NCBI GenBank assembly: GCA_013289765.1
Contig: JABCZI010000003.1
Location: forward strand, 248,001-312,000
Origin: Acidobacteriota bacterium
GTDB taxonomy: Bacteria > Acidobacteriota > Terriglobia > Terriglobales > Acidobacteriaceae
Direction of reading: 5' to 3'
DNA: 64,000 nt
Shown: one piece after another, positions 1-64,000 of the stretch
Position numbering within the stretch: the first letter of the stretch is position 1
How the letters are laid out: each line of letters begins with the position of its first letter
Notes under the pieces: model-generated
Told to the model about the DNA's origin: nothing
Seen by the model: the letters and a program-made list of their open reading frames with translations, nothing else
The model's database searches: none
Program-made: the position numbers and the translations under genes

Positions 1-499
1 CTAAAAAGCACAATTCCACGAATAACTTTTCTCCATCCAGAGGATCAATTGGGTGCCCCTTCAAGTCCGTATCCGCAAGGATGCCGTGAATGAAGGTGCA
101 AATAGCGGCTACATAGACAAGGTAATGGAAAAGCTTCCACCGGCTCCGCCCCAGCCGAAGGCGAAAATACGACGTGAGTATGACTACCACGATAAGGTAT
201 ACGCTCACGGCGCCGACAGTATTCTCGATCGGTTGAACGGGAGACCATATTGGAAGGGCCAAGTCCAACAGACGCCAATGAGTCTGCGTTGAAAACAGTA
301 ATATGACGGGGTGCGTCAACACTGACGCTAGAAGGACGTATGCGGTCCAGTTGTGTACAGCGAAGATATTGATTCGCCGATGAGGCCACAGCCGCGACGG
401 ACTGTAACGAACCGCGATTAGCAGTCCAAGACAGATATTTGCCGTCGACAGAAAAACAGCCAGCAATCCGACATCGGCGGAAAAGTCAAGTGCCGTCAT
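1..499 (-). CDS. Ferric-reductase-like bis-haem membrane protein (partial, runs off left edge)
   Basis: Reading leftward from an ATG at 499-497, the frame stays open to base 1, so the C-terminus is outside the window. About 165 residues are visible with several hydrophobic segments. Two transmembrane helices carry His pairs: HNWTAYVLL...LTH (spacing 14) and FHYLVYV...FIH (spacing 13). That 14/13 spacing is the bis-haem signature of the ferric reductase/NADPH-oxidase/MsrQ membrane domain, which passes electrons across the inner membrane through two b haems. It lies 8 bases after the stop of a cytochrome c gene on the same strand, so the two are probably cotranscribed. No FAD/NAD domain is visible in the part present; it may be absent or beyond the edge. 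The start is the first ATG after the cytochrome stop; its Shine-Dalgarno is weak. Confidence 0.8.
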   Translation of the reverse strand, partial: MTALDFSADVGLLAVFLSTANICLGLLIAVRYSPSRLWPHRRINIFAVHNWTAYVLLASVLTHPVILLFSTQTHWRLLDLALPIWSPVQPIENTVGAVSVYLIVVVILTSYFRLRLGRSRWKLFHYLVYVAAICTFIHGILADTDLKGHPIDPLDGEKLFVELCFL

Positions 500-507
500 T
501 CCGGCGC

Positions 508-1071
508 TCAATGAACGGGAGGTGCCGATGGTGACGTCGATAAATCTGAAATAAGCACCTTCTTTACGGAATCAGGAATTTCGTTCGCATGCGCGAGTAG
601 CTCACTTACTTGCCATAGCTGAGTGTCGGTTAGCTTGTTCTTGAAGGAGGGCATCCCCGAAAGTCGAATTCCATTGGCTGCCTTCCAGTAACTCTCCGAC
701 GCCGGGTCATCGGTAACACCCTTGCCACGGAACAATTGCGGGGGTTTGGGAAACATCGTTGTCGCATAGTCCATGGGTGGCTGCCCCGGAAGTCCGTGAC
801 ACAAAGCGCAGTGCTGTTTGTATACGCTGGCGCCGGCAAGAAAATTAGGTTCGTCCGCGGGCACAGAAGAGGGAGGAATATGTTGCTTCTCGATATGCGC
901 ATCCAGGGCCATATTCGCGAACTTTTTTTCAAAGGGCATAGGCGGATCGGCTGTTGCCACCGGAGCCAAGCCGGCAGAAAAGTAGAGGAAGACACAACCC
1001 ACTGAAACCGCAATGGCCAGAATGAAACCGAGTACGATACCCTTTATCACTTGTGAGCTCCTGTCTTGCAT
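508..1071 (-). CDS. Membrane-anchored mono-haem cytochrome c
   Basis: 187 residues. An uncleaved-looking hydrophobic segment at residues 8-35 should anchor the protein in the inner membrane with the rest in the periplasm. One CxxCH haem site lies at C88-A-L-C91-H92, and GMPSF (Met140) is the likely sixth ligand, which is the class I/cytochrome cbb3-subunit-like (cytochrome_CBB3) layout. It lies 3 bases after the barrel gene at 1075-1884 and 8 bases before the ferric-reductase-like gene, so the three look like one operon. Role inferred: a one-electron shuttle between the bis-haem membrane protein and a periplasmic or outer-membrane partner. The electron partner cannot be identified from sequence. 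Confidence 0.88.
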   Translation of the reverse strand: MQDRSSQVIKGIVLGFILAIAVSVGCVFLYFSAGLAPVATADPPMPFEKKFANMALDAHIEKQHIPPSSVPADEPNFLAGASVYKQHCALCHGLPGQPPMDYATTMFPKPPQLFRGKGVTDDPASESYWKAANGIRLSGMPSFKNKLTDTQLWQVSELLAHANEIPDSVKKVLISDLSTSPSAPPVH

Positions 1072-1074
1072 TAG

Positions 1075-1884
1075 TCAGAAATTAAAGCGATAACCCAGAA
1101 TCATCTTCGCAATCAGGTGGTCGGTTGCGCCCGTGAGGCCCACCCCAAGTCCGAAATTGATTTCCCACTGAGGCGCGATATTCAAATCAATTGCGGGGAA
1201 AATCTGATGCTGTTGTTGTGAAATCGCATCGAACCCTGTCACCGGTCCTGCCGAGCCGTAGTATTCGAGACCTCCCGCAACTTTCGGTGTGAGATCGTAA
1301 CTGAATTTGAAGTTTGGAGAAAAAACAACGCCCTGGTTCACGCTCACGCCGTGGAAAGACCGGTCAAGCGTGGGGTTCAGGGACCAATACCATCGGCCTA
1401 CCTTTTGATCCACGATGGGACGGATTTCCCAGGTCCAGGTGTCTACGGAATATTGCCGCCTCTGGTAGCCGATTTCATTCGAGAGGCTCACTCCCACGGG
1501 CCAGTGCCATTTCTTCGGAATGGCGACGCGCGGCCGAATGTGATCTCCTACCCATTGCCAGTTCTGGCCCTCACTTATCGAAGTGAATATGTAAAAGCCG
1601 CACTCGAACCAATCATTGAAGCCGTGAGTGATCTCCACGGTTTCATGCTCTGCATCATTGGTGGGATAAACCCCATTCACCATTGTCTTGGAGCCATCGA
1701 TTGTGAAATTGCTGTGGAGTTCAACCATGGTGTGCCCAGGATCGACCAGATCAGATCCGTACACCTGAATTTCGTAGTTGTCTTGAGCACGGGTGAGAGG
1801 TGCGGCCAAGAGAAAAGTTAGTAGTAGAAGCGTGATTGCAAGATGTCGGCACGTTAACTTCTGATCAGAATCGCCACGTCCCAT
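1075..1884 (-). CDS. Predicted outer-membrane beta-barrel protein, function unknown
   Basis: 269 residues with a cleavable signal peptide (hydrophobic residues ~14-32, ending TRAQ). The mature part is rich in alternating aromatic/polar strands (WEINFGLGVGL, KMILGYRFNF) and ends in Phe, as outer-membrane barrels do. I see no haem motif and no enzyme motif. It is the first gene of the leftward cluster, 3 bases before the cytochrome c gene. That context suggests it serves the redox cluster, perhaps as a porin or docking barrel, but this is inference. It resembles the generic 'transporter' barrels of the phenol-degradation MetA-like group in length and strand pattern; I cannot confirm homology by eye. 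Confidence 0.65.
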   Translation of the reverse strand: MGRGDSDQKLTCRHLAITLLLLTFLLAAPLTRAQDNYEIQVYGSDLVDPGHTMVELHSNFTIDGSKTMVNGVYPTNDAEHETVEITHGFNDWFECGFYIFTSISEGQNWQWVGDHIRPRVAIPKKWHWPVGVSLSNEIGYQRRQYSVDTWTWEIRPIVDQKVGRWYWSLNPTLDRSFHGVSVNQGVVFSPNFKFSYDLTPKVAGGLEYYGSAGPVTGFDAISQQQHQIFPAIDLNIAPQWEINFGLGVGLTGATDHLIAKMILGYRFNF

Positions 1885-1983
1885 GAGGAAGACTATCAGT
1901 TATATAATGAATTCTGCGTGGCAAGCAGATGACAAGTTGTTCATGTTCTCTTATAAGGCGCACCAACTTGCATCAAGGATAGT

Positions 1984-2748
1984 ATGCGGAGGCTAACAAC
2001 GTGTTCATTTGTTCCAATCATTTTCCGTGTTCTGATCTCAATTAGTTTTCTTTCCGGAGGCGTCAGGGCCCTTTGTCAGGAAGCATCTACGCTGCCGGAT
2101 GCTCCGAGTGCGCGTCAAACTCAAACGGTTCCATCGAACCCTGCACAACGCGATCGACAACATGAACCGAGTAAAAACCACATCTTCTGGATCATCCCCA
2201 ACTACCGTTCAGATGAGAACTCGGCAGTAACCAAACCTTTGACGCCTGCCGAAAAGATGAAAGTTTCATTGGACGACTCTTTCGATCCCTCAGCATTTCT
2301 AGTGGCCGGTATTTTTGCTGGCATCTCAATGGCGGAGCGTCAGTACACATCTTTCGGCACTGGGGCGCAAGGGTTTGGCAAATACTACGGCGGAGCTTTC
2401 GCAGATCAGGCAATTGGCAACATCATGACCGAGGGCCTATTGCCGATCGCTCTCCATCAGGACCCCCGCTACTTCGTAAAAGGCACAGGGGGCTTTTGGA
2501 AGCGATCCGAATACGCCATAAGCCGGGAATTTATCACCCGGGGCGACGATGGCCACAACCATTTCAACACATCGGAACTGGCCGGAAACGCCGTAGCCGC
2601 GGGTATTTCCAACCTTTACTATCCGGCCGCGGACCGATCGTTTGGAAATACCGCAAACAAGTGGGGACAACAAATAGCCCTTGATGCGTTCTTCAACGTG
2701 ACAAAAGAGTTCTGGCCAGACGTGCGCAACAAGTTGTTTAAACATTGA
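1984..2748 (+). CDS. Conserved exported hypothetical protein
   Basis: 254 residues, divergent from the redox cluster with a 99-base shared promoter region. An N-terminal signal peptide (residues ~10-31) is followed by a low-complexity Pro/Gln/Ser stretch with LPDAPSA, a motif frequent at the N-terminus of acidobacterial exported proteins. The C-terminal two thirds contain Gly/Ala-rich hydrophobic stretches (FLVAGIFAGISMAE, GNIMTEGLLPIALHQDPRYF) that could dip into or cross a membrane. The pattern HxDPRYF is recognisable from other acidobacterial hypothetical proteins, but no function is known to me. It ends 20 bases from the convergent histidine kinase gene. Confidence 0.7.
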   Translation: MRRLTTCSFVPIIFRVLISISFLSGGVRALCQEASTLPDAPSARQTQTVPSNPAQRDRQHEPSKNHIFWIIPNYRSDENSAVTKPLTPAEKMKVSLDDSFDPSAFLVAGIFAGISMAERQYTSFGTGAQGFGKYYGGAFADQAIGNIMTEGLLPIALHQDPRYFVKGTGGFWKRSEYAISREFITRGDDGHNHFNTSELAGNAVAAGISNLYYPAADRSFGNTANKWGQQIALDAFFNVTKEFWPDVRNKLFKH

Positions 2749-2768
2749 TGGCCTGCAAGAATATCGCG

Positions 2769-4214
2769 CTACGCCGTCTGGAGCACGCTAATGGGAAGCA
2801 ACAAGGTGATAACGGCGCCGCCTTCCGGCCGGCCGGAGACCTGCGCGCAGCCGCCATGCGCCTGGGCGACTGCATCCACAAAGGCCAGTCCCAGACCGTG
2901 ACCGGGAGAATGTTTTCCCTTCACGAATCGCTTGAAAGCCTGATTGCCGATTTCAGGTGGAAATCCCGGACCATCGTCTTCAATCACAAGTGCTGCTGAT
3001 CCTTGATGCGAACGGAGCCGGATTTTGACTCGGCATCCCTCCGGCAGATGAGTCAATTCATTTTCAAGCAGATTGCTTACTGCACGATTCAGCAAAGTCA
3101 CATCAGCGTCCACTACGACATGCTTTTCGAGTTCAGTCGTTACTTCATGATCGTGCTCGGCCATTGCGGGTTGATAAATATCAACCAGTTGTCGCACGAC
3201 ATCGGAGAAGTCGACTGGAGCGCGATCGATGTGAAGCGCACCGGCCTCCGCTTCGGCGAGATCCAGCGTTGTGTTCAGCAACTGCAAGAGCCTGTCGAGG
3301 TCTTCGATCGCTTCTCCCACGGAGTCGCGCCACTTCTCATTTCCTTCATTACATAATGCAGATTCCAGCGTTCCACGAATCAAGGTGACCGGGCTTTTGA
3401 GATCATGCGCGATACCGCCAGTAACGGTGCGAAGCTGATTTACAGAAGACTGGAGCCGGTCCAGCATGCGATTGAAAGTCTTCGCCAGCCGCGAAATCTC
3501 ATCCGAATTCACAGGCTCGGGCAGACGTTCCTGTAAGCCCTCGGTGCCAATTCGCGCGACAGTTTCCGTAATTCGCTCAACCCGATGCAGAGTACGGCGT
3601 GCGCTCCAGTAGGAAATTACGAAGCCCAGCAGGAACATGCCGCCCCAAAGCATGAGAAAGCGACGGGCCAATGTGTGTAGCAGATGTATGGCGCCATGAT
3701 CGGAGAGTCCCAGATAAACATTCTTTCCATTTTGAGCCTTGGCCACGACTCGAAACGTTTGCCGATACCCTTCGACTTTTATCGACTTCGGCGGTCCTGG
3801 AGTTAACGCTGCGCGCTGAATTGCGGAAATAAAAGCATCCTTGGAACTCGGACCAACCCACAACGGGCTATCGTCATTATTATTAGGGTTTGTTGCCAAG
3901 AAAAATACGGAGTTCAGACTTTCGCCGCGGGCATTGCGCTCATCAGGCACCTCCTGCGCAGCAAGTTCAGCCACCTCTCGAACTATGCTCTTATAGAGGC
4001 GGTCGCTCGGCGTGTCAGCTGAAACTTGAGCTAGAACCTCAGCCTCGCCACTCAGCCAAGTGTCGCTCCTCTCTCGCAGACCCTGAGCGACAAGGAAATA
4101 AACTATGGAAAAGGCTCCTGCGGTTCCGAGCGCGAACGCCAGGGTTGTCCAAATCGAAATCCGCCAAGCTGCGGTCGTGCGCAGGTCCCTATGCATGTTT
4201 GAGAACATAGCCAA
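2769..4214 (-). CDS. Sensor histidine kinase (HAMP-HisKA-HATPase)
   Basis: 481 residues from the upstream ATG; an internal ATG at 4196 would reduce the overlap with the response regulator from 26 to 8 bases and is equally plausible. Domains: TM helix ~20-43, periplasmic sensor ~44-185, TM ~186-203, HAMP ~205-258, dimerisation/phosphoacceptor helix with H270 in GGIAHDLKSP, then the ATPase domain with an N-box (VSNLLENEL), DDGPGF and GHGLGLAFV. This is the classic EnvZ/QseC-type architecture: it autophosphorylates His270 and hands the phosphate to the partner regulator. The regulator gene is upstream and overlapping, so the two are translationally coupled. The ligand is unknown; the periplasmic part shows no recognisable fold. 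Confidence 0.93.
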   Translation of the reverse strand: MAMFSNMHRDLRTTAAWRISIWTTLAFALGTAGAFSIVYFLVAQGLRERSDTWLSGEAEVLAQVSADTPSDRLYKSIVREVAELAAQEVPDERNARGESLNSVFFLATNPNNNDDSPLWVGPSSKDAFISAIQRAALTPGPPKSIKVEGYRQTFRVVAKAQNGKNVYLGLSDHGAIHLLHTLARRFLMLWGGMFLLGFVISYWSARRTLHRVERITETVARIGTEGLQERLPEPVNSDEISRLAKTFNRMLDRLQSSVNQLRTVTGGIAHDLKSPVTLIRGTLESALCNEGNEKWRDSVGEAIEDLDRLLQLLNTTLDLAEAEAGALHIDRAPVDFSDVVRQLVDIYQPAMAEHDHEVTTELEKHVVVDADVTLLNRAVSNLLENELTHLPEGCRVKIRLRSHQGSAALVIEDDGPGFPPEIGNQAFKRFVKGKHSPGHGLGLAFVDAVAQAHGGCAQVSGRPEGGAVITLLLPISVLQTA

Positions 4215-4866
4215 CGCCGCGAATCGTGTGAATCAGCGGCCGCAAGGTGTCATGATCCACTTTACTTCGGAGACGATAGATGTGGACGTCCACGACGTTG
4301 GTTGCGGGGTCAATCCGCATGCGCCAGACATGATCCAGAATCATGGTCCGGGTTACCACTCGCCCTTCATTGCGGCAAAGATATTCCAGAAGAGAAAACT
4401 CCTGTGGGGTGAGTTGAAGTAAATGATCGCCCCGTCGCGCTTCACGACGAACCAAATCAAGCTGCAAGTCGGCAGCTTTGAGGCGCACGGATTCAGTTTG
4501 AGGGACAAAGGACCTGCGTAGAAGATTTCTCAATCTTGCGAGGAGTTCCGGCAGGGCGAATGGTTTTGTGAGGTAGTCGTCTCCGCCCTGCTCTAGGCCT
4601 CGCACACGTTCGTCTACAGAACGCCGGGCAGAAAGGATTAAAACCGGCACTGAACTGCCTTGGGCGCGGCAGCGAGCAATTAAGTCCAGTCCGTCCATGT
4701 CTGGAAGTCCTAGATCGATGATGAAAGCATCGTGAATACCTTCCAGGGCAATGGCTTCGCCCGTTTTTGCCATGGTGGCCGTATCCACTTGATATCCGGC
4801 CTCTACCAGCGCCCGCTTAAGGAACTGCTGAATGGATATGTCGTCTTCTACCACCAACAATCGCAT
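4189..4866 (-). CDS. OmpR/PhoB-family response regulator
   Basis: 225 residues starting at MRLLVVEDD. A longer frame to 5001 exists, but its extra residues do not belong to the receiver fold, so the ATG at 4866 is chosen. Receiver domain residues 1-115: acidic pair D8/D9, phosphoacceptor D51 (IIDLGLPDMDG), and the conserved Lys in LTKPFAL. Winged-helix Trans_reg_C domain ~125-222 ends in IHTIRGVGYVLK, the standard PhoB-type C-terminus. It precedes and overlaps the histidine kinase gene. Likely targets include its own operon or the nearby YceI/b561 genes, but no binding site was identified. Confidence 0.94.
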   Translation of the reverse strand: MRLLVVEDDISIQQFLKRALVEAGYQVDTATMAKTGEAIALEGIHDAFIIDLGLPDMDGLDLIARCRAQGSSVPVLILSARRSVDERVRGLEQGGDDYLTKPFALPELLARLRNLLRRSFVPQTESVRLKAADLQLDLVRREARRGDHLLQLTPQEFSLLEYLCRNEGRVVTRTMILDHVWRMRIDPATNVVDVHIYRLRSKVDHDTLRPLIHTIRGVGYVLKHA

Positions 4867-5018
4867 CGGAGATTCCCGCCCGTTCAAGACTTTACACCTC
4901 CAGGTGGGATGCAGGAAACTGCTGACACGTTCAAACCGGCACAAGCCGACCGCTGTCGAGAATGCCGTTTCAAATGTTCTCCAGCAGGCCCAGGGAAACA
5001 TTTCCTGGTCGATTCACT

Positions 5019-5555
5019 TCACTGCGGATGCCAAGTCATATCCACGCGCACAGGAGTTTCGTTCTTCACCGGCATCGTCAGCAGCGATGGCGGATCGATT
5101 TTGAAATCCGAAAGCGTAGCTGGAATTGTTCCCGTGATGTGAATGTCGCCGCCTTGTCGTTCCAGTTTGAAGGGAATCTGCTTGTACTCGGCAGACTGGC
5201 CGGCGAACTGAATCTGCAGATCGGCATTGATGGTTGTCGATGCGGCGGCTGATTCAGGCAGGCGAGTGCGCACGGTAACCAGCGGAAACTCGGCCCCACG
5301 CGTGACCTGGAGCGTATGAAGATCGCGATTGCTGTCTCCGGAATCAAAAGATTTAACTGATACCGCGATCAAGAATTCGCACTGGCCTGCGTGACAAACG
5401 CCCTTGCCCTTCGCCGCATGACTTACACCCTCAGTCTGGTGGAGTGGGTGCGATACGTGGTACGTCAGAGTGCTGCTTTGAAGTAGCCATTGGCTGTCTG
5501 CTCCAGCAGCAGGCAACGCCAGGAGCAAGAAGGCAATGAGCATTTTATGATTCAT
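5019..5555 (-). CDS. YceI-family periplasmic protein
   Basis: 178 residues with a signal peptide (residues 1-19, ending AGADS). The mature protein has the YceI lipocalin-like pattern: a leading W-x(6)-S-x-L-x-Y-x-V-x-H, then SFDSGDSNRDLHTLQV and a central TxxPxVTVR-type strand. YceI proteins bind a long isoprenoid or similar lipid in a barrel and are periplasmic. It follows the carboxypeptidase-regulatory/b561-like gene by 9 bases on the same strand. That mirrors the E. coli yceJ-yceI pair (cytochrome b561 homologue plus YceI), which supports both calls. The exact ligand is unknown. Confidence 0.82.
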   Translation of the reverse strand: MNHKMLIAFLLLALPAAGADSQWLLQSSTLTYHVSHPLHQTEGVSHAAKGKGVCHAGQCEFLIAVSVKSFDSGDSNRDLHTLQVTRGAEFPLVTVRTRLPESAAASTTINADLQIQFAGQSAEYKQIPFKLERQGGDIHITGTIPATLSDFKIDPPSLLTMPVKNETPVRVDMTWHPQ

Positions 5556-5564
5556 AAACTTTGC

Positions 5565-6476
5565 TTAGAACTTAACTGAAACCGACAGCAGAGCAGCCGC
5601 ATACGCTCCGGCAGTGACGATCGCCACTGGTGCATGCGCAGACGCAATCCCGTGCACTTTCTCGCCATTATTTTTTTGATCGAAGGCCATAATCCCAAGA
5701 ATCGGCGTCAGAATCATTCCGGGTCCATGAATCCAAGCCATGGCCTTGTGAAAACGAATCGGGCCGCGGGTTTCCGTGCCGGGCACACGAGGCGCACGAA
5801 TCGCATAGTAAGCTGTTATGCCGTACAAATCGCCGGTCAGGCCGCCCAGGGCCGTGTGCAGATCGCGCGAAGTTGTGCTGGTGCTCTTGCCGCCGGCATT
5901 GAGAGACGTTATAACCGTTGCGATTAAAGGAATGGTCGTGATCAGACCCATCCGTTGATGAATCTTAAGCATGTGTGTCCGCTTATCGAGCAACGCCTGT
6001 TCACGTGCATTTCCCTGAGTCTGCTCTGGAGAAAGGCCCAGGTCCGAAAGCGAAGGCGCCGTCGCACTGCTGGATGGTGCGTTCGGCAAATTATCGTTTT
6101 GCACCGGTGCGGGTTCGGCGGTTTCCAGCTTTTCGTCCAGAACCAGCGTATCGGCCCCGTTGACTGTTGCAGTGGGGATCTCCAACGTCTTGAAGCCGGC
6201 GGCCTCAAACTTCATCTGGTAGTTGCCCGGTGGCAGACCGTCAAATTTATAAGAGCCATCCGTGGCTGTAGTTGTGCCTCGCACCTGGCCGCCCGCGCTG
6301 GTCGCAGTCACGGCGGCATTCGCCACCGCGTTACCGGAGGTATCGACAACCTTGCCCGTCAATGCTCCCATTCCAGCGGTCTGAGCCAACAGACAGGGAG
6401 CGAACGCGAAGGGCAATGACACAAACAAAACGAGGCCAGCCACACGGCTAAGTCGGTTGCGAAAGATATTCCTCAT
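5565..6476 (-). CDS. Carboxypeptidase-regulatory domain fused to a b561-like His-rich membrane domain
   Basis: 303 residues. Signal peptide ~1-32; a carboxypeptidase-regulatory-like beta-sandwich ~37-115 (GKVVDTSGNAVANAAVT...DGSYKFDGLPPGNY); a Pro/Ser linker with NLPNAPSS; then about four hydrophobic segments (~172-303). The membrane part carries His in KIHQRMG, DLHTALGG, RFHKAMAWIHG and VHGIASAHAP, placed near helix ends like haem ligands in cytochrome b561-type four-helix proteins. It is followed 9 bases later by a YceI gene, a pairing known from E. coli yceJ-yceI. The beta-sandwich/membrane fusion is unusual for b561 proteins and may be an acidobacterial variant. Haem binding is inferred only from the His pattern. 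Confidence 0.7.
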   Translation of the reverse strand: MRNIFRNRLSRVAGLVLFVSLPFAFAPCLLAQTAGMGALTGKVVDTSGNAVANAAVTATSAGGQVRGTTTATDGSYKFDGLPPGNYQMKFEAAGFKTLEIPTATVNGADTLVLDEKLETAEPAPVQNDNLPNAPSSSATAPSLSDLGLSPEQTQGNAREQALLDKRTHMLKIHQRMGLITTIPLIATVITSLNAGGKSTSTTSRDLHTALGGLTGDLYGITAYYAIRAPRVPGTETRGPIRFHKAMAWIHGPGMILTPILGIMAFDQKNNGEKVHGIASAHAPVAIVTAGAYAAALLSVSVKF

Positions 6477-6660
6477 CCTCCACCTGATCCTTTCCGATGC
6501 GTGCTGACCTTGCGGTCTCTAGAGGCGTACCACAACACGATATGTTCGCAATATTACGACGACCTTTCCGGAAGATGACAATGTGTTCATCGGCAAACTA
6601 ATCGCCGCATCACTTGCTAACGTCCGGAGAACCGGTTCGACTTTCCCCGCTCTTCAAGTG

Positions 6661-6770
6661 CCCATGGAGGCGGCCGGCGAGTACACCGACCCGTTTAAAT
6701 TGCAGTACGCAGCCGGACACGATAACATCAACACGACCGTTCACACGTTGCACCCACGCGGGGATCGATC
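6661..6770 (+). pseudogene. Tyrosine recombinase (integrase) C-terminal relic
   Basis: One frame here reads DPFKLQYAAGHDNINTT followed by VHTLHP, which matches the last conserved block of phage-type tyrosine integrases (normally ...LAGHDNIxTTxxYVHP). The nucleophile Tyr position is occupied by Thr, no upstream catalytic Arg block is present, and the surrounding frame has no credible start or SD. It is a dead fragment about 140 bases upstream of tRNA-Leu, a typical integration target. The rest of the 6477-6911 interval shows nothing else recognisable. Confidence 0.6.
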
Positions 6771-6911
6771 GAGAAATTGTTTGTGCGTTGGGATACTACC
6801 GCGGCCGGAGACTCGTGTAGAATGCAAAGGTCAGTGCAAAATCCGGTGCAGATGGATACGCCCTCAGACGCCGGTCTTGCTAAAATATTGAGTACATGGC
6901 TTTTACAGCGT

Positions 6912-6996
6912 GCGGAAGTGGTGGAACTGGCAGACACACCATCTTGAGGGGGTGGCGCCGCAAGGCGTGGGGGTTCAAATCCCCCCTTCCGCACCA
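6912..6996 (+). tRNA. tRNA-Leu(GAG)
   Basis: A complete class II cloverleaf is visible. The 7-bp acceptor gcggaag/cttccgc is followed by discriminator A (6993) and an encoded CCA (6994-6996). The D-arm contains GGTGGAACTGGCAGACAC. The anticodon stem CCATC/GGTGG closes the loop TTGAGGG, giving anticodon GAG. There is a long variable arm cgccgcaaggcg and a T-arm ggggg-TTCAAAT-ccccc. The long variable arm and anticodon GAG identify leucine. It stands alone, with relics of integrated elements on both sides. Confidence 0.97.
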
Positions 6997-7063
6997 GCAA
7001 CTAATTTAGAATCAATTACTCAGAGGCACGTTTATAGTTTCGTACAGTAAGCGTACAACGTTT

Positions 7064-7240
7064 CAACCCTCCGTGCCTGCGGCGACCGACGTCGCCATGA
7101 ATGCCGCGGCCGTGCAGTTTTCGGGAGGCATCCAGCCGCATAACAACATGCCGCCGTTCCTGGCGGTTTTCTTCAACACGGTACACTCAAAACCGCAATT
7201 GGCAGTGAAAGCACTGTCGGTGTGGTGTGCGGGTTTCTAG
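7064..7240 (+). pseudogene. Phage tail-collar (microcystin-dependent-type) protein relic
   Basis: The frame ending at the TAG at 7238-7240 reads QPSVPAATDVAMNAAAVQ then FSGGIQPHNNMPPFLAVFF. This is the C-terminal hallmark of phage tail-collar/Mdp proteins (usually GGSQPHNNMQPYLxLNF). Only the last ~58 residues remain; upstream the frame has no domain or start, and downstream residues do not match the family. It lies just 3' of tRNA-Leu and is best read as a degraded piece of a prophage-like element or a decayed host tail-collar gene. Confidence 0.6.
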
Positions 7241-7470
7241 CTGGTACGGCCCCCGAGTTGCTGCTCTTTTTTAGCGCGTCCAAGGCTCAGTTGCTCGATT
7301 GCTGATGCCATGCTGTTACGAGCATTCTTCGCATAGTCTTTCAAAAGATCGTCCGTCTGAAGCGGTAGAACCTCACCGAGACACTCTTCCAATCGCCCCA
7401 CCAACCAGTCAATCAGTTGTATTGCACGGTCACCGTGCTGGACCGTCGGATCATCATTAGGAAACGCCAT
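7237..7470 (-). CDS. Small hypothetical protein (77 aa)
   Basis: A longer frame runs to 7671, but the ATG at 7470 (MAFPNDDPTVQHG) is preceded by GGGAGGACATAGAGAA, a good SD at acceptable distance, and the upstream residues look non-coding. The protein is acidic to neutral and helical (AIQLIDWLVGRLEECLGEVL, LLKDYAKNARNSMASAIEQL) with no membrane segment or known motif. No relatives are recognised. Its 3' end touches the tail-collar relic on the other strand. Confidence 0.5.
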   Translation of the reverse strand: MAFPNDDPTVQHGDRAIQLIDWLVGRLEECLGEVLPLQTDDLLKDYAKNARNSMASAIEQLSLGRAKKEQQLGGRTS

Positions 7471-7752
7471 TTCTCTATGTCCTCCCGTGCAACGATAGCA
7501 CCCAAAGCTTATCTTTTGCCCAAAGACAGTACTACAGGTCGCAGGGGCGAGGATCAGCAGGGAGGGAGTCTGGGGGCGATACGACGACCCTAGCTCCGTT
7601 GCGGAAAGATTCCCTGCAACGCGATGAAGGGCCGCCTCTGCACCGTTGACGCACAAAATCAAAGGGGTCAATAGTTTCGGTGAGTAACCAAAAGATGGTG
7701 ACCGAGGTACTTTGAAACAGCCAACCGCTCAGTCTAATGTGCTCAAATCAGC

Positions 7753-8235
7753 ATGACCCTGAAGCCCACTGAACGCCGCTCGGAATCCCATCGTAAAGAC
7801 CTAATGGCCACTGCCAGCATTCATCGAAGTCAGATAGCGAAGCGCCGGAGCGGTCGGATGGCCCTCAACGCTCCCATAGGGCTGTCGGGTGAAGATCGCC
7901 AAAAATGTTCCTTTACGGTTCCCGCCAAAGCCACCAATCTGAATAGGTATGGAGCTGCCATCCAATTAAATCGTGAGTTGCTGGTTGGCTCTATTGTGGT
8001 CGTGCGAAATAAGAGTGGCACTCAGGTTTCTGCTCGGGTGGTCGCGCAGTTGGCTGCCCTCCAGGGAGTGCCCACTTACGCAATCGAGTTTGCAGCGCAG
8101 GACGATGACGATCAGGCAAAGGCTTTTTGGGGAATCACGTTCCCATCCGTGGAAAGCAGAGGAGCTACCGCGGAGGCAGCGGAGCAGTCTGGAACCATCC
8201 GCCGCAGGCGGGGCAGCGCATCTCTGCAAGACTGA
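7753..8235 (+). CDS. PilZ-domain-like protein
   Basis: 160 residues from ATG 7753; an in-frame ATG at 7804 (MATASIHRSQ) is an alternative start. The region KRRSGRMALNAPIGLSG, then ATNLNRYGAAIQLNRELLVGSIVVV, follows the PilZ layout of an Arg-rich N-terminal loop and an NxxGxxI strand. These normally clasp cyclic di-GMP. The canonical RxxxR and D/NxSxxG motifs are only partly kept (SRYG-type NLNRYG), so c-di-GMP binding is not assured. The C-terminal ~30 residues are charged and disordered. Acidobacteria carry many such single-domain PilZ proteins, usually as adaptors in surface or motility control. Confidence 0.65.
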   Translation: MTLKPTERRSESHRKDLMATASIHRSQIAKRRSGRMALNAPIGLSGEDRQKCSFTVPAKATNLNRYGAAIQLNRELLVGSIVVVRNKSGTQVSARVVAQLAALQGVPTYAIEFAAQDDDDQAKAFWGITFPSVESRGATAEAAEQSGTIRRRRGSASLQD

Positions 8236-8648
8236 CCCGACCTCGGCTCGATCACTTGCCTTCAGATATTGCTCTATGGCTGACGCCATATCCCCGTGAC
8301 CCTGTTGACGGGTCAATGAGTGCTAACGCCGAGCAACATAGCCCTGGCCATTGTAGCCTCCAGAAGATAATTGTTGATAATCGCAATTTCGCTCAGCTCA
8401 ATCCTGGCTCATCGTTGAGCGACTGGGGAACCAATCGCCGAGTCGGTCGTCCGGATTGAGCGGTGAAATACTGAATCGCAAACGTTTGGCGCGGTCATAG
8501 TTCTATCCCACGACGTGCCGTTATTGCCACGATCCAGGGTGAAGACAGCGCCGCATTCCTAGTGCATCGGAGCCGCCAACGGTATATAATTTGCAGCGCT
8601 CCCCCGATTCGTTTTTTGGCTTTCAGTCTGGTCCCAGCCAGGCGACTC
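8236..8648 (+). other. Gene-free interval before the Ser/Thr kinase
   Basis: 413 bases with no convincing gene on either strand. The minus strand near 8240-8310 can be read as MASAIEQYLKASDR, which echoes the C-terminal MASAIEQLSLGRAK of the small protein at 7237-7470. I see no start, SD or continuing frame to support a gene. The last ~150 bases presumably hold the kinase promoter; no clear -35/-10 pair was identified. Confidence 0.5.
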
Positions 8649-11600
8649 ATGCTCAACCGGAATCCGCGGTCAGATCCACCAGATCGAGCAGACTTGACCA
8701 ACACGGTCGGTGTGCGCGTGCCCACGAAGGGTGATAGTTCCGGCTCCAATTCTCCGGTCGATCCCGAAGCCACGTTAGTAGATTTTCCGCAAGGCCCTTC
8801 CGATGCGGAGCTGACTCTCGTAGACGTTGATGCCACATTAATTGATGCAACTCCAGTTCCCCGCTTTCCCGGCCGCAGCCTCGCTCGTATTCAAGCAAAT
8901 GTCCCAGTTTTGCAAACCAACGAGGTGCTGGCGGGACGCTATGAGATCTTGCAACTGCTGGGTGAAGGCGGGATGGGTGCAGTCTACAAAGCCATGGACC
9001 GCGAACTGGGCCGCCCGGTCGCACTGAAGATTATCCGGCCGGAACTGGCTGCCAATCCATCAATCCTGGCGCGATTCAAACAAGAGCTCCTTTTGGCCCA
9101 TCAAGTCACTCACAAGAACGTCATCCGGATCTACGATCTGGGCGACGCCGATGGCGTGAAGTTCATCACGATGGAGTTCGTCGAAGGCCAGGATCTGCGC
9201 GCTCTCATCCTGGAAAGAAAGAAATTCTCTCCGGAAGATGCGGTCGAGATCATTCAACAGGTCTGCCGCGCTCTGGAGGCTGCTCACAGCGTGGGAGTGG
9301 TTCACCGGGATTTGAAGCCGCAAAACATCATGCGGGATCAAACCGGCCGAATCCTGGTGATGGATTTCGGCTTGGCACGCACGATCGTAGGCGATGGCAT
9401 GACGCAAACCGGCGCCTTGGTCGGGACCATGGAATACATGTCGCCAGAGCAGGCGCTGGCTAAAGATCTGGATCAACGCTCTGACCTTTTCACTCTGGGA
9501 TTGATTCTTTACGAACTGCTGGCCGGAGTCACTCCGTTTAAGGCGGAGAGCGCCGTGGCCAGCCTGATCAAGCGCAACCAGGAGAAAGCAATCCCGGTCT
9601 CCGATCACGATGGGAAGATTCCGCGCGCGCTCAGCAATATTGTAAGTAAGTGTCTGGAGCGCGATCCTGCTGTCCGCTACCAAAACGCCGGCGAGTTGCT
9701 TCGCGATCTCGACGCGTGGCAGGGAAACCGCGCGGCTGCCACATTGGGTTTTCAACCCGCCGTCGAGCCCTGGGGACGAACGATTCCGTGGCCCCTGCTG
9801 ACGGGCATCCTCACCGTGCTGGTATTGGCCAGCGTCAGCTATGTGTTTCGCACTGCGCTCTTTTCTCCTTCAACAAAGAGAACCGCGGCGGTTCCAGTTC
9901 TCTCTCTGGCGGTAGTTCCCTTTCAGAATAAGTCCGGCGACGAGTCCTGGGACTGGCTGGGGCCCAGTCTCGCGGATATGTTGAGCACGGACGTTGGGCA
10001 ATCCGCGCATCTGCGCGCCGTATCTTCCGACCGCGTGCAGCAGGTATTTCATGATCTGCGGATCGCACCGAACTCCGCCGTCGATTCGTCGACCCTCGGC
10101 CGCGTCGCGGAATTTACCAACGCCGACACTCTGGTCTGGGGACAATACACCAAACTCGGCGATCAGATCCGCATTGACGCCACGCTCCAGGATCGCAAAC
10201 ACAATCGTACGATCCAGGTGAAATCGGAAGCGGCCACTCAAAAAGATCTGTCGGCGGCGGTGGACCGATTGGCCGAAATGATCCGGCAAAACCTCGCCCT
10301 CTCTACCGACGTGGTGAAAGAGCTGCAAGCGCAATCGTTCAAACCCACTTCGACTTCGGTGGCTGCGCTGCGTGATTACAACCAGGGTCTGCAATCCTTG
10401 CGCCAGGGAAACAATCTGGAAGCCCAGAAACAACTTGAGGCTGCCACTAAAGAAGACCCGCAATTTGCCATCGCTTATTCGCGCCTGGGCGAAGCCTATG
10501 CCGCGTTGGGGTACGAAGCGGAAGCGGAGCAGGCGTCGCGCCGTGCCGCGGACCTCAGCGACCCGCTCCCCGCCGCCGAAAAGTATCTGATCCTGGCCAG
10601 CAATGCGCGAATTCTAAAACAAGGCAACAAGGCAATTGCAGCCTACGAGAACCTCGCCGAGAGTTCGCCCGACAATCTTGACGTGCAGTTTGCGCTAGGC
10701 AGCCTGTACGAAGACGAAGGTGGCTTGGACAAGGCCTTGGCACACTATGGGAATGTTCTGAAATCCGACCCCAAAAATCTTGATGCCCTGCTCGCCACCG
10801 GCCGGGTCGACTGCAAGCGTGGCGATCCGCAAGCGGGCCTCGATCCTTTAAGTGCCGCCCTCAACATCGCGGTTCAGGTTGACAACAAGGAACAGCAGGC
10901 AATGATCCTGCAAACGACTGGCGTAGCGTACAAACTGCTGGGTAGGTCCGAAGAGGCTCTGCGCAACTATCAGCACTCGATGGAAATCAATACCACTCTT
11001 GGCAAGAAACGGGGAGTGGCGGCGAACCTCAGCGAGATTTCCCAGGTGCAGGCGCGTATGGGCAAGCCGGACCTGGCATTGGCCAGCCTGAACAAAGCGC
11101 TAAGTTTGCAAAGAGAGATCGGCGCGAAAAAAGAGGCCGGGGACACGCTGATCGACCTGGGGCAACTCTACGAAGACCGCGACCAACACGATCAGGCGCT
11201 CGAGAACTTCAAGCAGGCGCTGCAGATCGAACGCGACAGCGGAGACGAACACTATCAGGCACTGTGTCTCAATAATATTGGGAACGCCGATTTCGCCAAA
11301 GGCGAATACGCGGACGCCCTCACCTACTTCCAGCAGGCCCTGGATCTTCGCCAGAAACTCAACAATCCAGCCGAGATTGCCGAGACCCTTTCGAACGTCG
11401 GCGAAGCAATGGCCAAGACTGGGCAATACGATAAAGCGGTGGAAGACCACCTCCAGGCACTGGATCTGGAGCGCAAGGCCGGAGACAAACGAGGCGCGGC
11501 ATCCGATTCCGCCAGCCTTGGCGTCCTGTTCGGCTATCAGGGCCGGCTGGGAGCTGCGGTGAAGTCCACCGCCGAGGCGGTGCAGTCCTTCCATGAATTG

Positions 11601-12293
11601 CAGGACCGCAGTCTGTGGATGGCGCAGGCGCTCACGGCGTACGCCGATGCCCTCATTCAGGCCGGCCGGTTCGCCGACGCTCTTGCTGTCTTGAAAGAAG
11701 CGGGCGATCTGGCGCGCGAGTTGAAAAGCAATTCGACCCTGGCCGCAGTGACCAACCTCGAAGGGGATCGAGCTTATTACCAGGGCGATTCCAAAGCCGC
11801 GCGCGGTTCTTATCAGCGCGCTCTTGAGACCGCGCAACATGCCAAGTCCCGAGAGGACGTCCTCAGGGCTCAATTCAATCTGGCGAGGGTCCAGATGCAG
11901 GAAAGCGATTCGAGCCGGGCGCTGGCCGCTTTCCACGACTTGGCCCAGCGGGCTAATGTCGCCGGTCTGAAATATCTTTCGCTGGAGAGTTCAGTCTTAG
12001 CCGCCCAGGCCTCGCTGCGCCAGAAAAAGTATTCGGATGTGGAACGCGAGGCCCGGCGCAGCCTGGCGCAGAGCGAGCCGCAATCGCTGCGGCTGCTAAT
12101 GGCGGCGGCACATGACCTTCTGGGAAACGCACTGCGGGCCGATTCAAATCCATCCGAGGCGGCCGGGCACTTTCGTGATGCACTCGGCACCCTGGATGAC
12201 ATCAAGAAAGATCCTGGCTCTGACAAGGCCTTCGAGCGCACCGATTTGAAGTCCCTCTACGCCGACGTCTCACAAGCGTCCGGCAAGACTTAA
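8649..12293 (+). CDS. Transmembrane Ser/Thr protein kinase with FlgO-like and TPR domains
   Basis: 1,214 residues from ATG 8649 (MLNRNPRSD); an upstream in-frame ATG at 8562 is less likely because its extra residues are unlike a kinase leader. Layout: acidic Thr-rich leader 1-95 with repeated TLVD/TLID motifs; Hanks-type kinase ~98-360 with GEGGMGAVYKA loop, Lys127, HRDLKPQN (219-226) and DFG (239-241), all catalytic residues present; one TM ~380-400; a periplasmic FlgO/adenylate-cyclase-associated beta-alpha domain ~415-540 (LAVVPFQNKSGDESWDWLG); then about 14 TPR-type repeats to the end. The kinase is cytoplasmic and the TPR tail extracytoplasmic, so an outside protein signal may control phosphorylation inside. 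Such proteins are abundant in Acidobacteriota. Confidence 0.92.
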   Translation: MLNRNPRSDPPDRADLTNTVGVRVPTKGDSSGSNSPVDPEATLVDFPQGPSDAELTLVDVDATLIDATPVPRFPGRSLARIQANVPVLQTNEVLAGRYEILQLLGEGGMGAVYKAMDRELGRPVALKIIRPELAANPSILARFKQELLLAHQVTHKNVIRIYDLGDADGVKFITMEFVEGQDLRALILERKKFSPEDAVEIIQQVCRALEAAHSVGVVHRDLKPQNIMRDQTGRILVMDFGLARTIVGDGMTQTGALVGTMEYMSPEQALAKDLDQRSDLFTLGLILYELLAGVTPFKAESAVASLIKRNQEKAIPVSDHDGKIPRALSNIVSKCLERDPAVRYQNAGELLRDLDAWQGNRAAATLGFQPAVEPWGRTIPWPLLTGILTVLVLASVSYVFRTALFSPSTKRTAAVPVLSLAVVPFQNKSGDESWDWLGPSLADMLSTDVGQSAHLRAVSSDRVQQVFHDLRIAPNSAVDSSTLGRVAEFTNADTLVWGQYTKLGDQIRIDATLQDRKHNRTIQVKSEAATQKDLSAAVDRLAEMIRQNLALSTDVVKELQAQSFKPTSTSVAALRDYNQGLQSLRQGNNLEAQKQLEAATKEDPQFAIAYSRLGEAYAALGYEAEAEQASRRAADLSDPLPAAEKYLILASNARILKQGNKAIAAYENLAESSPDNLDVQFALGSLYEDEGGLDKALAHYGNVLKSDPKNLDALLATGRVDCKRGDPQAGLDPLSAALNIAVQVDNKEQQAMILQTTGVAYKLLGRSEEALRNYQHSMEINTTLGKKRGVAANLSEISQVQARMGKPDLALASLNKALSLQREIGAKKEAGDTLIDLGQLYEDRDQHDQALENFKQALQIERDSGDEHYQALCLNNIGNADFAKGEYADALTYFQQALDLRQKLNNPAEIAETLSNVGEAMAKTGQYDKAVEDHLQALDLERKAGDKRGAASDSASLGVLFGYQGRLGAAVKSTAEAVQSFHELQDRSLWMAQALTAYADALIQAGRFADALAVLKEAGDLARELKSNSTLAAVTNLEGDRAYYQGDSKAARGSYQRALETAQHAKSREDVLRAQFNLARVQMQESDSSRALAAFHDLAQRANVAGLKYLSLESSVLAAQASLRQKKYSDVEREARRSLAQSEPQSLRLLMAAAHDLLGNALRADSNPSEAAGHFRDALGTLDDIKKDPGSDKAFERTDLKSLYADVSQASGKT

Positions 12294-12358
12294 AGGTTGT
12301 ATCCCGCAACACTTTCGCGTCGATTAGCGCGAATTCCACCACACACAGCAACAAAAAA

Positions 12359-12379
12359 GGCCGGGCAGATTGCCCGGCC
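12359..12379 (-). terminator. Rho-independent terminator for the lectin gene
   Basis: A perfect 9-bp stem GGCCGGGCA/TGCCCGGCC with a 3-base loop. Read on the minus strand it is followed by TTTTTTGTTG. It lies 33 bases after the stop of the leftward lectin gene (12413) and 65 bases after the rightward kinase gene, so it may also separate the convergent transcripts. Confidence 0.88.
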
Positions 12380-12412
12380 AATTCTTGCCGATCTTACATT
12401 TATTTGAACCGT

Positions 12413-14368
12413 TTATTTGAACTGGAAGTCGGCGTTGTGTTGCACACCGTCACCTACGTTGACGGTCGTAGTCAGGCACTCTCCTGAAAACGACTTCAGT
12501 GTCTTCCAATTGAAGTGGTAGCTTCCGTTGCCATCGTTGATTAGGCCCGACGTGGTTTCGGTATCCGCGGGGATGGTGTCGTCCGTCGGAGGTACGTTGC
12601 CTGCAAAGCAGCCGTTGGCAGCCAGGATGGTCACATAACCCGCGGGAGCCAAGGCCGAGTTCGTCACCGGGCCTCCGTTGAAGCCAAAGCAGTTCGTGTT
12701 CCCTGTCGGGCAGGTTGGATACATGAGCTGCCATTTCAACGGTATGGTCTGGCCAGCCTTGGCAATGTTGAAAACGTTGTTCCCCTGATTCGCCACCGGC
12801 GCGGCGAAGCCGTTGAACTGATAGGGCGGAATGGCAAATGGCGAAGGCGTACTCCCTGTCGGCGGAAAGTCTGCCAACACCATCTGCGAGTTGTAGTTGT
12901 TGGTCCCACCGCCCTTGGTTAGATCGCTTGCGAATCCCACTCCGATCGGCACCCAGGCGCTGCTGCCCTCGGGCGCGGTCAGGAACTGCGGGGCGACACC
13001 CGCGGGAATGTGGTCGGGGGATGTCACGATGTTGCTGATGTCCTCGTTATTGTGGAATGTGCTGTTTGGCTGAAGCGGATTAAATCCGCTGGTTGTGGGA
13101 CACAATTCACCCTGGGTTTGATTCGTTCCCGAAGCGCAAGCAACGTCGAAAATAACCGCGTCGCTTCCCGCTCCCGAGAAAGTGTTGCAGACCGGCGGAG
13201 TGGTGGATTCACCAAAGACGTTGATCCGCGCGTTGCAATCCGCCTGTGGCAATACGGTCGGCGTGATGGTCATGGTGGTGTTGCTGATTGGCACGTCGGC
13301 GGGGTAGGTCACGTTGTAGGTCGCGAAGGGGAACACGAACGAATTGGTCACACCGCTTCCCTGGAGCGGCAGGGTAATGGACGAATCGAAAGTAAAGTTA
13401 AGAATGTCGGCTTCCTCCGCCGCACCGCGCGTTGCGGCCGTGAAGCCAACGTAAGCCGCACCGTTGTTCAGGATCGTTCCCGCCGGGCATCCGGTGGCCG
13501 TGCATGGGTTATTGAGATCTACGTGCGCCTGCACCACCGGCGCGGGATTGTATCCAGGATCGATATACACGGAGAGGTTTGGGCATGGGTTGCTGTTGGG
13601 GCAGGTTGCCGTATACGGCAGGTAAACAATCTGCGCGTAATGAGTACCTCCATCCGCCAGGTTGAGGGGAAGCGCTCCAAACGATTCGCTCCTCGCGATC
13701 AGGCAGGGCGACGTGTGGTCGGCCAAATTGTTCACCGTGCCACAGCTCTGTATGGCCACGTGGTTGTTATCAAGGTCGTAACTGTTCGTAAAAGTATCGA
13801 ACTCAATGGCCACGCTGTTGGGGATGCCGAGATCCGATCCGGCATTACACGGCGGCTGGGAATACTGTGCTGCCGTGGTTAGGCCGTTGCAGGGATCGAA
13901 CTCCCGCGTACCGTAGCCGATGCCGCCGCCAAATCCGCCGATGGCGGCGAGGCCGCTGCTGCTGTTCTGGATCACAAACGCAAAACCGTCGCCGGTTTCT
14001 CCGCTCGGAACAATCCTGAACTGAAACTCCACCCCGAAGCCGCCGGCGACCTGCTGTTGCGTGTTAAACCAGGCTGCGCCGCGCTGGTTCGGCAGGTTTT
14101 GCGTAAGCTGCAAGAACGTTTGGCTTGCGGGAACATTGGGCACCCCGCTCCCGGTGATGCCACCATCGTTGGTCGAGTCTCCAGCCGTGATCGTGATCAG
14201 GCATCCAGAGGGTGGACTCGGAGGCGCACACAATTGGCTCTGACTGAAACCTGAGGTGAAACCCAGAATCTGTGCCTGGGCAGGCATGCTGAAAAGCGCG
14301 ATGCCGAGCGCTATGCTTGCGGCGACCAAAGCAATTCGGAACGTGTACGACGAAGGATGACAGTTCAT
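12413..14368 (-). CDS. Secreted L-type lectin-like protein with C-terminal PxKF domain
   Basis: 651 residues. Signal peptide ~12-32 (SMPAQAQ). Residues ~35-330 follow the legume/L-type lectin pattern: AWFNTQQQVAGGFGVEFQFRI, GDGFAFVIQN, then VAIEFDTFTNSYDLDNNHVAI, where Asp/Asn/Asp normally hold Ca2+ and Mn2+. The middle (~340-500) is a beta-rich, Cys-containing region without a clear family. The C-terminal ~120 residues (AGQTIPLKWQLMYP ... GSYHFNWKTLKSFSGEC) match the PxKF domain, common at the ends of actinobacterial and acidobacterial exported proteins. Probably a surface or secreted glycan-binding protein. The SD GGAGAACCT lies directly before the ATG. A strong terminator follows at 12359-12379. 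Confidence 0.8.
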   Translation of the reverse strand: MNCHPSSYTFRIALVAASIALGIALFSMPAQAQILGFTSGFSQSQLCAPPSPPSGCLITITAGDSTNDGGITGSGVPNVPASQTFLQLTQNLPNQRGAAWFNTQQQVAGGFGVEFQFRIVPSGETGDGFAFVIQNSSSGLAAIGGFGGGIGYGTREFDPCNGLTTAAQYSQPPCNAGSDLGIPNSVAIEFDTFTNSYDLDNNHVAIQSCGTVNNLADHTSPCLIARSESFGALPLNLADGGTHYAQIVYLPYTATCPNSNPCPNLSVYIDPGYNPAPVVQAHVDLNNPCTATGCPAGTILNNGAAYVGFTAATRGAAEEADILNFTFDSSITLPLQGSGVTNSFVFPFATYNVTYPADVPISNTTMTITPTVLPQADCNARINVFGESTTPPVCNTFSGAGSDAVIFDVACASGTNQTQGELCPTTSGFNPLQPNSTFHNNEDISNIVTSPDHIPAGVAPQFLTAPEGSSAWVPIGVGFASDLTKGGGTNNYNSQMVLADFPPTGSTPSPFAIPPYQFNGFAAPVANQGNNVFNIAKAGQTIPLKWQLMYPTCPTGNTNCFGFNGGPVTNSALAPAGYVTILAANGCFAGNVPPTDDTIPADTETTSGLINDGNGSYHFNWKTLKSFSGECLTTTVNVGDGVQHNADFQFK

Positions 14369-14736
14369 AGGTTCTCCATGTCAATTCTTGAAGGGATTCA
14401 TCGAACCTTAATATTCGAGGTCTGGCTTGCAGGGCAGAAGCCACGGTCCTTCTCACCAGGGTTACCGCCGGGAAGGCTACTGCTCGCTCGTTACCTGTCT
14501 CTTTGAGTCAATAAGAACAGCTGACAAACCTAGTCTCGAACCATCCCCTCAGAGTCCGCCGTTAGGCATATTGAATGGGATACTGAAATCGGAACCGGCC
14601 TGAAAGGGGGGAAACCGGTGAAGCGGACTCATTCTCAGCCCTGCTTGCGACTCCTGTCAAGGAAAAAGCGCCTGGCTGAATCTGCTCTACGTTCGTAGCC
14701 TGGACAGCGTAAATGTCTGATACCTCTGGCTGCCTG
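14369..14736 (-). other. Intergenic region upstream of the lectin gene
   Basis: 368 bases between the lectin start and the LytTR stop. The minus-strand leader (about 14390-14490) is GC-rich with several short complementary runs, such as GGCAGAAGCCAC against nearby GTGGCTTCTGCC-type segments, so a structured 5' leader is possible. It matches no riboswitch class I know. The rest shows nothing recognisable. Confidence 0.35.
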
Positions 14737-15357
14737 TTAGCCGCAAAGGCGCTCTGAGCCTACCCACAGTTGAGCCAGATCTCTGAGGTTGTTTTTATAT
14801 GTACGCGTTACCAAGTACTCCTTCCCACCTTTTACACGCAGCCTGTACTCTCCCGTCGGTAATGGTTGGATCTCCTCCACGGCCGAAATATTCACGACGA
14901 CCGAGCGGTGGATGCGAATAAAACCGTAGGGCTTGAGCTTCTCCGCCATAGACGACAGGGACTCACGCAGCAAATAGCTATTGGGTCGATGGAGCAACGA
15001 GACGTAATTGCCTTCGGCTTGCACTGCCACGATCTCGGCTAAATCCAAGAATAGGATTCTACCCTTTGCCTTGAACGCGATTCGTGGTGCCTGTCGTTTT
15101 GCTATAACTTCCAACTGTCGCAAGACTCGCGTGAGGTTTGCAGCATCAACCCGGATGGCCGGAAGCAATGAAGTATCTGCAGCTTCGCAGAACTGGTCGG
15201 CAGTCGATTCGAGAGTGTAATCCTGTCTACTCCTGGTGGAGCGAATCATAGCTCGCCGCACGGGGCTGGCCGAAACGTCCACATTAGCGTGAACCGCTTG
15301 CTGAAGAAACACCTCACGTGGATTGGCCTTCTGATCCTGAATGTCGCGGGTGCTCAT
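14737..15357 (-). CDS. LytTR-type DNA-binding regulator
   Basis: 206 residues. The first ~90 are low in recognisable motifs; there is no receiver domain with a phosphoacceptor Asp. Residues ~95-200 are a LytTR domain: RIAFKAKGRILFLDLAEIVAVQAEGNYV, YLLRESLSSMAEKL, FIRIHRSVVVNISAVEEIQ, then GGKEYLVTRTYKNNL. LytTR domains bind direct repeats in promoters and usually sit behind a receiver. The lack of one means activity is likely controlled by the N-terminal half or by expression. No histidine kinase is adjacent. The target is unknown; the lectin gene downstream on the same strand is a candidate. Confidence 0.87.
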   Translation of the reverse strand: MSTRDIQDQKANPREVFLQQAVHANVDVSASPVRRAMIRSTRSRQDYTLESTADQFCEAADTSLLPAIRVDAANLTRVLRQLEVIAKRQAPRIAFKAKGRILFLDLAEIVAVQAEGNYVSLLHRPNSYLLRESLSSMAEKLKPYGFIRIHRSVVVNISAVEEIQPLPTGEYRLRVKGGKEYLVTRTYKNNLRDLAQLWVGSERLCG

Positions 15358-15445
15358 AATGGAACCCCTTGCGCGCTCTCTGGTTTCGAACTTCCTGCTA
15401 TCCGACGCGAGACTGACGAGTGCACTGCTTGCAAATGAAATGGTC

Positions 15446-16162
15446 CTACATAACCGGAGCAGCGGATCCGTCTGACCACCTGCCCACGGGAACGATAAAC
15501 ACGTCGATTGGTTGAGCGCCTTTGAATTCTGGAATGAGCATTACCGGTGATTTCGGCAGATCGGCACCCCAAGCCTTGCCGTCCAGCGGAGGCGCATAAA
15601 ACATCAAGTGGGCCAAGTTGTGATCATCGTTATCGGTGAGATAAGCTTCCTTCGACATCATGTAACTCATGGCGCCGGGTTCGAGCGGTGGCAGTTCACC
15701 TTTTTCGAACGCTGCCTTGTTGCCTTCGATGATCTCAGCCTTCGTTCGCCCTGCTAATACCATCTCTGTTCTCTTGTAAGTAGTTGGCAGAACGGATCGT
15801 GCAGCCTGCGGATTGAGACAGATTGGGCCTCGAATTTTGGGGTTCCAAAACTCCGGAGCGTCGGACGGGGACATCCACCCTCGCTCCACAAGACACACAA
15901 AACCGTTTTTCCCCTCGACGGCAGTTTCGTAGCCATGGCGGCCGAGGACCAGAATTTTTGCATCGCCCGATATGGCTTCCGGTGCCGCGCTTCGCGCCAA
16001 GGCAATCTCGGTATTTCGGTCTGCCATGAAGTACTGATCGAGTGGTGCCATGTTCGGATAGGCTGTTTTGGGCGCTTGTGCCTGCCCTTGCTTCGTTCCA
16101 ATGAGCCCCAGGATCAGAGCGAAGGCTAGAGAAGCTACCATTGCCAATTTTCTTCGGTTCAT
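15446..16162 (-). CDS. Exported conserved hypothetical protein
   Basis: 238 residues starting at MNRRKLAMVASLAFALILGLIG; the frame is open further upstream to 16270, but the signal peptide marks the ATG at 16162. Mature sequence begins after KQGQAQA. Features include MADRNTEIALARSAAPEAIS, GFVCLVERGWMSP, RGPICLNPQAARSVLP and a C-terminal FIVPVGRWSDGS. Two Cys lie in similar hydrophobic contexts. I recognise it as a recurring acidobacterial/proteobacterial exported family but know no function. It follows the NTF2-like gene on the same strand and may share its promoter. Confidence 0.68.
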   Translation of the reverse strand: MNRRKLAMVASLAFALILGLIGTKQGQAQAPKTAYPNMAPLDQYFMADRNTEIALARSAAPEAISGDAKILVLGRHGYETAVEGKNGFVCLVERGWMSPSDAPEFWNPKIRGPICLNPQAARSVLPTTYKRTEMVLAGRTKAEIIEGNKAAFEKGELPPLEPGAMSYMMSKEAYLTDNDDHNLAHLMFYAPPLDGKAWGADLPKSPVMLIPEFKGAQPIDVFIVPVGRWSDGSAAPVM

Positions 16163-16283
16163 CGTTTTCCCCTGTGTCAGAATCGTTGCCGTTGCCTGAC
16201 AACATGCTCCTTTGACATCCGCCGTCCGCCTCTCCCAGATTGACGAGGCGCGCGAAGAGACCGGAGCCACCCAGGCATGTAAG

Positions 16284-16772
16284 TTACTTCTGGCCAGTGC
16301 TTACGGCTGACGGAAAGCTGGATTGCGCGCCGAAATAACACTCAATGGATTGCAACTTTCCGTTCTTGATTCGCAGATACTCCACGTTCCGGAACGATTT
16401 ACCGTTTTTGGTATGGCAAAGATACTTCACGAAAGCATCCTCCTTGCCAGTGGTGATCCGCTCCAGGTCAAAATGTTGAATGAAGTCGATCTGTGTTTTC
16501 CAGCATTGCGTTTTGAAAGCGCTCTTGCTGATGTGGTCATCGCCGGCCGCGCTGGAAAAGGTGAAGTTATCGGCGAGCATGTTATCCAGTGGGCCCCAGT
16601 CTTTCTTATCCCATGCCGCGTACCACTTCCGGGCCAGCTCTTCGTTCGTTAAGTTCTGTCCATCCAATGCGGCGGCATTTGCCGGTCCCGGCAGGCTGAC
16701 GGCAGCGACCAGGGCGCATGCTCCCGTTGCGAGTAGATTCCGGCGTGACACTGCGATCCTCGTCATTGTCAT
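16284..16772 (-). CDS. Exported SnoaL/NTF2-like protein with Tat-type leader
   Basis: 162 residues. The ATG at 16772 is preceded by AAGGAG at 8 bases; a longer frame to 16883 lacks this. The leader SRRNLLATGACALVAAVSLPG has the twin-Arg pattern, suggesting Tat export. The mature domain (ELARKWYAAWDKKDWGPLDNMLADNFTFSSAAGDD, ending NGKLQSIECYFG) is the cone-shaped SnoaL/NTF2 fold used by small isomerases, hydrolases and binding proteins. No specific catalytic dyad can be assigned. It lies between a TetR gene and another exported gene on the same strand; all three may form one transcript under TetR control. Confidence 0.75.
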   Translation of the reverse strand: MTMTRIAVSRRNLLATGACALVAAVSLPGPANAAALDGQNLTNEELARKWYAAWDKKDWGPLDNMLADNFTFSSAAGDDHISKSAFKTQCWKTQIDFIQHFDLERITTGKEDAFVKYLCHTKNGKSFRNVEYLRIKNGKLQSIECYFGAQSSFPSAVSTGQK

Positions 16773-16893
16773 CGTTTGTTCTCCTTTCGTGATGTAGTTT
16801 AAGCGCTTCACCGAATCGCGATACTGACTCTTCCGAGATACGAACCGGTTGGTATGCAACACTGCCACACTGTTGCTTAACACACCGATGCGA

Positions 16894-17544
16894 TCAACCT
16901 CGCTTGCGGTTGCCCGGCGCGCGCAGGGACCGCAGCCAGCCCACGATCGTTCTGATCCCCGCTTTCATCACTTTCGGATCCTGAGCGTTCTTTGCCAGCG
17001 AGGCATAGCCTTCGACCATCGCGATCAGTAAGGCGGCGGCCTCAGCGGGTTCCACGTCGCGGCGAACGCGGCCGTTGGCCTGGCCCTCTCGCAAAATGGA
17101 GGCAACGGCCCCTCGCCAGGCATCGAAGATTCTTGCCAGCCGCTTCCGGAATCCCGCGTCGAGAGGAGACATTTCCTGAGCCAGGTTGTTCAGTTGGCAG
17201 CCGCCCCGCACATCTTCGGGCCGAACGGGTATAGATTGAACAGCGCCGATCAAAGTGTCAATGGGGTTCTTGCCGGTCTGTAGAGGCCGCACCCATTTGC
17301 CGTGGACGTCGGGGGCTATGATCTCTTCGACGACGGCGTGCCCCAAGGCTTCCTTGTTGTCGAAGTGGTAATACAACGCCCCCTTGGTGACCCCAGCTAC
17401 GGCCAGAATGGTGTCCAGGCTGGCACTCTGGAAACCCGATCTGTAGATCTCGCGGGACGCCGCCTGCAGCAAGCGCTCCCGGGTGCGCTCAGAATCGCGC
17501 AGCCTAGTCGTTCGACCTTTCGGATTTTTACGTACCGCCAACAT
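16894..17544 (-). CDS. TetR-family transcriptional repressor
   Basis: About 216 residues from ATG 17544 (MLAVRKN). An upstream ATG at 17571 would place a likely operator inside the gene, so the shorter start is preferred. HTH region: RERLLQAASREIYRSGFQSASLDTILAVAGVTKGALYYHF, the classic TetR_N domain. The C-terminal half resembles the TetR_C group of AcuR/YcdC-like repressors (VRGGCQLNNLAQEMSPLD). An inverted repeat ACATAC-N6-GTATGT overlaps the start codon, so it is probably autoregulated. The ligand is not predictable. The two downstream exported genes are the obvious targets. Confidence 0.9.
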   Translation of the reverse strand: MLAVRKNPKGRTTRLRDSERTRERLLQAASREIYRSGFQSASLDTILAVAGVTKGALYYHFDNKEALGHAVVEEIIAPDVHGKWVRPLQTGKNPIDTLIGAVQSIPVRPEDVRGGCQLNNLAQEMSPLDAGFRKRLARIFDAWRGAVASILREGQANGRVRRDVEPAEAAALLIAMVEGYASLAKNAQDPKVMKAGIRTIVGWLRSLRAPGNRKRG

Positions 17545-17558
17545 ACCGACCAGTATGT
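17541..17558. promoter_or_regulatory. Probable TetR operator
   Basis: ACATAC-CGACCA-GTATGT is a perfect 6-bp inverted repeat with a 6-base spacer overlapping the start of the TetR gene; a second GTATGTT copy begins at 17557. Core sequences of the form ATACCGACCxGTAT are known for TetR repressors of this type. Binding is inferred. Confidence 0.65.
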
Positions 17559-17929
17559 ATGTTAAATCCACTGAAAGTCAACTCCAATTAAGCACCTGCT
17601 TTTTGTCTGCTGACGTTCTCGAATTGCGTAACCTCTCGCCAATGTGTATGAAAAGTTGGAGAAACAACCGCTTTAGCCGTGTGGGATCGTCCCGGGAAGC
17701 TGTTGGTCCGCCACTCTGTTTCGAGATCTGAAATGTTTGGCCTGTAGTGTCACGTAATCGTTGTGAACGTGGAACACCACATGCTCCCTCAGTTTTGACT
17801 CAGCAGGAGGTTGTGAAGTTGTGAGGCTGTTCTGCTCTCGATTGCACACTGACTGTCAGAGCGCCGAGTGGTAGCTGAGCAAATCGCCAGTCATCCCGGC
17901 ATTACGACTTCACCGGAGGAAGAGGAGAT
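17559..17929. other. Divergent intergenic region TetR / HAF-repeat protein
   Basis: 371 bases without a gene. It should contain the promoters of the leftward TetR unit and the rightward HAF-repeat gene. GGAAGAGGAGAT just before 17930 is a clear SD. No other operator, RNA or relic was seen. Confidence 0.5.
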
Positions 17930-19222
17930 ATGAGCATGCTTAGACGTTCGAGGAGTTTATGGATACTGTGGGTTGCGACGATTGTTCTGGCTTGTTTCAG
18001 CAATGCAGTCGCTCAAACGAGCTACAAGGTTCAGGATTTGGGCGTTCAGCAGCCTGACAACCTGGGCATGGTCATGGGCCTCAATAATCACGGCTGGACG
18101 GAGATTATGGATCAGAGCCTGGATCCTTTCAGCCTTTCCCTTTCCGCCCACCTCGTGCAAGGCACCGTGAGGGTCAGCACCGGCGAACTCAACCTCGAAC
18201 TCGGCACGCTTGGAGGAACGAACAGTTCGATCAATTGGAACGGAATCAACGACCCCGGGGAAGCGGTCGGTATGTCCGAGACATCTGTTCCGGATCCGAC
18301 TGGCGAAGATCTTTGCGGTTTCGGCACACACCTTACGTGTCTTCCGTTTCTTTGGCAAAACGGCGTCATGAGCGCTTTGCCAACGGTGGGCGGAAATAAC
18401 GGGCAGGCCAGCGCCATCAATAACAGAGGACAGATCGTAGGATATGCGGAAAATGGTATCGTGGACTCCACCTGCCCGCCTGGTATCACTAATAATCGGG
18501 TTGACCTGCCGGTGTTGTGGCACAAAGGCAAAGCCCAAACTCTTCCTACGATCGGGAGCGATCCAGACGGGGTCGCCTACGGCATCAACAATCAAGGCCA
18601 AGCCGTAGGCTACTCGGGAACCTGCACCGTAGCGAATTACGCCGTAGTGTGGGAAAACGGCACTGCCACTGCGCTTCCAGACCTCGGGGATCCGGGCGCT
18701 ATAGCCTATGCCATTAACAGCCACGGCCAAGTTGTTGGGCAAGCCGTTAACTCGGACGGGACACCCTTGGCCACTCTTTGGCAGAACAATACAGTCACGG
18801 GCCTCGGCGGCCTTCTGCCGGGAGATGTTGCCACCTTTGCCACCAGCATCAACAACCGGGGCCAGGTGGTGGGAAGCTCCTTTAACTCTGAGAACAGCTG
18901 GTCCCACGGCCTCATCTGGCAGAACGGCGTGATGACCGACCTTAACACGCTATTTCCGGCAAGTTCCAACCTCTACGTAATCTCGGCTAGCAACATCAAT
19001 GAGAGCGGACAAATCGCGGGTATGGCGGTGGAGACGGCCGGGCCGCAAGCGGGACAGATCGTCCACGCCTTTCTGGCAACCCCGGTAGACGAAGACCAGG
19101 GCAAGTCGGTTGCGGACGTCGTACCTACGCATCCGAAAATCACTTTGCCCGCGGCAAATGTTGGCAAGCAGCTTTCGCCGAGATCCGCACACTGCTCAAT
19201 CCACGATAAAGGCAGTTTCTGA
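17930..19222 (+). CDS. Extracellular HAF-repeat protein
   Basis: 430 residues with signal peptide ~10-29 (FSNAVAQ). It has five to six copies of the HAF-type repeat, a short stretch around '(L)G(T)LGG...A.gINn.GQVVG': SAINNRGQIVGYAE, YGINNQGQAVGYSG, YAINSHGQVVGQAVN, SINNRGQVVGSSFN. It closes with HAFLATPV, the motif that names the family. These are predicted secreted beta-propeller-like proteins without a known function. The final ~35 residues after HAFLATPV are unlike the family and run into the integrase relic, suggesting that the normal 3' end was replaced. Confidence 0.85.
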   Translation: MSMLRRSRSLWILWVATIVLACFSNAVAQTSYKVQDLGVQQPDNLGMVMGLNNHGWTEIMDQSLDPFSLSLSAHLVQGTVRVSTGELNLELGTLGGTNSSINWNGINDPGEAVGMSETSVPDPTGEDLCGFGTHLTCLPFLWQNGVMSALPTVGGNNGQASAINNRGQIVGYAENGIVDSTCPPGITNNRVDLPVLWHKGKAQTLPTIGSDPDGVAYGINNQGQAVGYSGTCTVANYAVVWENGTATALPDLGDPGAIAYAINSHGQVVGQAVNSDGTPLATLWQNNTVTGLGGLLPGDVATFATSINNRGQVVGSSFNSENSWSHGLIWQNGVMTDLNTLFPASSNLYVISASNINESGQIAGMAVETAGPQAGQIVHAFLATPVDEDQGKSVADVVPTHPKITLPAANVGKQLSPRSAHCSIHDKGSF

Positions 19223-19395
19223 GCTTCCGCAGCATGCCTTCCAGCCATATGCCGCGCGAAGGCGCAAGGCCGGAGATTGTGCAGGACAACATGGGTCACG
19301 CGAATATCGACGTGACCCAGAATGTTTACGGCAAGTGCGCTGGATGCCTTGCGAAGTTTAGGTGGAGGATTAAGGGGATCAGGCTGCCCGATTGA
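19210..19395 (+). pseudogene. Tyrosine recombinase C-terminal relic
   Basis: In the frame ending at TGA 19393-19395 the sequence reads PEIVQDNMGHANIDVTQNVYGK, the last active-site block (GHxxIxxTxxxY) of an integrase type common in Acidobacteriota. The Tyr is kept, but a TAA lies in frame at 19207, no Arg/HxxR block is present, and the tail after YGK does not match. It overlaps the last bases of the HAF gene in another frame, marking an old insertion point. Confidence 0.7.
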
Positions 19396-19462
19396 TTATG
19401 AGCGCCTGCTCGCGGAGGCCGGTGTTTTTGAATAGTTGTATCAGCCGACGCAAATCTCTCGC

Positions 19463-20563
19463 TCACGGCATCACCTCATAGACCAGCACTTTGGCGTCCT
19501 CAATCGCTGCTTCCTTGGATTGGGGAATCGGCGGAGTCAGAATGATGTGCTTCGGAACCACTACATAGAACCTATTTAGTTCGCGAACCAAAAGAGATGT
19601 CTTTGCTAACGCGCCTGACGGAACCAATCCCAACCGCTCATAGTGGTCCGGATCGACCTGCTTAAATACGTCGACGCCGCCTGTTGTGCCGGTAAAGTAC
19701 ACGCGTTTCGATGGAGCGTCATAGACAACTTCATCGGCGCCTCCCTCGGTATCGATGGCGTCGATTACTTTTCCCGTGTCCGCATCCATCACCACCATCT
19801 TTCCGGGTTTGTATATGTGACCGGGCTTAACGCGGCTGCCGATAAACAAGCGGCGATGCACTGTGTCCATCCCAAGCGCGTGAGGAAGCGGCCCTTCCGT
19901 GATCGGCCAAGAGGCCACGACTTCGCGTTTTTTCAGATCGATCACGGCAACCTGACTAGTCATGCCGAGAACGACATAAAGTTTTCCGTTCCCATCGAGT
20001 GCGAGTCCCGCGGGATCGCTGTCGTCGACCGTGATGCTGCCGGCGTAGGTTCCGTTCTTGGTGTCAACAATTTCGATCGAACCTTTCGTGCCTGCCTTGG
20101 AACGGTCCCCACGGTCGCCGATGTAGAACATCTGACTGCTAGGGTCGTAAATGCCGTTATCAGGTTCGCGCTTCGCTTCCGGAGGCGAATCAGGATTGAG
20201 TTGTATGTCCTTCAGCATTTGGTAGGTCTCGCTGCTGAAGGCTTTGCATGTGCCATTCCCCATGTCCACCCAGATCTGGTTGGATTGCGGCAGGTAGATT
20301 GTCTTGCGAGGATTTCCATCAAATCCCGAGATGGTATGGATCACTTTGCCCGCGCGCAGATCTATAACTTCGAGAGTTCTTTGGTGCTCGCCGGGGATGA
20401 ACAAGCGTTCGCCCTTCACGTCGACGGCCAAGTGATCGAAGTAGCCTTCCACGCCTGGTAATGGAATGGTCTGGATTAGTTTTAACGGCGCGCCGTTCTG
20501 AGCTTGCGCTTTCGAGAATAAGAACATCATCGAAATTCCGATAACTGCTAGATACCTCTTCAT
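19463..20563 (-). CDS. Exported YncE-type YVTN beta-propeller protein, copy 1
   Basis: 366 residues; ATG 20563 follows AGGAG at 7 bases. Signal peptide ~1-21. The mature part is a seven-bladed propeller signature: FDHLAVDVKGERLFIPGEHQ, LEVIDLRAGKVIHTISG, VAVIDLKKREVVASWPI, MVVMDADTGKVIDAID, RVYFTGTTGGVDVFKQ. Such periplasmic propellers bind or scaffold partners and rarely have enzyme activity. It is one of four paralogues in the window (next at 20682, 21968 and 31630), the first three in tandem. The extended C-terminal region (PPIPQSKEAAIEDAK) is unique to this copy. Function unknown; context links it to the adjacent catabolic island. Confidence 0.83.
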   Translation of the reverse strand: MKRYLAVIGISMMFLFSKAQAQNGAPLKLIQTIPLPGVEGYFDHLAVDVKGERLFIPGEHQRTLEVIDLRAGKVIHTISGFDGNPRKTIYLPQSNQIWVDMGNGTCKAFSSETYQMLKDIQLNPDSPPEAKREPDNGIYDPSSQMFYIGDRGDRSKAGTKGSIEIVDTKNGTYAGSITVDDSDPAGLALDGNGKLYVVLGMTSQVAVIDLKKREVVASWPITEGPLPHALGMDTVHRRLFIGSRVKPGHIYKPGKMVVMDADTGKVIDAIDTEGGADEVVYDAPSKRVYFTGTTGGVDVFKQVDPDHYERLGLVPSGALAKTSLLVRELNRFYVVVPKHIILTPPIPQSKEAAIEDAKVLVYEVMP

Positions 20564-20681
20564 ACTTGATCTCCTGATTTCGGTCACTCGGTTCATTGCA
20601 TCCACGTTGGTCATATTGACTCAGCGACGACGAGCACAACAGCCGGACATTTCGAGAGCCGGACTTTGTTCCAGCTGAAAG

Positions 20682-21698
20682 CTACGGATTAACTTCGTAA
20701 ACCTGGACCTCAGCAGGTTTGCCTTTGCCGGCCGGCACGGCAACATAGAGCCGGCTCTGGTCCGGGATAAACTTCGAATTGCGTGCGTTGGCGCCGGTAG
20801 GAATTTTGCCGAGCGACTCGTAGGTGTCCGCATCTTTTTGCTGATACACATTCACGAAGCCTTCTGCGCCACTCATGTAGATTCGCTTGCGCTGGGCGTC
20901 GTAAGCTAAGTCGTCCACTCCGCCCACGGAAGGAAGGCTGGCCACCACTTTGCCGCTGTCGGAGTCAAGAACGAGCAGCATGCCCGGGCTGCGAGTTGCC
21001 AGAAAAAGGCGGTGGTCTGGTTCATCCAATCCCATCGATACGTTGTCTTTCGCCGCAGTGATATCCCAAGTCGCAAGTATCTTGCGGCTCTCACGATCAA
21101 TTACCGCCACCTGGTTTAGCGCGGTCACATTAACGAAGATCCGCGGACCCGACTTCTCTAGTGCGATCGCTTCCAGGGTCTCGCCCTCGATCTTTATATC
21201 GGCAACGTCCTTGCGAGCTTTTATATCCACCACGCTGAGTCGCGAATATTTTTCGTTAATATCCTTGCCGCCATTCACGACATAAAGGACATTTGCCGCT
21301 TCATCAAAACCCATGGAGTCAGAGTCGGCCGCCAGTTTTACGCTACCCACCACCTTGTAGGTTGACGCGTCGAGGATCGCACAGGAACCTGGCTCTCCGT
21401 CGGAAAACAACACCTGATTGCTTGCCGGAAGATAGACGATTCCCGCAGGCTTGCCCAGGCCGCTCACGCTATGCAGTGACTTTCCAGATTTCAGGTCGAA
21501 CACTTCAATGGAATGATGTTTGGGTGCGGTTAGAAATAGCCGCTCACCTTTGACGTCCACGGCCATGTGGTCAAACTTTCCTTCCACCGAGGGATCCATG
21601 GTAATCGTCTGTACCAAGTGGAGCGGCGCCGTATTCTGAGCGGGCGCGGCGCCTGTGTAACAACCCAACACCAATAAAATAGCCATCGTATATTTCAT
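20682..21698 (-). CDS. Exported YncE-type YVTN beta-propeller protein, copy 2
   Basis: 338 residues, signal peptide ~1-20 (GAAPAQ). The same opening as the other copies (FDHMAVDVKGERLFLTAPKHHSIEVFDL), then repeated blades such as SVVDIKARKDVADIKI, AVIDRESRKILATW and LLVLDSDSGKVVASLPS, ending VQVYEV. It carries the internal motif DADSMGFDEAANVLYVVNGGKD shared with copies 3 and 4. It is the middle gene of the tandem set; 118 bases separate it from copy 1. Probably periplasmic; no catalytic residues are evident. Confidence 0.83.
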   Translation of the reverse strand: MKYTMAILLVLGCYTGAAPAQNTAPLHLVQTITMDPSVEGKFDHMAVDVKGERLFLTAPKHHSIEVFDLKSGKSLHSVSGLGKPAGIVYLPASNQVLFSDGEPGSCAILDASTYKVVGSVKLAADSDSMGFDEAANVLYVVNGGKDINEKYSRLSVVDIKARKDVADIKIEGETLEAIALEKSGPRIFVNVTALNQVAVIDRESRKILATWDITAAKDNVSMGLDEPDHRLFLATRSPGMLLVLDSDSGKVVASLPSVGGVDDLAYDAQRKRIYMSGAEGFVNVYQQKDADTYESLGKIPTGANARNSKFIPDQSRLYVAVPAGKGKPAEVQVYEVNP

Positions 21699-21967
21699 CG
21701 CGTCTCCTTCAGAGCTTAAACAACGAAGTCAGATACACCGCGCAGCGGCTTGCGCCAACGGGATTTCTGCGACCGGGATTTTGCACAGAGGGTTATCTTA
21801 GTGAACTAAACTGAAAATAAACTTAAAGTCCGCCAGCGAGCGTGAATTGACATACTGAGCCCAGCTTGGGTTGTTGAAGGACTGAGATCAACGAAACTAC
21901 GTCTAATTGGAATTTAGGCCGCGGACTGCCTTACATCAAAAACAGCGAAGTGAAAGAAAACAGGTCG

Positions 21968-22996
21968 TCACTGCATGTCGTAGATGCGCACCTCGGCCGG
22001 CCGCTTTTGATGGCGGGGAACGGCCAGGTAGTAGTGCTTCCATTCCGGCACAAGCATTCCGGTCTTGGCACGGAAGCTAGTGGGAATCTTCGTAAGCAGG
22101 CTGTAATGATCCGGATCTTGCTGCGTGTAAACATTTAGAAAACCATCGCCGGCGAGGTAGATACGCTTCGTCTCCGGATCGAATGAAAGATCATCAACCA
22201 TACCGGGCGCGGCTAATTCCGCTACAACCTTCCCATTGTCTGAATTCAGAACAACCAACTTTCCCGGCTCGCGGGTTACGACAAACAGGCGGTGATTGGG
22301 TTCGTCGAATCCAAGCGACACCGGATGTTTATCTTCCGCTGGCAGATGCCAGGTATCCGACAGTGAGTTGGCAGTGCGGTCCATCACTCCAATTGCATTT
22401 TGCGCAGTTAACACGCAGAACATTCGCGGGCCGGATTTCTCCAGCAACAGGGCCTCGATCCAGTTCGTATCGATCTTTACGTCACGCACTTTGGTTGAAG
22501 TGTTGGTATCGATTGCGGTGATGAGGGAATAGCGCGTTTTTGCGGCACGCCCTCCGTTGACGACATACATATATTTTGTTGCCGGGTCATACGCCATAGA
22601 GTCCGCATCCACCGCAAGACTAATGTGCCCGAGCAGTTGATATGTAGTGCCGTCATAGACTTTGACTTGCGAATCATCGCCGTCCACAACGAACAGTTTT
22701 TTTGTGTCGCCTCGGTAAAGCAACGCGTGGGGGGACTTCATTCCGGTAATGCTGTGAATATGCTTGTTCGATCTGGAATCAAAAATCTCCACCGAGCCGT
22801 TTGCTTCACCTGTGAGAAATAAACGATTACCTTCGACGTCTTTGCCGAAGTGGTCGAAGTCTCCGTCCTTAATTGCAGGCAGTGGAACAGTCGCGCCCAG
22901 CTTTAGAGGAGCGGATTCCTGACCTGTCGATAGCGCCACGAAGGCCATTGTTGTAAGTAAGAGTATTCCGCAAATAGTTGTGCAGCGATTTTTCAT
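21968..22996 (-). CDS. Exported YncE-type YVTN beta-propeller protein, copy 3
   Basis: 342 residues; ATG 22996 follows AGGAGAGCC, whereas the upstream in-frame ATG at 23044 has no SD and precedes the signal peptide (CTTICGILLLTTMAFVALS). Blades: FDHFGKDVEGNRLFLTGEANG, VEIFDSRSNKHIHSI, IGVMDRTANSLSDTW, LVVLNSDNGKVVAEL. The motif DADSMAYDPATKYMYVVNGG is shared with copies 2 and 4. It lies 74 bases after the PEP-mutase/ICL-family gene on the same strand, so the propellers may be transcribed with the catabolic genes. Confidence 0.83.
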   Translation of the reverse strand: MKNRCTTICGILLLTTMAFVALSTGQESAPLKLGATVPLPAIKDGDFDHFGKDVEGNRLFLTGEANGSVEIFDSRSNKHIHSITGMKSPHALLYRGDTKKLFVVDGDDSQVKVYDGTTYQLLGHISLAVDADSMAYDPATKYMYVVNGGRAAKTRYSLITAIDTNTSTKVRDVKIDTNWIEALLLEKSGPRMFCVLTAQNAIGVMDRTANSLSDTWHLPAEDKHPVSLGFDEPNHRLFVVTREPGKLVVLNSDNGKVVAELAAPGMVDDLSFDPETKRIYLAGDGFLNVYTQQDPDHYSLLTKIPTSFRAKTGMLVPEWKHYYLAVPRHQKRPAEVRIYDMQ

Positions 22997-23070
22997 GCCT
23001 GGCTCTCCTGAGTCACAGTGACTCTCTAAATGGTTCGTTCCCAAAACGATAAAGATAATTGCAATCCGAG

Positions 23071-23958
23071 TTACTCTGGCACAGCCCGAGCTTCAACCGT
23101 TTCCGCTTCGATGCGGTAATACTCATCCAGACCCATAGTGTCTTCGATATCTTTGCGAATCTTTATGGTAGCGGCTGGGTCGAGATCGGCGCGGCCCGTC
23201 TGCTTCATCCGGGAAAAAAGATCAAACACTGCCGTGTAAACGACGCTTATTGCGCTAATGGCGTCGTTCACCATCTTGTAACCGGCTCCTTGCAACTCTT
23301 GGATGGAAAGTATCGGCCGCCCCAGGCGGTTTCCCTCACTATTTACATAAATCAATGGCGCTTTCACTTCGCGGGGGGCCCGCAAAGCTTCTTCCTTGGT
23401 GTTGGGAAAGATCATCACCATATCCGCGCCTGCTTCGACGTAAAGGTTAGCTCTGCGAATGCCCTCGGAGTAATCATGCGTGCGCATTGCATCGGTGCGC
23501 GCCGCGATGACAAAATCAGGATCGCGCCGAGCTTTGGCCGCATAGCGAATCTTCTCGCACATTTCTTCCGCCGAGACTACATGCTCGATTCCTTTGTGGT
23601 AGTGAACACGTTTGGGATAAACCTGGTCTTCTATGTGCACAGAGGCAGCGCCGGCCCGCTCCAACTCCATAATTGTACGGATGACATAGGTGGGATCACC
23701 GAATCCGGCGCCGCCATCCACCATCAAGGGAATATCGACCGCGGCAGTAATCCGGCGGGTTGCGATTAGAAGTTCCTCCAAGCTGATAAGAGGCTCCGGG
23801 ACGCACGAACTTGCTCCCAAGGCATAGCCTCCGAGGTCCAGGCAGCGAAACCCCACGCGTTGCGCGATCTTAGCCGTGATGGGATCATACGCAATCGGGG
23901 CATGGATAATTCCGGGGCTTGCCAGCATCTCACGAAAAACTGTAGTCATCCTTTTCAT
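23071..23958 (-). CDS. Isocitrate lyase/PEP mutase superfamily protein with altered active site
   Basis: 295 residues; ATG follows AAGGAG at 7 bases. The TIM-barrel signatures of the family are present: GIIHAPIAYDPITAKIAQRVGF, MVDGGAGFGD (residues 79-88), SVHIEDQ (E110/D111) and IAARTDA. The catalytic loop, K-[KR]-C-G-H in methylisocitrate and dimethylmalate lyases, here reads PKRVHYHKG (115-123), so the acid-base Cys is Val. The second Asp of DxD is Gly83. Classical C-C lyase chemistry is therefore unlikely; decarboxylation, hydrolysis or a mutase-like step remain possible. It lies upstream of the propeller genes and after an MFS gene on the same strand. The substrate is probably a 2-oxo or hydroxy di/tricarboxylate. 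Confidence 0.82.
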   Translation of the reverse strand: MKRMTTVFREMLASPGIIHAPIAYDPITAKIAQRVGFRCLDLGGYALGASSCVPEPLISLEELLIATRRITAAVDIPLMVDGGAGFGDPTYVIRTIMELERAGAASVHIEDQVYPKRVHYHKGIEHVVSAEEMCEKIRYAAKARRDPDFVIAARTDAMRTHDYSEGIRRANLYVEAGADMVMIFPNTKEEALRAPREVKAPLIYVNSEGNRLGRPILSIQELQGAGYKMVNDAISAISVVYTAVFDLFSRMKQTGRADLDPAATIKIRKDIEDTMGLDEYYRIEAETVEARAVPE

Positions 23959-24036
23959 TTACCTTCTCCTTAGACTTGTGTATGAAGTCGAGGCTGCATT
24001 GAACATCCTTGGACCACGCGGCGTAAGTTGATTTCA

Positions 24037-25392
24037 CTATCCGTGCTGGCGTGGTGTGAGCCCGCCAGCGGCGAGAAGCGCCCCCTCAGCACCGGCGATC
24101 GAAGTCTCGCCTTCCAGATTCGAATCCGCATTTACAAACAACCAGATGACCCCTGCGGAAAAACTCACGAGGGCGGCGAAGTCGAGTGCTTGCGGCCAGC
24201 CGAACCTTGTCGCGATATAAGCTGTTAACACTGGCGCAATTCCGCCGGCCATGTTGGCGCAGGTATTCATCAGGCCGGAAAGCGATCCCGAATAGTTCGG
24301 AGTCATATCGATACAACTCGCCCACCAACTTGGCGCCGCGAAACTACCGAAGCCCGCAGCGGCCGACAACAACAGCACCGCTGAGATACTGCCGACTGCG
24401 TGACTTCCCGCTAATAGCAGCAGCGCCGAGCAAGTCATTCCCAGGCAAGCGGTAGACTGACGTCCGCGCCGCCGGCCGAATCGGGCGACTGCCTTATCGG
24501 ACATCCATCCGCCAAGCAATGCCATCAGCGTCATGGTTACAAAGGGCACAGTCCCCCAGAATGCTCCCTTTGCGATGGTCAGTCCCCGTACACGCGTGAG
24601 GTAGACGAAAAACCACGTGAAGAAAATGAAGGGTGTGTAGCCGTGACAGAAATAACTCAGAATCAGCGCCCATACCGACCCGCTGGATAACATCTTCCGC
24701 CACGGAGTGCCGCGCAGACGAAACGAATGCGTGCGGGCGGCGCTCGACCCTAATATTTCGAGTTCAGCGGCGTTAACCCTGGGATGCTCATCCGGATGAT
24801 TCGTCGAATACAAGAACCATATCGATGCCACGATTGCAGCGAGCAGGCCTGTGAGCAAGAACGTCCAACGCCATCCCCATCGCTGTATGGTGCCCGCAAA
24901 CAAGAGCGGCGCAAGAACGCCGCCAGCTCCCACCCCTCCCAACAGAAAACTACTGCCCAAACCACGCTCACGCGCCGGAGTCCACCAGGCAACAATCTTG
25001 TTCGCATTTGGATAACTGGCAGCCTCACCCGCCCCGGTAAATAGGCGAATCAAGCCAAAAGTCCAGGCCAACCCCCAGAGCGAATGCACTCCCAGCGAAG
25101 GGATGACACTGATCATCATCGTGCATAGTCCCCACCAGAAAAGTGCTACGGTAAGGGTGGCGCGTGGACCAAAACGGTCGCCGGCCCATCCGCATGGAAT
25201 CTGGAATATCGCGTATCCAAACGCAAACATTCCCATAATCCATCCCATCGTCTCGGTCGTAAACTTAAACTCGTCCTGCATGAACTTGGCGGCAATGCCA
25301 AGGTTCAATCGTCCGAGAGCGGTCACGACCATGACCAAGGAGAGGATCGCCAGGATCTGCCATCGCACCCTCGTGGGAACTTGTTCAGCCAA
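24037..25392 (-). CDS. MFS transporter, ACS (anion:cation symporter) type, copy 1
   Basis: 451 residues with 12 predicted helices. The start is a TTG at 25392 with a strong SD (AAGGAG, 8 bases). Motifs: GRLNLGIAAKFMQDEF in TM1, GWAGDRFGPR (loop 2-3 motif), GAGEAASYPNANKIVAWW and RGLGSSFLLGGVGAGG, characteristic of the ACS family that imports hexuronates, galactonate and other organic anions with H+. It is 59 bases downstream of the TonB receptor and 78 bases upstream of the PEP-mutase-like gene, all leftward, which fits outer- and inner-membrane uptake followed by catabolism. It is paralogous to the carrier at 30107-31459. Confidence 0.9.
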   Translation of the reverse strand: MAEQVPTRVRWQILAILSLVMVVTALGRLNLGIAAKFMQDEFKFTTETMGWIMGMFAFGYAIFQIPCGWAGDRFGPRATLTVALFWWGLCTMMISVIPSLGVHSLWGLAWTFGLIRLFTGAGEAASYPNANKIVAWWTPARERGLGSSFLLGGVGAGGVLAPLLFAGTIQRWGWRWTFLLTGLLAAIVASIWFLYSTNHPDEHPRVNAAELEILGSSAARTHSFRLRGTPWRKMLSSGSVWALILSYFCHGYTPFIFFTWFFVYLTRVRGLTIAKGAFWGTVPFVTMTLMALLGGWMSDKAVARFGRRRGRQSTACLGMTCSALLLLAGSHAVGSISAVLLLSAAAGFGSFAAPSWWASCIDMTPNYSGSLSGLMNTCANMAGGIAPVLTAYIATRFGWPQALDFAALVSFSAGVIWLFVNADSNLEGETSIAGAEGALLAAGGLTPRQHG

Positions 25393-25450
25393 CTCGTTGA
25401 CTCCTTGAGCGAAAGCGATTACGGAATTGATTTTCCGACGTTTTCGTCGT

Positions 25451-28400
25451 CTACCAAATAACCTTCAGGCCGAATTGAATCTGCCGCGAGGTCGTAACCG
25501 TGGTGTCGATTTGGCCGGCGCCGCTGACCGCATCGAGTTGAGTGAAGTTCGTACTGTCCTGCGTATAGACCGCCGAATTGTTAATGGGAGGGCCGAAGTT
25601 CGCATGATTAAAGATGTTGAATGCTTCCATGCGGAATTGAACGTTGAATCTTTCCGTCACCGGAATATTTTTGAACAGTGATAAGTCGAAGTTTCGGAGT
25701 GACGGACCTACGAGAGAATTCCTTCCGAGGTTGCCGCGACGGTTGGTGCAAGTAATCTGGCCGGCGGGCAAAGCAAACGGCGGAGTAGTTGATATGATTT
25801 GCTGGCTGCAGATCGACGCAAACGATGCCGGTGCGCTGGGGATGGTGAGGCACTCCGTTTTTATGTAGTGGTTCACATTTCCAGGATTCACCAGCGAATT
25901 GCAATTCGACCCGGCCACGCGATCCGGAAAATCCCAGGTGTCGGAACTGCCTAATCCCAGAGGATCGGTATTGGGATCGATCGTCGCCGTGAACGGAATT
26001 CCCGTGCTCAAACTTGCAACACCGCCAAGCTGCCAGTTCCCCAGCAACCACTTGCCAACTTTTGGAAGATCTGCGCCCGTAGGCAAATACAACGTGTAAC
26101 TGATCGTCAGATTGTGAGCAATGTTAAAGTCGGACGGACCGCGTCCCAAGCGGGTATTGAAGAACGGCAAACTGCTGATGGAATTCGCAAAAGTGTCGCC
26201 GCCCACGCTTGCCGATCCCGTGTCAATTCCCTTCCCCCAAGTATAGGAAGCCTGAGCCTGGAGACGATTCGATACCCGAGCTGTCAATTTAGCCTGAAGC
26301 GCGTTGTAGTGTGCGTCGCCATTCCAGGTCATGGCAGAGATCTGCCCGGCGTTGGGGTTCAACATGTTTCCCAACGGAGTTCCGTCGGCTGGATTCACAC
26401 CGGAGTAAATAGGGCCCAACGAATTCAACGGAGTCAGCGGCACCGTGGTATTGATGTCATCTGCGCGGAAGGCATTATGCACAGTGCGTGAACCAACGTA
26501 GGCAATCATGCCGGTCACATCCTTTACCAGTTCGCGCTGTATGTTGAAATTCCACTGCATCGCGTAATTCCGCTGGGGATTCGGCTGCACGTAACCTTGC
26601 CGAATCGCGCTGGGAACACTTACCTTGCTTATCATCGGCGTGCACGGACTGCTGCAATTCGGGAACGAGCCGGGATCGAGACTCGATGAAGTACCGAGCT
26701 CGAAAAATGGAGCAGACAACGGAATAATCGTTTCAAACAGATAAGGCAACGGCAGCACGTCATACATCCCAAACCCTCCGCGTACGGAGGTCTTTCCAGT
26801 GCTGAAAGGATCCCACGTGAAACCCACCCGCGGTTCAAAATTCACACGCGTGGGATTCGAGAAGAATGGATTGCCGAGATGAGGTGTGGCGTCCGTCACG
26901 TTTAGCAACGTTGAAAGCTCCCCATGATTTTCCGTAGGCACGGTCGACATTTCATAACGCACGCCGGCATTGAAAGTGAGATTCGGTTTCCAGTGAATGT
27001 CGTCCTGAATGTACGCAGCGTAGATATGCTGGCGGACTTGCCGCTCTGTTAAACCACCCGGCAGAACCGCGTCAAACTTGGTGGGCAGGTTCAGGCGGAA
27101 CTGGTCGAGACTGGAGAAACGCACGATGCCGCTCGCATCGGACTTGGCCAGAATGTTGTCCTGAATATATTCCGTCGAGAAGCCGAATTTCAGGAAGTGC
27201 TTTCCCCGTGTCGTAAATGCGTCGTCGTACAGCTGAAACGAATTCCATCGAAAACGGTAAACCGGAGTTCCCCCGACTCCGCCTTGAAACCCGGTGAAAC
27301 CGCCACCGATGTTAATGCCAGGGGCGGACTGGCCGGGCACTGCGCTGAAGGGTCCGCTTGTATCTTTGGCCAGTGGATTGATCGCGGTGGCATTTTGCCC
27401 GGCATAGGCCACGATGCGGTTGAGCCCGAAACGAACCGTATTGATCACGGTAGGACTGAAAGTGTGCGTGTCCTCTGCCGTGACGATGTTTCTTCTCGTG
27501 CTGTTTCCGTGCGCAACGTCATTAAATTGGTCGGGCACGGTCTGGTTGGCATTGTCGAAGACGTAGGTGGCGGCGAGGCCATCCTTGCTCGTGAGTTTGT
27601 GGTCTCCACGCAACGTGAAGTAGTTTTCGTTGATCACTTCCTCTAACACTGATGTGGCGCAACCTGTGTCCGGAGTAGCTCCGGCGCATACCGTATCCAC
27701 GCTGGGATAGAGTTTGCGGAAAGCCAGCACTTTCGGATCCACCGGACCATTCGTGATGCCATTCCACCAGCCGTTGGTTGGGACGCGGACCGGTTGACTC
27801 ATGTTAGTGGATTGCCGGTTGCCCTCGTAATCGCCGAACAGGAAGGTACGATCTTTTATGAGTGCTCCGCCGCCCGAGGCTCCAAACTGATTGCGCTTGA
27901 ACGGCGGCTTCGCGTACTTGGTCACGACATTGCCGCTTTGGTCCACGCTGGAAATGGAATCGAAGTAATTTCGAGCATCCAGCGCACTGTTGCGAATAAA
28001 TTCGTAAGCGGTACCGTGAATCGCGTTGGTGCCGGACTTTGTGACGGCATTGATCACTCCGCCGGACGTCCGGCCGTATTCCGCCGAATAATTGCTGGTC
28101 ACCACGGAAAACTCTTCGACCGCATCCACTCCAAGATTGGATCCCAGAACACTGCCGGGAGCGCCATTGGAATAGTCGTTGATGCTGACACCGTCGAGGC
28201 GATAGTTGTTCTGCGCCGGACGGCCACCACTAATCGTAAGCTGAGAGCCGAAGCCACGATTTCCACGATTCGCGCCGCTGGTAAGCGCAAATTGTTCATG
28301 GATGCTGTTGACGCCGGTTTCCAAGGTAGCTAATTGAGTCCAGTCACGACCGTTCAGCGGGAGCTCGCGAACTGTGGTCGAATCCACCTGGTTGCTGATA

Positions 28401-28831
28401 GCAGAGGAGGCCAAATCCACCTGCGCGGTGATGGCAGCCACGTCCACGCTTTCTACCACTGAACCTAGCTTCATGGTCAGATTCAATGCCAACTCGTCGC
28501 CTACCGCGACTACGATATTCTTTAGCAATGCCGTGGAAAAACCCGGCGCCGACGCCGAAAGCTCATAACTGCCCGGAAGCAGGTTCGGGGCCGCATAGAA
28601 TCCGCTGGAATTGGTAACCACCACGGTTGCGGCATTGGTCTTTGTATTCGTGATGGCGATTTTGACGCCTGCCAGCACGGCGCCGCTGGCGTCGGTGGCT
28701 GTTCCCTGGATTGTTCCGCCGGTAACTTGAGAGTGCAGTGGCGGCACTGAAGCCCCTAACATCAACAGAAGCAGCACCAACTCGACTACAAATTGCGATA
28801 ATGCTTGATCGGCAACTTTGGCGTCCCGCAT
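25451..28831 (-). CDS. TonB-dependent receptor, Oar-like, with carboxypeptidase-regulatory domain
   Basis: 1,126 residues; ATG 28831 follows GGGGGGA. Signal peptide ~12-35, carboxypeptidase-regulatory-like domain ~37-120 (GTIQGTATDASGAVLAGVKIAITN), plug ~125-250 (ELPLNGRDW, YRLDGVSINDY, NYSAEYGRTSGGVINAVTKSGTN), then a 22-strand-type barrel to the terminal FGLKVIW. It is an outer-membrane receptor for large or scarce nutrients energised by TonB-ExbBD. The gene begins a leftward run (receptor, MFS, PEP-mutase-like, propellers) and is divergent from a GntR regulator whose putative operator lies in the shared promoter region. Substrate unknown. The length is normal for acidobacterial members. 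Confidence 0.93.
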   Translation of the reverse strand: MRDAKVADQALSQFVVELVLLLLMLGASVPPLHSQVTGGTIQGTATDASGAVLAGVKIAITNTKTNAATVVVTNSSGFYAAPNLLPGSYELSASAPGFSTALLKNIVVAVGDELALNLTMKLGSVVESVDVAAITAQVDLASSAISNQVDSTTVRELPLNGRDWTQLATLETGVNSIHEQFALTSGANRGNRGFGSQLTISGGRPAQNNYRLDGVSINDYSNGAPGSVLGSNLGVDAVEEFSVVTSNYSAEYGRTSGGVINAVTKSGTNAIHGTAYEFIRNSALDARNYFDSISSVDQSGNVVTKYAKPPFKRNQFGASGGGALIKDRTFLFGDYEGNRQSTNMSQPVRVPTNGWWNGITNGPVDPKVLAFRKLYPSVDTVCAGATPDTGCATSVLEEVINENYFTLRGDHKLTSKDGLAATYVFDNANQTVPDQFNDVAHGNSTRRNIVTAEDTHTFSPTVINTVRFGLNRIVAYAGQNATAINPLAKDTSGPFSAVPGQSAPGINIGGGFTGFQGGVGGTPVYRFRWNSFQLYDDAFTTRGKHFLKFGFSTEYIQDNILAKSDASGIVRFSSLDQFRLNLPTKFDAVLPGGLTERQVRQHIYAAYIQDDIHWKPNLTFNAGVRYEMSTVPTENHGELSTLLNVTDATPHLGNPFFSNPTRVNFEPRVGFTWDPFSTGKTSVRGGFGMYDVLPLPYLFETIIPLSAPFFELGTSSSLDPGSFPNCSSPCTPMISKVSVPSAIRQGYVQPNPQRNYAMQWNFNIQRELVKDVTGMIAYVGSRTVHNAFRADDINTTVPLTPLNSLGPIYSGVNPADGTPLGNMLNPNAGQISAMTWNGDAHYNALQAKLTARVSNRLQAQASYTWGKGIDTGSASVGGDTFANSISSLPFFNTRLGRGPSDFNIAHNLTISYTLYLPTGADLPKVGKWLLGNWQLGGVASLSTGIPFTATIDPNTDPLGLGSSDTWDFPDRVAGSNCNSLVNPGNVNHYIKTECLTIPSAPASFASICSQQIISTTPPFALPAGQITCTNRRGNLGRNSLVGPSLRNFDLSLFKNIPVTERFNVQFRMEAFNIFNHANFGPPINNSAVYTQDSTNFTQLDAVSGAGQIDTTVTTSRQIQFGLKVIW

Positions 28832-29005
28832 TCGTCCCCCCAGGGTTGTTTACAGAGTTTTTATTTACTTCGACTGCACTCCAACAAGTCCTATCGCTCG
28901 TCAGCCGAATTCAGCCCAAATACCCGTGCATGGGGGTCGGGGCCGTCTTAATTCGTGATTTCGCTGGATCGCGATTCGTTTCGAAACTATACTTTGATAC
29001 GACCA

Positions 29006-29023
29006 GTGGTATACCACGCGTGG
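29006..29023. promoter_or_regulatory. Probable GntR/FCD operator between receptor and regulator genes
   Basis: GTGGTATACCAC (29006-29017) is a perfect 12-base palindrome; CCACGCGTGG (29014-29023) overlaps it and is also a perfect palindrome. The core TGGTATACCA is repeated before the second GntR gene at 32760. Known FCD-type GntR regulators such as UxuR/ExuR use very similar TTGGTATACCAA sites. The near-palindrome GACC-GTAT-GGTC follows within 15 bases. Confidence 0.75.
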
Positions 29024-29086
29024 ACCGTATGGTCAACAACTCTTTTTTCGTGTACAGTTGTTTCTTCTCAGCCGTGACGCCCAGGC

Positions 29087-29839
29087 GTGATGATCCCGCT
29101 CGGAGGGGTTGTGCAGAAACCAGCTACGAAAGAAACGTCGCCCCCAGCGCGCAGGCTCCGTCGCGAAGGCCGGACTGCTCCACTTGCAGCTGAGGCCACG
29201 CACTTGCATTCGCTTGCCCATAAGGCTTACGAAGGTCTCTTAAGGATTCTATTTTCGGGCGAACTGCGGCCGAACGATGTAATCATGGAGCGCCGTATTG
29301 CGGAGCAGTTGGGCATCTCACGCACGCCTCTCCGCGAAGCGATCCGGCGGCTTGAAGGTGAAAAGCTGTTGCAACGACAATCCGGCGGGGCCATTGTTGT
29401 CTGCCCTATGTCGATTGAAGACTTCCTTAACATCCTGAGTTTACGGCGATTGCTGGAAGGCGAGGGGGCGCGCAGAGCGGCCGGACACATGTCCGCGCAG
29501 GAGCTCTTGAGTTTTCGCGAGCGTATCCGGGCAATGGCCACCAAAGCGGAGCCGGACAGTCTGGCTGCGCAAGAACTCGGCCGCGAATTGCACTTGTGCA
29601 TTGCAAGTTCAGCAGACAATCAAGTGCTGGCTTCGCTCATTGAAGATATGGGCAAGCGCACTCGCCTGTTTATCCGTTTGTTCGTGCGGATTGCCGACCG
29701 CCGAGTGCAAGTGTGCGAGGAGCATCTGGCGCTGATCGACGCTCTGTTAGAGGGTGATGGCGAACATGCAAGGGCGTGCATGGAGCGGCACATCGACAGC
29801 ATCCGGGCATTTGTCCTCGATAAGCTTGCAGCGCTGTGA
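29087..29839 (+). CDS. GntR-family regulator, FadR/FCD subfamily, copy 1
   Basis: 250 residues. A basic leader ~1-35, winged helix ~45-108 (AYEGLLRILFSGELRPNDVIMERRIAEQLGISRTPLREAIRRLEGEKLL), FCD ligand-binding domain ~115-245 with the metal-binding His pattern in ELHLCIASSADN, EEHLALIDALL and MERHIDSIR. FCD regulators usually bind a carboxylate through a metal and act as repressors. It is divergent from the TonB receptor with a palindromic site between them, implying auto- and receptor control. It is about 60% identical by eye to the copy at 32837, including the whole recognition helix. Confidence 0.93.
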   Translation: MMIPLGGVVQKPATKETSPPARRLRREGRTAPLAAEATHLHSLAHKAYEGLLRILFSGELRPNDVIMERRIAEQLGISRTPLREAIRRLEGEKLLQRQSGGAIVVCPMSIEDFLNILSLRRLLEGEGARRAAGHMSAQELLSFRERIRAMATKAEPDSLAAQELGRELHLCIASSADNQVLASLIEDMGKRTRLFIRLFVRIADRRVQVCEEHLALIDALLEGDGEHARACMERHIDSIRAFVLDKLAAL

Positions 29840-30106
29840 ACCTTTTAGGCTCACCGAAAATGGCCGACGCAACGGCTTCCCTCTAATAAGATTCGATTCT
29901 CCGCCTACGCCGCAACCCTGATCCTACGATGCATTCCAGATCCACTATGGAATGTTTACGTCCATCAGTGGAATGTACTGCTGACCGCCATGCAGGTCGG
30001 CGTCACCGAGTTCACGCTGCCGAAATGGCCGTGGGATGCTGAACTGCAATGGGCCTCTGACTTGCCAGGTCCCTCCTTCGACCGAAATCATTAGCGAGAC
30101 GTTTCT

Positions 30107-31459
30107 CTAGTGCTCGTTGGCATTCGCCTGTCCCAGGGGTTGGTCTGCGCGGACGAGGAACCAGGCGGCGCCGCTAACCAGGGTTACAACGGCTGCGAAA
30201 TCGAGAGCATAACTCCAGCCGAGTCGTGTCGCTATAAACGCAGTAAGAACCGGTGACAACCAACCCCCAAGGCTTCCGAAGGTATTCATGAAACCCGATA
30301 CCGAGCCTGAAAAGCGAGCCGTAATATCATTGCAAACGGCCCAAAGCATTGCTGAGGCTGCGAAATTAAATCCCGCTGCAATTGATAGTTGCAAGAGCGA
30401 CCACGTGTTGTTAGTGGTGTGGCTTCCCGACCACAAGAGGCCAGCGGAAAGGCAGATCGCCAGCCAAGCCGTGGCACGTCTTCCCTTACGCTTTCCCCAA
30501 ACGGCAACTGCCCGGTCAGAAAGCCAGCCCCACATGGGTACCAAAATCGCATTCGCAAGAAACGGAGCAGAAGCCCAGAAGCTCGCCTTCGAGATGGTGA
30601 CCCCGCGCACTTTCACCATGTAAATGAAGTACCAGGTAAAGAATATGTAGACGGGATAGACGAGACAGAAATGGCTGATCGTGATCCCCCACACGCTAGG
30701 GTCGGAGAGGATCGTGAGCCATGGGGTCTTGCCAGAATCGTCGCGATCCTTGCTGCTGGATCCTCCGGGCTGAATTAAAGCGAGCTCGGCTTTGTTTACA
30801 CCTGCATGCTCTTCCGGACGATTCCTCACGTAAAAGTACCAGACTGAAGCCACTGCAAATCCGAGCGCCCCGCAAACAAAAAACGACAGCCTCCAACCGA
30901 AATGCCGTGCAATCCAGCTGATCATCAGCGGAGCCGTAAGACCGCCTGCCCCAACTCCTGCCAGGAAAATACTCGTTCCAAAAGCCCGCTCCTTGTCGCT
31001 GAACCAATACGCCATCATCTTGTTGCCGACGGGCATGGCTGCGGCTTCGCCGGTGCCCATAAGAAACCTGACGCAGGCAAAGGCCCAAGCAGGTCCCATA
31101 ACACGTAGCAGAGGGATATTCGGAGCAATAGCAGTAGCAGCGGTAAAGACTGACCACCACAAAACCGCAAATGCCAGCATCCCGCGAGCGCCGAAGCGAT
31201 CCCCCAACCACCCACCCGGAATATGAAACAGAGCATAGCCCAAACTGAAGGAACTCAGAATCCAACCCATGGTTTGCGTATCGAAGTGAAACTCGGATTG
31301 GATGAAGGGGCCGCATATGCCCAGGTTAAGCCGATCCACATACGTCAGAGCAGTAATCACGCCCAATAACGTAACTACTCGCCAACGAACGCGCGTGGCC
31401 GCGCCGCCGTTGGCGGAACTTACCTCTTCTTTGACGACTCGCGCTGTCATCATCCTCAT
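30107..31459 (-). CDS. MFS transporter, ACS type, copy 2
   Basis: 450 residues, 12 helices. It has the same landmarks as the carrier at 24037: YVDRLNLGICGPFIQSEF, GGWLGDRFGARG, GTGEAAAMPVGNKMMAYW, FGTSIFLAGVGAGG. It is a close paralogue within the anion:cation symporter family. The gene lies downstream of the fourth propeller gene on the same strand and is convergent with the GntR gene at 29087. Different sequence in the substrate-facing helices suggests a related but distinct organic anion. The start lies in ATGAGGATGATG and could be any of three ATGs. Confidence 0.9.
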   Translation of the reverse strand: MRMMTARVVKEEVSSANGGAATRVRWRVVTLLGVITALTYVDRLNLGICGPFIQSEFHFDTQTMGWILSSFSLGYALFHIPGGWLGDRFGARGMLAFAVLWWSVFTAATAIAPNIPLLRVMGPAWAFACVRFLMGTGEAAAMPVGNKMMAYWFSDKERAFGTSIFLAGVGAGGLTAPLMISWIARHFGWRLSFFVCGALGFAVASVWYFYVRNRPEEHAGVNKAELALIQPGGSSSKDRDDSGKTPWLTILSDPSVWGITISHFCLVYPVYIFFTWYFIYMVKVRGVTISKASFWASAPFLANAILVPMWGWLSDRAVAVWGKRKGRRATAWLAICLSAGLLWSGSHTTNNTWSLLQLSIAAGFNFAASAMLWAVCNDITARFSGSVSGFMNTFGSLGGWLSPVLTAFIATRLGWSYALDFAAVVTLVSGAAWFLVRADQPLGQANANEH

Positions 31460-31629
31460 CTAGAGCACCGCTTGCTGGCAGTTGACGATGGGTTTCTCCC
31501 CCAATCACCTTGGGTGAAAACTAAAACTGCCGAGATGTTGTGCTGGTAGCGTCGATCAGGACAGCACCAGCGGCAATCCCGGATTGGTCCCAATAGTGCG
31601 GCATCCTTGCGGAGTCTCAGCATTGCATG

Positions 31630-32649
31630 TTATTGAACTGTGAAGACCAGCACTTCAGCATCGTTTTCCTCGTGTCGCGGGACAGCGACGAACAACTCGC
31701 CAGTTTCGGGGACTAAGATTGCGGTCTTGGCCACGGGACCTGAAGGAACCTTGCCAAGCAAGTTGTAGCGATCCGCACTTACCTGCTCATATACGTCCAC
31801 TGTTCCGTCGCAAGCTGCGTAGATTCGCTTTTTCGCTGGGTCGTAGATCAGGTCATCCACCCCCTTGGAAATCGGGAGCGCCTGAAGTTGCTTTCCCGTC
31901 TTGGTATCTAGAACAACGATGCTTCCGTTCCTGCATCCCGAAAAAAGCCGATTATTGCTGTTGTCGAAAGCCATGGCATCGCAGTGGTCGACTCCCGTCA
32001 TTTTCCATTGAGTGACCAGTGCATGGTCTTTTAAGCTCACAACATCAATCTGAATCTTGTCTCGGCTATTTACGTAGACATTTCCGGAGGCTTTATCAAT
32101 CGCCATAGCCTCAAGCGTGTCGTCGCCCAGAAGGATTTCACCGACTTTCGTCAGGGCAGTTGTGTCTACGATCGTCAGATGCGCGGCAGTGTGCACGTCT
32201 ACTCCACCGTTAACGATGTAGAGAAGCTTGGTCGACGCATCATAGGTGATACCGTCCGCGTCCTCGAGAAGCTTTATGGTCTGAATTGGCGCATAAGTAT
32301 TCGAGTCGAAGACTTTCAACTCCGCCGCTTCACCATCCGTTACGTACAAGCGATTTATATCTTCTCGAAAAAGAATTGCGTGAGGCCGCTGAATTCCTTT
32401 AACGGTATGAATTAGCTTGCCCGTGCGAGTGTCGAAGACGAGAACTGCTTGATAGTCTTCGGGAGTGGCAAATAGCCTGTGTCCCGCCACATCCACTGCG
32501 AAGTGGTCGAAATGTCCATGAAGGTCCGAGGGCAGTTTCCAGTGCGCACTCAGTTGGAGCGGCGACGGAGTTTCTCCGTGCATCGCGATTGTCGCTAGCA
32601 GCACACTTGCTAAACCGCAAAGGAATCTAAACAGAGTGATCGGCTTCAT
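31630..32649 (-). CDS. Exported YncE-type YVTN beta-propeller protein, copy 4
   Basis: 339 residues from ATG 32649 (MKPITLFRFLCGLASVLLATIA), whose first 25 residues form a signal peptide; the frame is open upstream to 32946 but crosses the probable GntR operator, so the short start is right. Blades: FDHFAVDVAGHRLFATPEDYQ, VLVFDTRTGKLIHTVKG, DADGITYDASTKLLYIVNGG, IVVLDTKTGKQLQALPI. It is separated from the tandem set by the receptor and regulator genes, and is divergent from the second GntR gene. This repeats the layout of receptor plus GntR at 28.8-29.1 kb and suggests control by the same site type. Confidence 0.83.
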   Translation of the reverse strand: MKPITLFRFLCGLASVLLATIAMHGETPSPLQLSAHWKLPSDLHGHFDHFAVDVAGHRLFATPEDYQAVLVFDTRTGKLIHTVKGIQRPHAILFREDINRLYVTDGEAAELKVFDSNTYAPIQTIKLLEDADGITYDASTKLLYIVNGGVDVHTAAHLTIVDTTALTKVGEILLGDDTLEAMAIDKASGNVYVNSRDKIQIDVVSLKDHALVTQWKMTGVDHCDAMAFDNSNNRLFSGCRNGSIVVLDTKTGKQLQALPISKGVDDLIYDPAKKRIYAACDGTVDVYEQVSADRYNLLGKVPSGPVAKTAILVPETGELFVAVPRHEENDAEVLVFTVQ

Positions 32650-32758
32650 TGGTTGAATCGAACCCCTTCGGATAGTCAACCGGGCGGTTGACTCGATTGT
32701 CGAACCCACGACCCGCAAAACGTCACGAATCGTAGCACATGGCGAGATTGGAGTGCAA

Positions 32759-32770
32759 GTGGTATACCAT
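32759..32770. promoter_or_regulatory. Second probable GntR/FCD operator
   Basis: GTGGTATACCAT contains the perfect palindrome TGGTATACCA (32760-32769), identical to the core at 29007-29016. It lies 110 bases before the leftward propeller gene start and 67 bases before the rightward GntR gene. A 10-base palindrome is not expected twice by chance in 64 kb, and both copies precede paralogous regulators. Confidence 0.75.
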
Positions 32771-32836
32771 GTGACTATTTGTGGCATAACATAAGAACTT
32801 CGGTTAAAGTAGACTTCTAGCGAGAGGAACAATTCG

Positions 32837-33592
32837 ATGCCTAGAAACGGTAGCGCCAGACTTTCGACGGTGCTGAAGAGTAGGAAAAGCCGACAAGTGC
32901 ATTCAGCGAAATCGAGCACCTCCGGAATCGCGGCTCCCACTCTCACCCGCGTGACGTATAGCGAGCAGGAACCCTCTCGCTCGGAAGCTGCCTATCAAGG
33001 TTTGTTGAAGATACTAATTTCCGGGGAGCTGCGACCTAACGATGTGATTATGGAACGTCGAATTGCGGAACAGTTGCAAGTTTCCAGGACGCCGTTACGA
33101 GAAGCCATTCGGCGACTGGAAGGCGAAAAGCTCATCACGCGACAGAACGCGGGAACGTTGGTGGTTTCTCCCATGTCCACCGCGGATTTTTTGAATATTT
33201 TGAATGTAAGACGGCTTCTTGAAGGTGAAGCTGTACGCAGGGCTGCTTCACGAATTTCCTTTGACGAGTTGCACAGAATACGTCAGCAGATGGTCGCCGT
33301 TCAACGCGGAATTCAGTCGGCCGGCACTGACCCGAATAGTCTAGGACGCCAACTGCACGAACTTATTGCGGAAGCAGCTTCAAATCCCGTGTTGTTATCC
33401 ATAATTGAAAATCTCGGGAAACGAACCAGATTATTTATGCGAGTACCCGAGCGCCGATCTCAAGTGATTGATGAACATCTGGCGGTCATTGATGCGCTGC
33501 TGCTCCGGGATGGTGAAGCTGCACGCGTGGCCATGGAGCAGCACATTGATCACCTTCGAGTTTATATTTTGGATAAACTTTCAACCCTTTGA
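32837..33592 (+). CDS. GntR-family regulator, FadR/FCD subfamily, copy 2
   Basis: 251 residues. Basic leader ~1-45, winged helix ~50-112 (AYQGLLKILISGELRPNDVIMERRIAEQLQVSRTPLREAIRRLEGEKLI), FCD ~120-248 with RQLHELIAEAASN, DEHLAVIDALLL and MEQHIDHLR supplying the metal-binding His residues. The recognition helix SRTPLREAIRRLEGEKL is identical to copy 1, so both should read the same operator, which is present before each gene. The effector pockets differ more, so the two may respond to different metabolites. It lies 96 bases before the AtuA gene on the same strand. Confidence 0.93.
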   Translation: MPRNGSARLSTVLKSRKSRQVHSAKSSTSGIAAPTLTRVTYSEQEPSRSEAAYQGLLKILISGELRPNDVIMERRIAEQLQVSRTPLREAIRRLEGEKLITRQNAGTLVVSPMSTADFLNILNVRRLLEGEAVRRAASRISFDELHRIRQQMVAVQRGIQSAGTDPNSLGRQLHELIAEAASNPVLLSIIENLGKRTRLFMRVPERRSQVIDEHLAVIDALLLRDGEAARVAMEQHIDHLRVYILDKLSTL

Positions 33593-33688
33593 ACTACTAA
33601 GTATGTGTGCATTGATACTCTGATCAAAAATCTGAGCGCCCCCTCGGCTGATACAGCCGGCGGGTAGCGCGAGTGATAGGAAGATACT

Positions 33689-35056
33689 TTGAAAAAAGTA
33701 CGAGCCATTGCCGCCACGGGGAATCTTAGTACTGGCTTTCGCGAAGAAAGTCTGGTTCGCGCAGTCCAGCAGGGCGCTGATTTTGTAGGTTGTGACGCGG
33801 GCAGCACGGATTCGGGGCCCTATCATCTGGGCTCCGGCAAGCCACGCGGTCCACGCGAGGGTATAAAGAGAAATCTTCGCATCATGCTCCGGGAAGGGCT
33901 TGCCGCCGGTATTCCTGTCATCATCGGAACTGCTGGCATGGCCGGAGGATCTCCTCACCTTCAGTGGACAGTTGATATCATCCGCGAGCTTGCTCGGGAG
34001 CATCAGTGGCACTTCCTTCTTGCGCAAATAGATAGTGAGCTGGAAAAAGATGAGTTACTCGACGGCCTCAGCAAGGGAAAGATTCGTCCGTTGTCCCCCG
34101 CCCCTCCCTTGAACGAGAGCGTTATACGAAACGCTGAACGCTTCGTCGCCATGATGGGAATCGAACCCATCCAATGCGCGCTCAAGAAAGGAGCGCAAGT
34201 AGTCATAGCTGGAAGGTGCAGTGATGTCGCGATCTATGCGGCCCTGCCGATTCTGAATGGAATACCGCACGCGGTGGCGTTTCACGCTGGAAAGATTCTT
34301 GAATGCGGAGCGGCAAGTACGGCACAACGTTTGTACCCGGATTGTATGGCCATTGAAATGGACGGGGGTGGGTTCACTGTTGAACCTCCGAACCCAGAAC
34401 TTCGATGCACGCCGCAATCGGTAATCGCGCATACTCTTTATGAAAACGCCGACCCTTATCGCTTGGTGGAGTCAGGCGGGTCTCTAGACACCAGCCACGC
34501 ACGCTATGAAGCGATCAGTGATCGCGCGGTCAGAGTTACCGGCAGTACGTTCATACCAGCAGACAAATACACCGTTCGGGTGGAAGGCGCCACTCTTGTG
34601 GGTTACCGTTCGATCGTGATTGCTGGAGTTCGAGATCCGCTGCTGATCGGACAATTGGACAGTTTCCTTTCAAGCCTGAGAACCGTGGTCGAGCGTAAAG
34701 TACAAGAAACTTTGAAGTTGAAACCTGGCGAATATGATTTCCAATTTCGCGTATACGGCCGGAACGGTTCCCTCGGACAGCTGGAGCCTTGTGACAAAAT
34801 CTCCGGTCATGAGATCGGGCTGATTATCGACGTCGTCGCGCGTTCTCAGCGGGAAGCGGCAGAGCTTGCATTGGTTTTGTCGCACACGGGTTTGCATCAT
34901 CCCATTCCCGAATGGCAAGGCCTGATCAGCAATTTTGCGTTTCCATTTTCTCCTCCGGTAATCGATGTTGGCCCTGTTTACCAATTCTGTATTAATCACG
35001 TGTGGGAGCTTGAGAATGCTTGTGCTCCGTTCAAAATGACTTTCGAGAATTTATGA
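33689..35056 (+). CDS. AtuA-like acyclic terpene utilisation family protein (DUF1446)
   Basis: 455 residues, TTG start at 33689 preceded by AGGAAG. Diagnostic stretches: GADFVGCDAGSTDSGPYHLGSG near the N-terminus, GTAGMAGGSPHLQWT, AGRCSDVAIYAALP, and DGGGFTVEPPNPELRCTPQSVIAHTLYENADP. AtuA proteins are named for citronellol/geraniol use in Pseudomonas, but homologues with a separate DUF4387 partner occur widely in organic-acid catabolic clusters and their reaction is unproven. Here it is followed 41 bases later by the DUF4387 gene. The placement after a GntR gene implies regulation with the island. No terpene genes (AtuC/AtuF carboxylase) are present, arguing against a terpene role here. Confidence 0.88.
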   Translation: MKKVRAIAATGNLSTGFREESLVRAVQQGADFVGCDAGSTDSGPYHLGSGKPRGPREGIKRNLRIMLREGLAAGIPVIIGTAGMAGGSPHLQWTVDIIRELAREHQWHFLLAQIDSELEKDELLDGLSKGKIRPLSPAPPLNESVIRNAERFVAMMGIEPIQCALKKGAQVVIAGRCSDVAIYAALPILNGIPHAVAFHAGKILECGAASTAQRLYPDCMAIEMDGGGFTVEPPNPELRCTPQSVIAHTLYENADPYRLVESGGSLDTSHARYEAISDRAVRVTGSTFIPADKYTVRVEGATLVGYRSIVIAGVRDPLLIGQLDSFLSSLRTVVERKVQETLKLKPGEYDFQFRVYGRNGSLGQLEPCDKISGHEIGLIIDVVARSQREAAELALVLSHTGLHHPIPEWQGLISNFAFPFSPPVIDVGPVYQFCINHVWELENACAPFKMTFENL

Positions 35057-35097
35057 AGATTTTGCATCAATAGGTCTATTCGGAGGAGAAACTACTG

Positions 35098-35403
35098 ATG
35101 GCAGAGCTGTGGGAATACACCAAACTGATACGCAGCAAGAATGCGGGACCATTTGAATTGACGTTCGACATCATGTTCAAGGACCGCAGCGGCTACGACT
35201 TGGTGCTCCAATCTGGTAAGTTATCCGCCCGCAGCGTTGCGGAGCTTTATGGTCTGCAGGAACAGGAAGTTCGCTTTTTTGCCATAGAACAGATTCTGGC
35301 TCTGAAACTCTCGATTCCGCGAAAGACATTCTCCGGCGATGTGGCGGACACAGACATCTACGGCGGCCAGTTTCACGGGCCGTTAGTGCGAATGAGAATC
35401 TGA
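35098..35403 (+). CDS. DUF4387 protein, partner of AtuA-like protein
   Basis: 101 residues with a strong SD GGAGGAGAAA 8 bases before the ATG. The sequence LIRSKNAGPFELTFDIMF, FFAIEQILALKLSIPR, DVADTDIYGGQFHGPLV is the conserved DUF4387 family, found fused to or directly after AtuA-like proteins. The function is unknown; it is presumably a small subunit of the same enzyme. No membrane or signal segment. Confidence 0.88.
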   Translation: MAELWEYTKLIRSKNAGPFELTFDIMFKDRSGYDLVLQSGKLSARSVAELYGLQEQEVRFFAIEQILALKLSIPRKTFSGDVADTDIYGGQFHGPLVRMRI

Positions 35404-35974
35404 ATCGAAACTGGGCCTGCGAGGCACACACGCAAATCAAATTGCCGAAGTCCTGACAGTGGCACCGCCAGTCATTCGGAAAATCCCGCTGCTGGGCCAA
35501 GCCGCTGACAGCGAGGCGATGCCCAAGAGCGTCCAACCTTAAGTATTACGATTACGAAATCCGGGGTACTCGACATCCGACCCAAATTTCGCTGAATTTT
35601 TCACGTATGCGCATGCCTGCACGTGAATGGATTTGGCCAGACTACAAGGCATTGCTCCTGTCTAACGCGAAGGGCAAAGTAATTCGTCTAACTCCCGAGT
35701 GGTCGGCAAACCTTACCCTACAAGACTAATAGAAGGGTAGCCCGTGATTCACGAGGGCCCCTTCTTATACGGTTGCTTAACCTTGACTTAACGAGCGCCT
35801 GCTATCCTGTTTATGTCATTTGTCACTGTACGTGACAACCTAGGGTGTTCGGATGCAAGGAATCATTCAGCGCTTTTCTCGGCCTGTTTCGTCGCATTGG
35901 GTCTGATCACCTCGCAAGCTTACCCCCCTGGAAGCTATGGCCCTCGAGGGATCGAGCAACAGGATGGATGCATC
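35404..35974 (+). other. Gene-free interval with a long hairpin
   Basis: 571 bases without a credible gene. At 35731-35765 an imperfect inverted repeat has outer arms AGAAGGG/CCCTTCT and inner arms CCCGTG/CACGAGGG-like; no T-tract follows, so it may be a transcript end or a repeat rather than a canonical terminator. A frame upstream of 35975 is open but has no signal peptide. AGGATGG is the SD used for the next gene. Confidence 0.45.
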
Positions 35975-37342
35975 ATGAGCGGAACCCGAATCTTCTGCGC
36001 TGTACTGCTCGTAGCGCTTGCCGCAATCGAGGCAAACACGCAGACCTTGCAGACACGTCCTGCCGCGAACTCTTCGACCGACGTGCCTGCGGTGCGGACC
36101 ATCGCTCTTTCTGTGCCGGCGGGAGCGCCACTCCAGATTGCCCTTGATCGCGAGGTGCGTGTAAAAAAGGTCGGGCAAACCATCCACGCGCGACTGATGC
36201 AGTCGGTGTACGCATTCGATCAGCAGGTTTTGCCTGCGGGTGCCGAAGTGAACGGGCACATCGCAAGGATCGGCGGCGCTGGCGGCAAGCGGCTCATTCT
36301 GTCGATCCTGAATGCCGACTTTACGCCGACGCGACCTATCGAGGTTGCGTTTGACGATGTTGTGCTTGCGGACGGCAGACACGTGCCCTTGCGGGTCGCG
36401 GTAGTCCCCGGCTCTGGACAGGTCATCCGATTGGTGGACTCGAGTTCGGCAAACGGCGCGCGCGCGAAGAACCCTTTGTCACCCAAGATGTACGAGGCCA
36501 AGCAGCAATGGAAGCAGGCGATGTCGCAAGTAAAACAGCCTGGAAAAATGCACCGCGCGTTGCGGATCGGAATCGCACAACTTCCCGTTCATCCCCAATA
36601 CATCGATGCGGGAACTCTTTATTACGCGGAATTACAGGAGCCGCTGAAGTTCGGGGACGAGTCCCGCAAAGAAGAAGCGTTTCAGGCCGTCGGTACTCTG
36701 CCGCCGCCGGGGAGCCTGGTACGCGCTTCTCTGCTTACGCCGCTCGATTCCTCCACGACGAAGTTTGGCGCGCCTGTGGAGGCCTTGGTCTCCAAGCCGC
36801 TATTCGATGGGGATCGCCTGATTCTGCCGCAGGGAGCGCGACTCGAGGGATCGGTGTTGCAGGTGAGATCGGCTCGCCGTCTGAAGCGCAACGGCGCGCT
36901 TCGCATCGCATTTCATGACCTGGTTCTGCCGAACGGATCATCCGTGAGAGCGGACACGACTATCGAAGGCATGCAAAGTGGCCAGGGCGATAACGCCAGT
37001 CTTGATCCGGAGGGTGGCGCAAAAGCGACCAGTCCGAAATCGCGATTTATAACAACCGGCCTTTCGGTCAGCCTGGCGTTGGTCGGTCAAGGCGGGAAAA
37101 ACGACGTTGGAGACGCCGGTCCGGCTGCGGGAGGAGCCACGGCCTTCAGGCTTGTGGGCATTGCCGTGGGGCTCGCGGTTCGCTCTCATACCCTAGCCAT
37201 TCTGATGAGCGCCTACGGCGGAAGCAGATCCATCTATACAAACTTTCTTGGTCGAGGTCGCAATATCTCCTTTCCAAAAGACACGACCATGGAGATTGGC
37301 TTCGGTGGTCGCACCGTAAGCCCACTCTCAAGCGGCCACTAG
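35975..37342 (+). CDS. Exported protein with two TrbI/VirB10-like beta domains, function unknown
   Basis: 455 residues; ATG 35975 with SD AGGATGG. Signal peptide ~1-22. Two related segments: VPAGAPLQIALDREVRVKKVGQTIHARLM...LPAGAEVNGHI and SLVRASLLTPLDSSTTKFGAPVEALVSKPLF...LPQGARLEGSV. These resemble the C-terminal beta domain of TrbI/VirB10 (G..v.A.L..pl....G.pv.A.v..P......lipqGt.l.G.v), but no type IV secretion genes are near. C-terminal Gly-rich hydrophobic stretch ~370-400. Probably a periplasmic or surface protein; this family is frequent and uncharacterised in Acidobacteriota. Confidence 0.65.
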   Translation: MSGTRIFCAVLLVALAAIEANTQTLQTRPAANSSTDVPAVRTIALSVPAGAPLQIALDREVRVKKVGQTIHARLMQSVYAFDQQVLPAGAEVNGHIARIGGAGGKRLILSILNADFTPTRPIEVAFDDVVLADGRHVPLRVAVVPGSGQVIRLVDSSSANGARAKNPLSPKMYEAKQQWKQAMSQVKQPGKMHRALRIGIAQLPVHPQYIDAGTLYYAELQEPLKFGDESRKEEAFQAVGTLPPPGSLVRASLLTPLDSSTTKFGAPVEALVSKPLFDGDRLILPQGARLEGSVLQVRSARRLKRNGALRIAFHDLVLPNGSSVRADTTIEGMQSGQGDNASLDPEGGAKATSPKSRFITTGLSVSLALVGQGGKNDVGDAGPAAGGATAFRLVGIAVGLAVRSHTLAILMSAYGGSRSIYTNFLGRGRNISFPKDTTMEIGFGGRTVSPLSSGH

Positions 37343-37451
37343 AGCATCTCTGCACCTATGAACGTACCTTCCCTCGCTTGCCACGCAAGTTGCGCTTAGT
37401 CGGCAAACCGGAAGTCATCCGAGCCGCCAACGTGGTAAGCAATCGCTCAAA

Positions 37452-39329
37452 TCAGGTTCGTTGCCCGATATACCAGGGGGCACTCACTGTGAAGATGCGC
37501 TCATTGCCGCGGGCGAGAAGCGCCCATTCCAGAAGCCGGCCTCGCTGATTGTGGAGGAAATATTCGTACCATCTGTCCTCCACAAGTTCCGGTATGACCA
37601 CAATAATGCTGCGATCGGGATGTTTCTTTGAAAGATCGAGAACGAACTGGACGACAGGAATGACGATAAAGCGGTAGGGTGAAGGCAGGACTTGGAGTTG
37701 GGGCGGCTCCTTCCCTTCCGCGCGGAAAGGTCGCTCAACGTATTGCTCCCAATCATCGCGAAGCAATTCGGAGTGCTCGTTGGGCTCGACGTGCAGGGCG
37801 ATCACTTCGGGGGAAAGCCGGGCGGCAAATTCGATTCCCTGACGGGTGATGTTGCTCCAGCGGTCGATGGCGATTACCGCGATGGGATGCTGACTGAGAC
37901 CGGCCGCGTCAACAGGAACCTTGCAAGAGGTCAGCATTTTCACGGAGTGGTAGTGACGCCGGACAATGGCGAAGAAAACAATCATTAAGGGAATGAAGAG
38001 CAGGGTGATCCAGGCGCCTTCCACAAATTTCGCCAACAGCACGACGCACGTAGTAGTGCCGGTGACGAGGGCACCTAGTCCGTTAACGAGGGCGCTCTTT
38101 AGCCAATTCGGGCCACGATTTTTTCGCCAGTGAATAACCATGCCGGCCTGCGAAAGCGTAAAGGCGAGAAACGCTCCGACAGCGTAGAGCGGGATGAGCC
38201 GGTCGGTGACACCGCCGAAAAGGATGAGAACGCCGCCACAGAGTATGGCTAGGACGACGATGCCGTAGGTGTAGACGAGCCGGCGCCCGCGATAGCCGAA
38301 GACGTGCGGGAGATAGTTATTCTGCGCGATGGCGCGGCAGAGACGCGGAAAATCAGCGAAAGCGGTGTTGGCGGACAACGAGAGAACGACAAGGATAGAA
38401 CCGATAGTCAGATAGTAAAAAAAGCCCTTGCCGAAAACCGCGGCGGTGAGCATGGAAAGAACGCTCTGGTAGCCGGGCTGGCCGGGATCGGTTGCGGCGA
38501 TTCCGTAAGCCTTGACGAGATAAGAGATCCCCGCCAGCAGTACGGCCAGGAGAAAAATAATAACCGTGAGAGTGCGCTGGGCGTTTTTCACGGTGGGCTC
38601 GCGGAAAGCCTTCACCCCGTTACTGACGGCTTCCACGCCGGTCAAGGCCGTGCACCCGCTGGCGAAAACCTTCAGCAGCAGCCAGTAGCTGACGGCTACT
38701 GTCATGGGCGGAGGAGGTGGAAGAGCAACCGCCGGCGTGGGATGCCCCCCGCTGAGGAAAACGCGAAGAACACCGGCGACGATCGTTATGAGAAGGGTGC
38801 CGACAAACAGATAAGTAGGCACGGCGAAAGCACTACCCGCATCGCGCACGCCGCGCAGATTTAGAATGGTGATGACGATCAGAATGCCCACGCAGAGAGA
38901 AACGGTGTGCGACAGCAAGGATGGAACGGCCGAGACCAGAGCCCCCACTCCCGCGGAAATACCCACTGCGGCCGTAAGAATGTAATCTGCAAGCAGCGCG
39001 GCAGCGGCAAGCAAACTGGCAGGCGCTCCCAGATTGAATCGTGCCACGGTATAGGAGCCGCCGCCGGAGGGATAGGCGGCAATGGTCTGGCGATAGGAGA
39101 AGTACACGATCACCAGCAGGGTGATGATAGCCGCACTAATCGGTACGATATAACGAATGCCAAGCAAGCCGAGGGGGATAAGTAGGCTGAGGGCCGCTTC
39201 CGGGCCATAAGCAGCGGAACTGAGCGCATCGAGACCAAAGATCGGAATGCCCTGCGTCGGGCCGATCTGCTCGGCGCGTTCGTCACTGGTCCGGATGGGT
39301 TTGCCGACAACGAGATCAAGTATGTTCAT
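37452..39329 (-). CDS. APC-superfamily amino acid permease
   Basis: 625 residues from ATG 39329 (MNILDLVVGKPI); an upstream ATG at 39356 adds nine residues and is possible. About 12 membrane helices (residues ~35-460), including GLDALSSAAYGPEAALSLLIPLG, YPSGGGSYTVARFNLG and TGVEAVSNGVKAFREP, the GSS/AA and GVE motifs of APC carriers. The last ~150 residues are cytoplasmic with a USP-like beta-alpha pattern (IAVIAIDRWSNITRQGIEFAARLS, VIALHVEPNEHSE). Transports amino acids or similar cations. It stands alone, convergent with the gene before it. Confidence 0.88.
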   Translation of the reverse strand: MNILDLVVGKPIRTSDERAEQIGPTQGIPIFGLDALSSAAYGPEAALSLLIPLGLLGIRYIVPISAAIITLLVIVYFSYRQTIAAYPSGGGSYTVARFNLGAPASLLAAAALLADYILTAAVGISAGVGALVSAVPSLLSHTVSLCVGILIVITILNLRGVRDAGSAFAVPTYLFVGTLLITIVAGVLRVFLSGGHPTPAVALPPPPPMTVAVSYWLLLKVFASGCTALTGVEAVSNGVKAFREPTVKNAQRTLTVIIFLLAVLLAGISYLVKAYGIAATDPGQPGYQSVLSMLTAAVFGKGFFYYLTIGSILVVLSLSANTAFADFPRLCRAIAQNNYLPHVFGYRGRRLVYTYGIVVLAILCGGVLILFGGVTDRLIPLYAVGAFLAFTLSQAGMVIHWRKNRGPNWLKSALVNGLGALVTGTTTCVVLLAKFVEGAWITLLFIPLMIVFFAIVRRHYHSVKMLTSCKVPVDAAGLSQHPIAVIAIDRWSNITRQGIEFAARLSPEVIALHVEPNEHSELLRDDWEQYVERPFRAEGKEPPQLQVLPSPYRFIVIPVVQFVLDLSKKHPDRSIIVVIPELVEDRWYEYFLHNQRGRLLEWALLARGNERIFTVSAPWYIGQRT

Positions 39330-39653
39330 GTGGATTGTGCCCGATGGACTGTTCACGCCCAGAAAAACAAGATCTACGCAACGAGTCTACCCAACGATGT
39401 ATGAGCACAGACACGATAACATTGCCGGAATTTGCAATCAAAAAATCGACTTCGGGCCGAGTAGCGTAACCACGAATGCACAAATTTCTAATTGCTGTAT
39501 CGCGCTGAGCTGTCGAGGAGGCGTGTGCGCACGGCGAGACTTACATGGAAGTCGGCAAACCCGAACTGATCTGATGCCGGTAGAGGACAAGCTGAATTTG
39601 CTAGACCGTTTTACGGGCTAACACCTGCGGGGGTTCGAGTCGCTCCGTCTCCC
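39330..39653 (-). other. Intergenic region upstream of the permease
   Basis: 324 bases. It should contain the leftward permease promoter. On the plus strand, 39626-39655 contains GGGGGTTCGAGTCGCTCC, which vaguely resembles a tRNA T-arm, but the stem does not pair and no cloverleaf exists. Nothing else was recognised. Confidence 0.4.
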
Positions 39654-40092
39654 AATGTCTACATCAACGGCGGCGAGGGAATCACCGTGCTGACCTCCGA
39701 TGGCTCGCTTCGGCAAGTGGCCGACGGCATCGCCTTCCCCAATGGCATGGCCATAACGCCCGACAATTCGACCTTGATCGTCGCCGAGTCACATTGGTAA
39801 GAAGCTGACCGCGTTTACCATCGCCGCCGACGGAAGTCTGTCGAACCGGCGCGTGTGGGCTGACCTCGGAGACGGTGTCCCTGACGGCATCTGCATCGAT
39901 GCCGATGACGCCGTCTGGTATCGCCGATGTTCCCAACAAGGTACGCGTCCGCGAAGGGGGCGAAGGGCTGCAGACTGTCAACGTCGACCGAGGCTGTTTC
40001 GCTTGCATGCTGGGTGGCGAAGCGCAGAAAACGTAGTACATTATCGCCGCTGAGTGGCGCGACATGGACAAAATCGCCGAAGTTGCGCAAGC
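39654..40092 (+). pseudogene. SMP-30/gluconolactonase-family pseudogene
   Basis: Pieces of one family member appear in successive frames: NVYINGGEGITVLTSDGS, ADGIAFPNGMAITPDNS (frame 1, ending in TAA at 39798); then KLTAFTIAADGSLSNRR, VWADLGDGVPDGICIDADDAVWY (frame shift); then ADVPNKVRVREGGEGLQT and DRGCFACMLGG, with an in-frame TAG after. GDGVPDGICIDADGAVW is a diagnostic SMP-30 block containing metal and substrate ligands. At least two frameshifts, one stop and a missing N-terminus show it is dead. It joins directly to an MFS fragment. Confidence 0.85.
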
Positions 40093-40182
40093 ACCGGCGC
40101 GCTCGCTCTTCTTGCATTTTCGATTATGCTCATTGAAGGTGCGATCGCCGATTGGAGCGCGATTTATGAAGCTGGTGCTGCC
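40093..40182 (+). pseudogene. MFS transporter fragment
   Basis: The frame from 40093 reads TGALALLAFSIMLIEGAIADW followed by SAIYEAGAAKAP. This is the TM7 region of an MFS subgroup (GLxAFxxLxxEGAxADWSAVYL). Only ~30 residues survive; both ends join unrelated sequence. It is fused at 40092/40093 to the SMP-30 relic, so a deletion probably joined two former neighbours. Confidence 0.7.
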
Positions 40183-40428
40183 AAGGCGCCCGCCTTGATA
40201 AAGTCGCCCATCTCCCAATTGAAGGGCCTAGCTCCGGCAGCCGCGCCCCGTTGTGCTGCACTCATCACTCGGCAATAGGTGCTGGTTCCACTCACGCCGT
40301 CCCAACTAACGCTTATGCGCGTGGCCGGATTTCCGATTGCTGATTGGAGGCTCATTTGCCAGTCGGCGTCGCTTAAGAGTGTCCGACCTCCGATTAGAGG
40401 CGCCAAATCAACGCATGCAAATGAGAAC

Positions 40429-43400
40429 CTAATTCGACTTTTTTCCAGGGCTGCCGCTGCCTTCCGGCGTTTCGCTCAACTGCGTGCGCAACCATTCCGA
40501 AAGGTGACCCGAAATGCCATCGGGTTGCACTTCCAAGCGGTCCGGCGACGTGCGATATGCGTCGATAACCGGTGCCAGAGAGCTGCGAAGAGAACTTGCC
40601 GGCAAAATGCCGTTCTTTCCGTCGATCGGGCGTTGCACCAGTAACGAGCGCGGTGCCATCGCTGCCATGACATCGGGAAGATCGCCCACTTCGAGAATTC
40701 CAGGGACGATCACGTCGCCAGGCACGTAGGAGAAGGCATCATCGAGAATAGATGCATAGCCGATTAGCCCGCCCCTCACGGAGACAGCACGCACACGATC
40801 TTCGTACAGGGCTCCCAATATCGCCAACAGCCCTCCGAGGGGCTCTGCCTGGTGCTGAATGGTGGGGCCGACGCGCCAGGCCGGCGTTTCATCCACCACC
40901 CAGGGCGATTGATTCACCTCCGCAAAGGAGTCGCCCCATAGCGCCAGACGTGTTGCGTCGATCTCCCGCCGCGTCCCGAGGTAGGCGATGACCGTTCGAA
41001 GATCCTTTAGCCTCTTGCCGAGCAAGGTTTCGTCGAGCATCTCTTCCACTGAAGCAAGAGCCATCTCCTGGTTGGAGATTGTCCGGGGCACGAAGGTCGA
41101 AGGACCGCGGTCCGAATCGGGGGATGTCTCGCCCGTACCGCGCATGTCAGGTAGGCAAACCTCAATGCCCGCATCGACCAGCGCTTCGATTTCATCAGGG
41201 CGTTCGCCGATGAATCTCTCTTTCCCTCCTTCTGCTACCGCAATCACCACGGGCCGGCGCGCGGCGCTATTTGTTGAAGGGTGGACGAGAAGCATTGGGA
41301 CAATAATGCTGGGCTCCACCTCCAAGGTAAGCGCTTCCACCGTTGCATTCCGCCACTGTTTTTTCCAACCCGACGTGGCTTGAGGAGACTGGTTGGGTTC
41401 GACATCACCCAGCTTCGCCGCCCATTGCTTCTGCAGCCGGCGGCGCCGGTCTTGCGGGGACATTTTTGCCATTTCGGACCTCGCAGTGCGCAACTCGGAT
41501 GCAGCCACAACCGCAGCGAGATGATGCACGGTTTCCATCCTGAGCTGGGAAGCAATCGCGGGCGTCAGGCTTTGCAGTTCGGACTCGGGACGGCGGTCAT
41601 CCGGTTCCTGAAGAGGGGCGGGAATGTTGAACCAGCGTTTGAGATAGGGATAGATGGTCTGACGCTGCGACGGTCCAATATTGGCAGCCTCTCCGGGCCC
41701 AGGGAAAGGACCAAAACCATGAGCCTCTCCGAGATGATCTTTCGCCGAATAGAAATCAAAAATTTTCTGATAGCGATTCCATGCAGGCTCATTCGTGATG
41801 TTCCACCCGAGTTCGTAGGAATAAATGAAACGACGAGGGGCAACGGAGGCGTCGATAATCCATGGAAACAACTGGTGTGCAATACTACCGGGCAGAGTTC
41901 CGGCTTCATGCCACTCGTTGATACCCGGATCGGCCAGCCCCGGGAATGCGCTCTGAGCGCTCTGTTCCGGTTCCGCTTCCCCGAAATTGAATGGAACAAC
42001 GGCGGCGATGCGGGGATCGAGCGCAGCAGTGACCGCAGCCACTGGACCGCCTCCCGCAACTGCCCCCAGCAGGATGATCTGTTCAGGATTGATATCGCTA
42101 CGGGCGATCAACAGATCCACGCTACGCATGACGTCCCAGACCCTCCACTTAATCATGCTTTCGCCGATGAGGGAGAGCTGCATATCGGTAACGGAGAGCA
42201 AGTTATGGCTGTCGCGATTCCAAGGATAAGTTTGAAGGCGTTCCCCGTACCCGATCTGATCCATGATCAAGACGGCGCATCCGGATCGTGCCCATAAAAT
42301 CCCCATATCCTGCAATTCTGCTTGCGACTTTGGCCGGTGCTGGCTGTGGACGATGACGATTCCCGGCATCCGGCCTTTGGGATTGGAGGGCAAGTAGAGA
42401 TTGGCGGTGACCCAGAATCCCGGCCGGCTTTGGTAGACCAAATCCTCCCGCTCGTAGCCTTCGCCCTCGAATCTCTTGATAACGCGCGTTTCGAGCGCAG
42501 TGCGCTCCGGAAAGTGCCCTATGGCATCAGCGAGCGCGTGGATGCGCAGATCACGAAATCGTTCCCAATCTTTTTGAGTTCGCAGCTGATCGCGATCATG
42601 CTTTTCCGATTCGAGGACCTTGAGAACACGGCCCTGAATCTCCTGCAAAAGCATCTCCGAAAGATTGGATTCTTTGCGTTGAGCAGGCGAGAGCACACGA
42701 GTTTCGAACTCTGCGGGCGCAGGCAGGGAGACCACCTCCGTCGAGGCAGAAATATCTCGATCGGCCAGAGTCATGCGCCTATAGCGCGCCGGGCAGAGAG
42801 CCGTATTACTCTCGATCACGGGCAAAACACTCGATTCTGCCGGTTCGCCATCGCGCGCGGGCCGGAAGCGCATGAGCAGAATTCGCCATTCCGCCGGTAT
42901 CGACGTTTCGCCCAATGCCGCTGCGACGGGCTCGAGTGGAATGTCCATCCGAGCCTCCCATGAGCCTTCCGCCCGGTGGATAGCAACGCGGGCGCCGCTT
43001 GTCCACTCCCGCGGTTGGGACTGCCGCTCCCCACCGGCGAAGCCCATGGTGTCGAGCAGATATCCAGTCGCGTTGACCGCAAATTCGGCGTAAGACGATC
43101 CAGAGCTAGCGAGGTAGAGCTGGAAACTGTCGTCTTCGGTGACGGGGCCATCGTTCTCGGTCACACCAGCCACGATGCGATCGAGTTCGGTGCTTTTCGC
43201 GATCACGGATAATGTGTGGCCGTCTTGCAGCAACTTCACGAGCGTGGGGAAGCGTGGACGACGGGCGTTCTGCTCATCCCGGAGCAGGGACAGCGACGGC
43301 ACATCCGCCCATGCCGGATCGTTCCACCAGCTGTCAAGCGACGGCAGTGACGACCGTCGGCCAACCTCTATGGCAGGCTCCTGATTTCCCACGATGGCCG

Positions 43401-44082
43401 ATTGCAACGCGGGCGCAGGGTCGTCCCATTTAACTGATTTCGTGACCGGTATTTTCGCCGCCGGGCCATACTCAGGCCAATGCCACCGCTCGCGTGGCGA
43501 TCCGGATCGCGTGGCGCGAATCCGCTCAACACTTAGGTAGATATTCTCCGATTCGGGCGCGCTCAACTGGTTCAGTGGAATCGCCACTTCCGCGTCCCAT
43601 TCGGTGGCGCTGCGCGAGGTCGCGACGAGAAATTTATCAGCGTCCCGATAGAGGACGGATCGTTCCCATTCATCCACATACGGGTCCTCTGGGTGACTTC
43701 GATAGATAACATGAACGGCCTGTTCGACCGAATAGGCTCCCAAAGGGTTCACTTGTACGATTCGATCGGTATCACCGTCATTGGCGCCGGCGCGGATGCG
43801 CAGGGCATCCTCTTCCTCCCAGCTCGGATTGCGGCCGGTCAAGCGCGCGACGAAACGGCCGGTGGGCTCAGGGAGATGCGCGGAGATATATAGGTAGCGG
43901 CCGGCAACGAGGGCGCGGATCTCGCCTCCGGAGGCACTGGGCCCTCCCTCATCGGATGGGATGAGCTTTACCGGTGTAGCCTCTGCCCAAATGGGGTCGT
44001 TTAATTTACCGTCGACAACCAACGGCGCTATCTGCGCTGCGGCAGAGATAGTTAGCAGAAAACCAAAGATCAAATAGCGCAT
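40429..44082 (-). CDS. Giant exported protein: two CBM9-like domains and tandem alpha/beta-hydrolase modules
   Basis: 1,217 residues, signal peptide ~1-17. CBM9/DOMON-like domains at ~20-215 and ~240-440. Hydrolase module 1 at ~545-820 keeps the acetylxylan-esterase-like fold (NLYLPSNPKGRMPGIVIVHSQH, LIMDQIGYGER), but the nucleophile elbow reads LLGAVAGGG (671-679), so Ser is Ala676, and the His region reads GPGEAANIG. Hydrolase module 2 at ~915-1205 has GDSFA (Ser1052), Asp1154 and His1193 as a possible triad. It should be secreted and bind glycans, with module 2 as the likely esterase. It is downstream of a shorter paralogue (44217-47315) on the same strand. Confidence 0.82.
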   Translation of the reverse strand: MRYLIFGFLLTISAAAQIAPLVVDGKLNDPIWAEATPVKLIPSDEGGPSASGGEIRALVAGRYLYISAHLPEPTGRFVARLTGRNPSWEEEDALRIRAGANDGDTDRIVQVNPLGAYSVEQAVHVIYRSHPEDPYVDEWERSVLYRDADKFLVATSRSATEWDAEVAIPLNQLSAPESENIYLSVERIRATRSGSPRERWHWPEYGPAAKIPVTKSVKWDDPAPALQSAIVGNQEPAIEVGRRSSLPSLDSWWNDPAWADVPSLSLLRDEQNARRPRFPTLVKLLQDGHTLSVIAKSTELDRIVAGVTENDGPVTEDDSFQLYLASSGSSYAEFAVNATGYLLDTMGFAGGERQSQPREWTSGARVAIHRAEGSWEARMDIPLEPVAAALGETSIPAEWRILLMRFRPARDGEPAESSVLPVIESNTALCPARYRRMTLADRDISASTEVVSLPAPAEFETRVLSPAQRKESNLSEMLLQEIQGRVLKVLESEKHDRDQLRTQKDWERFRDLRIHALADAIGHFPERTALETRVIKRFEGEGYEREDLVYQSRPGFWVTANLYLPSNPKGRMPGIVIVHSQHRPKSQAELQDMGILWARSGCAVLIMDQIGYGERLQTYPWNRDSHNLLSVTDMQLSLIGESMIKWRVWDVMRSVDLLIARSDINPEQIILLGAVAGGGPVAAVTAALDPRIAAVVPFNFGEAEPEQSAQSAFPGLADPGINEWHEAGTLPGSIAHQLFPWIIDASVAPRRFIYSYELGWNITNEPAWNRYQKIFDFYSAKDHLGEAHGFGPFPGPGEAANIGPSQRQTIYPYLKRWFNIPAPLQEPDDRRPESELQSLTPAIASQLRMETVHHLAAVVAASELRTARSEMAKMSPQDRRRRLQKQWAAKLGDVEPNQSPQATSGWKKQWRNATVEALTLEVEPSIIVPMLLVHPSTNSAARRPVVIAVAEGGKERFIGERPDEIEALVDAGIEVCLPDMRGTGETSPDSDRGPSTFVPRTISNQEMALASVEEMLDETLLGKRLKDLRTVIAYLGTRREIDATRLALWGDSFAEVNQSPWVVDETPAWRVGPTIQHQAEPLGGLLAILGALYEDRVRAVSVRGGLIGYASILDDAFSYVPGDVIVPGILEVGDLPDVMAAMAPRSLLVQRPIDGKNGILPASSLRSSLAPVIDAYRTSPDRLEVQPDGISGHLSEWLRTQLSETPEGSGSPGKKSN

Positions 44083-44216
44083 AGATCGCTCCTTTGCCGC
44101 AACGATTACCGAATCAATCCCGATGCTAGAGCATTTTTAACGATTACTGTGATCTGGCGAGACAGCTAGCCAGGGGCGGTCATTGTTTTCTCGCTTTCAC
44201 CAAAAGCAAGAATGCT

Positions 44217-47200
44217 TTAGCGCGACAGTTGTCCGTCAAGCCAGTCGGCGAGTCCAGCTGAACTGGAACGCTCGCGCACGATCAGTCGCGACGGGACAGA
44301 TTGAGCCTTTCCTAAGCCCGGCCGGAGTTCCAGGTCCACTTCCGGTTCCGTCAGCCCGCGGTCGCGTGCATCAACGAAACCTTCGAGCAGCACGGCACGC
44401 GGGGCCAGCGCAGCGACGATGTCGCTAATATCCGCAGTCTCGAGAATGCCGGGTACGATGGCGTCCTCCGGCACGTAGCTGAAACGATCCTGCAGAACGG
44501 AAAGGTAAGAAACCAGGCCGCCACGCGCGGCGACGGCGCGGACATCATCTTCGTAGAGGGCGGTGAGCAAGGCCAGGAGACTGCCCAGCGGGTCCGGTTG
44601 CTGGATTATTTGAGGACCGGCCTGCTGGCCGACGCTCTGATCGAGCAATCCTTCGCGCGGGTTTGTCGCGGCGAATGAATCTCCCCAAAGAAGCAATTGC
44701 TTCGAATCGATATCGGCACGGTTCATTAGATAGTGAACCACCGTTCGGGCATCCTTCAAACGTTGTCCTAGCGCGGTTGCGCCCAGCATTAATTCAGTTG
44801 CCGCCAGCGATGTCGCGGAGGAAGCGTTCTGCCATGATGGCGTGCTCGACTCGTCGCCCGCGGCAACGGAACTAAGCGCGGCAGTCTCTCCGGTTCCTCG
44901 CACATCGACCAGACAGACGGCCACCCCGCGTCCCAGTAACGCTTCAATATCGCTGCCCCGCCGGGTGAGGAACGCCTCCTTGCCGCCCTGTGCGAATGCA
45001 ATGACAACGGGCAAATGCGACGCAGGGGCAGCTTGAGGTTTAATCAAGAACAGCGGGACGCTGATGCCGGGAGCCGTGTCGAGTGCGATCGCCTCGACTG
45101 GAAGTCCCGAGAATTGCTTCGTCCAGATGGTTCGCGCGCGAGCCTTTGGTGCCGGATCGATATCCCCGAGTTTCTCATGCAGCGAGGCGCGCAGGGTCCG
45201 CAACCGCTCGGATGCCGAGAGAGAAGCGCGTGATGCGCGCGCCTGCGCCAGGCGCGTTTCCGCAATTTCAAAAGCGAGTGCGCTAACGGTTCTAGGTCTT
45301 CGTTCCGCGGCAGCCTGTGGTGTCAGGGACATCAGATCTGCTTCGGGACGCGGATTGTGATATTGATCTGGTGGAACCGGAATATCGAGCCAACGTTTGA
45401 GAATGGGATACATCTTTGCGCGATGCTGCACGCCAACGTTTTCGACCTCACCGGGACCGGGGAAAGGACCGAAACCATCGACCTCCCCGAGGTGGTCCCG
45501 CTGACCATATAGCTCGAATACTTTTTGGTACCGCTTCCAAACTGGCTCATTCTCGACGCCGTTTGGCCAGCCCAGCTCGAAGGGGAAGATGAAACCACGA
45601 GGAGCAACTGAAGCGTTGATCAACCAGGGAAAGAATTGGCGGGCGACGCTCAACCGGAGGCCGCGGGTCGAGTCATCTGGGTCGCCTCCACCCCAACCGG
45701 GGTTTGCGATCTCTGCATCGTAGGGGCGCGGTCCGGTCGTGAAATGGCCTTCAGGGCTGGCTTCCCCAAAGTTGAACGGGACGACAGCCGCGACGCGGTC
45801 ATCGAGCACGGCGGTGACAGCGGCAGGATCGCCGCCACCTGCGACCGCGCCCAACATCACGATGCGCTTGGGATCGATGTAGGGCCGCTCGTACAGGACA
45901 TCGATTGCACACTCCAGATCCCAAACCATCCACTTCATGAGGCTCTCGCCCACAAGGTAGAGTTGGTCTCCCATCGCAATTCGCGAGAAATAGCTCTCCC
46001 GGATCCAGGGTTGCGATTGAATTCGCTCCCCTGCACCGAGCTGATCCATGATCAGCACGGCCGTACCGGCTCGAGCCCAAGTCATACCGAGATCCTGCAG
46101 ATCCATTTGCACCTTCGGGGCATGCTCACTGTGGACCACGACGATGGCGGGAATGCGGCCCTCGATCTTCGACGGCAGATAGAGGTTCGCGGTGACGACA
46201 AGGCCCGGGCGGCTTTCATAGATGAGATCTTCGAGAACGAAGCCATCGCCATAATCGAGCCTTCGGGTAACGGAAGTCCGAAGCGCTATACGCTCCGGAA
46301 AAGTTCCGAGAGAAGCTTTGAGCGCGGCTATTTTGGGGTCGCGAAATTTTTTCCAATCGGCCAGCGAGTGAACCGTTTCCCATTCGTGACCTTCGGCGAG
46401 AGCTGCATCTTTCACTCGATCAGCCAGGTTCCTTTCCCACATCTGGTCGACTTCGAGCGTTTTCCGCTCTGAAACATTCCAAACGTTGGTTGGGATGGAG
46501 GCCAACGCAGCGGCTAATGCACTGGAAGCGGATGGCATTGCGACCGCGCTTACCGTTGGCGACGCCCAGTTTTTTCTGACGACGGCCGGGGGTTCTAGCG
46601 AAGCATCGCCGGCGGGTAGCAGGAAGGCCATGCCCGGAGCTGGTCCTGGCCAATACCATCGCAATTCGGGGGCATCCGGCCTGGGTACACGAACCCTCTC
46701 GGCCGAGAGCGAACCGACATTCGCTATGTCACTGATCGGAATCGCGAGTTCAGCACTCCACGCGTTTTTTTCGACTGCGGCTGAGACGAGCAGCGGTTCC
46801 GCCAATTTCTGCGGAAGGCGACGGATATCGACGTAGTTAGCGGAAAAGTAACCTGGGCCGAGCACCGATTCCGACAATGGTCGATCTGGCCAATTGTGCG
46901 GAAGGCTACTGACATCAACCCGATAAGCACCGAGTGGATTGATAGTAATGGTAAGCGTAGTGGCAAAATCACGGAAGTGAACGGTCCAGATGATCAAGTC
47001 CTCCCGCCACCAATCGGGATTCTCGCCCGTGGATCGCGCGACAACCCGCCCGGTCTCGGGAAGCCATGCACTAAGGCACAAATAGCGGCCACGAACCAGA
47101 GCGCGCGTTTCTCCGCCCTGCGGAAACGCTGCGCCGTAGCCGGTCGCTTGCAGAGGAAGAGCGGTCGCTTGTTTCCAGATATTTTCGTCCACCAAACCGT

Positions 47201-47315
47201 CGATCGTCAGTGGCCCATTCACAGAAGGAATTTCCCGTGAGCCTGCGCTGGCGGCGGGAGCCAGCAGAAGACATATAAGGAGCGGAAGAATGTTTTTGAG
47301 CATGAATGAATTCAC
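44217..47315 (-). CDS. Giant exported protein: CBM9-like domain and tandem alpha/beta-hydrolase modules (paralogue)
   Basis: 1,032 residues from ATG 47315 (a second ATG at 47303 is equally good). Signal peptide ~5-24; one CBM9-like domain ~28-235, not two as in the neighbour. Module 1 (~365-645) has MLGAVAGGG with Ala492 at the nucleophile position and GPGEVENVG where the active-site His is expected. Module 2 (~740-1030) has WGDSFA with Ser880, but the C-terminal GISGHLSEWL of the paralogue is SSSAGLADWL here, so the His is missing. This copy may therefore be a binding or scaffold protein rather than an enzyme. 134 bases separate it from the paralogue; both probably share one promoter in the AT-rich region at 47.4-47.6 kb. 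Confidence 0.8.
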   Translation of the reverse strand: MNSFMLKNILPLLICLLLAPAASAGSREIPSVNGPLTIDGLVDENIWKQATALPLQATGYGAAFPQGGETRALVRGRYLCLSAWLPETGRVVARSTGENPDWWREDLIIWTVHFRDFATTLTITINPLGAYRVDVSSLPHNWPDRPLSESVLGPGYFSANYVDIRRLPQKLAEPLLVSAAVEKNAWSAELAIPISDIANVGSLSAERVRVPRPDAPELRWYWPGPAPGMAFLLPAGDASLEPPAVVRKNWASPTVSAVAMPSASSALAAALASIPTNVWNVSERKTLEVDQMWERNLADRVKDAALAEGHEWETVHSLADWKKFRDPKIAALKASLGTFPERIALRTSVTRRLDYGDGFVLEDLIYESRPGLVVTANLYLPSKIEGRIPAIVVVHSEHAPKVQMDLQDLGMTWARAGTAVLIMDQLGAGERIQSQPWIRESYFSRIAMGDQLYLVGESLMKWMVWDLECAIDVLYERPYIDPKRIVMLGAVAGGGDPAAVTAVLDDRVAAVVPFNFGEASPEGHFTTGPRPYDAEIANPGWGGGDPDDSTRGLRLSVARQFFPWLINASVAPRGFIFPFELGWPNGVENEPVWKRYQKVFELYGQRDHLGEVDGFGPFPGPGEVENVGVQHRAKMYPILKRWLDIPVPPDQYHNPRPEADLMSLTPQAAAERRPRTVSALAFEIAETRLAQARASRASLSASERLRTLRASLHEKLGDIDPAPKARARTIWTKQFSGLPVEAIALDTAPGISVPLFLIKPQAAPASHLPVVIAFAQGGKEAFLTRRGSDIEALLGRGVAVCLVDVRGTGETAALSSVAAGDESSTPSWQNASSATSLAATELMLGATALGQRLKDARTVVHYLMNRADIDSKQLLLWGDSFAATNPREGLLDQSVGQQAGPQIIQQPDPLGSLLALLTALYEDDVRAVAARGGLVSYLSVLQDRFSYVPEDAIVPGILETADISDIVAALAPRAVLLEGFVDARDRGLTEPEVDLELRPGLGKAQSVPSRLIVRERSSSAGLADWLDGQLSR

Positions 47316-47597
47316 GTCAAGATAACGGAGGCAAGAGTTTCGGCCCCTATCTCCTCGATTGCCAAGTATTTAGAACAAATACTTTCTATCTGGAACTCCG
47401 CTGCCGTAGACCCCGAAGGTAACTCTCTGCGCGGTTGCGGGATCGAATTTCAGAAAGAAGACTAACGCCCTGGCATGAACATGTCAATATTTTTAAGCAA
47501 AATATCTCTATAATTGGTAAAATTTCTCCATGATCAATATATTTTCTTGAATATTTTCCAGTGAAACGTGTAACTTCTTAACTTCTTAATATTACTT
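47316..47597. other. AT-rich intergenic region
   Basis: 282 bases; 47480-47600 is strikingly AT-rich in an otherwise GC-rich window, with runs such as AATATATTTTCTTGAATATTTTC and tandem AACTTCTT repeats. It should hold the leftward promoter of the giant exported genes. Downstream it touches the LacI relic. No matching operator was found in the second LacI region. Confidence 0.55.
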
Positions 47598-48029
47598 AAG
47601 GAGGGCTTGGTGCTGCTGCATCGCCGTAAGGTTGGCACCGCGATTTTTGCCAGCAATGATCACACCGCGCTCGGCGTTTATAAGGTATTGCGAGACGTAG
47701 GGTTAAGAATCCCGGAAGACATTAGCGTCAGGGGCTGTGACGACACCGTTGGTGCGTGGCTATGTCCTGGGCTAACTATAATCCGTGACCTTCTCGAGCA
47801 ATTGGGGGAGCAGGCAGTAGAAGTAATCTTCAAGCGTATTGCCAAACCAGCCCAGCGTCCGCAGCACTCTACTATCCCGACCGAACTAGTCAAGAAAGAT
47901 TCATGCTATTCGAAGTCCTCTTCCACCGAAACGACATTGAATGCCTGGCAAACCGTTGAGGCTAGAAGATGGAATTGGATGAGTTGTTGGCATCCGACTG
48001 ACGTGAGGATGTTGCAGCATCTCGGATAG
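47598..48029 (+). pseudogene. LacI-family regulator, C-terminal relic
   Basis: The frame reads TAIFASNDHTALGVYKVL, RIPEDISVRGCDDTVGAW, TIIRDLLEQLGEQAVEVIF and TIPTELVKKDSC, nearly line for line the C-terminal lobe of the intact LacI regulator at 61900-62976 (TAIFAGNDPTAHGVYKAL, NIPDDVSVVGCDDTVGSY, VPTELIKRDSC). The HTH and first sugar-binding lobe (~250 residues) are missing; homology begins abruptly next to an AT-rich stretch. The tail after KKDSC is unrelated. It has an SD-like AAGGAGGGC, so a short protein could be made, but it cannot bind DNA as LacI proteins do. Confidence 0.83.
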
Positions 48030-48030
48030 A

Positions 48031-48050
48031 GCATTTCGGAACAGAAATGC
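48031..48050 (+). promoter_or_regulatory. Inverted repeat upstream of the Gfo/Idh gene
   Basis: GCATTTC-GGAACA-GAAATGC is a perfect 7-bp inverted repeat 30 bases before the ATG of the oxidoreductase. No T-tract follows. It could be an operator or an mRNA hairpin; no second copy was found elsewhere in the window. Confidence 0.4.
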
Positions 48051-48079
48051 CTAGAGAGTTAAGAAGTGAGAGAGGGTAT

Positions 48080-49507
48080 ATGACAAACAAGGCAGACGAG
48101 AGGATCGACCGCCGGGCATTTGTGAAGCAAGCCGGGGCGGCTATGCTTGCCACTGGGATGGATGCTCGTTCCTATGCTCGTGTTCTGGGGGCAAATGATC
48201 GTATCCGGCTGGGTCAACTTGGATGTGGAGCACGAAGTCATGGTCATGTTCGCATGGTGCAGCTCGCTGCAAAACAGATGCCGGTGGAAACAGTTGCGGT
48301 CTGCGATATCTGGAGCTTAGCGCGAGATCGGCGCGCAGCTCAGGTGAAGGAGGCATTCAAGCACAACCCACAATCTTACAAATATTCGGAAGAGATGCTG
48401 GCACGTAAGGATATCGATGGGGTGATGATCGCCACCGGCGATTTTCAGCATGCCAAGCTATGCACCGAGGTGGTCCAGGCGGGTAAGGATTGTTATGTGG
48501 AGAAGCCTTTTGCCAATGTATTATCCGAAGCCAAAGCGGCTCGCGACGCGGTGAAGGCGTCGAAGCAGGTTGTCCAAATGGGTTCGCAGCACCGCAGCCA
48601 GCCTTATCAACTCGCGGTTCGAGATATCATCCGTTCCGGCCGCATCGGCAAGATCGTACACATTGAGCAGGAGTGGAATGTGAACGAGGAGCGCTGGAGA
48701 TTCGTAGAGATGGATACTGGCAATTCCGCCCAAATGGAACAAGACCGGAGCATGGAGTGGAAGAAATGGCTCTATGATCGCCCGTCCAGGCTGCGGGAAG
48801 AAGATACCGATTGGAATCGCTGGTTGCTGGGCAAGCCCTACCAACCATTCGATCCCCATGTCTATTTGGAGTTTCGGCTGTACAAGGATTATTCCTCGGG
48901 GATCTTCGACCAGTGGATGAGCCATGGCAGCGACTTGGTGCACCTCTGGACAGATGAGGCATATCCAGAGAGTGTTGTGGCGAACGGCGGCATCTTCGCC
49001 TGGAATGATGGACGTCAAAATCCGGATACCTGTGTTGCAGCGGTTACCTACCCTAAGGGGTTTCTCTATACATATAAGACCACTTTTGGAAATAGTTACC
49101 GGAGTTTTTCACGTATTCAAGGACGCGATGGCACCATAGCTAACTACGGTGGCGAAGGTGCGTCACTCTTTACTGTCAGTACCGAAGGCGGCCGAGACGA
49201 GTTCGCTCCTAGCGATTCGGGACCTGTTTATACTCAGATTCCCATTGCGTCACCAACGAACGACCATGAGGAGGTGGTGCACGTTTCGGGTGCGCCTACC
49301 CCTGATTCGAACGGTCCGGATGACGACGACGCAAATCATCTGATGAACTGGCTTACTGCAATGCAGGCGCGTAAAGAGCCAAATGCCACAGTGGACCATG
49401 GTTTTTCCCACGCCATCGTGATCATCATGGCTGCACAGTCGTATTGGAGCGGCAAGAGACTGTACTGGGATCCCAGGAGAGAAGAGATTCTCGATCACCC
49501 AGTCTGA
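48080..49507 (+). CDS. Gfo/Idh/MocA-family oxidoreductase with Tat signal
   Basis: 475 residues from ATG 48080. Leader IDRRAFVKQAGAAMLATG is a twin-arginine signal, so the folded enzyme is exported with its cofactor. Rossmann fold with LGQLGCGARSHGH, EKPFANVLSEAKAA (EKP motif whose Lys takes part in catalysis), and a C-terminal alpha/beta substrate domain. The family oxidises or interconverts sugars and sugar acids using NAD(P); exported acidobacterial and Bacteroidota members often act on glycosides. It lies between the LacI relic and the esterase gene on the same strand, so a joint role in processing a decorated glycan is plausible. Specificity unknown. Confidence 0.88.
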   Translation: MTNKADERIDRRAFVKQAGAAMLATGMDARSYARVLGANDRIRLGQLGCGARSHGHVRMVQLAAKQMPVETVAVCDIWSLARDRRAAQVKEAFKHNPQSYKYSEEMLARKDIDGVMIATGDFQHAKLCTEVVQAGKDCYVEKPFANVLSEAKAARDAVKASKQVVQMGSQHRSQPYQLAVRDIIRSGRIGKIVHIEQEWNVNEERWRFVEMDTGNSAQMEQDRSMEWKKWLYDRPSRLREEDTDWNRWLLGKPYQPFDPHVYLEFRLYKDYSSGIFDQWMSHGSDLVHLWTDEAYPESVVANGGIFAWNDGRQNPDTCVAAVTYPKGFLYTYKTTFGNSYRSFSRIQGRDGTIANYGGEGASLFTVSTEGGRDEFAPSDSGPVYTQIPIASPTNDHEEVVHVSGAPTPDSNGPDDDDANHLMNWLTAMQARKEPNATVDHGFSHAIVIIMAAQSYWSGKRLYWDPRREEILDHPV

Positions 49508-49728
49508 TCGCAGCCATAAGCTCTCCGAGTTTCGAGGGCTGCTTTTGGAGCGGTTCACGATTACTGTGTCCGCTCCGCCTTCTGAGAAGTGGGGCTTTTC
49601 TCGGTGAAGAGCCCCGTCTGAAGCATTTCACCGGCTACACCTATCGTGAAACCGCTGTAGCAACACTTGGCGGTGATTATCCACCGCAAGGTAAACAGCG
49701 ACTTGAATCCGGGGGAGGGAAAAGATCA
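49508..49728 (+). other. Spacer with hairpin before the esterase gene
   Basis: 221 bases. GGAGCGG (49547-49553) and CCGCTCC (49570-49576) can form a 7-bp stem, a possible structure or weak terminator after the oxidoreductase gene. GGGGGAGGG precedes the esterase ATG as SD. Confidence 0.45.
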
Positions 49729-51708
49729 ATGAAAGCAAGTGGACGGAATTGTGCAATTGCCCTTGCAGCCATGTTTCTTTTGACGACTGCAGCCACCATG
49801 GATGGCCAGACGACCGCAGATACTTTGCAAAGCCTGCTGAAGCAGCCAGTGCAATCCGCGGATGTGAGCGCCTTTCAGATGGAGCAATTCCTGAGTCATC
49901 GCATCACGCCGCTCCCATCCCCCAAGGGCGCGAGCGATTGGGCAAACCAGGAGCAGCGCTTGCGGAAGCATATTTTAGACGACATCGCCTTTCATGGATG
50001 GCCTGACGAATGGGTCCAATCCTCCCCGAACTTCCAGGAGGCCGGGGTCATCGAAAGCGGCAACGGTTACCGGGTGCGAAAGTTTCGCTATGAGATCGTG
50101 CCCGGCTTCGCTGCGACGGCCATTCTGTACGAACCGGAAAAGATGAATGGGCGAGTACCCGCCATCCTGAACGTCATCGGCCATGAGCCGATGGGGAATG
50201 CAGCCGAGTACGAACAGAAGCGTTGCATCAACTTTGCCAAGCGGGGCATCGTCGCGCTAAGCCTCGGATGGGTCGGGTTCGGGGAGCTGGCACGCAAAGA
50301 AGATGCGCACGACGACGCGGCCTCTCTCGATCTGGTGGGTTCCAACGCCCTGGGCTTCTTTTACCTTTCCATGCGCCGTGGCCTTGATTACTTGGCTAGC
50401 TTGCCGCAGGTCGATATCACTCGGCTGGGAGTGACCGGCCTCTCCGGGGGCGGATGGCAGACCATCTTGCTGAGCTCTACGGATCCCCGAGTCGCGGTGA
50501 GCGTGGAGGTAGCCGGCTTCGGAGCTCTCCCCTCCAATATCACTCGACCCGACGACACTTCCGAAGTGGAAGAAAATGCCACCGATCTCACCCAAGATGA
50601 GGACTATCCCTTCTTAGTCGCCATGCGCGCACCCCGGCCCACGCTCCTTATCCATAACGCCGAGGACGACTGTTGCTTTCGGGCAGCCCTGGTGAAGCCC
50701 TACATTTACGATCTGGTGCGGCCCTTCTTCAAGCTATTCGGCAAACCGGATGACCTTGGTTGGTACGAGAGCAGTGATCCCGGTACGCATAACTACCAGT
50801 TGTTTAATCGGCTACAGGCGTACCGCTTCTTCCAGGAGCACTTTCATCTGCCCCCGGTTCCCGATGAGATCCCCAGTTCTACCGAGATCAGGACGCCGCA
50901 GGAGCTCGCCATCGGCATCCCGGCCGACAACCTGACCATCGTCGGTCTGGCCAGGAAACTAGCGGCTGCGAATGCCCGGCCCGCGGTCCCGTCTGATCGC
51001 GAAGCACGCAGCGCATCGATCGCCCCGCAACGGGAGAAGCTCGCGCAAGTCACCCGCTATAAATCGGTTTCGGTCGAGAATGCATGGAGGTTCAGCAACA
51101 CCAAGCGGATGACGATTCGCACGCTGTCGTATCGTTTCGATCTCACTAATGGGCTCAGTGCTTCGGGAGTTTGGCTGCAAGCGATCGGCGCTACGGACGA
51201 TGCTCCAGTGACCATCGTTTTGAACGACAAGGGTTATGCGGCCGCTGGGGAGGTGGTTGCCGAACACGTGAATCGTGGGGAGCAAGTCCTTGCCCTCGAC
51301 TTGCTCTTTACTGGGTCGGCTCGCCCGGAGGCGCCAAATCCGGGGGATTGGGAGATGTTGGTTGCCACCGTCGGCGACCGTCCGCTTGGCCTCGAGGCCG
51401 CGCAGTTGGTTGGGGTTGCGAATTGGCTGCGCGCCAATGATGGCGGCCGGCAGGTTCAAGTGGAAACAGACGGTATTCGTACCGCAGTGATAGGCGCGGT
51501 CGCCGCGGCCATGGAGCCTGCAGCATTCTCCGCGGTCACCAGTCATCACGCGATGAAAAGCCTGGGTTATCTTCTCGACGCGCCGGTACCGTATCGCCTC
51601 GCGCCAGATCTCTTCTGCCTTGATTTATACAAGTACTTCGATATCGATTCGATTTCGGCGATCGCCGCACCCACGAAGATCAAAAACGTCGACTACGTCC
51701 GTCAATGA
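49729..51708 (+). CDS. Exported acetylxylan-esterase-like alpha/beta hydrolase
   Basis: 659 residues from ATG 49729 with SD GGGGAGGG; a longer frame upstream overlaps the previous gene and lacks a signal. Signal peptide ~1-26. Hydrolase domain ~120-375 with an intact triad: Ser239 in GVTGLSGGGW, Asp313/314 in HNAEDD, His354 in DPGTHNY. It is related to module 1 of the giant exported proteins but with all catalytic residues kept. Residues ~385-659 form a second alpha/beta region without a clear nucleophile. Likely removes acetyl or methyl esters from a plant polysaccharide. The stop overlaps the next MFS start by 4 bases (ATGA), so they are cotranslated. Confidence 0.85.
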   Translation: MKASGRNCAIALAAMFLLTTAATMDGQTTADTLQSLLKQPVQSADVSAFQMEQFLSHRITPLPSPKGASDWANQEQRLRKHILDDIAFHGWPDEWVQSSPNFQEAGVIESGNGYRVRKFRYEIVPGFAATAILYEPEKMNGRVPAILNVIGHEPMGNAAEYEQKRCINFAKRGIVALSLGWVGFGELARKEDAHDDAASLDLVGSNALGFFYLSMRRGLDYLASLPQVDITRLGVTGLSGGGWQTILLSSTDPRVAVSVEVAGFGALPSNITRPDDTSEVEENATDLTQDEDYPFLVAMRAPRPTLLIHNAEDDCCFRAALVKPYIYDLVRPFFKLFGKPDDLGWYESSDPGTHNYQLFNRLQAYRFFQEHFHLPPVPDEIPSSTEIRTPQELAIGIPADNLTIVGLARKLAAANARPAVPSDREARSASIAPQREKLAQVTRYKSVSVENAWRFSNTKRMTIRTLSYRFDLTNGLSASGVWLQAIGATDDAPVTIVLNDKGYAAAGEVVAEHVNRGEQVLALDLLFTGSARPEAPNPGDWEMLVATVGDRPLGLEAAQLVGVANWLRANDGGRQVQVETDGIRTAVIGAVAAAMEPAAFSAVTSHHAMKSLGYLLDAPVPYRLAPDLFCLDLYKYFDIDSISAIAAPTKIKNVDYVRQ

Positions 51709-53036
51709 CGATGAAAGGACAAATCGAGATGAGATTGAAGGCCACGCAGCAAACGGGCCTGTCACAGCCGACGCCCAGAAGCGCAGGGCGGGTGCGGTGG
51801 TGGACCGTTTGGACGCTGTTTTTTTCCACGGTTACGAATTACATCAGCCGCCAAACGTTCTCCATTGTGTCGCCGCTGATTGCAGCCCAATATCACCTGA
51901 GCCACACAGACCTGGCTAAGATTCTTGGCGCATTCCAGATTTCTTATGCGATCACGTGGCTTCTCGGGGGAATCTTTCTGGATGCCGTGGGAACGCGGAT
52001 TGCCCTGGCTTTGGCCGTAATCTTCTGGTCGGTCGTGAACATCCTGACGGGTCTTGCCTCGTCGGTTTTCGGGTTCGCCTCTTTTCGGTTTCTACTGGGG
52101 ATCGGCGAAGGCTTTAACTGGCCGGCCGCCAGCAAGACGGTGGCCGAGTGGTTTCCCAACCAGGAGCGCAGTCTCGCCGTGGCCATCTTCGACAGTGGAT
52201 CGAGTGTAGGTGGCGCCTTGGCGGCGCTGCTCATTCCCTGGGTCGCTTTGGCCTTTGGCTGGCGATGGTCCTTTGTGTTTTCAGGATTGCTCGGTTTCGT
52301 TTGGTTGGCGCTGTGGCTGCGCGTCTACCATCCATTAGACCGTCATCCGCGTGTGACGCCGGAGGAGGTAGCGTTGATCCGCACCGGTCAGGACGTGCCT
52401 CGCACCTCGACGGGACGCGGCCTGCAACGTTGGCTCGATCTCCTCCGGAGCCGCAATGTCTGGGGCATTGTGCTGGGCCGCGCACTGACCGATCCCATTT
52501 GGTGGTTTTACGTTTTCTGGCTACCGCAGTACCTGAGCGATGCCCGCGGCTTCAGCCTGAAGCGGATCGCCCTGTTCGCCTGGATGCCGTTCGTTGCCGC
52601 CGATATCGGCAACTTCACCGGCGGACTGATCTCCGGCTATTGCGTTCGCCGGGGTGTTTCCGTGGTCCGCGCCCGAACCTGGGTCTGTGCCTTCAGTTGC
52701 CTGCCGATCCTGGCCGGCATACCCGCCGCTCGCGTCCACAGCGTCTATACCGCGTTGGCGCTGATCTGTATCGCCCTGTGGGGTTACGCCAGTTGGTCCA
52801 CGATAGGCTTAACGCTGCCCTCCGACCTGTTTCCGCAAGATGTGGTGGCCACGGTTACCGGACTCAGCGGATTTGCAGCAGGCTTGTTCGGAGCGGCCTT
52901 CACGTTCGCCGTAGGGATTCTAGTCGATCGATTTTCTTATGGTCCAGCGTTTCTGGCCGCGGGTCTAATGCCCCTCTTCGCGACTGCTTGCTTGTTTCTT
53001 TTGATTCGTCCGCCCGGTAGAGTCTCTCAGCCTTGA
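51705..53036 (+). CDS. MFS transporter, ACS/hexuronate-type
   Basis: 443 residues, 12 helices. SRQTFSIVSPLIAAQYHLS, GIFLDAVGTRIALA, GIGEGFNWPAASKTVAEWFP and RSLAVAIFDSGSSVGGALAALLIPW are the ExuT/GudP-like marks of hexuronate and aldarate carriers. ATG overlaps the esterase stop. Together with the sugar-acid genes downstream on the opposite strand this fits uptake of hexuronate released by the esterase-linked glycan degradation. It is more distant from the two MFS genes of the middle island than those are from each other. Confidence 0.9.
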   Translation: MTMKGQIEMRLKATQQTGLSQPTPRSAGRVRWWTVWTLFFSTVTNYISRQTFSIVSPLIAAQYHLSHTDLAKILGAFQISYAITWLLGGIFLDAVGTRIALALAVIFWSVVNILTGLASSVFGFASFRFLLGIGEGFNWPAASKTVAEWFPNQERSLAVAIFDSGSSVGGALAALLIPWVALAFGWRWSFVFSGLLGFVWLALWLRVYHPLDRHPRVTPEEVALIRTGQDVPRTSTGRGLQRWLDLLRSRNVWGIVLGRALTDPIWWFYVFWLPQYLSDARGFSLKRIALFAWMPFVAADIGNFTGGLISGYCVRRGVSVVRARTWVCAFSCLPILAGIPAARVHSVYTALALICIALWGYASWSTIGLTLPSDLFPQDVVATVTGLSGFAAGLFGAAFTFAVGILVDRFSYGPAFLAAGLMPLFATACLFLLIRPPGRVSQP

Positions 53037-53141
53037 GGTCCTCATCGGAAAAGGCCGCAGGTCCGAGGTTTCTTATTAGGGTTGTAAAACTGTGATCCGG
53101 CGAGCACACGCCCAGCGGCATGGAGCTGGAAGATTCATGAA

Positions 53142-53918
53142 CTACTGGTTCACACCACTTGCCAAGAAACCGCCATCGACAACTAGAACTTGCCCTGTAA
53201 TGAATGAGGCTGCGTCTGAGGCGAGATAGATGGCTGCACCGATTAATTCCTCCGTCTGGCCGAAGCGGCCCATCGGTGTGCGCATGAGCAATTCCTTGCC
53301 GCGGGCAGTGTTGTCCAGGAGATCTGCGTTTAGGGCGGTCCGAAACACTCCGGGTGCGATAGCGTTGACAAGAACACCTCTCTTTGACCATTCGACCGCA
53401 AGCGAGCGAGTGAGAGAGGCGACGCCAGACTTGCTGGCTGCGTAGGCGGCCACTTCGCTGAGCGCCACGAAAGTATTGAGCGATGCGATGTTGATGATGC
53501 GTCCGTAACCGCGCTCAAGCATGTGCTTTCCGAAGACCTGGCACGCCCGAAACGCTCCAGTAAGGTTGGTGTCGATGATGTCCCGCCACTCTTCTTCTGT
53601 CATATCGAGCGTGGGAACCCGCTTGATCTTGGCCGCGCAGTTAACGAGAATATCGATCTTTCCAAAGCGCTGGAGGGAAGCAGCGGCTAGCTGTTTGAGA
53701 GATTCGCGATCACGGAGGTCGCAGGTTACTCGCAGAGTCTGGCGTCCACGAGCCTCGATCTCTGAGGCAACCTCTTCGACATTATGGTCGCGACGAGCAG
53801 ATGCAACAATATCGGCGCCTGCTTCGGCGAGACCCAGGCTCAACGCCCGCCCGATGCCCGATGTGCCTCCGATTATGACAGCCACCTTACCCGCAAGACT
53901 AATGCTGGTCGTCGGCAT
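53142..53918 (-). CDS. SDR-family oxidoreductase, probable sugar-acid (fructuronate-type) reductase
   Basis: 258 residues. NAD(P) motif GGTSGIGR (17-24), NCAA near N93, catalytic Ser146, Tyr159 and Lys163 (YAASK). C-terminal SFITGQVLVVDGGF is the classic SDR end. It is closest in style to gluconate 5-dehydrogenase/2-deoxygluconate dehydrogenase proteins. Last gene of the leftward run after gluconokinase (24-base gap). In Thermotoga, a similar SDR-gluconokinase-UxaE set serves hexuronate catabolism, so it may reduce fructuronate to mannonate; the exact substrate is inference. Confidence 0.85.
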   Translation of the reverse strand: MPTTSISLAGKVAVIIGGTSGIGRALSLGLAEAGADIVASARRDHNVEEVASEIEARGRQTLRVTCDLRDRESLKQLAAASLQRFGKIDILVNCAAKIKRVPTLDMTEEEWRDIIDTNLTGAFRACQVFGKHMLERGYGRIINIASLNTFVALSEVAAYAASKSGVASLTRSLAVEWSKRGVLVNAIAPGVFRTALNADLLDNTARGKELLMRTPMGRFGQTEELIGAAIYLASDAASFITGQVLVVDGGFLASGVNQ

Positions 53919-53942
53919 TCTTTTCCGTCCTTAGATTGTGCT

Positions 53943-54443
53943 TCAAACAGTGACAATCTTGAGTTGTCCGAGCAACTGTTGCACGGCCTCCTCCTCCGTG
54001 CCGCAGACAGAGATGCGCCACGTATCTGCCGGCGCTTCAAGAGCAGCCAACTGACTGTCCAGCAAGCGTGGATTCATGTATTCATGGTGCCGTTTCCGGA
54101 TGCGTTCTTCGAGCAGGCCGCGCGGAGCGTCCAGCAGCGCAAAGCGGACCTGATTGGGTTCGAAACCTGCAACTAACAAGTTGCGGTATTTTTGCTTTAG
54201 CGCCGAGCAGGCGAGGACGGCATTCGCGTCACAATTTATGAGCTCCTGCATCCGCATGTGCAGGACCTTCAGCCACGGCTCGCGATCTTCATCGGTGAGC
54301 GGAGTGCCGGACTCCATCTTCCGCCGGTTCGCCGCAGAATGGTAGTCGTCGCCATCCTCGAAGCACCATCCCAGCCGGCTTGAAAGAAGGTGTCCAATCG
54401 TCGTCTTGCCAGCGCCGCTAACGCCGAAAAGAATCAGAATCAT
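53943..54443 (-). CDS. gntK: Gluconokinase (GntK-type)
   Basis: 166 residues, the usual length. Walker A GVSGAGKTT (7-15), FEDGDDYHSAANRRKMESGTPLTDEDREPWL for gluconate recognition and CSALKQKYRNLL, all signatures of thermoresistant-type gluconokinase. It phosphorylates D-gluconate to 6-phosphogluconate with ATP in the cytoplasm. The start overlaps the UxaE stop by 4 bases (ATGA), which indicates translational coupling. It is the step that feeds this operon's product into the pentose phosphate/Entner-Doudoroff routes. Confidence 0.93.
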   Translation of the reverse strand: MILILFGVSGAGKTTIGHLLSSRLGWCFEDGDDYHSAANRRKMESGTPLTDEDREPWLKVLHMRMQELINCDANAVLACSALKQKYRNLLVAGFEPNQVRFALLDAPRGLLEERIRKRHHEYMNPRLLDSQLAALEAPADTWRISVCGTEEEAVQQLLGQLKIVTV

Positions 54444-55717
54444 GAGCCTCCGTTATCCCCAAGAAATACCGGCCCGATATGGCGAGCATAGAGATTATGA
54501 GTCACATTCTTGGCGATCACTTCCTCGTTTGCCTCCAGCAGATCAAGATATTTACGCCCCATTTTTGCGGCTATCTTGAAACCGACATGGAGCAACTGGC
54601 GAAAGCTGCGGTTGTAAGAATCCGAACTGGGGTCGTGCCGGAGCGCGGAAGTGAACTCCTCGGACGACCACCGTCGAACTTCCGCCGGCACAGGAAGTCT
54701 TTGTGGGTCGATGTCAATGACTGTGGCATAGGGCTGACACAGTTCTTCGCGATGTGCATAGGCCTCGATATAAATCTGCTGGGCGAGTGCCAAGCCCTCT
54801 CCCCCCGCTTCGGCGAGGCCTATGATCTCTTCGAGCCAAGTGGTTCCGGCAGTTTTAAGGTGAACCCCCGCATTGCATTGTTTCAAAGCGGAGTGAATCG
54901 CTGGGTAGATGGAAAACTTGTCGCTGCCCGAGTGTATGCTGAGTTTCAGGTTGCTGGGCAATCCGTATTCCCGGACGGCATGAGCGATTGCCGCTAGATC
55001 GAGTTCCATTTCGCGAGCAAACTGCGAGACATCGCCCGCGTAGTCTACGCCCTTGTTGAAACGTCCACTGAACTTGGGCGCTATGGTCTGCAACGGAATG
55101 CCCTCGTCTGCAATCGCTGCCAAAATAATGAGAAGTTCCAGAGGCGTCTGAGCAAAGTCCGTTTCGTCCATGGAGACTTCGGAGATGAAGTTGCCTTTCC
55201 CCTTTGCCGATTCAATCCTACGGTACACGGCGCTGGCCTGCTGCACGGCAAAAAGAAACTTGCTAGCGACCTGCGACAGGACCGCCGGCGTGATCTCGAA
55301 GCTTTCTTCCACCCTGTTGATCCTGATCTCACCGAGAAGCTCGCTGTGGCGGCGCACGAAGGCATCCATCGATGACTGGTCCGTTTTTCTGCCTATGAAA
55401 TCCGCCACGTCGATCGTGTAGAAGTCGCAGGAGGTGAGAAACCGTTCAACGGTTTGGAGATTGATATGGTCAGCGTCGCAATAGTACGGCTTGGTCCACT
55501 GGAGAGACTTCACTGCGGCATCCGCTGCAGCACGTGTCGATGATGGTTCGGATCCGATGATGTTGTGCTCCCGGTTCGATTTATTCCACACGGGAACTAC
55601 TTCAACTCCGGCCCGTGAAGCGCGCAAGCAAGCCTCAAGCTGCGCTTTCGCCTGATGTGCGAAGCGATCACCGACTCCGACTGAAAATTTATCAAGTGTA
55701 AATCGACGGTTCGTCAT
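54440..55717 (-). CDS. uxaE: Tagaturonate epimerase family protein (UxaE)
   Basis: 425 residues. Recognisable UxaE blocks: FSVGVGDRFAHQAKAQL, VWNKSNREHNIIGSEP, PYYCDADHINLQTVERF, SIHSGSDKFSIYPAI and VHLKTAGTTWLEEI. The His/Asp/Lys-rich motifs are consistent with a metal-dependent TIM-barrel epimerase. In Thermotoga maritima UxaE converts D-tagaturonate to D-fructuronate, joining the galacturonate and glucuronate branches. Here it lies between the LarA-family gene (11-base gap) and gluconokinase (4-base overlap). Length matches the family. No uxaC isomerase, uxaB or uxuA is in the window. Confidence 0.85.
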   Translation of the reverse strand: MTNRRFTLDKFSVGVGDRFAHQAKAQLEACLRASRAGVEVVPVWNKSNREHNIIGSEPSSTRAAADAAVKSLQWTKPYYCDADHINLQTVERFLTSCDFYTIDVADFIGRKTDQSSMDAFVRRHSELLGEIRINRVEESFEITPAVLSQVASKFLFAVQQASAVYRRIESAKGKGNFISEVSMDETDFAQTPLELLIILAAIADEGIPLQTIAPKFSGRFNKGVDYAGDVSQFAREMELDLAAIAHAVREYGLPSNLKLSIHSGSDKFSIYPAIHSALKQCNAGVHLKTAGTTWLEEIIGLAEAGGEGLALAQQIYIEAYAHREELCQPYATVIDIDPQRLPVPAEVRRWSSEEFTSALRHDPSSDSYNRSFRQLLHVGFKIAAKMGRKYLDLLEANEEVIAKNVTHNLYARHIGPVFLGDNGGS

Positions 55718-55728
55718 GCTCCCTCGAC

Positions 55729-56997
55729 TCAGAACCTGCCTCGATAGGCCCAGAGGCCGAGACCGGGATTCGCAATGAAAAAGATTTCCTCACCCTCGAC
55801 CGTGTTCCAGCCATGCTGGAGTTTTTTCGGATCGTAGCGCGAGAGCATCTCATTAAGATCGCCGTAAGCAAATCCGACGCCTTCCACTTCCTTACGAGTC
55901 AGGTGACCTGGGCATAAGTTGATTGAGAAGCGTCCCTCGGAAGAGCCGTGAATCAGGTGCGCAGCGGCCCCCAGCTCATTTGCGAGATCGGCATTCGCTT
56001 CGACGGCGGCCAGGGTCGCAGGGGTGCCGCGATAGCCGTACTTGCGGATCAGGGTATTGATGCCGCGGTCTTCGCCGAACTCTTTCACGCCGGGTGCGAG
56101 AATGATGAGGTCAGCCCCTTCGGCAAGCGCCAAACGCGTGCGGTAGACCGCCTTGTTGCCCAGCCATGTGCTGTGATATTCGCGCGGGTCTAGAAAAACG
56201 ACCGCTTTGCGAATTGGGCGGTCGAGCATCTCGAAGTTAACCGCCAGGCTTAGTTCGGCGGCGCGATGGAAACACTCGACGTCGTCTCCGATGAACAGGC
56301 CGCGTACGGTAAGACCGCCACTTTGACTATGCCCTATCACGGTAAGCACATAGACAATGGGAATCTGGCTCAGGAAGTGGTCGGAGGCATAGTTGAGGAC
56401 GCTGCGCACGGGGTTTTCGGCGCGGCCCATGATGCGCTCTATACCGTAGACGGCACCGAGATAGTGACTACGGTTGATGCTGTCACGTCCGCCGGTCCCG
56501 ATCAGGATGTTTTTGTTGTAGTTCGCCATCCCGATCACTTCGTGCGGCACGACCTGCCCCAGGGAAAGGATAAGATCGAAGCCGCCGTGTACGAGCAAAC
56601 GATTCACCTGCGCAGGCCACGCGTAATTTAATTTGCCTTCCGATTGCTCGTGGATGAACGTTTCTGGGACTTCTCCGAGCGTCTCGGTATCAGTGCGCCA
56701 GTTGTGAACCCGAAACAGCTCATGAGGCATTTTGCCGAACATTGTGGTCAGTTGAGCCGGCGACATCGCGGTGTGCGTGCCTAAGGCCGGAAGGACGGCT
56801 TCTAGCCGGCTGCCGTAATAGTCATGAACGTAACGAGTCAACTCGCCGGCGCGAGATTCTCGGCGGGTCAGATCGGGCGGGACAGCGAGCACATGGCGGC
56901 GCTCTCCAAGTTTGCGGAGCGCTTCGAATAACAGGCTCTGCAACTCAGTAGAGGAGATTTCCAGGTCTGGACTGCCCTTTGCAATATAGAGACTCAT
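55729..56997 (-). CDS. LarA-family nickel-pincer epimerase, probable D-mannonate/D-gluconate 2-epimerase
   Basis: 422 residues, the LarA length. The residues that hold the nickel-pincer nucleotide and act as acid/base in lactate racemase have counterparts: H75 (ALGTHTAMS), H152 (VVPHEVIG), K162 (NYNKNILIG) and H178 (INRSHYLG). Characterised LarA homologues include D-gluconate 2-epimerases, and relatives next to uxaE are annotated as mannonate epimerases. Between UxaE and gluconokinase the natural reaction is D-mannonate to D-gluconate. The cofactor requires LarB, LarC and LarE, which are not in the window and must be encoded elsewhere. The assignment of substrate is inference; family membership is firm. 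Confidence 0.87.
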   Translation of the reverse strand: MSLYIAKGSPDLEISSTELQSLLFEALRKLGERRHVLAVPPDLTRRESRAGELTRYVHDYYGSRLEAVLPALGTHTAMSPAQLTTMFGKMPHELFRVHNWRTDTETLGEVPETFIHEQSEGKLNYAWPAQVNRLLVHGGFDLILSLGQVVPHEVIGMANYNKNILIGTGGRDSINRSHYLGAVYGIERIMGRAENPVRSVLNYASDHFLSQIPIVYVLTVIGHSQSGGLTVRGLFIGDDVECFHRAAELSLAVNFEMLDRPIRKAVVFLDPREYHSTWLGNKAVYRTRLALAEGADLIILAPGVKEFGEDRGINTLIRKYGYRGTPATLAAVEANADLANELGAAAHLIHGSSEGRFSINLCPGHLTRKEVEGVGFAYGDLNEMLSRYDPKKLQHGWNTVEGEEIFFIANPGLGLWAYRGRF

Positions 56998-57116
56998 GCA
57001 GTGAAATCCACTTTTTCAGGCCAGGAGCCAGGATTTGCCAAACACTGCCCCGACAGCACTCTGTGGGAACAGGTCGGAAGCAACCGTGAAGAGATTCGCC
57101 GACCACCTAGGTGTGC

Positions 57117-57150
57117 GGCCGCCGCAAGGCCAGGCAATCCGACGGCGGCC
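57117..57150 (-). other. Hairpin between nagB-like and LarA-family genes
   Basis: GGCCGCCG (57117-57124) and CGGCGGCC (57143-57150) form a perfect 8-bp GC stem with an 18-base loop in the 183-base gap between two leftward genes. No T-tract follows on the minus strand, so it is more likely an mRNA stability or processing element than a terminator. Confidence 0.5.
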
Positions 57151-57180
57151 CACTCGGAATTCAAACTGCTTTCAACTCTA

Positions 57181-58005
57181 CTACGAAAAGCCGTCTACTT
57201 CGGCTGCAGATTCCCGATCCAGATAGATCGTCGCATCCGGATGCTTGCGAAGAAGAGTCGCCGGGCAGTTCGTCGAGATCGGATCTTCGAGCGTCCGACG
57301 GACAATCTGTGCCTTGCGGCTGCCGGGAACAGATATGATCAGCTTGGGTACTCGAAATATCGCCGGGATCGTCAAGGTAATTGCCAGCTCTGGAACTTCC
57401 TGAAAATCATTGAACCAACCTTCGGCCGCTTGCTGCTTTCGGCATACCGCATCCAAATGCACAATCTTCACAGCCACGGGATCGTCGAAGTTTGCCTCCG
57501 AGGGATCATTGAATGCCAAATGTCCATTTTCCCCAATCCCGAGCAAACATAGTTGCGGATCAGCTAAACGCAATTTTTCAGCATACCCTCTGCACATCGA
57601 ATCGAGATCCCGCGCATTCCCATCAATCTCATGGAATGCCTTCATACGCACACACCGAGTCAGATTCTCGCGCAGGTATCTACGGAACGAGGCGCGATGG
57701 TTCTGGTCTATCCCTAGATACTCATCCAGATGAAACCCTTGAACATTATGCCAAGGCAGATTAGGAATTGAGGTCAGTGCATTTAGCGTTTCCAGCTGTG
57801 AAGCACCGGTTGCAAAAATAACGCTCGGGCTTCCTCGACGGTCTAATTCGTGGAGGGTTTGTGCTGTAGCTCGTGCTGCCGCTTCACCCGCTGCCTTTTT
57901 GTTGGAGTGGATCTCTAGTTTTAGCAGCCCTACCTTAAAATGTTGAACTTCACCGTTTCCCGTGTCCACAGTCTCTCCTTGCTGAAACCTTCTTGTTAAA
58001 CTCAT
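57181..58005 (-). CDS. Glucosamine-6-phosphate deaminase-like protein (NagB family)
   Basis: 274 residues from ATG 58005 (MSLTRRF); an upstream ATG at 58035 is possible. Key stretches: VIFATGASQLETLNAL (phosphate loop), NVQGFHLDEYLGI, LLGIGENGHLAFNDPSEANF, ALTLTIPAIFRVP-like ITLTIPAIFR and CPATLLRKHPDATIYLD. The E. coli NagB active-site pair (Asp141 in NDGH) is ENGH here, which is usual in the Bacteroidota/Acidobacteriota NagB-like branch. It catalyses GlcN6P to Fru6P plus ammonia in the main family; members in sugar-acid operons may isomerise other phosphosugars. It lies 44 bases after the TonB receptor on the same strand. Confidence 0.82.
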   Translation of the reverse strand: MSLTRRFQQGETVDTGNGEVQHFKVGLLKLEIHSNKKAAGEAAARATAQTLHELDRRGSPSVIFATGASQLETLNALTSIPNLPWHNVQGFHLDEYLGIDQNHRASFRRYLRENLTRCVRMKAFHEIDGNARDLDSMCRGYAEKLRLADPQLCLLGIGENGHLAFNDPSEANFDDPVAVKIVHLDAVCRKQQAAEGWFNDFQEVPELAITLTIPAIFRVPKLIISVPGSRKAQIVRRTLEDPISTNCPATLLRKHPDATIYLDRESAAEVDGFS

Positions 58006-58049
58006 CTCTGGCCCAAGTTGGTCATGGGATCGCAATTAGCTGAAGGGGT

Positions 58050-61000
58050 TTAAAAAATAGCTTTCAATCCCATTTGGAGAATTCGAGGACTGCTCGCCGA
58101 GGTGATTTGCCCAAAGCCACTGTCCGTTAAGCCATGATCGGGCATGCCGAAGTTGGTATGGTTCGTTGCGTTGTAAAACTCGGCTCGAAACTGAAGCGAA
58201 ACGCGACTATCTAGATTTATGTTCCTCGACAAAGCCAGATCCAGGTCAAAATATCCTGGCCCTCGAAGGATGTTCTTCCCGGTATTTCCAAATGTTCCAA
58301 TTGCGTTAGGAACGAAATCAGCAGTATTAAACCACTCGGCGATAAGTTGGGAATGGGGACGACTCCCGCTGAGAAGAGCGTCTTGGACACGAGGCACCGT
58401 TAGATCGGCCCGATCTGCACCCATCGCGCTAAACGAATTATCGGAATTGCTAAAGACAGTGAATGGGAATCCACTGTGCCATGTTGTTACTCCGGCTAGC
58501 CCCCATCCATTCACCAGCTTGCCCGCTACACCATTAAATGGGACGCGAGGCAACATATAATTTCCGGAAATCGTCAATACCTTGTTAAGATCGCCACCGT
58601 CCGGCCCATAATCGAAAGAGCGGCCGCAGGTGCATGAATTGGTGAGTAGCCCCGCTGCTCCATTGGGGCCAAAATCGTTCAATGACCTCGACCATGTGAA
58701 ATTTGCCAGGACAGAAAATCCTCGGTTGAAATTCTTCTTGAGTGTCAACTGGAGGGCGTTATAGGAACTGTTCACGTCAGAAGTAATGGAATTGACGAAT
58801 CCAAATGATGGATTTATGCGCCGCTGCTGTGTATTCGCCTCCGTTGACTGCCCCGGGATATAGATAGCTGGATTCAACTGCAGCATTCCGGACTCCTGGT
58901 CTCCCGTGCCTGATAGATAAGTGCCCTTACTCCCCATATAGGCTGCACGAATCATCCAATTGGCCCCGATCCCGCGCTCCAAAGTTAGGTTCCAGGTCAG
59001 AACTTGGGGAAGACGATAATGTCTGGAAAAAATTTGCGAAAAGGATACGTCCGTCGGAAACGTAGCACTCGGGCCTGGGTTTCTCGGACCAAATTCCGCC
59101 GGAAAGGGATTCGCCACACCAGCACTTCCATACGGATCCGTAAAATTAACGTCCGCAAGATTGATGATCGGAGCAAACGGAGGAACTCCTACGACATCTT
59201 CAAATGCAACGGTATTCGGCGTTTGGTAATAATAGCCGGCTCCGCCGCGGAGACTGGTTTTCCCATCTGCCGTCAGTTGAGACGCAAATCCTATGCGTGG
59301 GCCAAAATTCCCGAGATTGTTGTAGATCGACGATGCAGGACATCCAGAATCATGATTGTTCCCGCCAAAGAGCAAGCCTACCGGCGCATTTGGGTAACGC
59401 ACGGATTGTGCCCCCGGCACGTAGCATGCGACTCTCCCTTCACTGTCTTTGTAGGGGATGAAAGGATCCCAGCGTAAGCCGGCGCTGACCGTGAACCGAT
59501 GACTTACACGCCAGTCATCCTGGACAAACGCACTCCAGTTTATTCCCGTAAAGTTAAGGTACAGGCCGCCCGCTTGTTGAAGATTTGACACACTCCCAAG
59601 CATGAAGTCTGCGGTGTTATCCCCGGTTAAAGAGTTAGTAAAGTTGAACAGCCCGTCGTTCCATTGGTAAAGCCCCATCGGGGCTCGAACACGCATAGCT
59701 TCGCCGCCGAATTGGAGTTCGTGCGATCCCTTGATTATTGTGGCGGTTTCGCGAAGAGATTGGCTTCCACGATCAAAAACCCCATATTGAAGCGCGCCTG
59801 TAGTGGTAATTCCACCAGACACATTCACCAGCAAGGCCGGACTATGGCCATTCCCCAAATTAGGAGTCTGGGCTATTTGCGAGCCGGCATCGGCTATCGA
59901 AAATGGTGACGACGAAAAGACCTTCCCATTCTGGCTCGTATATCCGAAATAACTATTAAACAAAAAGTGAGAGGAAATCGCGTAACTGTCAATCACACTA
60001 ATGTGCTTCAGGACGATACTTTGTGCTTGATCTGTATTCGTCACGAGAATATTCGACGTGGGAGGCTGAACAAGAGGTATCGAGAAATTCATTTGAAAGT
60101 AATGCGCGCTCAAGTGGTGCTTACCCACGTTATAGTCGGCTTTTATCAAGAATTCGTTGGTGTCTTGGATCTCTGGTGTACCGTTGAAAGTCAACTGCCG
60201 GCCCGGTCCATTTGGAAGAGGAATATGCTGGAGGAGGTATTGAGCTACGGGACTTACACTTGGGAGTCGGTTATTAGCGAACGGTATCCCCGTAGCGGGA
60301 TTTACCAATTGAACGCCCGGTAGAAGGTCGGAGAAGTCGCCCTGGCGTTCCGCGGCGGTTGGTACAAATTGAACCAGTCCGTTTTCAGCTGTATTCATCC
60401 GCGTGCCTTGATAGGATCCAAAATAAAATAACCTGCCTTTGAGAATCGGGCCGCCGATCGTAGCTCCAAATTGATTTTGTTTCAGCGGATTGGGCGAGGT
60501 GGCAAAATAGTTGCGAGCATCCATGGCATAATTCCGGAGGAATTCAAAGGCATCGCCATGAATTTTATCTGTCCCAGACTTCGTGACCACGTTCACGACG
60601 CCGCCCGTAGCGTTTCCATAAACAGCGCTCATGTTATTGGTTTGAACGTTGAACTCCTGGAGAGCATCGGGGTTAGGAAAAGGCAGATTTGCGTTGATGT
60701 AGGAATCGTTGTAATCCACACCATCTAGCAAATAATAAACACCGTTGGAGCCGCCGCCATTGATTTTGGCATATTGCTCGCCCGGCAGAACTCCACCTTC
60801 ACAATTAAACGCACAGTACTCGGATGTCACCTGGACTGCACCGGGAGTGAGAAAAACCAGTTGCTGGGCTTCGCGCCCATTCAATGGCAAGCCCACTATG
60901 TCTTCTTGATTGATAAGCTGGCCAATGGACGGTGACTCCGTGGTCACCATCGAAGAATTTGCTTGTACCGTGACCTGTTGGTTGACCGCACCTACTCGTA

Positions 61001-61370
61001 AGGTAACGTTCTGGGTAGCAGCCTGGCCGACTGTTAATACGACACCCTTCAGCGCATAGGTGGTAAAGCCAGTCATTTCAACGGTCAACGTATAACTGCC
61101 AACTGGGAGACTTGGAAACAGGTAGTTGCCGTCAGGCCCTGTCTTTCCTGTCTGTTTGTATCCCGTTGTAATCTGCTCGACTGTTATACCGGCACCTGCG
61201 ACCGCTGAACCGCTTCCGTCGATGACGGTGCCGCTGAGTTGCGCAGTGGTGAACTGAGCAATTGCTGAGGCAGTCCACATCATGATTACCAAAAACACAA
61301 AAGCTGCCTTGCATCCCGCATCCTTGCAAAGCCGGCATCCCACAACCATGCCTTTATGTGTCATTCTCAT
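58050..61370 (-). CDS. TonB-dependent receptor, Oar-like, of the hexuronate cluster
   Basis: 1,106 residues. Signal peptide ~18-38; carboxypeptidase-regulatory-like domain ~40-125 (GTVIDGSGSAVAGAGITVEQ, GNYLFPSLPVGSYTL); plug ~130-260 (GLPLNGREAQQLVFL, YLLDGVDYNDSYIN, NATGGVVNVVTKSGTDKIHGD); barrel to the terminal MGLKAIF. First gene of a leftward run with NagB-like, LarA-family, UxaE, gluconokinase and SDR genes. It probably imports the oligosaccharide or acid that this operon breaks down. A LacI regulator is divergent from it, 530 bases away. Only about one third similar to the receptor at 25451, so they serve different substrates. Confidence 0.93.
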   Translation of the reverse strand: MRMTHKGMVVGCRLCKDAGCKAAFVFLVIMMWTASAIAQFTTAQLSGTVIDGSGSAVAGAGITVEQITTGYKQTGKTGPDGNYLFPSLPVGSYTLTVEMTGFTTYALKGVVLTVGQAATQNVTLRVGAVNQQVTVQANSSMVTTESPSIGQLINQEDIVGLPLNGREAQQLVFLTPGAVQVTSEYCAFNCEGGVLPGEQYAKINGGGSNGVYYLLDGVDYNDSYINANLPFPNPDALQEFNVQTNNMSAVYGNATGGVVNVVTKSGTDKIHGDAFEFLRNYAMDARNYFATSPNPLKQNQFGATIGGPILKGRLFYFGSYQGTRMNTAENGLVQFVPTAAERQGDFSDLLPGVQLVNPATGIPFANNRLPSVSPVAQYLLQHIPLPNGPGRQLTFNGTPEIQDTNEFLIKADYNVGKHHLSAHYFQMNFSIPLVQPPTSNILVTNTDQAQSIVLKHISVIDSYAISSHFLFNSYFGYTSQNGKVFSSSPFSIADAGSQIAQTPNLGNGHSPALLVNVSGGITTTGALQYGVFDRGSQSLRETATIIKGSHELQFGGEAMRVRAPMGLYQWNDGLFNFTNSLTGDNTADFMLGSVSNLQQAGGLYLNFTGINWSAFVQDDWRVSHRFTVSAGLRWDPFIPYKDSEGRVACYVPGAQSVRYPNAPVGLLFGGNNHDSGCPASSIYNNLGNFGPRIGFASQLTADGKTSLRGGAGYYYQTPNTVAFEDVVGVPPFAPIINLADVNFTDPYGSAGVANPFPAEFGPRNPGPSATFPTDVSFSQIFSRHYRLPQVLTWNLTLERGIGANWMIRAAYMGSKGTYLSGTGDQESGMLQLNPAIYIPGQSTEANTQQRRINPSFGFVNSITSDVNSSYNALQLTLKKNFNRGFSVLANFTWSRSLNDFGPNGAAGLLTNSCTCGRSFDYGPDGGDLNKVLTISGNYMLPRVPFNGVAGKLVNGWGLAGVTTWHSGFPFTVFSNSDNSFSAMGADRADLTVPRVQDALLSGSRPHSQLIAEWFNTADFVPNAIGTFGNTGKNILRGPGYFDLDLALSRNINLDSRVSLQFRAEFYNATNHTNFGMPDHGLTDSGFGQITSASSPRILQMGLKAIF

Positions 61371-61899
61371 GTCCGCTCTTTTCTCTGGTCAGGACTTAGT
61401 CAAAGACTCAGCTCGAAGCGCAGTCTCAGGCTGCACAGCCGGAACTATATCCAGCAATTATCTCCAATGTCAAGATAGTTTTCTCGTTTCGTTTGAAAAT
61501 TATGTCGATTGATTTCCCCACGTTGCTAGGCTGAGCTCAAGAGAACCTCAGACTGGAATTTCGCTGTTGCTGCTTTCAGCTTCCCATAAGTGGGGCCATC
61601 GCTAACATAACTACAATATATAGTGCGTTTTGCAGTCTGTTTCGGTGCTTGCCTTCACCCTAGGCCAAGCATAATGTGGACCCATGAAGGTTCGCCAGAA
61701 AGGCATTTTTTCCTTTTTCGATTGCTGCACGTGAAATTTTTCTGTATTGTAGAAGCCACATGCATGGAAAAACCTGTGCCAACGGCGCATCACGACGTAA
61801 CTCCATCCTGGGCTTTTTTTCACCGGATTGGAAGCAACGCGCGAAACAGTTGTACGCGCAAGCCGCCCGAGGCTACATCCTGGAATCGCATGGAATCGC
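61371..61899. other. Divergent intergenic region TonB receptor / LacI
   Basis: 529 bases without a gene. It must contain the promoters of the receptor operon and the LacI gene. TTTTC-N11-GAAAA (about 61479-61499) is a loose inverted repeat that could be a LacI site; it lacks the central CG expected of LacI operators. The direct repeat TGGAATCGCA occurs twice at 61891-61900+ immediately before the LacI ATG. Confidence 0.45.
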
Positions 61900-62976
61900 A
61901 TGAGTGACACACGTCCCAAGAAAAGCAAATTGGGGCTACGGGAGATTGCCTCCGTCGCGCATGTCAGCATTGCCACGGTTTCGCGCGTTCTCAATGGCAG
62001 CAACCGCGTAGACCCGGCCATTCAGAAGAGTGTGCTGGCCGCGGCGGCGGACCTGGAAATCGATTTTTTACAACGAAAGAAAACCAAGGCGCTGGCTTTC
62101 CTGCTCTGCAACCGGGCCATGCAGCACGCCTTCCATTCCCGCATTCTTCTCGGCGCAGAAGCTTATTGTGCGTCGCGTAACTGGGAATTACTCTTTCAAT
62201 CTTTAGATTATCCGGCGCACGTTCCCTCGAAAGAACTTCTCTTGCCGAAGGTGTTGCAACGGCACGATCTAGTGCGGGGAGTCGTCCTGGCGGGAACCAA
62301 CTCCACCAATCTTCTCGAGTTGCTGGGCGAGAAGGGCGTCCCGTTTGTGGTTCTCGGCAACAACGTCATGGGTGAGTTCACGGACGCCAAATGCGACGTA
62401 GTGTTTTCCGATGACGTTCAGGGTGGCCATGACATGACCCGATATCTGATCAGTCTCGGCCACCGCTGCATCGGGTTCGTGGGCAACATCGGCCTGCCCT
62501 GGTTTGCGCGATGCTTTGCAGGATACCAGCGTGCGATGGAGGAAGCTGGGCTGGCGCCGCGTCATAGCACTGTCAACTCAGAAAATGAGGCGGAGATCGG
62601 CTATCTTGGCACCAAGTCGCTGCTGGCCAGAGGCGAACCGGTGACCGCCATTTTTGCTGGCAATGATCCAACCGCGCACGGTGTTTATAAGGCATTGCGA
62701 GACAGCGGCCTGAATATTCCCGACGATGTCAGCGTGGTGGGCTGCGATGATACCGTTGGCTCCTACCTGTATCCGACCCTGACCACGATACGAGAGTTCC
62801 CTGAGCAGTTGGGCAAGCAGATGGTGGAACTCTTAGTCAATCGTATTGCCGATCCGGGCCAGAAGCCGCAACCCGTTACGGTACCGACCGAGCTCATCAA
62901 GCGGGACTCATGTCGCCGGTTCCAACCTTCCGAGGAGATCGCAGCCGCAGGAGCTCTGCAGGGCGCGATGATCTAG
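61900..62976 (+). CDS. LacI-family transcriptional regulator
   Basis: 358 residues from ATG 61900 (MSDTRPKKSK); an open frame upstream to 61828 lacks HTH-like sequence. HTH: LREIASVAHVSIATVSRVLNGSNRVDPAIQ, the LacI signature. Two sugar-binding lobes follow (RGVVLAGTNSTNLLELLGEKGVPFVV; VTAIFAGNDPTAHGVYKALRDSGLNIPDDVSVVGCDDTVGSY; TTIREFPEQLGKQMVELL). It is divergent from the TonB receptor/UxaE operon and is the probable regulator of it, responding to a sugar acid or oligosaccharide. A C-terminal paralogous relic lies at 47598-48029. Confidence 0.93.
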   Translation: MSDTRPKKSKLGLREIASVAHVSIATVSRVLNGSNRVDPAIQKSVLAAAADLEIDFLQRKKTKALAFLLCNRAMQHAFHSRILLGAEAYCASRNWELLFQSLDYPAHVPSKELLLPKVLQRHDLVRGVVLAGTNSTNLLELLGEKGVPFVVLGNNVMGEFTDAKCDVVFSDDVQGGHDMTRYLISLGHRCIGFVGNIGLPWFARCFAGYQRAMEEAGLAPRHSTVNSENEAEIGYLGTKSLLARGEPVTAIFAGNDPTAHGVYKALRDSGLNIPDDVSVVGCDDTVGSYLYPTLTTIREFPEQLGKQMVELLVNRIADPGQKPQPVTVPTELIKRDSCRRFQPSEEIAAAGALQGAMI

Positions 62977-63487
62977 CTGCTCCGTCGCCGGAATTGCCGC
63001 GCAACCGGGCGAATGGCAGAGCTTCGATATCAAGATTAGTGGGGCGGAACGTATGGGATAAGTGCGGTTCGCTCACACCGAGCGCCGAGCATATTTGCGA
63101 TTTTGCAATGCTGACGGTCAACTCCGGCATTATCCTCGGTTACTCGCGAAACTCGCTCCCAAGATTATTCTGAAGAGGAAACCCGGCAAAGTTATGCGAT
63201 GCAGGGGAGGATGCCCCCCTCGCCGCTCTCCTGCGCTCGGCCCCCACGCTCCCGCTCTCCGCCCTCGCGCGTCTTAACTCCGAAGCACACGATTTTCCGA
63301 ACTCATTCCGCACGCTCAAGCTTTGCTGTCCGATTGAGGCTGTTCGTGTACGCTACCGCACACTCCCCATAGTTTTGCACCAGACAGACGTCCTGTGGGG
63401 TATAGTGTTCCGCAGACTTTGCTCGACATCGCGTCGCTTCCCGGCATTACTCGAAAGTTAAAACTTGAATCTTGGGGAGTGTTGTTC
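62977..63487. other. Gene-poor interval after LacI
   Basis: 511 bases. A plus-strand stretch near 62990-63050 reads AAQPGEWQSFDIKISGAE, reminiscent of DUF1080-type glycoside domain edges (GEWNxxxI), but the frame stops at once, so this is weak. The 63200-63280 part is C/G-rich and simple. No gene is supported. Confidence 0.4.
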
Positions 63488-63808
63488 ATGGAAAAAGTAA
63501 AGCCAGAATCCGAACTGGAGCAGCTTCGGAAAAAGCAACGGATAACACGGCAAAATGAAATATTCGGGGGACTGACGAAGGCGGAGAGAGCGGAATACAA
63601 TGCCAGAGCAAAGCGCATCGGTGAACTGGAGATAGAACTCAGTCTAAGCGCGGCGAAGGCGGAGCGTGACCGACAGTGGAATAGGAAATCCGAAACAGAT
63701 ACCGCCCAAATTGAAGCTCGTCAGCCGTATCGTGACCGTGAAACCAATTTCGAGAACAAACAGGCAGGAAACGAACGAACCGAATTAGACTCGCGTAATT
63801 CAAAGTAA
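63488..63808 (+). CDS. Small coiled-coil hypothetical protein
   Basis: 106 residues starting at MEKVKPESELEQLRKKQ (ATG 63488); an upstream in-frame ATG at 63395 lacks helix-forming sequence. Almost the whole protein is charged and predicted helical (LRKKQRITRQNEIFGGLTKAERAEYNARAKRIGELEIEL), with heptad-like spacing over residues 5-60 and a polar tail. No family is recognised. SD is weak. The neighbour on the opposite strand runs off the window edge. Confidence 0.5.
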   Translation: MEKVKPESELEQLRKKQRITRQNEIFGGLTKAERAEYNARAKRIGELEIELSLSAAKAERDRQWNRKSETDTAQIEARQPYRDRETNFENKQAGNERTELDSRNSK

Positions 63809-63853
63809 GCTTTTATTTCTTTCGTCCTTCCCTGATCTGGTCCTTCCGTTCGA

Positions 63854-64000
63854 TCAAATAGGCGTCGATAGCGCGTGACCGGTCTGCGTATCGAATGCCA
63901 CTGCGCCATCCTGTTTCGTGAGAACGAATCTATGAGTCGTTCCTCGATGAACGTTTGATTTCGGCACTTGGGCAGGAGTCTTTTTCTGCTGGGTTAGCTG
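63854..64000 (-). CDS. Partial small protein, C-terminal part, running off right edge
   Basis: On the minus strand the frame is open from base 64000 to a TGA at 63856-63854 (48 residues plus stop). It ends HRFVLTKQDGAVAFDTQTGHALSTPI, similar in style to acidobacterial short proteins ending in a VALDTxTG motif. Its N-terminus lies outside the window, so identity and start are unknown. Confidence 0.5.
   Translation of the reverse strand, partial: QLTQQKKTPAQVPKSNVHRGTTHRFVLTKQDGAVAFDTQTGHALSTPI

Follow-up and report, generated by a model that had tools for sequence, protein, structure and literature searches.

The window, a stretch of 64,000 nucleotides from an Acidobacteriota genome, carries on its minus strand a gene (A) for an exported protein with a His-rich C-terminal half. 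A second gene (B), encoding a YceI-family protein, follows downstream on the same strand after 9 nt. Both open reading frames lie where the initial annotation had placed them, A at 5565-6476(-) and B at 5019-5555(-), and genes for a two-component system come next.

5565..6476, minus strand: gene A, 303 aa, comprising a signal peptide, a CarboxypepD_reg domain, a linker and a four-helix His-rich (b561-like) half
6381..6476, minus strand: signal peptide of A, about residues 1-32, ending in ...LLAQ (cleavage site placed by eye)
6132..6362, minus strand: CarboxypepD_reg domain, residues 39-115 of A, a PF13620 match, optional in the family
5568..6050, minus strand: b561-like half (C-half), residues 143-303 of A, with four predicted helices
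5019..5555, minus strand: gene B, 178 aa, exported YceI-family protein in which Cys54/Cys59, His33 and His80 are invariant
4189..4866, minus strand: OmpR-type response regulator (Response_reg and Trans_reg_C), downstream of B
2769..4214, minus strand: sensor histidine kinase (HAMP, HisKA, HATPase_c), overlapping the regulator gene

The initial annotation had assigned A a signal peptide and an extracytoplasmic β-sandwich, and both assignments held. The hydrophobic segment at residues 12-30 has a Kyte-Doolittle mean of 2.29, and A31-Q32 is nearly invariant in 24 aligned rows. Residues 39-115 match PF13620 (E = 1.4e-19; 70.7 bits against a cut-off of 32.3), with a transthyretin-like fold close to that of 5aq0 (Z = 14.3 over 80 residues, rmsd 1.2) and matched also by the SusC N-terminal extension 9hfj (NTE; Z = 11.7). 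For the C-half of the window protein, no Pfam or NCBIfam model gave a match above its cut-off. The stretch that joins the CarboxypepD_reg domain to the C-half contains an LP[DN]AP[ST] motif (residues 130-135; window 6072-6089(-)). The motif recurs in an unrelated exported open reading frame at 1984-2748(+), right behind its signal peptide (TLPDAPSARQ), and in a few open reading frames of related loci that, judged by eye, seem unrelated. Genome-wide, at the DNA level, its enrichment was not clear (7 matches, and 4 with the reversed pattern as control). Scores from a scan for promoters and terminators fell inside the shuffled range.

Protein B is a divergent member of its family. The window protein matches the YceI model PF04264 weakly (E = 9.4e-4; 20.0 bits, cut-off 23.7), and hits at E ≤ 0.1 (best 1.4e-9) come from 31 of the 32 sequences in its alignment, to which window B belongs, in agreement with the YceI partner originally proposed. 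A search of PDB sequences with the B profile returned nothing at E ≤ 0.1. Across the 32 members the Cys54/Cys59 pair, His33 and His80 are invariant, and His36, His39 and His46 are nearly so; the Cys pair and His cluster could represent a disulfide or a metal site. BcnA, the YceI lipocalin of Burkholderia, and its homologues are described in PMC9113575 as having no Cys.

The regulator start at 4866 was picked by homology, the open reading frame running to 5001. Its best NCBIfam match is cztR_silR_copR, at 229.9 bits under a cut-off of 279.2, and the kinase scores 189.2 bits against cztS_silS_copS, under a cut-off of 292.55. Counting the window, ten distinct loci have two-component genes behind the A-B pair, and all ten come from close relatives; such genes were not seen in at least 4 kb downstream of the pair in L037, L041-L043, L045-L048, L051 and L053 (matches of at least 38% identity). 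They lie outside the A-B unit. About 1.7 kb past the kinase gene, an open reading frame at 508-1071(-) has an N-terminal hydrophobic segment and a CxxCH motif (CALCH), and is a probable cytochrome c.

Conservation of the pair and an optional N-terminal domain

The pairing of A and B is far beyond chance. Among 47 distinct C-halves, 43 have a YceI gene B next downstream on the same strand, and the other four lie at contig ends; the gaps between the matched domains of A and B range from 7 to 319 nt. In the window's genome and 60 relatives, the C-half was found in 25 of 61 genomes and B in 26: 24 genomes hold both genes, one holds A alone, two hold B alone and 34 hold neither, with some of the 24 two-gene genomes being contig fragments (G002, G004, G050). 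One relative (G006, contig C604) has a C-half copy with three in-frame stops and no detectable B, apparently a decay of the pair, or else the product of assembly errors. Another (G014, L065:1483-2022(+)) has a B that is 66-67% identical, without A and with a transporter-like open reading frame upstream, so a YceI protein of this kind can occur on its own; in G017, B is also alone, cut at the contig start. Of 396 genomes drawn across the phylum, 8 had the C-half, the window's own genome among them, and B adjoined it in all nine loci. All 47 collected C-halves come from Acidobacteriota, as do the loci of the 25 named relatives, three of which are Candidatus Sulfotelmatobacter. No homologues were found outside the phylum in an all-phyla scan with short exact peptides of the window protein, a search blind to distant ones.

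The CarboxypepD_reg domain is far less constant than the pair. Scored with an HMM of the family's own domain (E < 1e-5), it is present in 32 of the 47 A homologues and absent from 15, and the homologues without it keep the four-helix half and the YceI partner. Fourteen of these 15 start with a hydrophobic stretch that resembles a signal peptide (Kyte-Doolittle mean of the best 15 residues 1.9-2.8), and a linker comes next; the remaining one (L051) has neither the domain nor such a start, which may be a frame error. In another domain-less homologue (L088) there is an apparent decayed remnant of the domain. On a tree of 45 C-halves, from which the two truncated rows of the 47 were left out, the domain was gained or lost at least eight times, and six of these changes are forced by well-supported branches. 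The domain is therefore dispensable and does not define what is novel about A, and we abandon the view of the initial annotation that its fusion to the membrane half was a defining new architecture. The same genome holds 36 further matches to the N-terminal half of A, the best-scoring of them 39% identical; most lie in long open frames, about 1000-1400 aa. These sites probably belong to TonB-dependent receptors, and the domain in A may have been taken from those long frames. The N-terminal extension of TonB-dependent receptors is the same domain, with a plug and barrel behind it; in A, unlike in those receptors, it precedes a four-helix membrane half.

Invariant histidines in a predicted four-helix bundle

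With the full-length model, CarboxypepD_reg matches took up the fold-search results, and the C-half was therefore modelled by itself (pLDDT 83.7, pTM 0.76). AlphaFold2 places four antiparallel helices at residues 157-191, 201-227, 238-269 and 276-300. The initial annotation had pointed to His at four helix-end positions, and had set down beforehand that these should be conserved in homologues; the C-half of window A holds seven His, five of them invariant and four of these five in a b561-like pattern.

5958..5960, minus strand: His173 codon, 47/47 rows; maps to Dcytb 50-51 (ligand 50); proposed ligand 1, periplasmic haem
5856..5858, minus strand: His207 codon, 47/47 rows; maps to Dcytb 84-85 (ligand 86); proposed ligand 2, cytoplasmic haem
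5748..5750, minus strand: His243 codon, 45/45 rows; maps to Dcytb 120-121 (ligand 120); proposed ligand 3, periplasmic haem
5727..5729, minus strand: His250 codon, 45/45 rows; maps to Dcytb 127-128, where there is no His
5634..5636, minus strand: His281 codon, 45/45 rows; maps to Dcytb 158-159 (ligand 159); proposed ligand 4, cytoplasmic haem

Two of the 47 rows stop short of His243, His250 and His281, which were counted over 45 rows. The same five His are invariant in a 37-row alignment, and the conservation persists down to 46% identity; His275 (43/45 rows) and His168 (33/47) are not invariant. Four of the five, His173, His207, His243 and His281, fall one on each predicted helix with a spacing of 34/36/38. 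In human Dcytb, with H50/H120 as ligands of the apical haem and H86/H159 as those of the cytoplasmic haem, the ligand spacing is 36/34/39 (PMC6123691); in AtCytb561-B, with ligands set by alignment to Dcytb, it is 33/34/39; and in HYP1, a CYBDOM protein whose ligands were modelled, it is 34/33/36 (PMC10784544). The second interval in A is two residues longer than in any of these three, and the known ranges were therefore widened by 2. Random placement of five His met the widened ranges in 762 of 200,000 draws (0.4%), and a null with one His per helix plus one met them in 3,732 of 200,000 (1.9%). His250 was considered as a haem ligand in place of His243 and is the less likely candidate, as the resulting spacing (34/43/31) and the superposition (Dcytb 127-128) do not fit; by the AlphaFold2 helix boundaries, His250 is nearer the level of His173 than His243 is.

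In VIA-align, residues 22-161 of the C-half align with 41-181 of Dcytb 5zle (Z = 10.4, 134 residues, rmsd 4.0) and residues 19-161 with 40-179 of AtCytb561 4o6y (Z = 10.6, 136 residues, rmsd 4.0). Read from the ends of the aligned ranges, not from a residue-by-residue alignment, the four His fall 0-2 residues from the ligands of 5zle whichever end is counted from. On 4o6y (ligands 51, 84, 118, 157) they fall at 49, 83, 119 and 157 from the C end (0-2 off) and at 52, 86, 122 and 160 from the N end (1-4 off). The de novo di-haem bundle 4D2 was among the best fold matches of the C-half (Z = 11.8), and E. coli superoxide oxidase (SOO; 5oc0) was in the list (Z = 9.6, 137 aligned, rmsd 4.4). The b561 structures are not set apart from unrelated helical bundles in that list (Z 9.5-13.8), and for helical bundles a Z under about 13 may mean nothing. 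A Foldseek search with the C-half gave nothing at E ≤ 0.001, the best b561 row being 4o7g_B at E = 0.8.

Sequence homology of the C-half to b561 proteins is weak. The C-half of window A matched no b561 model. Among 37 homologues, ten matched PF03188 at E ≤ 10, and DUF420 was matched equally often (10/37, best 0.016). One examined homologue (L024) rose above the PF03188 cut-off (24.4 bits against 23), in a match with the His hairpin shifted, helices 1-2 lying on profile positions 64-130. Over the 61 genomes of the class, PF03188 gave one match, below cut-off and with an internal stop. A PDB sequence search with the C-half profile returned nothing at E ≤ 10. With an HMM built from two b561 sequences, the best score was 8.4 bits (L083), followed by 6.6-6.7 (L024 and L025), against 8.3 for the best of 30 shuffles and 0.6 for the reversed control. 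Homology to solved eukaryotic b561 proteins was not shown by a profile-profile comparison with two of them, where the score of 19.3 was reached by 2 of 30 column-shuffles; the PF01292 set scored only 20.3 against eukaryotic b561 as a positive control, so this test is blunt.

A search for sequence membership of PF01292 did not find it. Three of the 37 homologues matched this family at E ≤ 10, the best (0.0019) below cut-off. In hhalign, the 37 C-halves scored 9.7 against 29 PF01292 proteins (from 31 loci, L106 and L115 having no usable frame); both reversed controls (11.1 and 13.5) and 16 of 20 column-shuffles gave higher scores. The initial annotation had set the membrane half against the free-standing b561 of the E. 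coli yceJ-yceI pair; with no similarity to PF01292 proteins above shuffled controls, this half cannot be recognized as a YceJ that has gained a domain.

From the His pattern and the model, two bis-His haem sites in the C-half are likely. His173 and His243 would hold a haem near the periplasm and His207 and His281 a haem near the cytoplasm. An alternative hypothesis is that no haem is bound and that the His-rich bundle serves as a membrane anchor, structural or metal-binding, by which B is tethered or presented, the bundle's likeness to b561 being generic to four-helix bundles. The poor sequence evidence for a b561, the equally good fold matches to unrelated bundles and the fifth invariant His (His250), for which the b561 ligand scheme offers no explanation, all suit such an anchor. 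Four invariant His at about the b561 ligand spacing, rarely reproduced under either null and retained down to 46% identity, argue against it, and we consider it unlikely.

A putative electron-transfer pair and its relation to known systems

We propose that A is an exported inner-membrane protein whose C-half forms a b561-like bundle of four helices, carries two haems and has its two ends on the periplasmic side, and that CarboxypepD_reg serves as an optional periplasmic spacer. B would be its dedicated periplasmic YceI lipocalin, with an isoprenoid cargo for which (mena)quinone is the likeliest candidate. A would then exchange electrons across the membrane, in one direction or the other, with the head group of the quinone that B holds, and B would quench envelope radicals or oxidized lipids, a role like the one suggested for the Burkholderia pair LcoA-BcnA. 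What the sequences show is the gene pair, how it is conserved, the His pattern and a predicted four-helix fold; from there on we infer the haem, the topology, the ligand of B, the direction of electron flow and the antioxidant role, and give even chances to this envelope antioxidant pair, in which a di-haem A and a quinone-carrying B stand in for LcoA/YceJ; it is the best explanation of the observations. The choice of quinone follows from the host genome (a 4.8 Mb assembly). It contains two PF02621 genes above cut-off, presumably of the MqnA/D type that serves menaquinone synthesis by the futalosine route; the MenA model was unmatched, and two UbiA-type matches were below that model's cut-off. 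Menaquinone is therefore the most likely ligand and ubiquinone an unlikely one. The same genome has four other YceI genes by PF04264; on inspection by eye, the 1.5 kb on either side of each contains no b561-like gene. Its two PF01292 genes are located elsewhere than its YceI genes. One YceI-family gene of the host (L076) sits among open reading frames that by eye resemble hydrogenase-maturation genes.

The charge distribution of A bears on its topology. Mean counts of K+R against D+E are 5.2/3.2 before helix 1 and 5.2/0.9 in the loop between helices 2 and 3, compared with 2.1/1.0 and 2.3/1.5 in the remaining loops of the C-half. With the N-terminus outside, this balance would be contrary to the positive-inside rule, since the basic segments would face the periplasm; helix 2 has no 19-residue window that reaches a Kyte-Doolittle mean of 0.8. 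Such a charge balance is not fatal to an N-out topology, because E. coli SOO, also a four-helix, two-haem membrane protein, has a periplasmic cluster of Arg and Lys that gathers superoxide (PMC11869295). The resemblance raises the possibility that A is itself a superoxide oxidase-like enzyme, whose positive periplasmic face would collect superoxide and whose two haems would pass electrons to the menaquinone pool, with B delivering or removing quinone. The presence of 5oc0 in the fold list fits this reading, but that structure ties with unrelated bundles, the similarity to PF01292 proteins is lost among shuffles, and we know of no need of SOO for a YceI partner; we therefore regard it as quite unlikely. 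Still more doubtful is a metal reductase, in which A would reduce periplasmic Fe(III) or Cu(II), B would bind the metal or a chelate, and a CopR/CzcR-like two-component system would be in control: Dcytb and HYP1 are ferric reductases (PMC6123691, PMC10784544), the conserved His and Cys residues of B could serve such a role and the regulator and kinase score best, under cut-offs, with heavy-metal families, but two-component genes follow the pair in ten loci and were not seen in ten others.

The quinone-linked pair proposed here has its closest precedent in LcoA-BcnA, a b561 and a YceI lipocalin that are co-transcribed and in whose mutants lipid peroxides build up; in the model put forward for it, BcnA carries a ubiquinone that LcoA could reduce, and BcnA then quenches peroxyl radicals (PMC9113575). 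As in that system, a membrane gene that is b561-like, its b561 type being predicted, lies directly 5' of a gene for an exported YceI protein and is kept with it as a pair. A differs from LcoA and YceJ in its signal peptide, its long periplasmic N-terminus, often with CarboxypepD_reg, and its want of PF01292 similarity above controls. The equivalent pair in E. coli is yceJ-yceI. While the proteobacterial cases involve ubiquinone, the organism of A-B has menaquinone-type genes. Fusions of b561 and YceI occur in alphaproteobacteria (PMC9113575), whereas the fusion in A joins CarboxypepD_reg to the four-helix half. In titles and abstract openings from the open-licence literature, we found no description of the A-B pair. 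The pairing of b561 with YceI is already known, and what is new is a putative stand-in cytochrome with an exported N-terminus.

The role of YceI lipocalins, and why b561 cytochromes adjoin them, is unsettled. We speculate, at less than even odds, that YceI lipocalins recruited a second, separately derived di-haem membrane cytochrome, a bacterial protein of eukaryotic b561/CYBDOM layout having replaced YceJ/LcoA throughout this branch of the Acidobacteriota to serve a menaquinone-carrying YceI. If so, two pairings reached by convergence would mark the passage of electrons through the membrane to the quinone of the lipocalin as the core function of YceI systems. Replacement of the cytochrome by an unrelated or very remote di-haem protein in another phylum, with the partner retained at every locus whose surroundings were visible, would support a direct electron-transfer link between cytochrome and lipocalin.

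CybB, the superoxide oxidase of E. coli (5oc0), has to our knowledge neither a signal peptide nor a YceI partner, whereas A has both and shows no sequence similarity to PF01292 proteins beyond that of shuffles. The two are alike in being minimal four-helix di-haem proteins, in A by prediction, with a basic periplasmic side (PMC11869295). With the eukaryotic b561 core (PF03188: Dcytb, AtCytb561-B), A shares a predicted set of four helices and four invariant His at near-equal spacing, but it lacks the flanking helices, has the extra invariant His250 and, in the window protein, does not match PF03188. The overall layout resembles that of CYBDOM proteins (DOMON plus b561 core, e.g., HYP1 and CG8399), in which the N-terminus is outside and a b561 core built from helices 1-4 comes after an extracytoplasmic β-sandwich (PMC10691727). 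In A the β-sandwich is CarboxypepD_reg/transthyretin-like and not DOMON, it is often missing, and the partner is a YceI protein. A could also serve as a compact bacterial model for CYBDOM architecture.

Follow-up and report, generated by a model that had tools for sequence, protein, structure and literature searches.

Loss of the catalytic serine in the first module of tandem esterase-like proteins from Acidobacteriota and Planctomycetota

Introduction

Of the described proteins, the one nearest to the first of the two hydrolase-like modules discussed here is BT1017, which we take to be the founding CE19 pectin methylesterase. In BT1017, the triad Ser282/Asp352/His388 is proven by the S282A, D352A, and H388A variants, a zinc site is present about 9 Å from the serine, and the protein was assigned to a new family (PMC7939467). 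The AXE1/CE7 acetylxylan esterases are also related to the first module (at the level of the Pfam AXE1 profile), and the CE15 glucuronoyl esterases share the fold of the second. In CtCE2, the esterase site also binds cellulose non-catalytically (PMC2661963), a precedent for a carbohydrate esterase site that holds a glycan without turnover. CtCE2 retains its Ser-His dyad and its activity, however, and it is likened to the present proteins by role, not by descent.

Pseudoenzymes are a kind of protein already known, and they are often called from single sequences. The family described here adds a variant of them, in which a catalytic serine was lost once, a loss retained in 34 proteins sampled from two phyla. 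Two of its members, P1 and P2, are encoded in the window (the whole stretch of DNA analyzed, 64,000 nucleotides long, from a member of the Acidobacteriota).

Results

Two tandem proteins and their relatives

The two open reading frames, 40429..44082 for P1 and 44217..47315 for P2, are present where a sequence-only reading of the window had placed them (all the P1 and P2 features given below are, like the genes, on the minus strand). P1 (1,217 aa) has a signal peptide, two CBM9-like domains, a pseudo-esterase module 1, and a hydrolase-like module 2. P2 (1,032 aa), its paralogue in tandem, has a single CBM9-like domain followed by the same two modules. Read from the sequence, a signal peptide is plausible at the start of both. 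The paralogues are divergent (47% identity over 758 residues of both modules), and their base composition, 0.59 G+C, is not an outlier. No family in Pfam or NCBIfam covers this architecture (with no NCBIfam match above cut-off), and the literature searched on tandem pseudo-esterases contains no description of it and nothing relevant, as the sequence-only reading had supposed.

In a scan of contigs with the P1/P2 pair, 17 clear relatives are found in Acidobacteriota and Planctomycetota, with up to 59% identity over the modules. In a survey of whole genomes, clear matches occur in six genomes of the Acidobacteriota type (centre G523; 396 surveyed) and in 13 of the Planctomycetota type (centre G522; 294 surveyed). 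Within the genus of the window's genome, they occur in one of 45 genomes, namely its own. The alignment comprises 57 proteins, 34 of which form the P1/P2 clade. In a quick tree without bootstraps, computed with the elbow columns excluded, the 34 members with alanine at the module 1 nucleophile are split off from the rest by a branch that has an SH-aLRT support of 100, and the alanine label needs one change.

Beside these 34, in a joint group with support of 89, branch two proteins from Planctomycetota-type genomes (L092 and L097) with two CBM9-like domains and an intact module 1 (TGESGGG; PHGY, PHGYGP, or PHGYGPP). Their module 2 contains VGDSLA..NP and, there either, no histidine. Since they combine a module 1 that is still intact with the GDS of module 2, the module 2 motif appears older than the loss in module 1.

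The CBM9-like domains

In P1, domain 2 (about aa 236–443; 42754..43377) adopts the CBM9 fold: it superposes on 7nwn with a VIA Z of 19.1 and an rmsd of 2.6 over 168 residues. Pfam CBM9_1 reaches it at E 0.0014 with 19.0 bits, below the cut-off of 23.4, and has no match to P1 domain 1 or to P2; the relative L092 does pass the cut-off (39.7 bits). The assignment of P1 domain 1 (about aa 19–225; 43408..44028) comes from profile comparison, with probabilities of 96.6% to domain 2 and 97.4% to L092; the N-terminal P1 model is weaker, of modest confidence (pLDDT 67.8, pTM 0.54). Run against PDB sequences, the N-terminal profile yielded no useful match. The CBM9-like domain of P2 (about aa 34–226; 46638..47216) is the homologue of domain 1 in P1, with 39% identity over 204 aa, and the profile of domain 1 also supports its assignment. 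One or two CBM9-like domains had been proposed, and the fold match and the profile comparisons confirm this, with two in P1-type proteins and one in P2-type proteins. Sugar binding of the CBM9 kind is putative for these domains.

Module 1 has the esterase fold without the catalytic serine

Module 1 of P1 (about aa 490–850; 41533..42615) has an alpha/beta-hydrolase fold. Pfam AXE1 matches it in both proteins above the cut-off of 21 (28.7 and 31.8 bits). The AlphaFold2 model of P1 aa 455–1217 (17 rows) has a mean pLDDT of 86.1 and a pTM of 0.89, and its module 1 superposes with VIA-align on 6goc (BT1017) with Z 33.3 and rmsd 2.8 over 324 residues at 19% identity; the CE15 enzymes are the next best fold family (Z 22–24). 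BT1017 is also the top PDB sequence match (E 0.00032), and it is likewise secreted and in a uronate context.

The nucleophile elbow in P1 and P2 reads GAVAGGG, with alanine at P1 676 (codon 42055..42057) and P2 492 (codon 45840..45842) in place of Ser282 of BT1017. In the 57-protein alignment, the alanine is found in 34/34 clade members, and in each of them the elbow is longer by one residue (GAVAGGG or SEPAGGG). On the other hand, all the ordinary relatives aligned have serine there, and the ordinary tandem esterases show GxSGGG with a histidine further on. Since the alanine is shared by all 34, the loss of the serine is not a local decay.

At the canonical position of the histidine, P1 has E798 and A800 (His388 of BT1017 aligns to A800, with E798 nearby). 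If column 798 is equated with the canonical histidine, as we read it off the alignment, that residue is His in 25 of the 34 and Gly in two, with Glu in P1 and P2 as well as in five proteins closely related to them; many Planctomycetota members, with SHC, THW, or THF motifs, thus probably retain the canonical histidine. As to the catalytic acid, Asp352 of BT1017 aligns by phmmer to G759, and Glu757 (codon 41812..41814), two positions off in the pocket loops, could serve as the acid. Glu757, Asn699, and Trp760 are invariant in the clade (34/34). Residues H579 and H582 are frequent, H579 being replaced by Leu or Pro in several lineages. The esterase fold, the alanine at the nucleophile, and the missing active-site histidine had all been noted in the sequence-only reading and agree with the models and alignments, which support the view that module 1 is, throughout the clade, a pseudoenzyme with an esterase fold. 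It differs in this from the AXE1/CE7 enzymes, where the catalytic Ser and His are present.

A zinc site of the BT1017 type was considered for P1 and rejected, Cys315/Cys317 having no counterpart there; the Cys ligands are likewise missing from P2. The C-terminal domain of BT1017 is a DUF3826, whereas P1 and P2 have an alpha/beta-hydrolase there and no DUF3826 match.

Module 2 has a conserved elbow and no shared histidine

Module 2 of P1 (about aa 857–1207; 40462..41514) is again an alpha/beta-hydrolase fold (model residues 404–753), closest to CE15 6rv8 (Z 20.0) and then to the lipase 7q4j (Z 17.8). It differs from the CE15 enzymes in its elbow (WGDSFA), in an identity of about 13%, and in lacking a family-wide histidine.

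Within the WGDS motif, Ser1052 (codon 40927..40929) occurs in 29/34 clade members and is otherwise Gly (four) or Asn (one), and position 1051 is Asp or Glu in all 34. Conservation is also high for D1123 (32/34), D1134 (32/34), D1154 (31/34), N1157 (32/34), and K954 (29/34). The five members without Ser1052 (L084, L090, L091, L094, and L095) keep D1123, D1134, D1154, and N1157; since these residues persist when the serine is lost, the pocket is kept without its nucleophile. In the subgroup L090, L091, L094, and L095, where the module 2 serine is gone (GEG or GDG), both nucleophiles are lost.

Among the 34 members, histidine is the majority residue in none of the module 2 columns. The nearest is column 1122 (14/34), which is not the triad position. 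In P1, His1193 (codon 40504..40506) is part of the loop that follows the last strand (model strand 729–732), a proper place for a catalytic histidine, and Ser1052, Asp1154, and His1193 are in loops whose predicted topology would permit a triad. But histidine at that position is absent from all other clade members, and L025, L027, L046, L085, and L086 have tails shorter by about 25 residues just where P1 has H1193 (L042, truncated by a contig edge, is uninformative on the tail). According to the sequence-only reading, P1 keeps Ser1052/Asp1154/His1193 and P2 has lost the histidine. The three residues are indeed present in P1, but the polarity of the contrast is most likely reversed, judging from the alignment: with His1193 confined to P1, it is more likely that P2 shows the family state and that P1 is the exception. 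Across the family, a Ser-His-Asp triad is carried by neither module, and P1 is the sole member that could have one, in its module 2. With the Ser and Asp of module 2 common and the His private to P1, both modules of the family appear to be pseudo-esterases.

Constraint on the pocket loops of this module is marked. By Jensen–Shannon scores, with columns treated as independent and loop categories set by hand from predicted secondary structure, so that the tests are a guide only, the pocket-end loops of module 2 in the clade score 0.586, versus about 0.46 for the rest and 0.41–0.47 for the individual other parts (Mann–Whitney p 1e-6); those of module 1 show a weak excess (0.613 versus 0.535–0.592, p 0.036 uncorrected), and the module 2 loops of the ordinary relatives show no such excess (0.431 versus about 0.42, with the other parts at 0.38–0.43). 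Pairwise identity in module 2 is 40% in the clade versus 24.5% in the ordinary relatives. Within the limits of these tests, module 2 became a constrained site in the P1/P2 clade without a triad.

The gene neighborhood

The P2–P1 pair is divergent from a gene group on the plus strand (48047..53036) that encodes a Gfo/Idh/MocA oxidoreductase, P3, and an MFS transporter related to D-galactonate transporters. P3 (49729..51708, plus strand; 659 aa) is an ordinary tandem esterase relative with the same two-module plan. Its module 1, unlike that of P1 and P2, is intact, as had been claimed (GLSGGG at 237–242 and THNY at 353). In its module 2, the elbow reads GAVAAAM at aa 589, without Ser; ordinary tandem relatives also carry a dead module, the opposite one.

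Further along (53142..62976) is a neighborhood of hexuronate/hexonate catabolism with an SDR and a small kinase (both named from sequence only), UxaE, a nickel-dependent hexonate epimerase, a 6-phosphogluconolactonase-like protein, a TonB-type receptor, and a LacI regulator. UxaE is the tagaturonate epimerase, and the putative nickel-dependent hexonate epimerase matches NF052594 with 631 bits (cut-off 500). Such surroundings fit the capture of uronate-type glycans and favor these as the theme, the ligand itself being putative.

Among the relatives, TonB-type receptor genes adjoin both L025 and L026, and a single, intact esterase adjoins L043; the neighborhoods in Planctomycetota are not clearly glycan-related. 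A conserved operon partner was sought across the loci and none was found, the neighbors differing between genomes. A recent insertion of P1/P2 into a conserved place was also considered and rejected: there is no clean empty site, and only the permease at 37452–39356 matches three congeners, with different flanks. This APC-type permease is 85–93% identical in many congeners with differing neighbors, and it possibly marks the edge of a variable region.

Discussion

Dead enzyme domains conserved over two phyla suggest retention for another job, most likely the gripping of plant-type sugars. We consider the chances about even that P1 and P2 are secreted, non-hydrolytic binders of uronate glycans built from a tandem esterase. 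They would descend from a carbohydrate esterase with two alpha/beta-hydrolase modules in tandem, to which CBM9-like domains were fused. In the ancestor of the family, the module 1 serine would have changed to alanine, and a one-residue insertion would have remodeled the elbow; in the Acidobacteriota subclade with P1 and P2, most members would have lost the module 1 histidine too. Module 2, with a full triad in no relative examined except P1, would have gained the conserved WGDS...N motif. The pockets that once were active sites in the two modules, most of all the one in module 2, may then hold a uronate-type or esterified oligosaccharide, with the CBM9-like domains adding avidity. At the cell surface, the sugar would thereby be retained for P3 as the active esterase, for the TonB-type receptors, and for the adjoining uronate pathway. 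More specifically, and only tentatively, both modules may have been rebuilt as a paired non-hydrolytic uronate-glycan receptor, in which the new acidic pocket of module 2 (D1051, E1080, D1123, D1134, D1154, and N1157) binds the ligand or runs a non-canonical, His-free reaction.

An active module 2 would be the main alternative. The sequence-only reading, right about the architecture, the CBM9-like domains, and the loss of Ser and His in module 1, had taken module 2 to keep a triad that P2 then lost; that part does not stand, and module 2 as a conserved working enzyme is rejected as a family feature, His1193 being private to P1. A non-canonical serine hydrolase would still be conceivable, with Ser1052, Asp1154, and another base such as Lys954 (or His1193 in P1) and module 1 as a scaffold. 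The frequent serine in WGDS, the conservation of D1154, K954, and the pocket loops, and the plausible topology of a triad in P1 are consistent with this, and with the three residues in the right loops, module 2 of P1 itself could be active. However, the serine is replaced in five members that keep the other pocket residues, no histidine is family-wide, and K954 is missing in several members, so that such a hydrolase is rather unlikely. A reciprocal swap, with activity moving from module 1 to module 2, was also considered, because the Ser of the ordinary relatives is in module 1 and absent from module 2, the opposite of the clade; this reading is weakened by the missing histidine of module 2 and by at least two losses of its serine.

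The non-hydrolytic binder must also be weighed against a new active site in module 1, metal-dependent or acid/base, formed by H579, H582, E757, and the H/E at 798. The invariance of E757, W760, and N699, the frequency of H579/H582, and an H or E at 798 in 32/34 members would agree with it, and the zinc site of BT1017 includes the counterpart of H582 (PMC7939467). But the Cys ligands of that site have no counterpart in P1, H579 varies between lineages, and 798 is Gly in two members; we regard such a site as improbable. A structural or regulatory role of P1 and P2, for instance as partners of P3 or a TonB-type receptor, is equally improbable; conserved surfaces would then serve contacts between proteins, and the modules would hold no sugar. 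The location beside P3, or beside an intact esterase or receptor genes in relatives, is in line with this, but the conserved positions cluster at the pocket ends of module 2 and are not spread across helices, and the neighbors vary among genomes. That the genes are decaying and without function, as their presence in a single genome of the genus might suggest, is very improbable given long uninterrupted reading frames, strong conservation, and the same substitutions in 34 proteins of two phyla.

With a single serine loss and relatives in which the site is intact, the step from esterase to non-enzyme is testable by pairwise comparison, and L092 and L097 are useful intermediates for it. Because module 1 passes the Pfam AXE1 cut-off, automated annotation would call both proteins acetylxylan esterases, a label that is probably wrong as to activity.

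One clade member, L078, has about 250 extra residues beyond module 2, and its genome (G527) holds four clade members. Adjoining a P2-type gene, a 324-aa protein (L028:616-1587) has no Pfam match at E 0.001.
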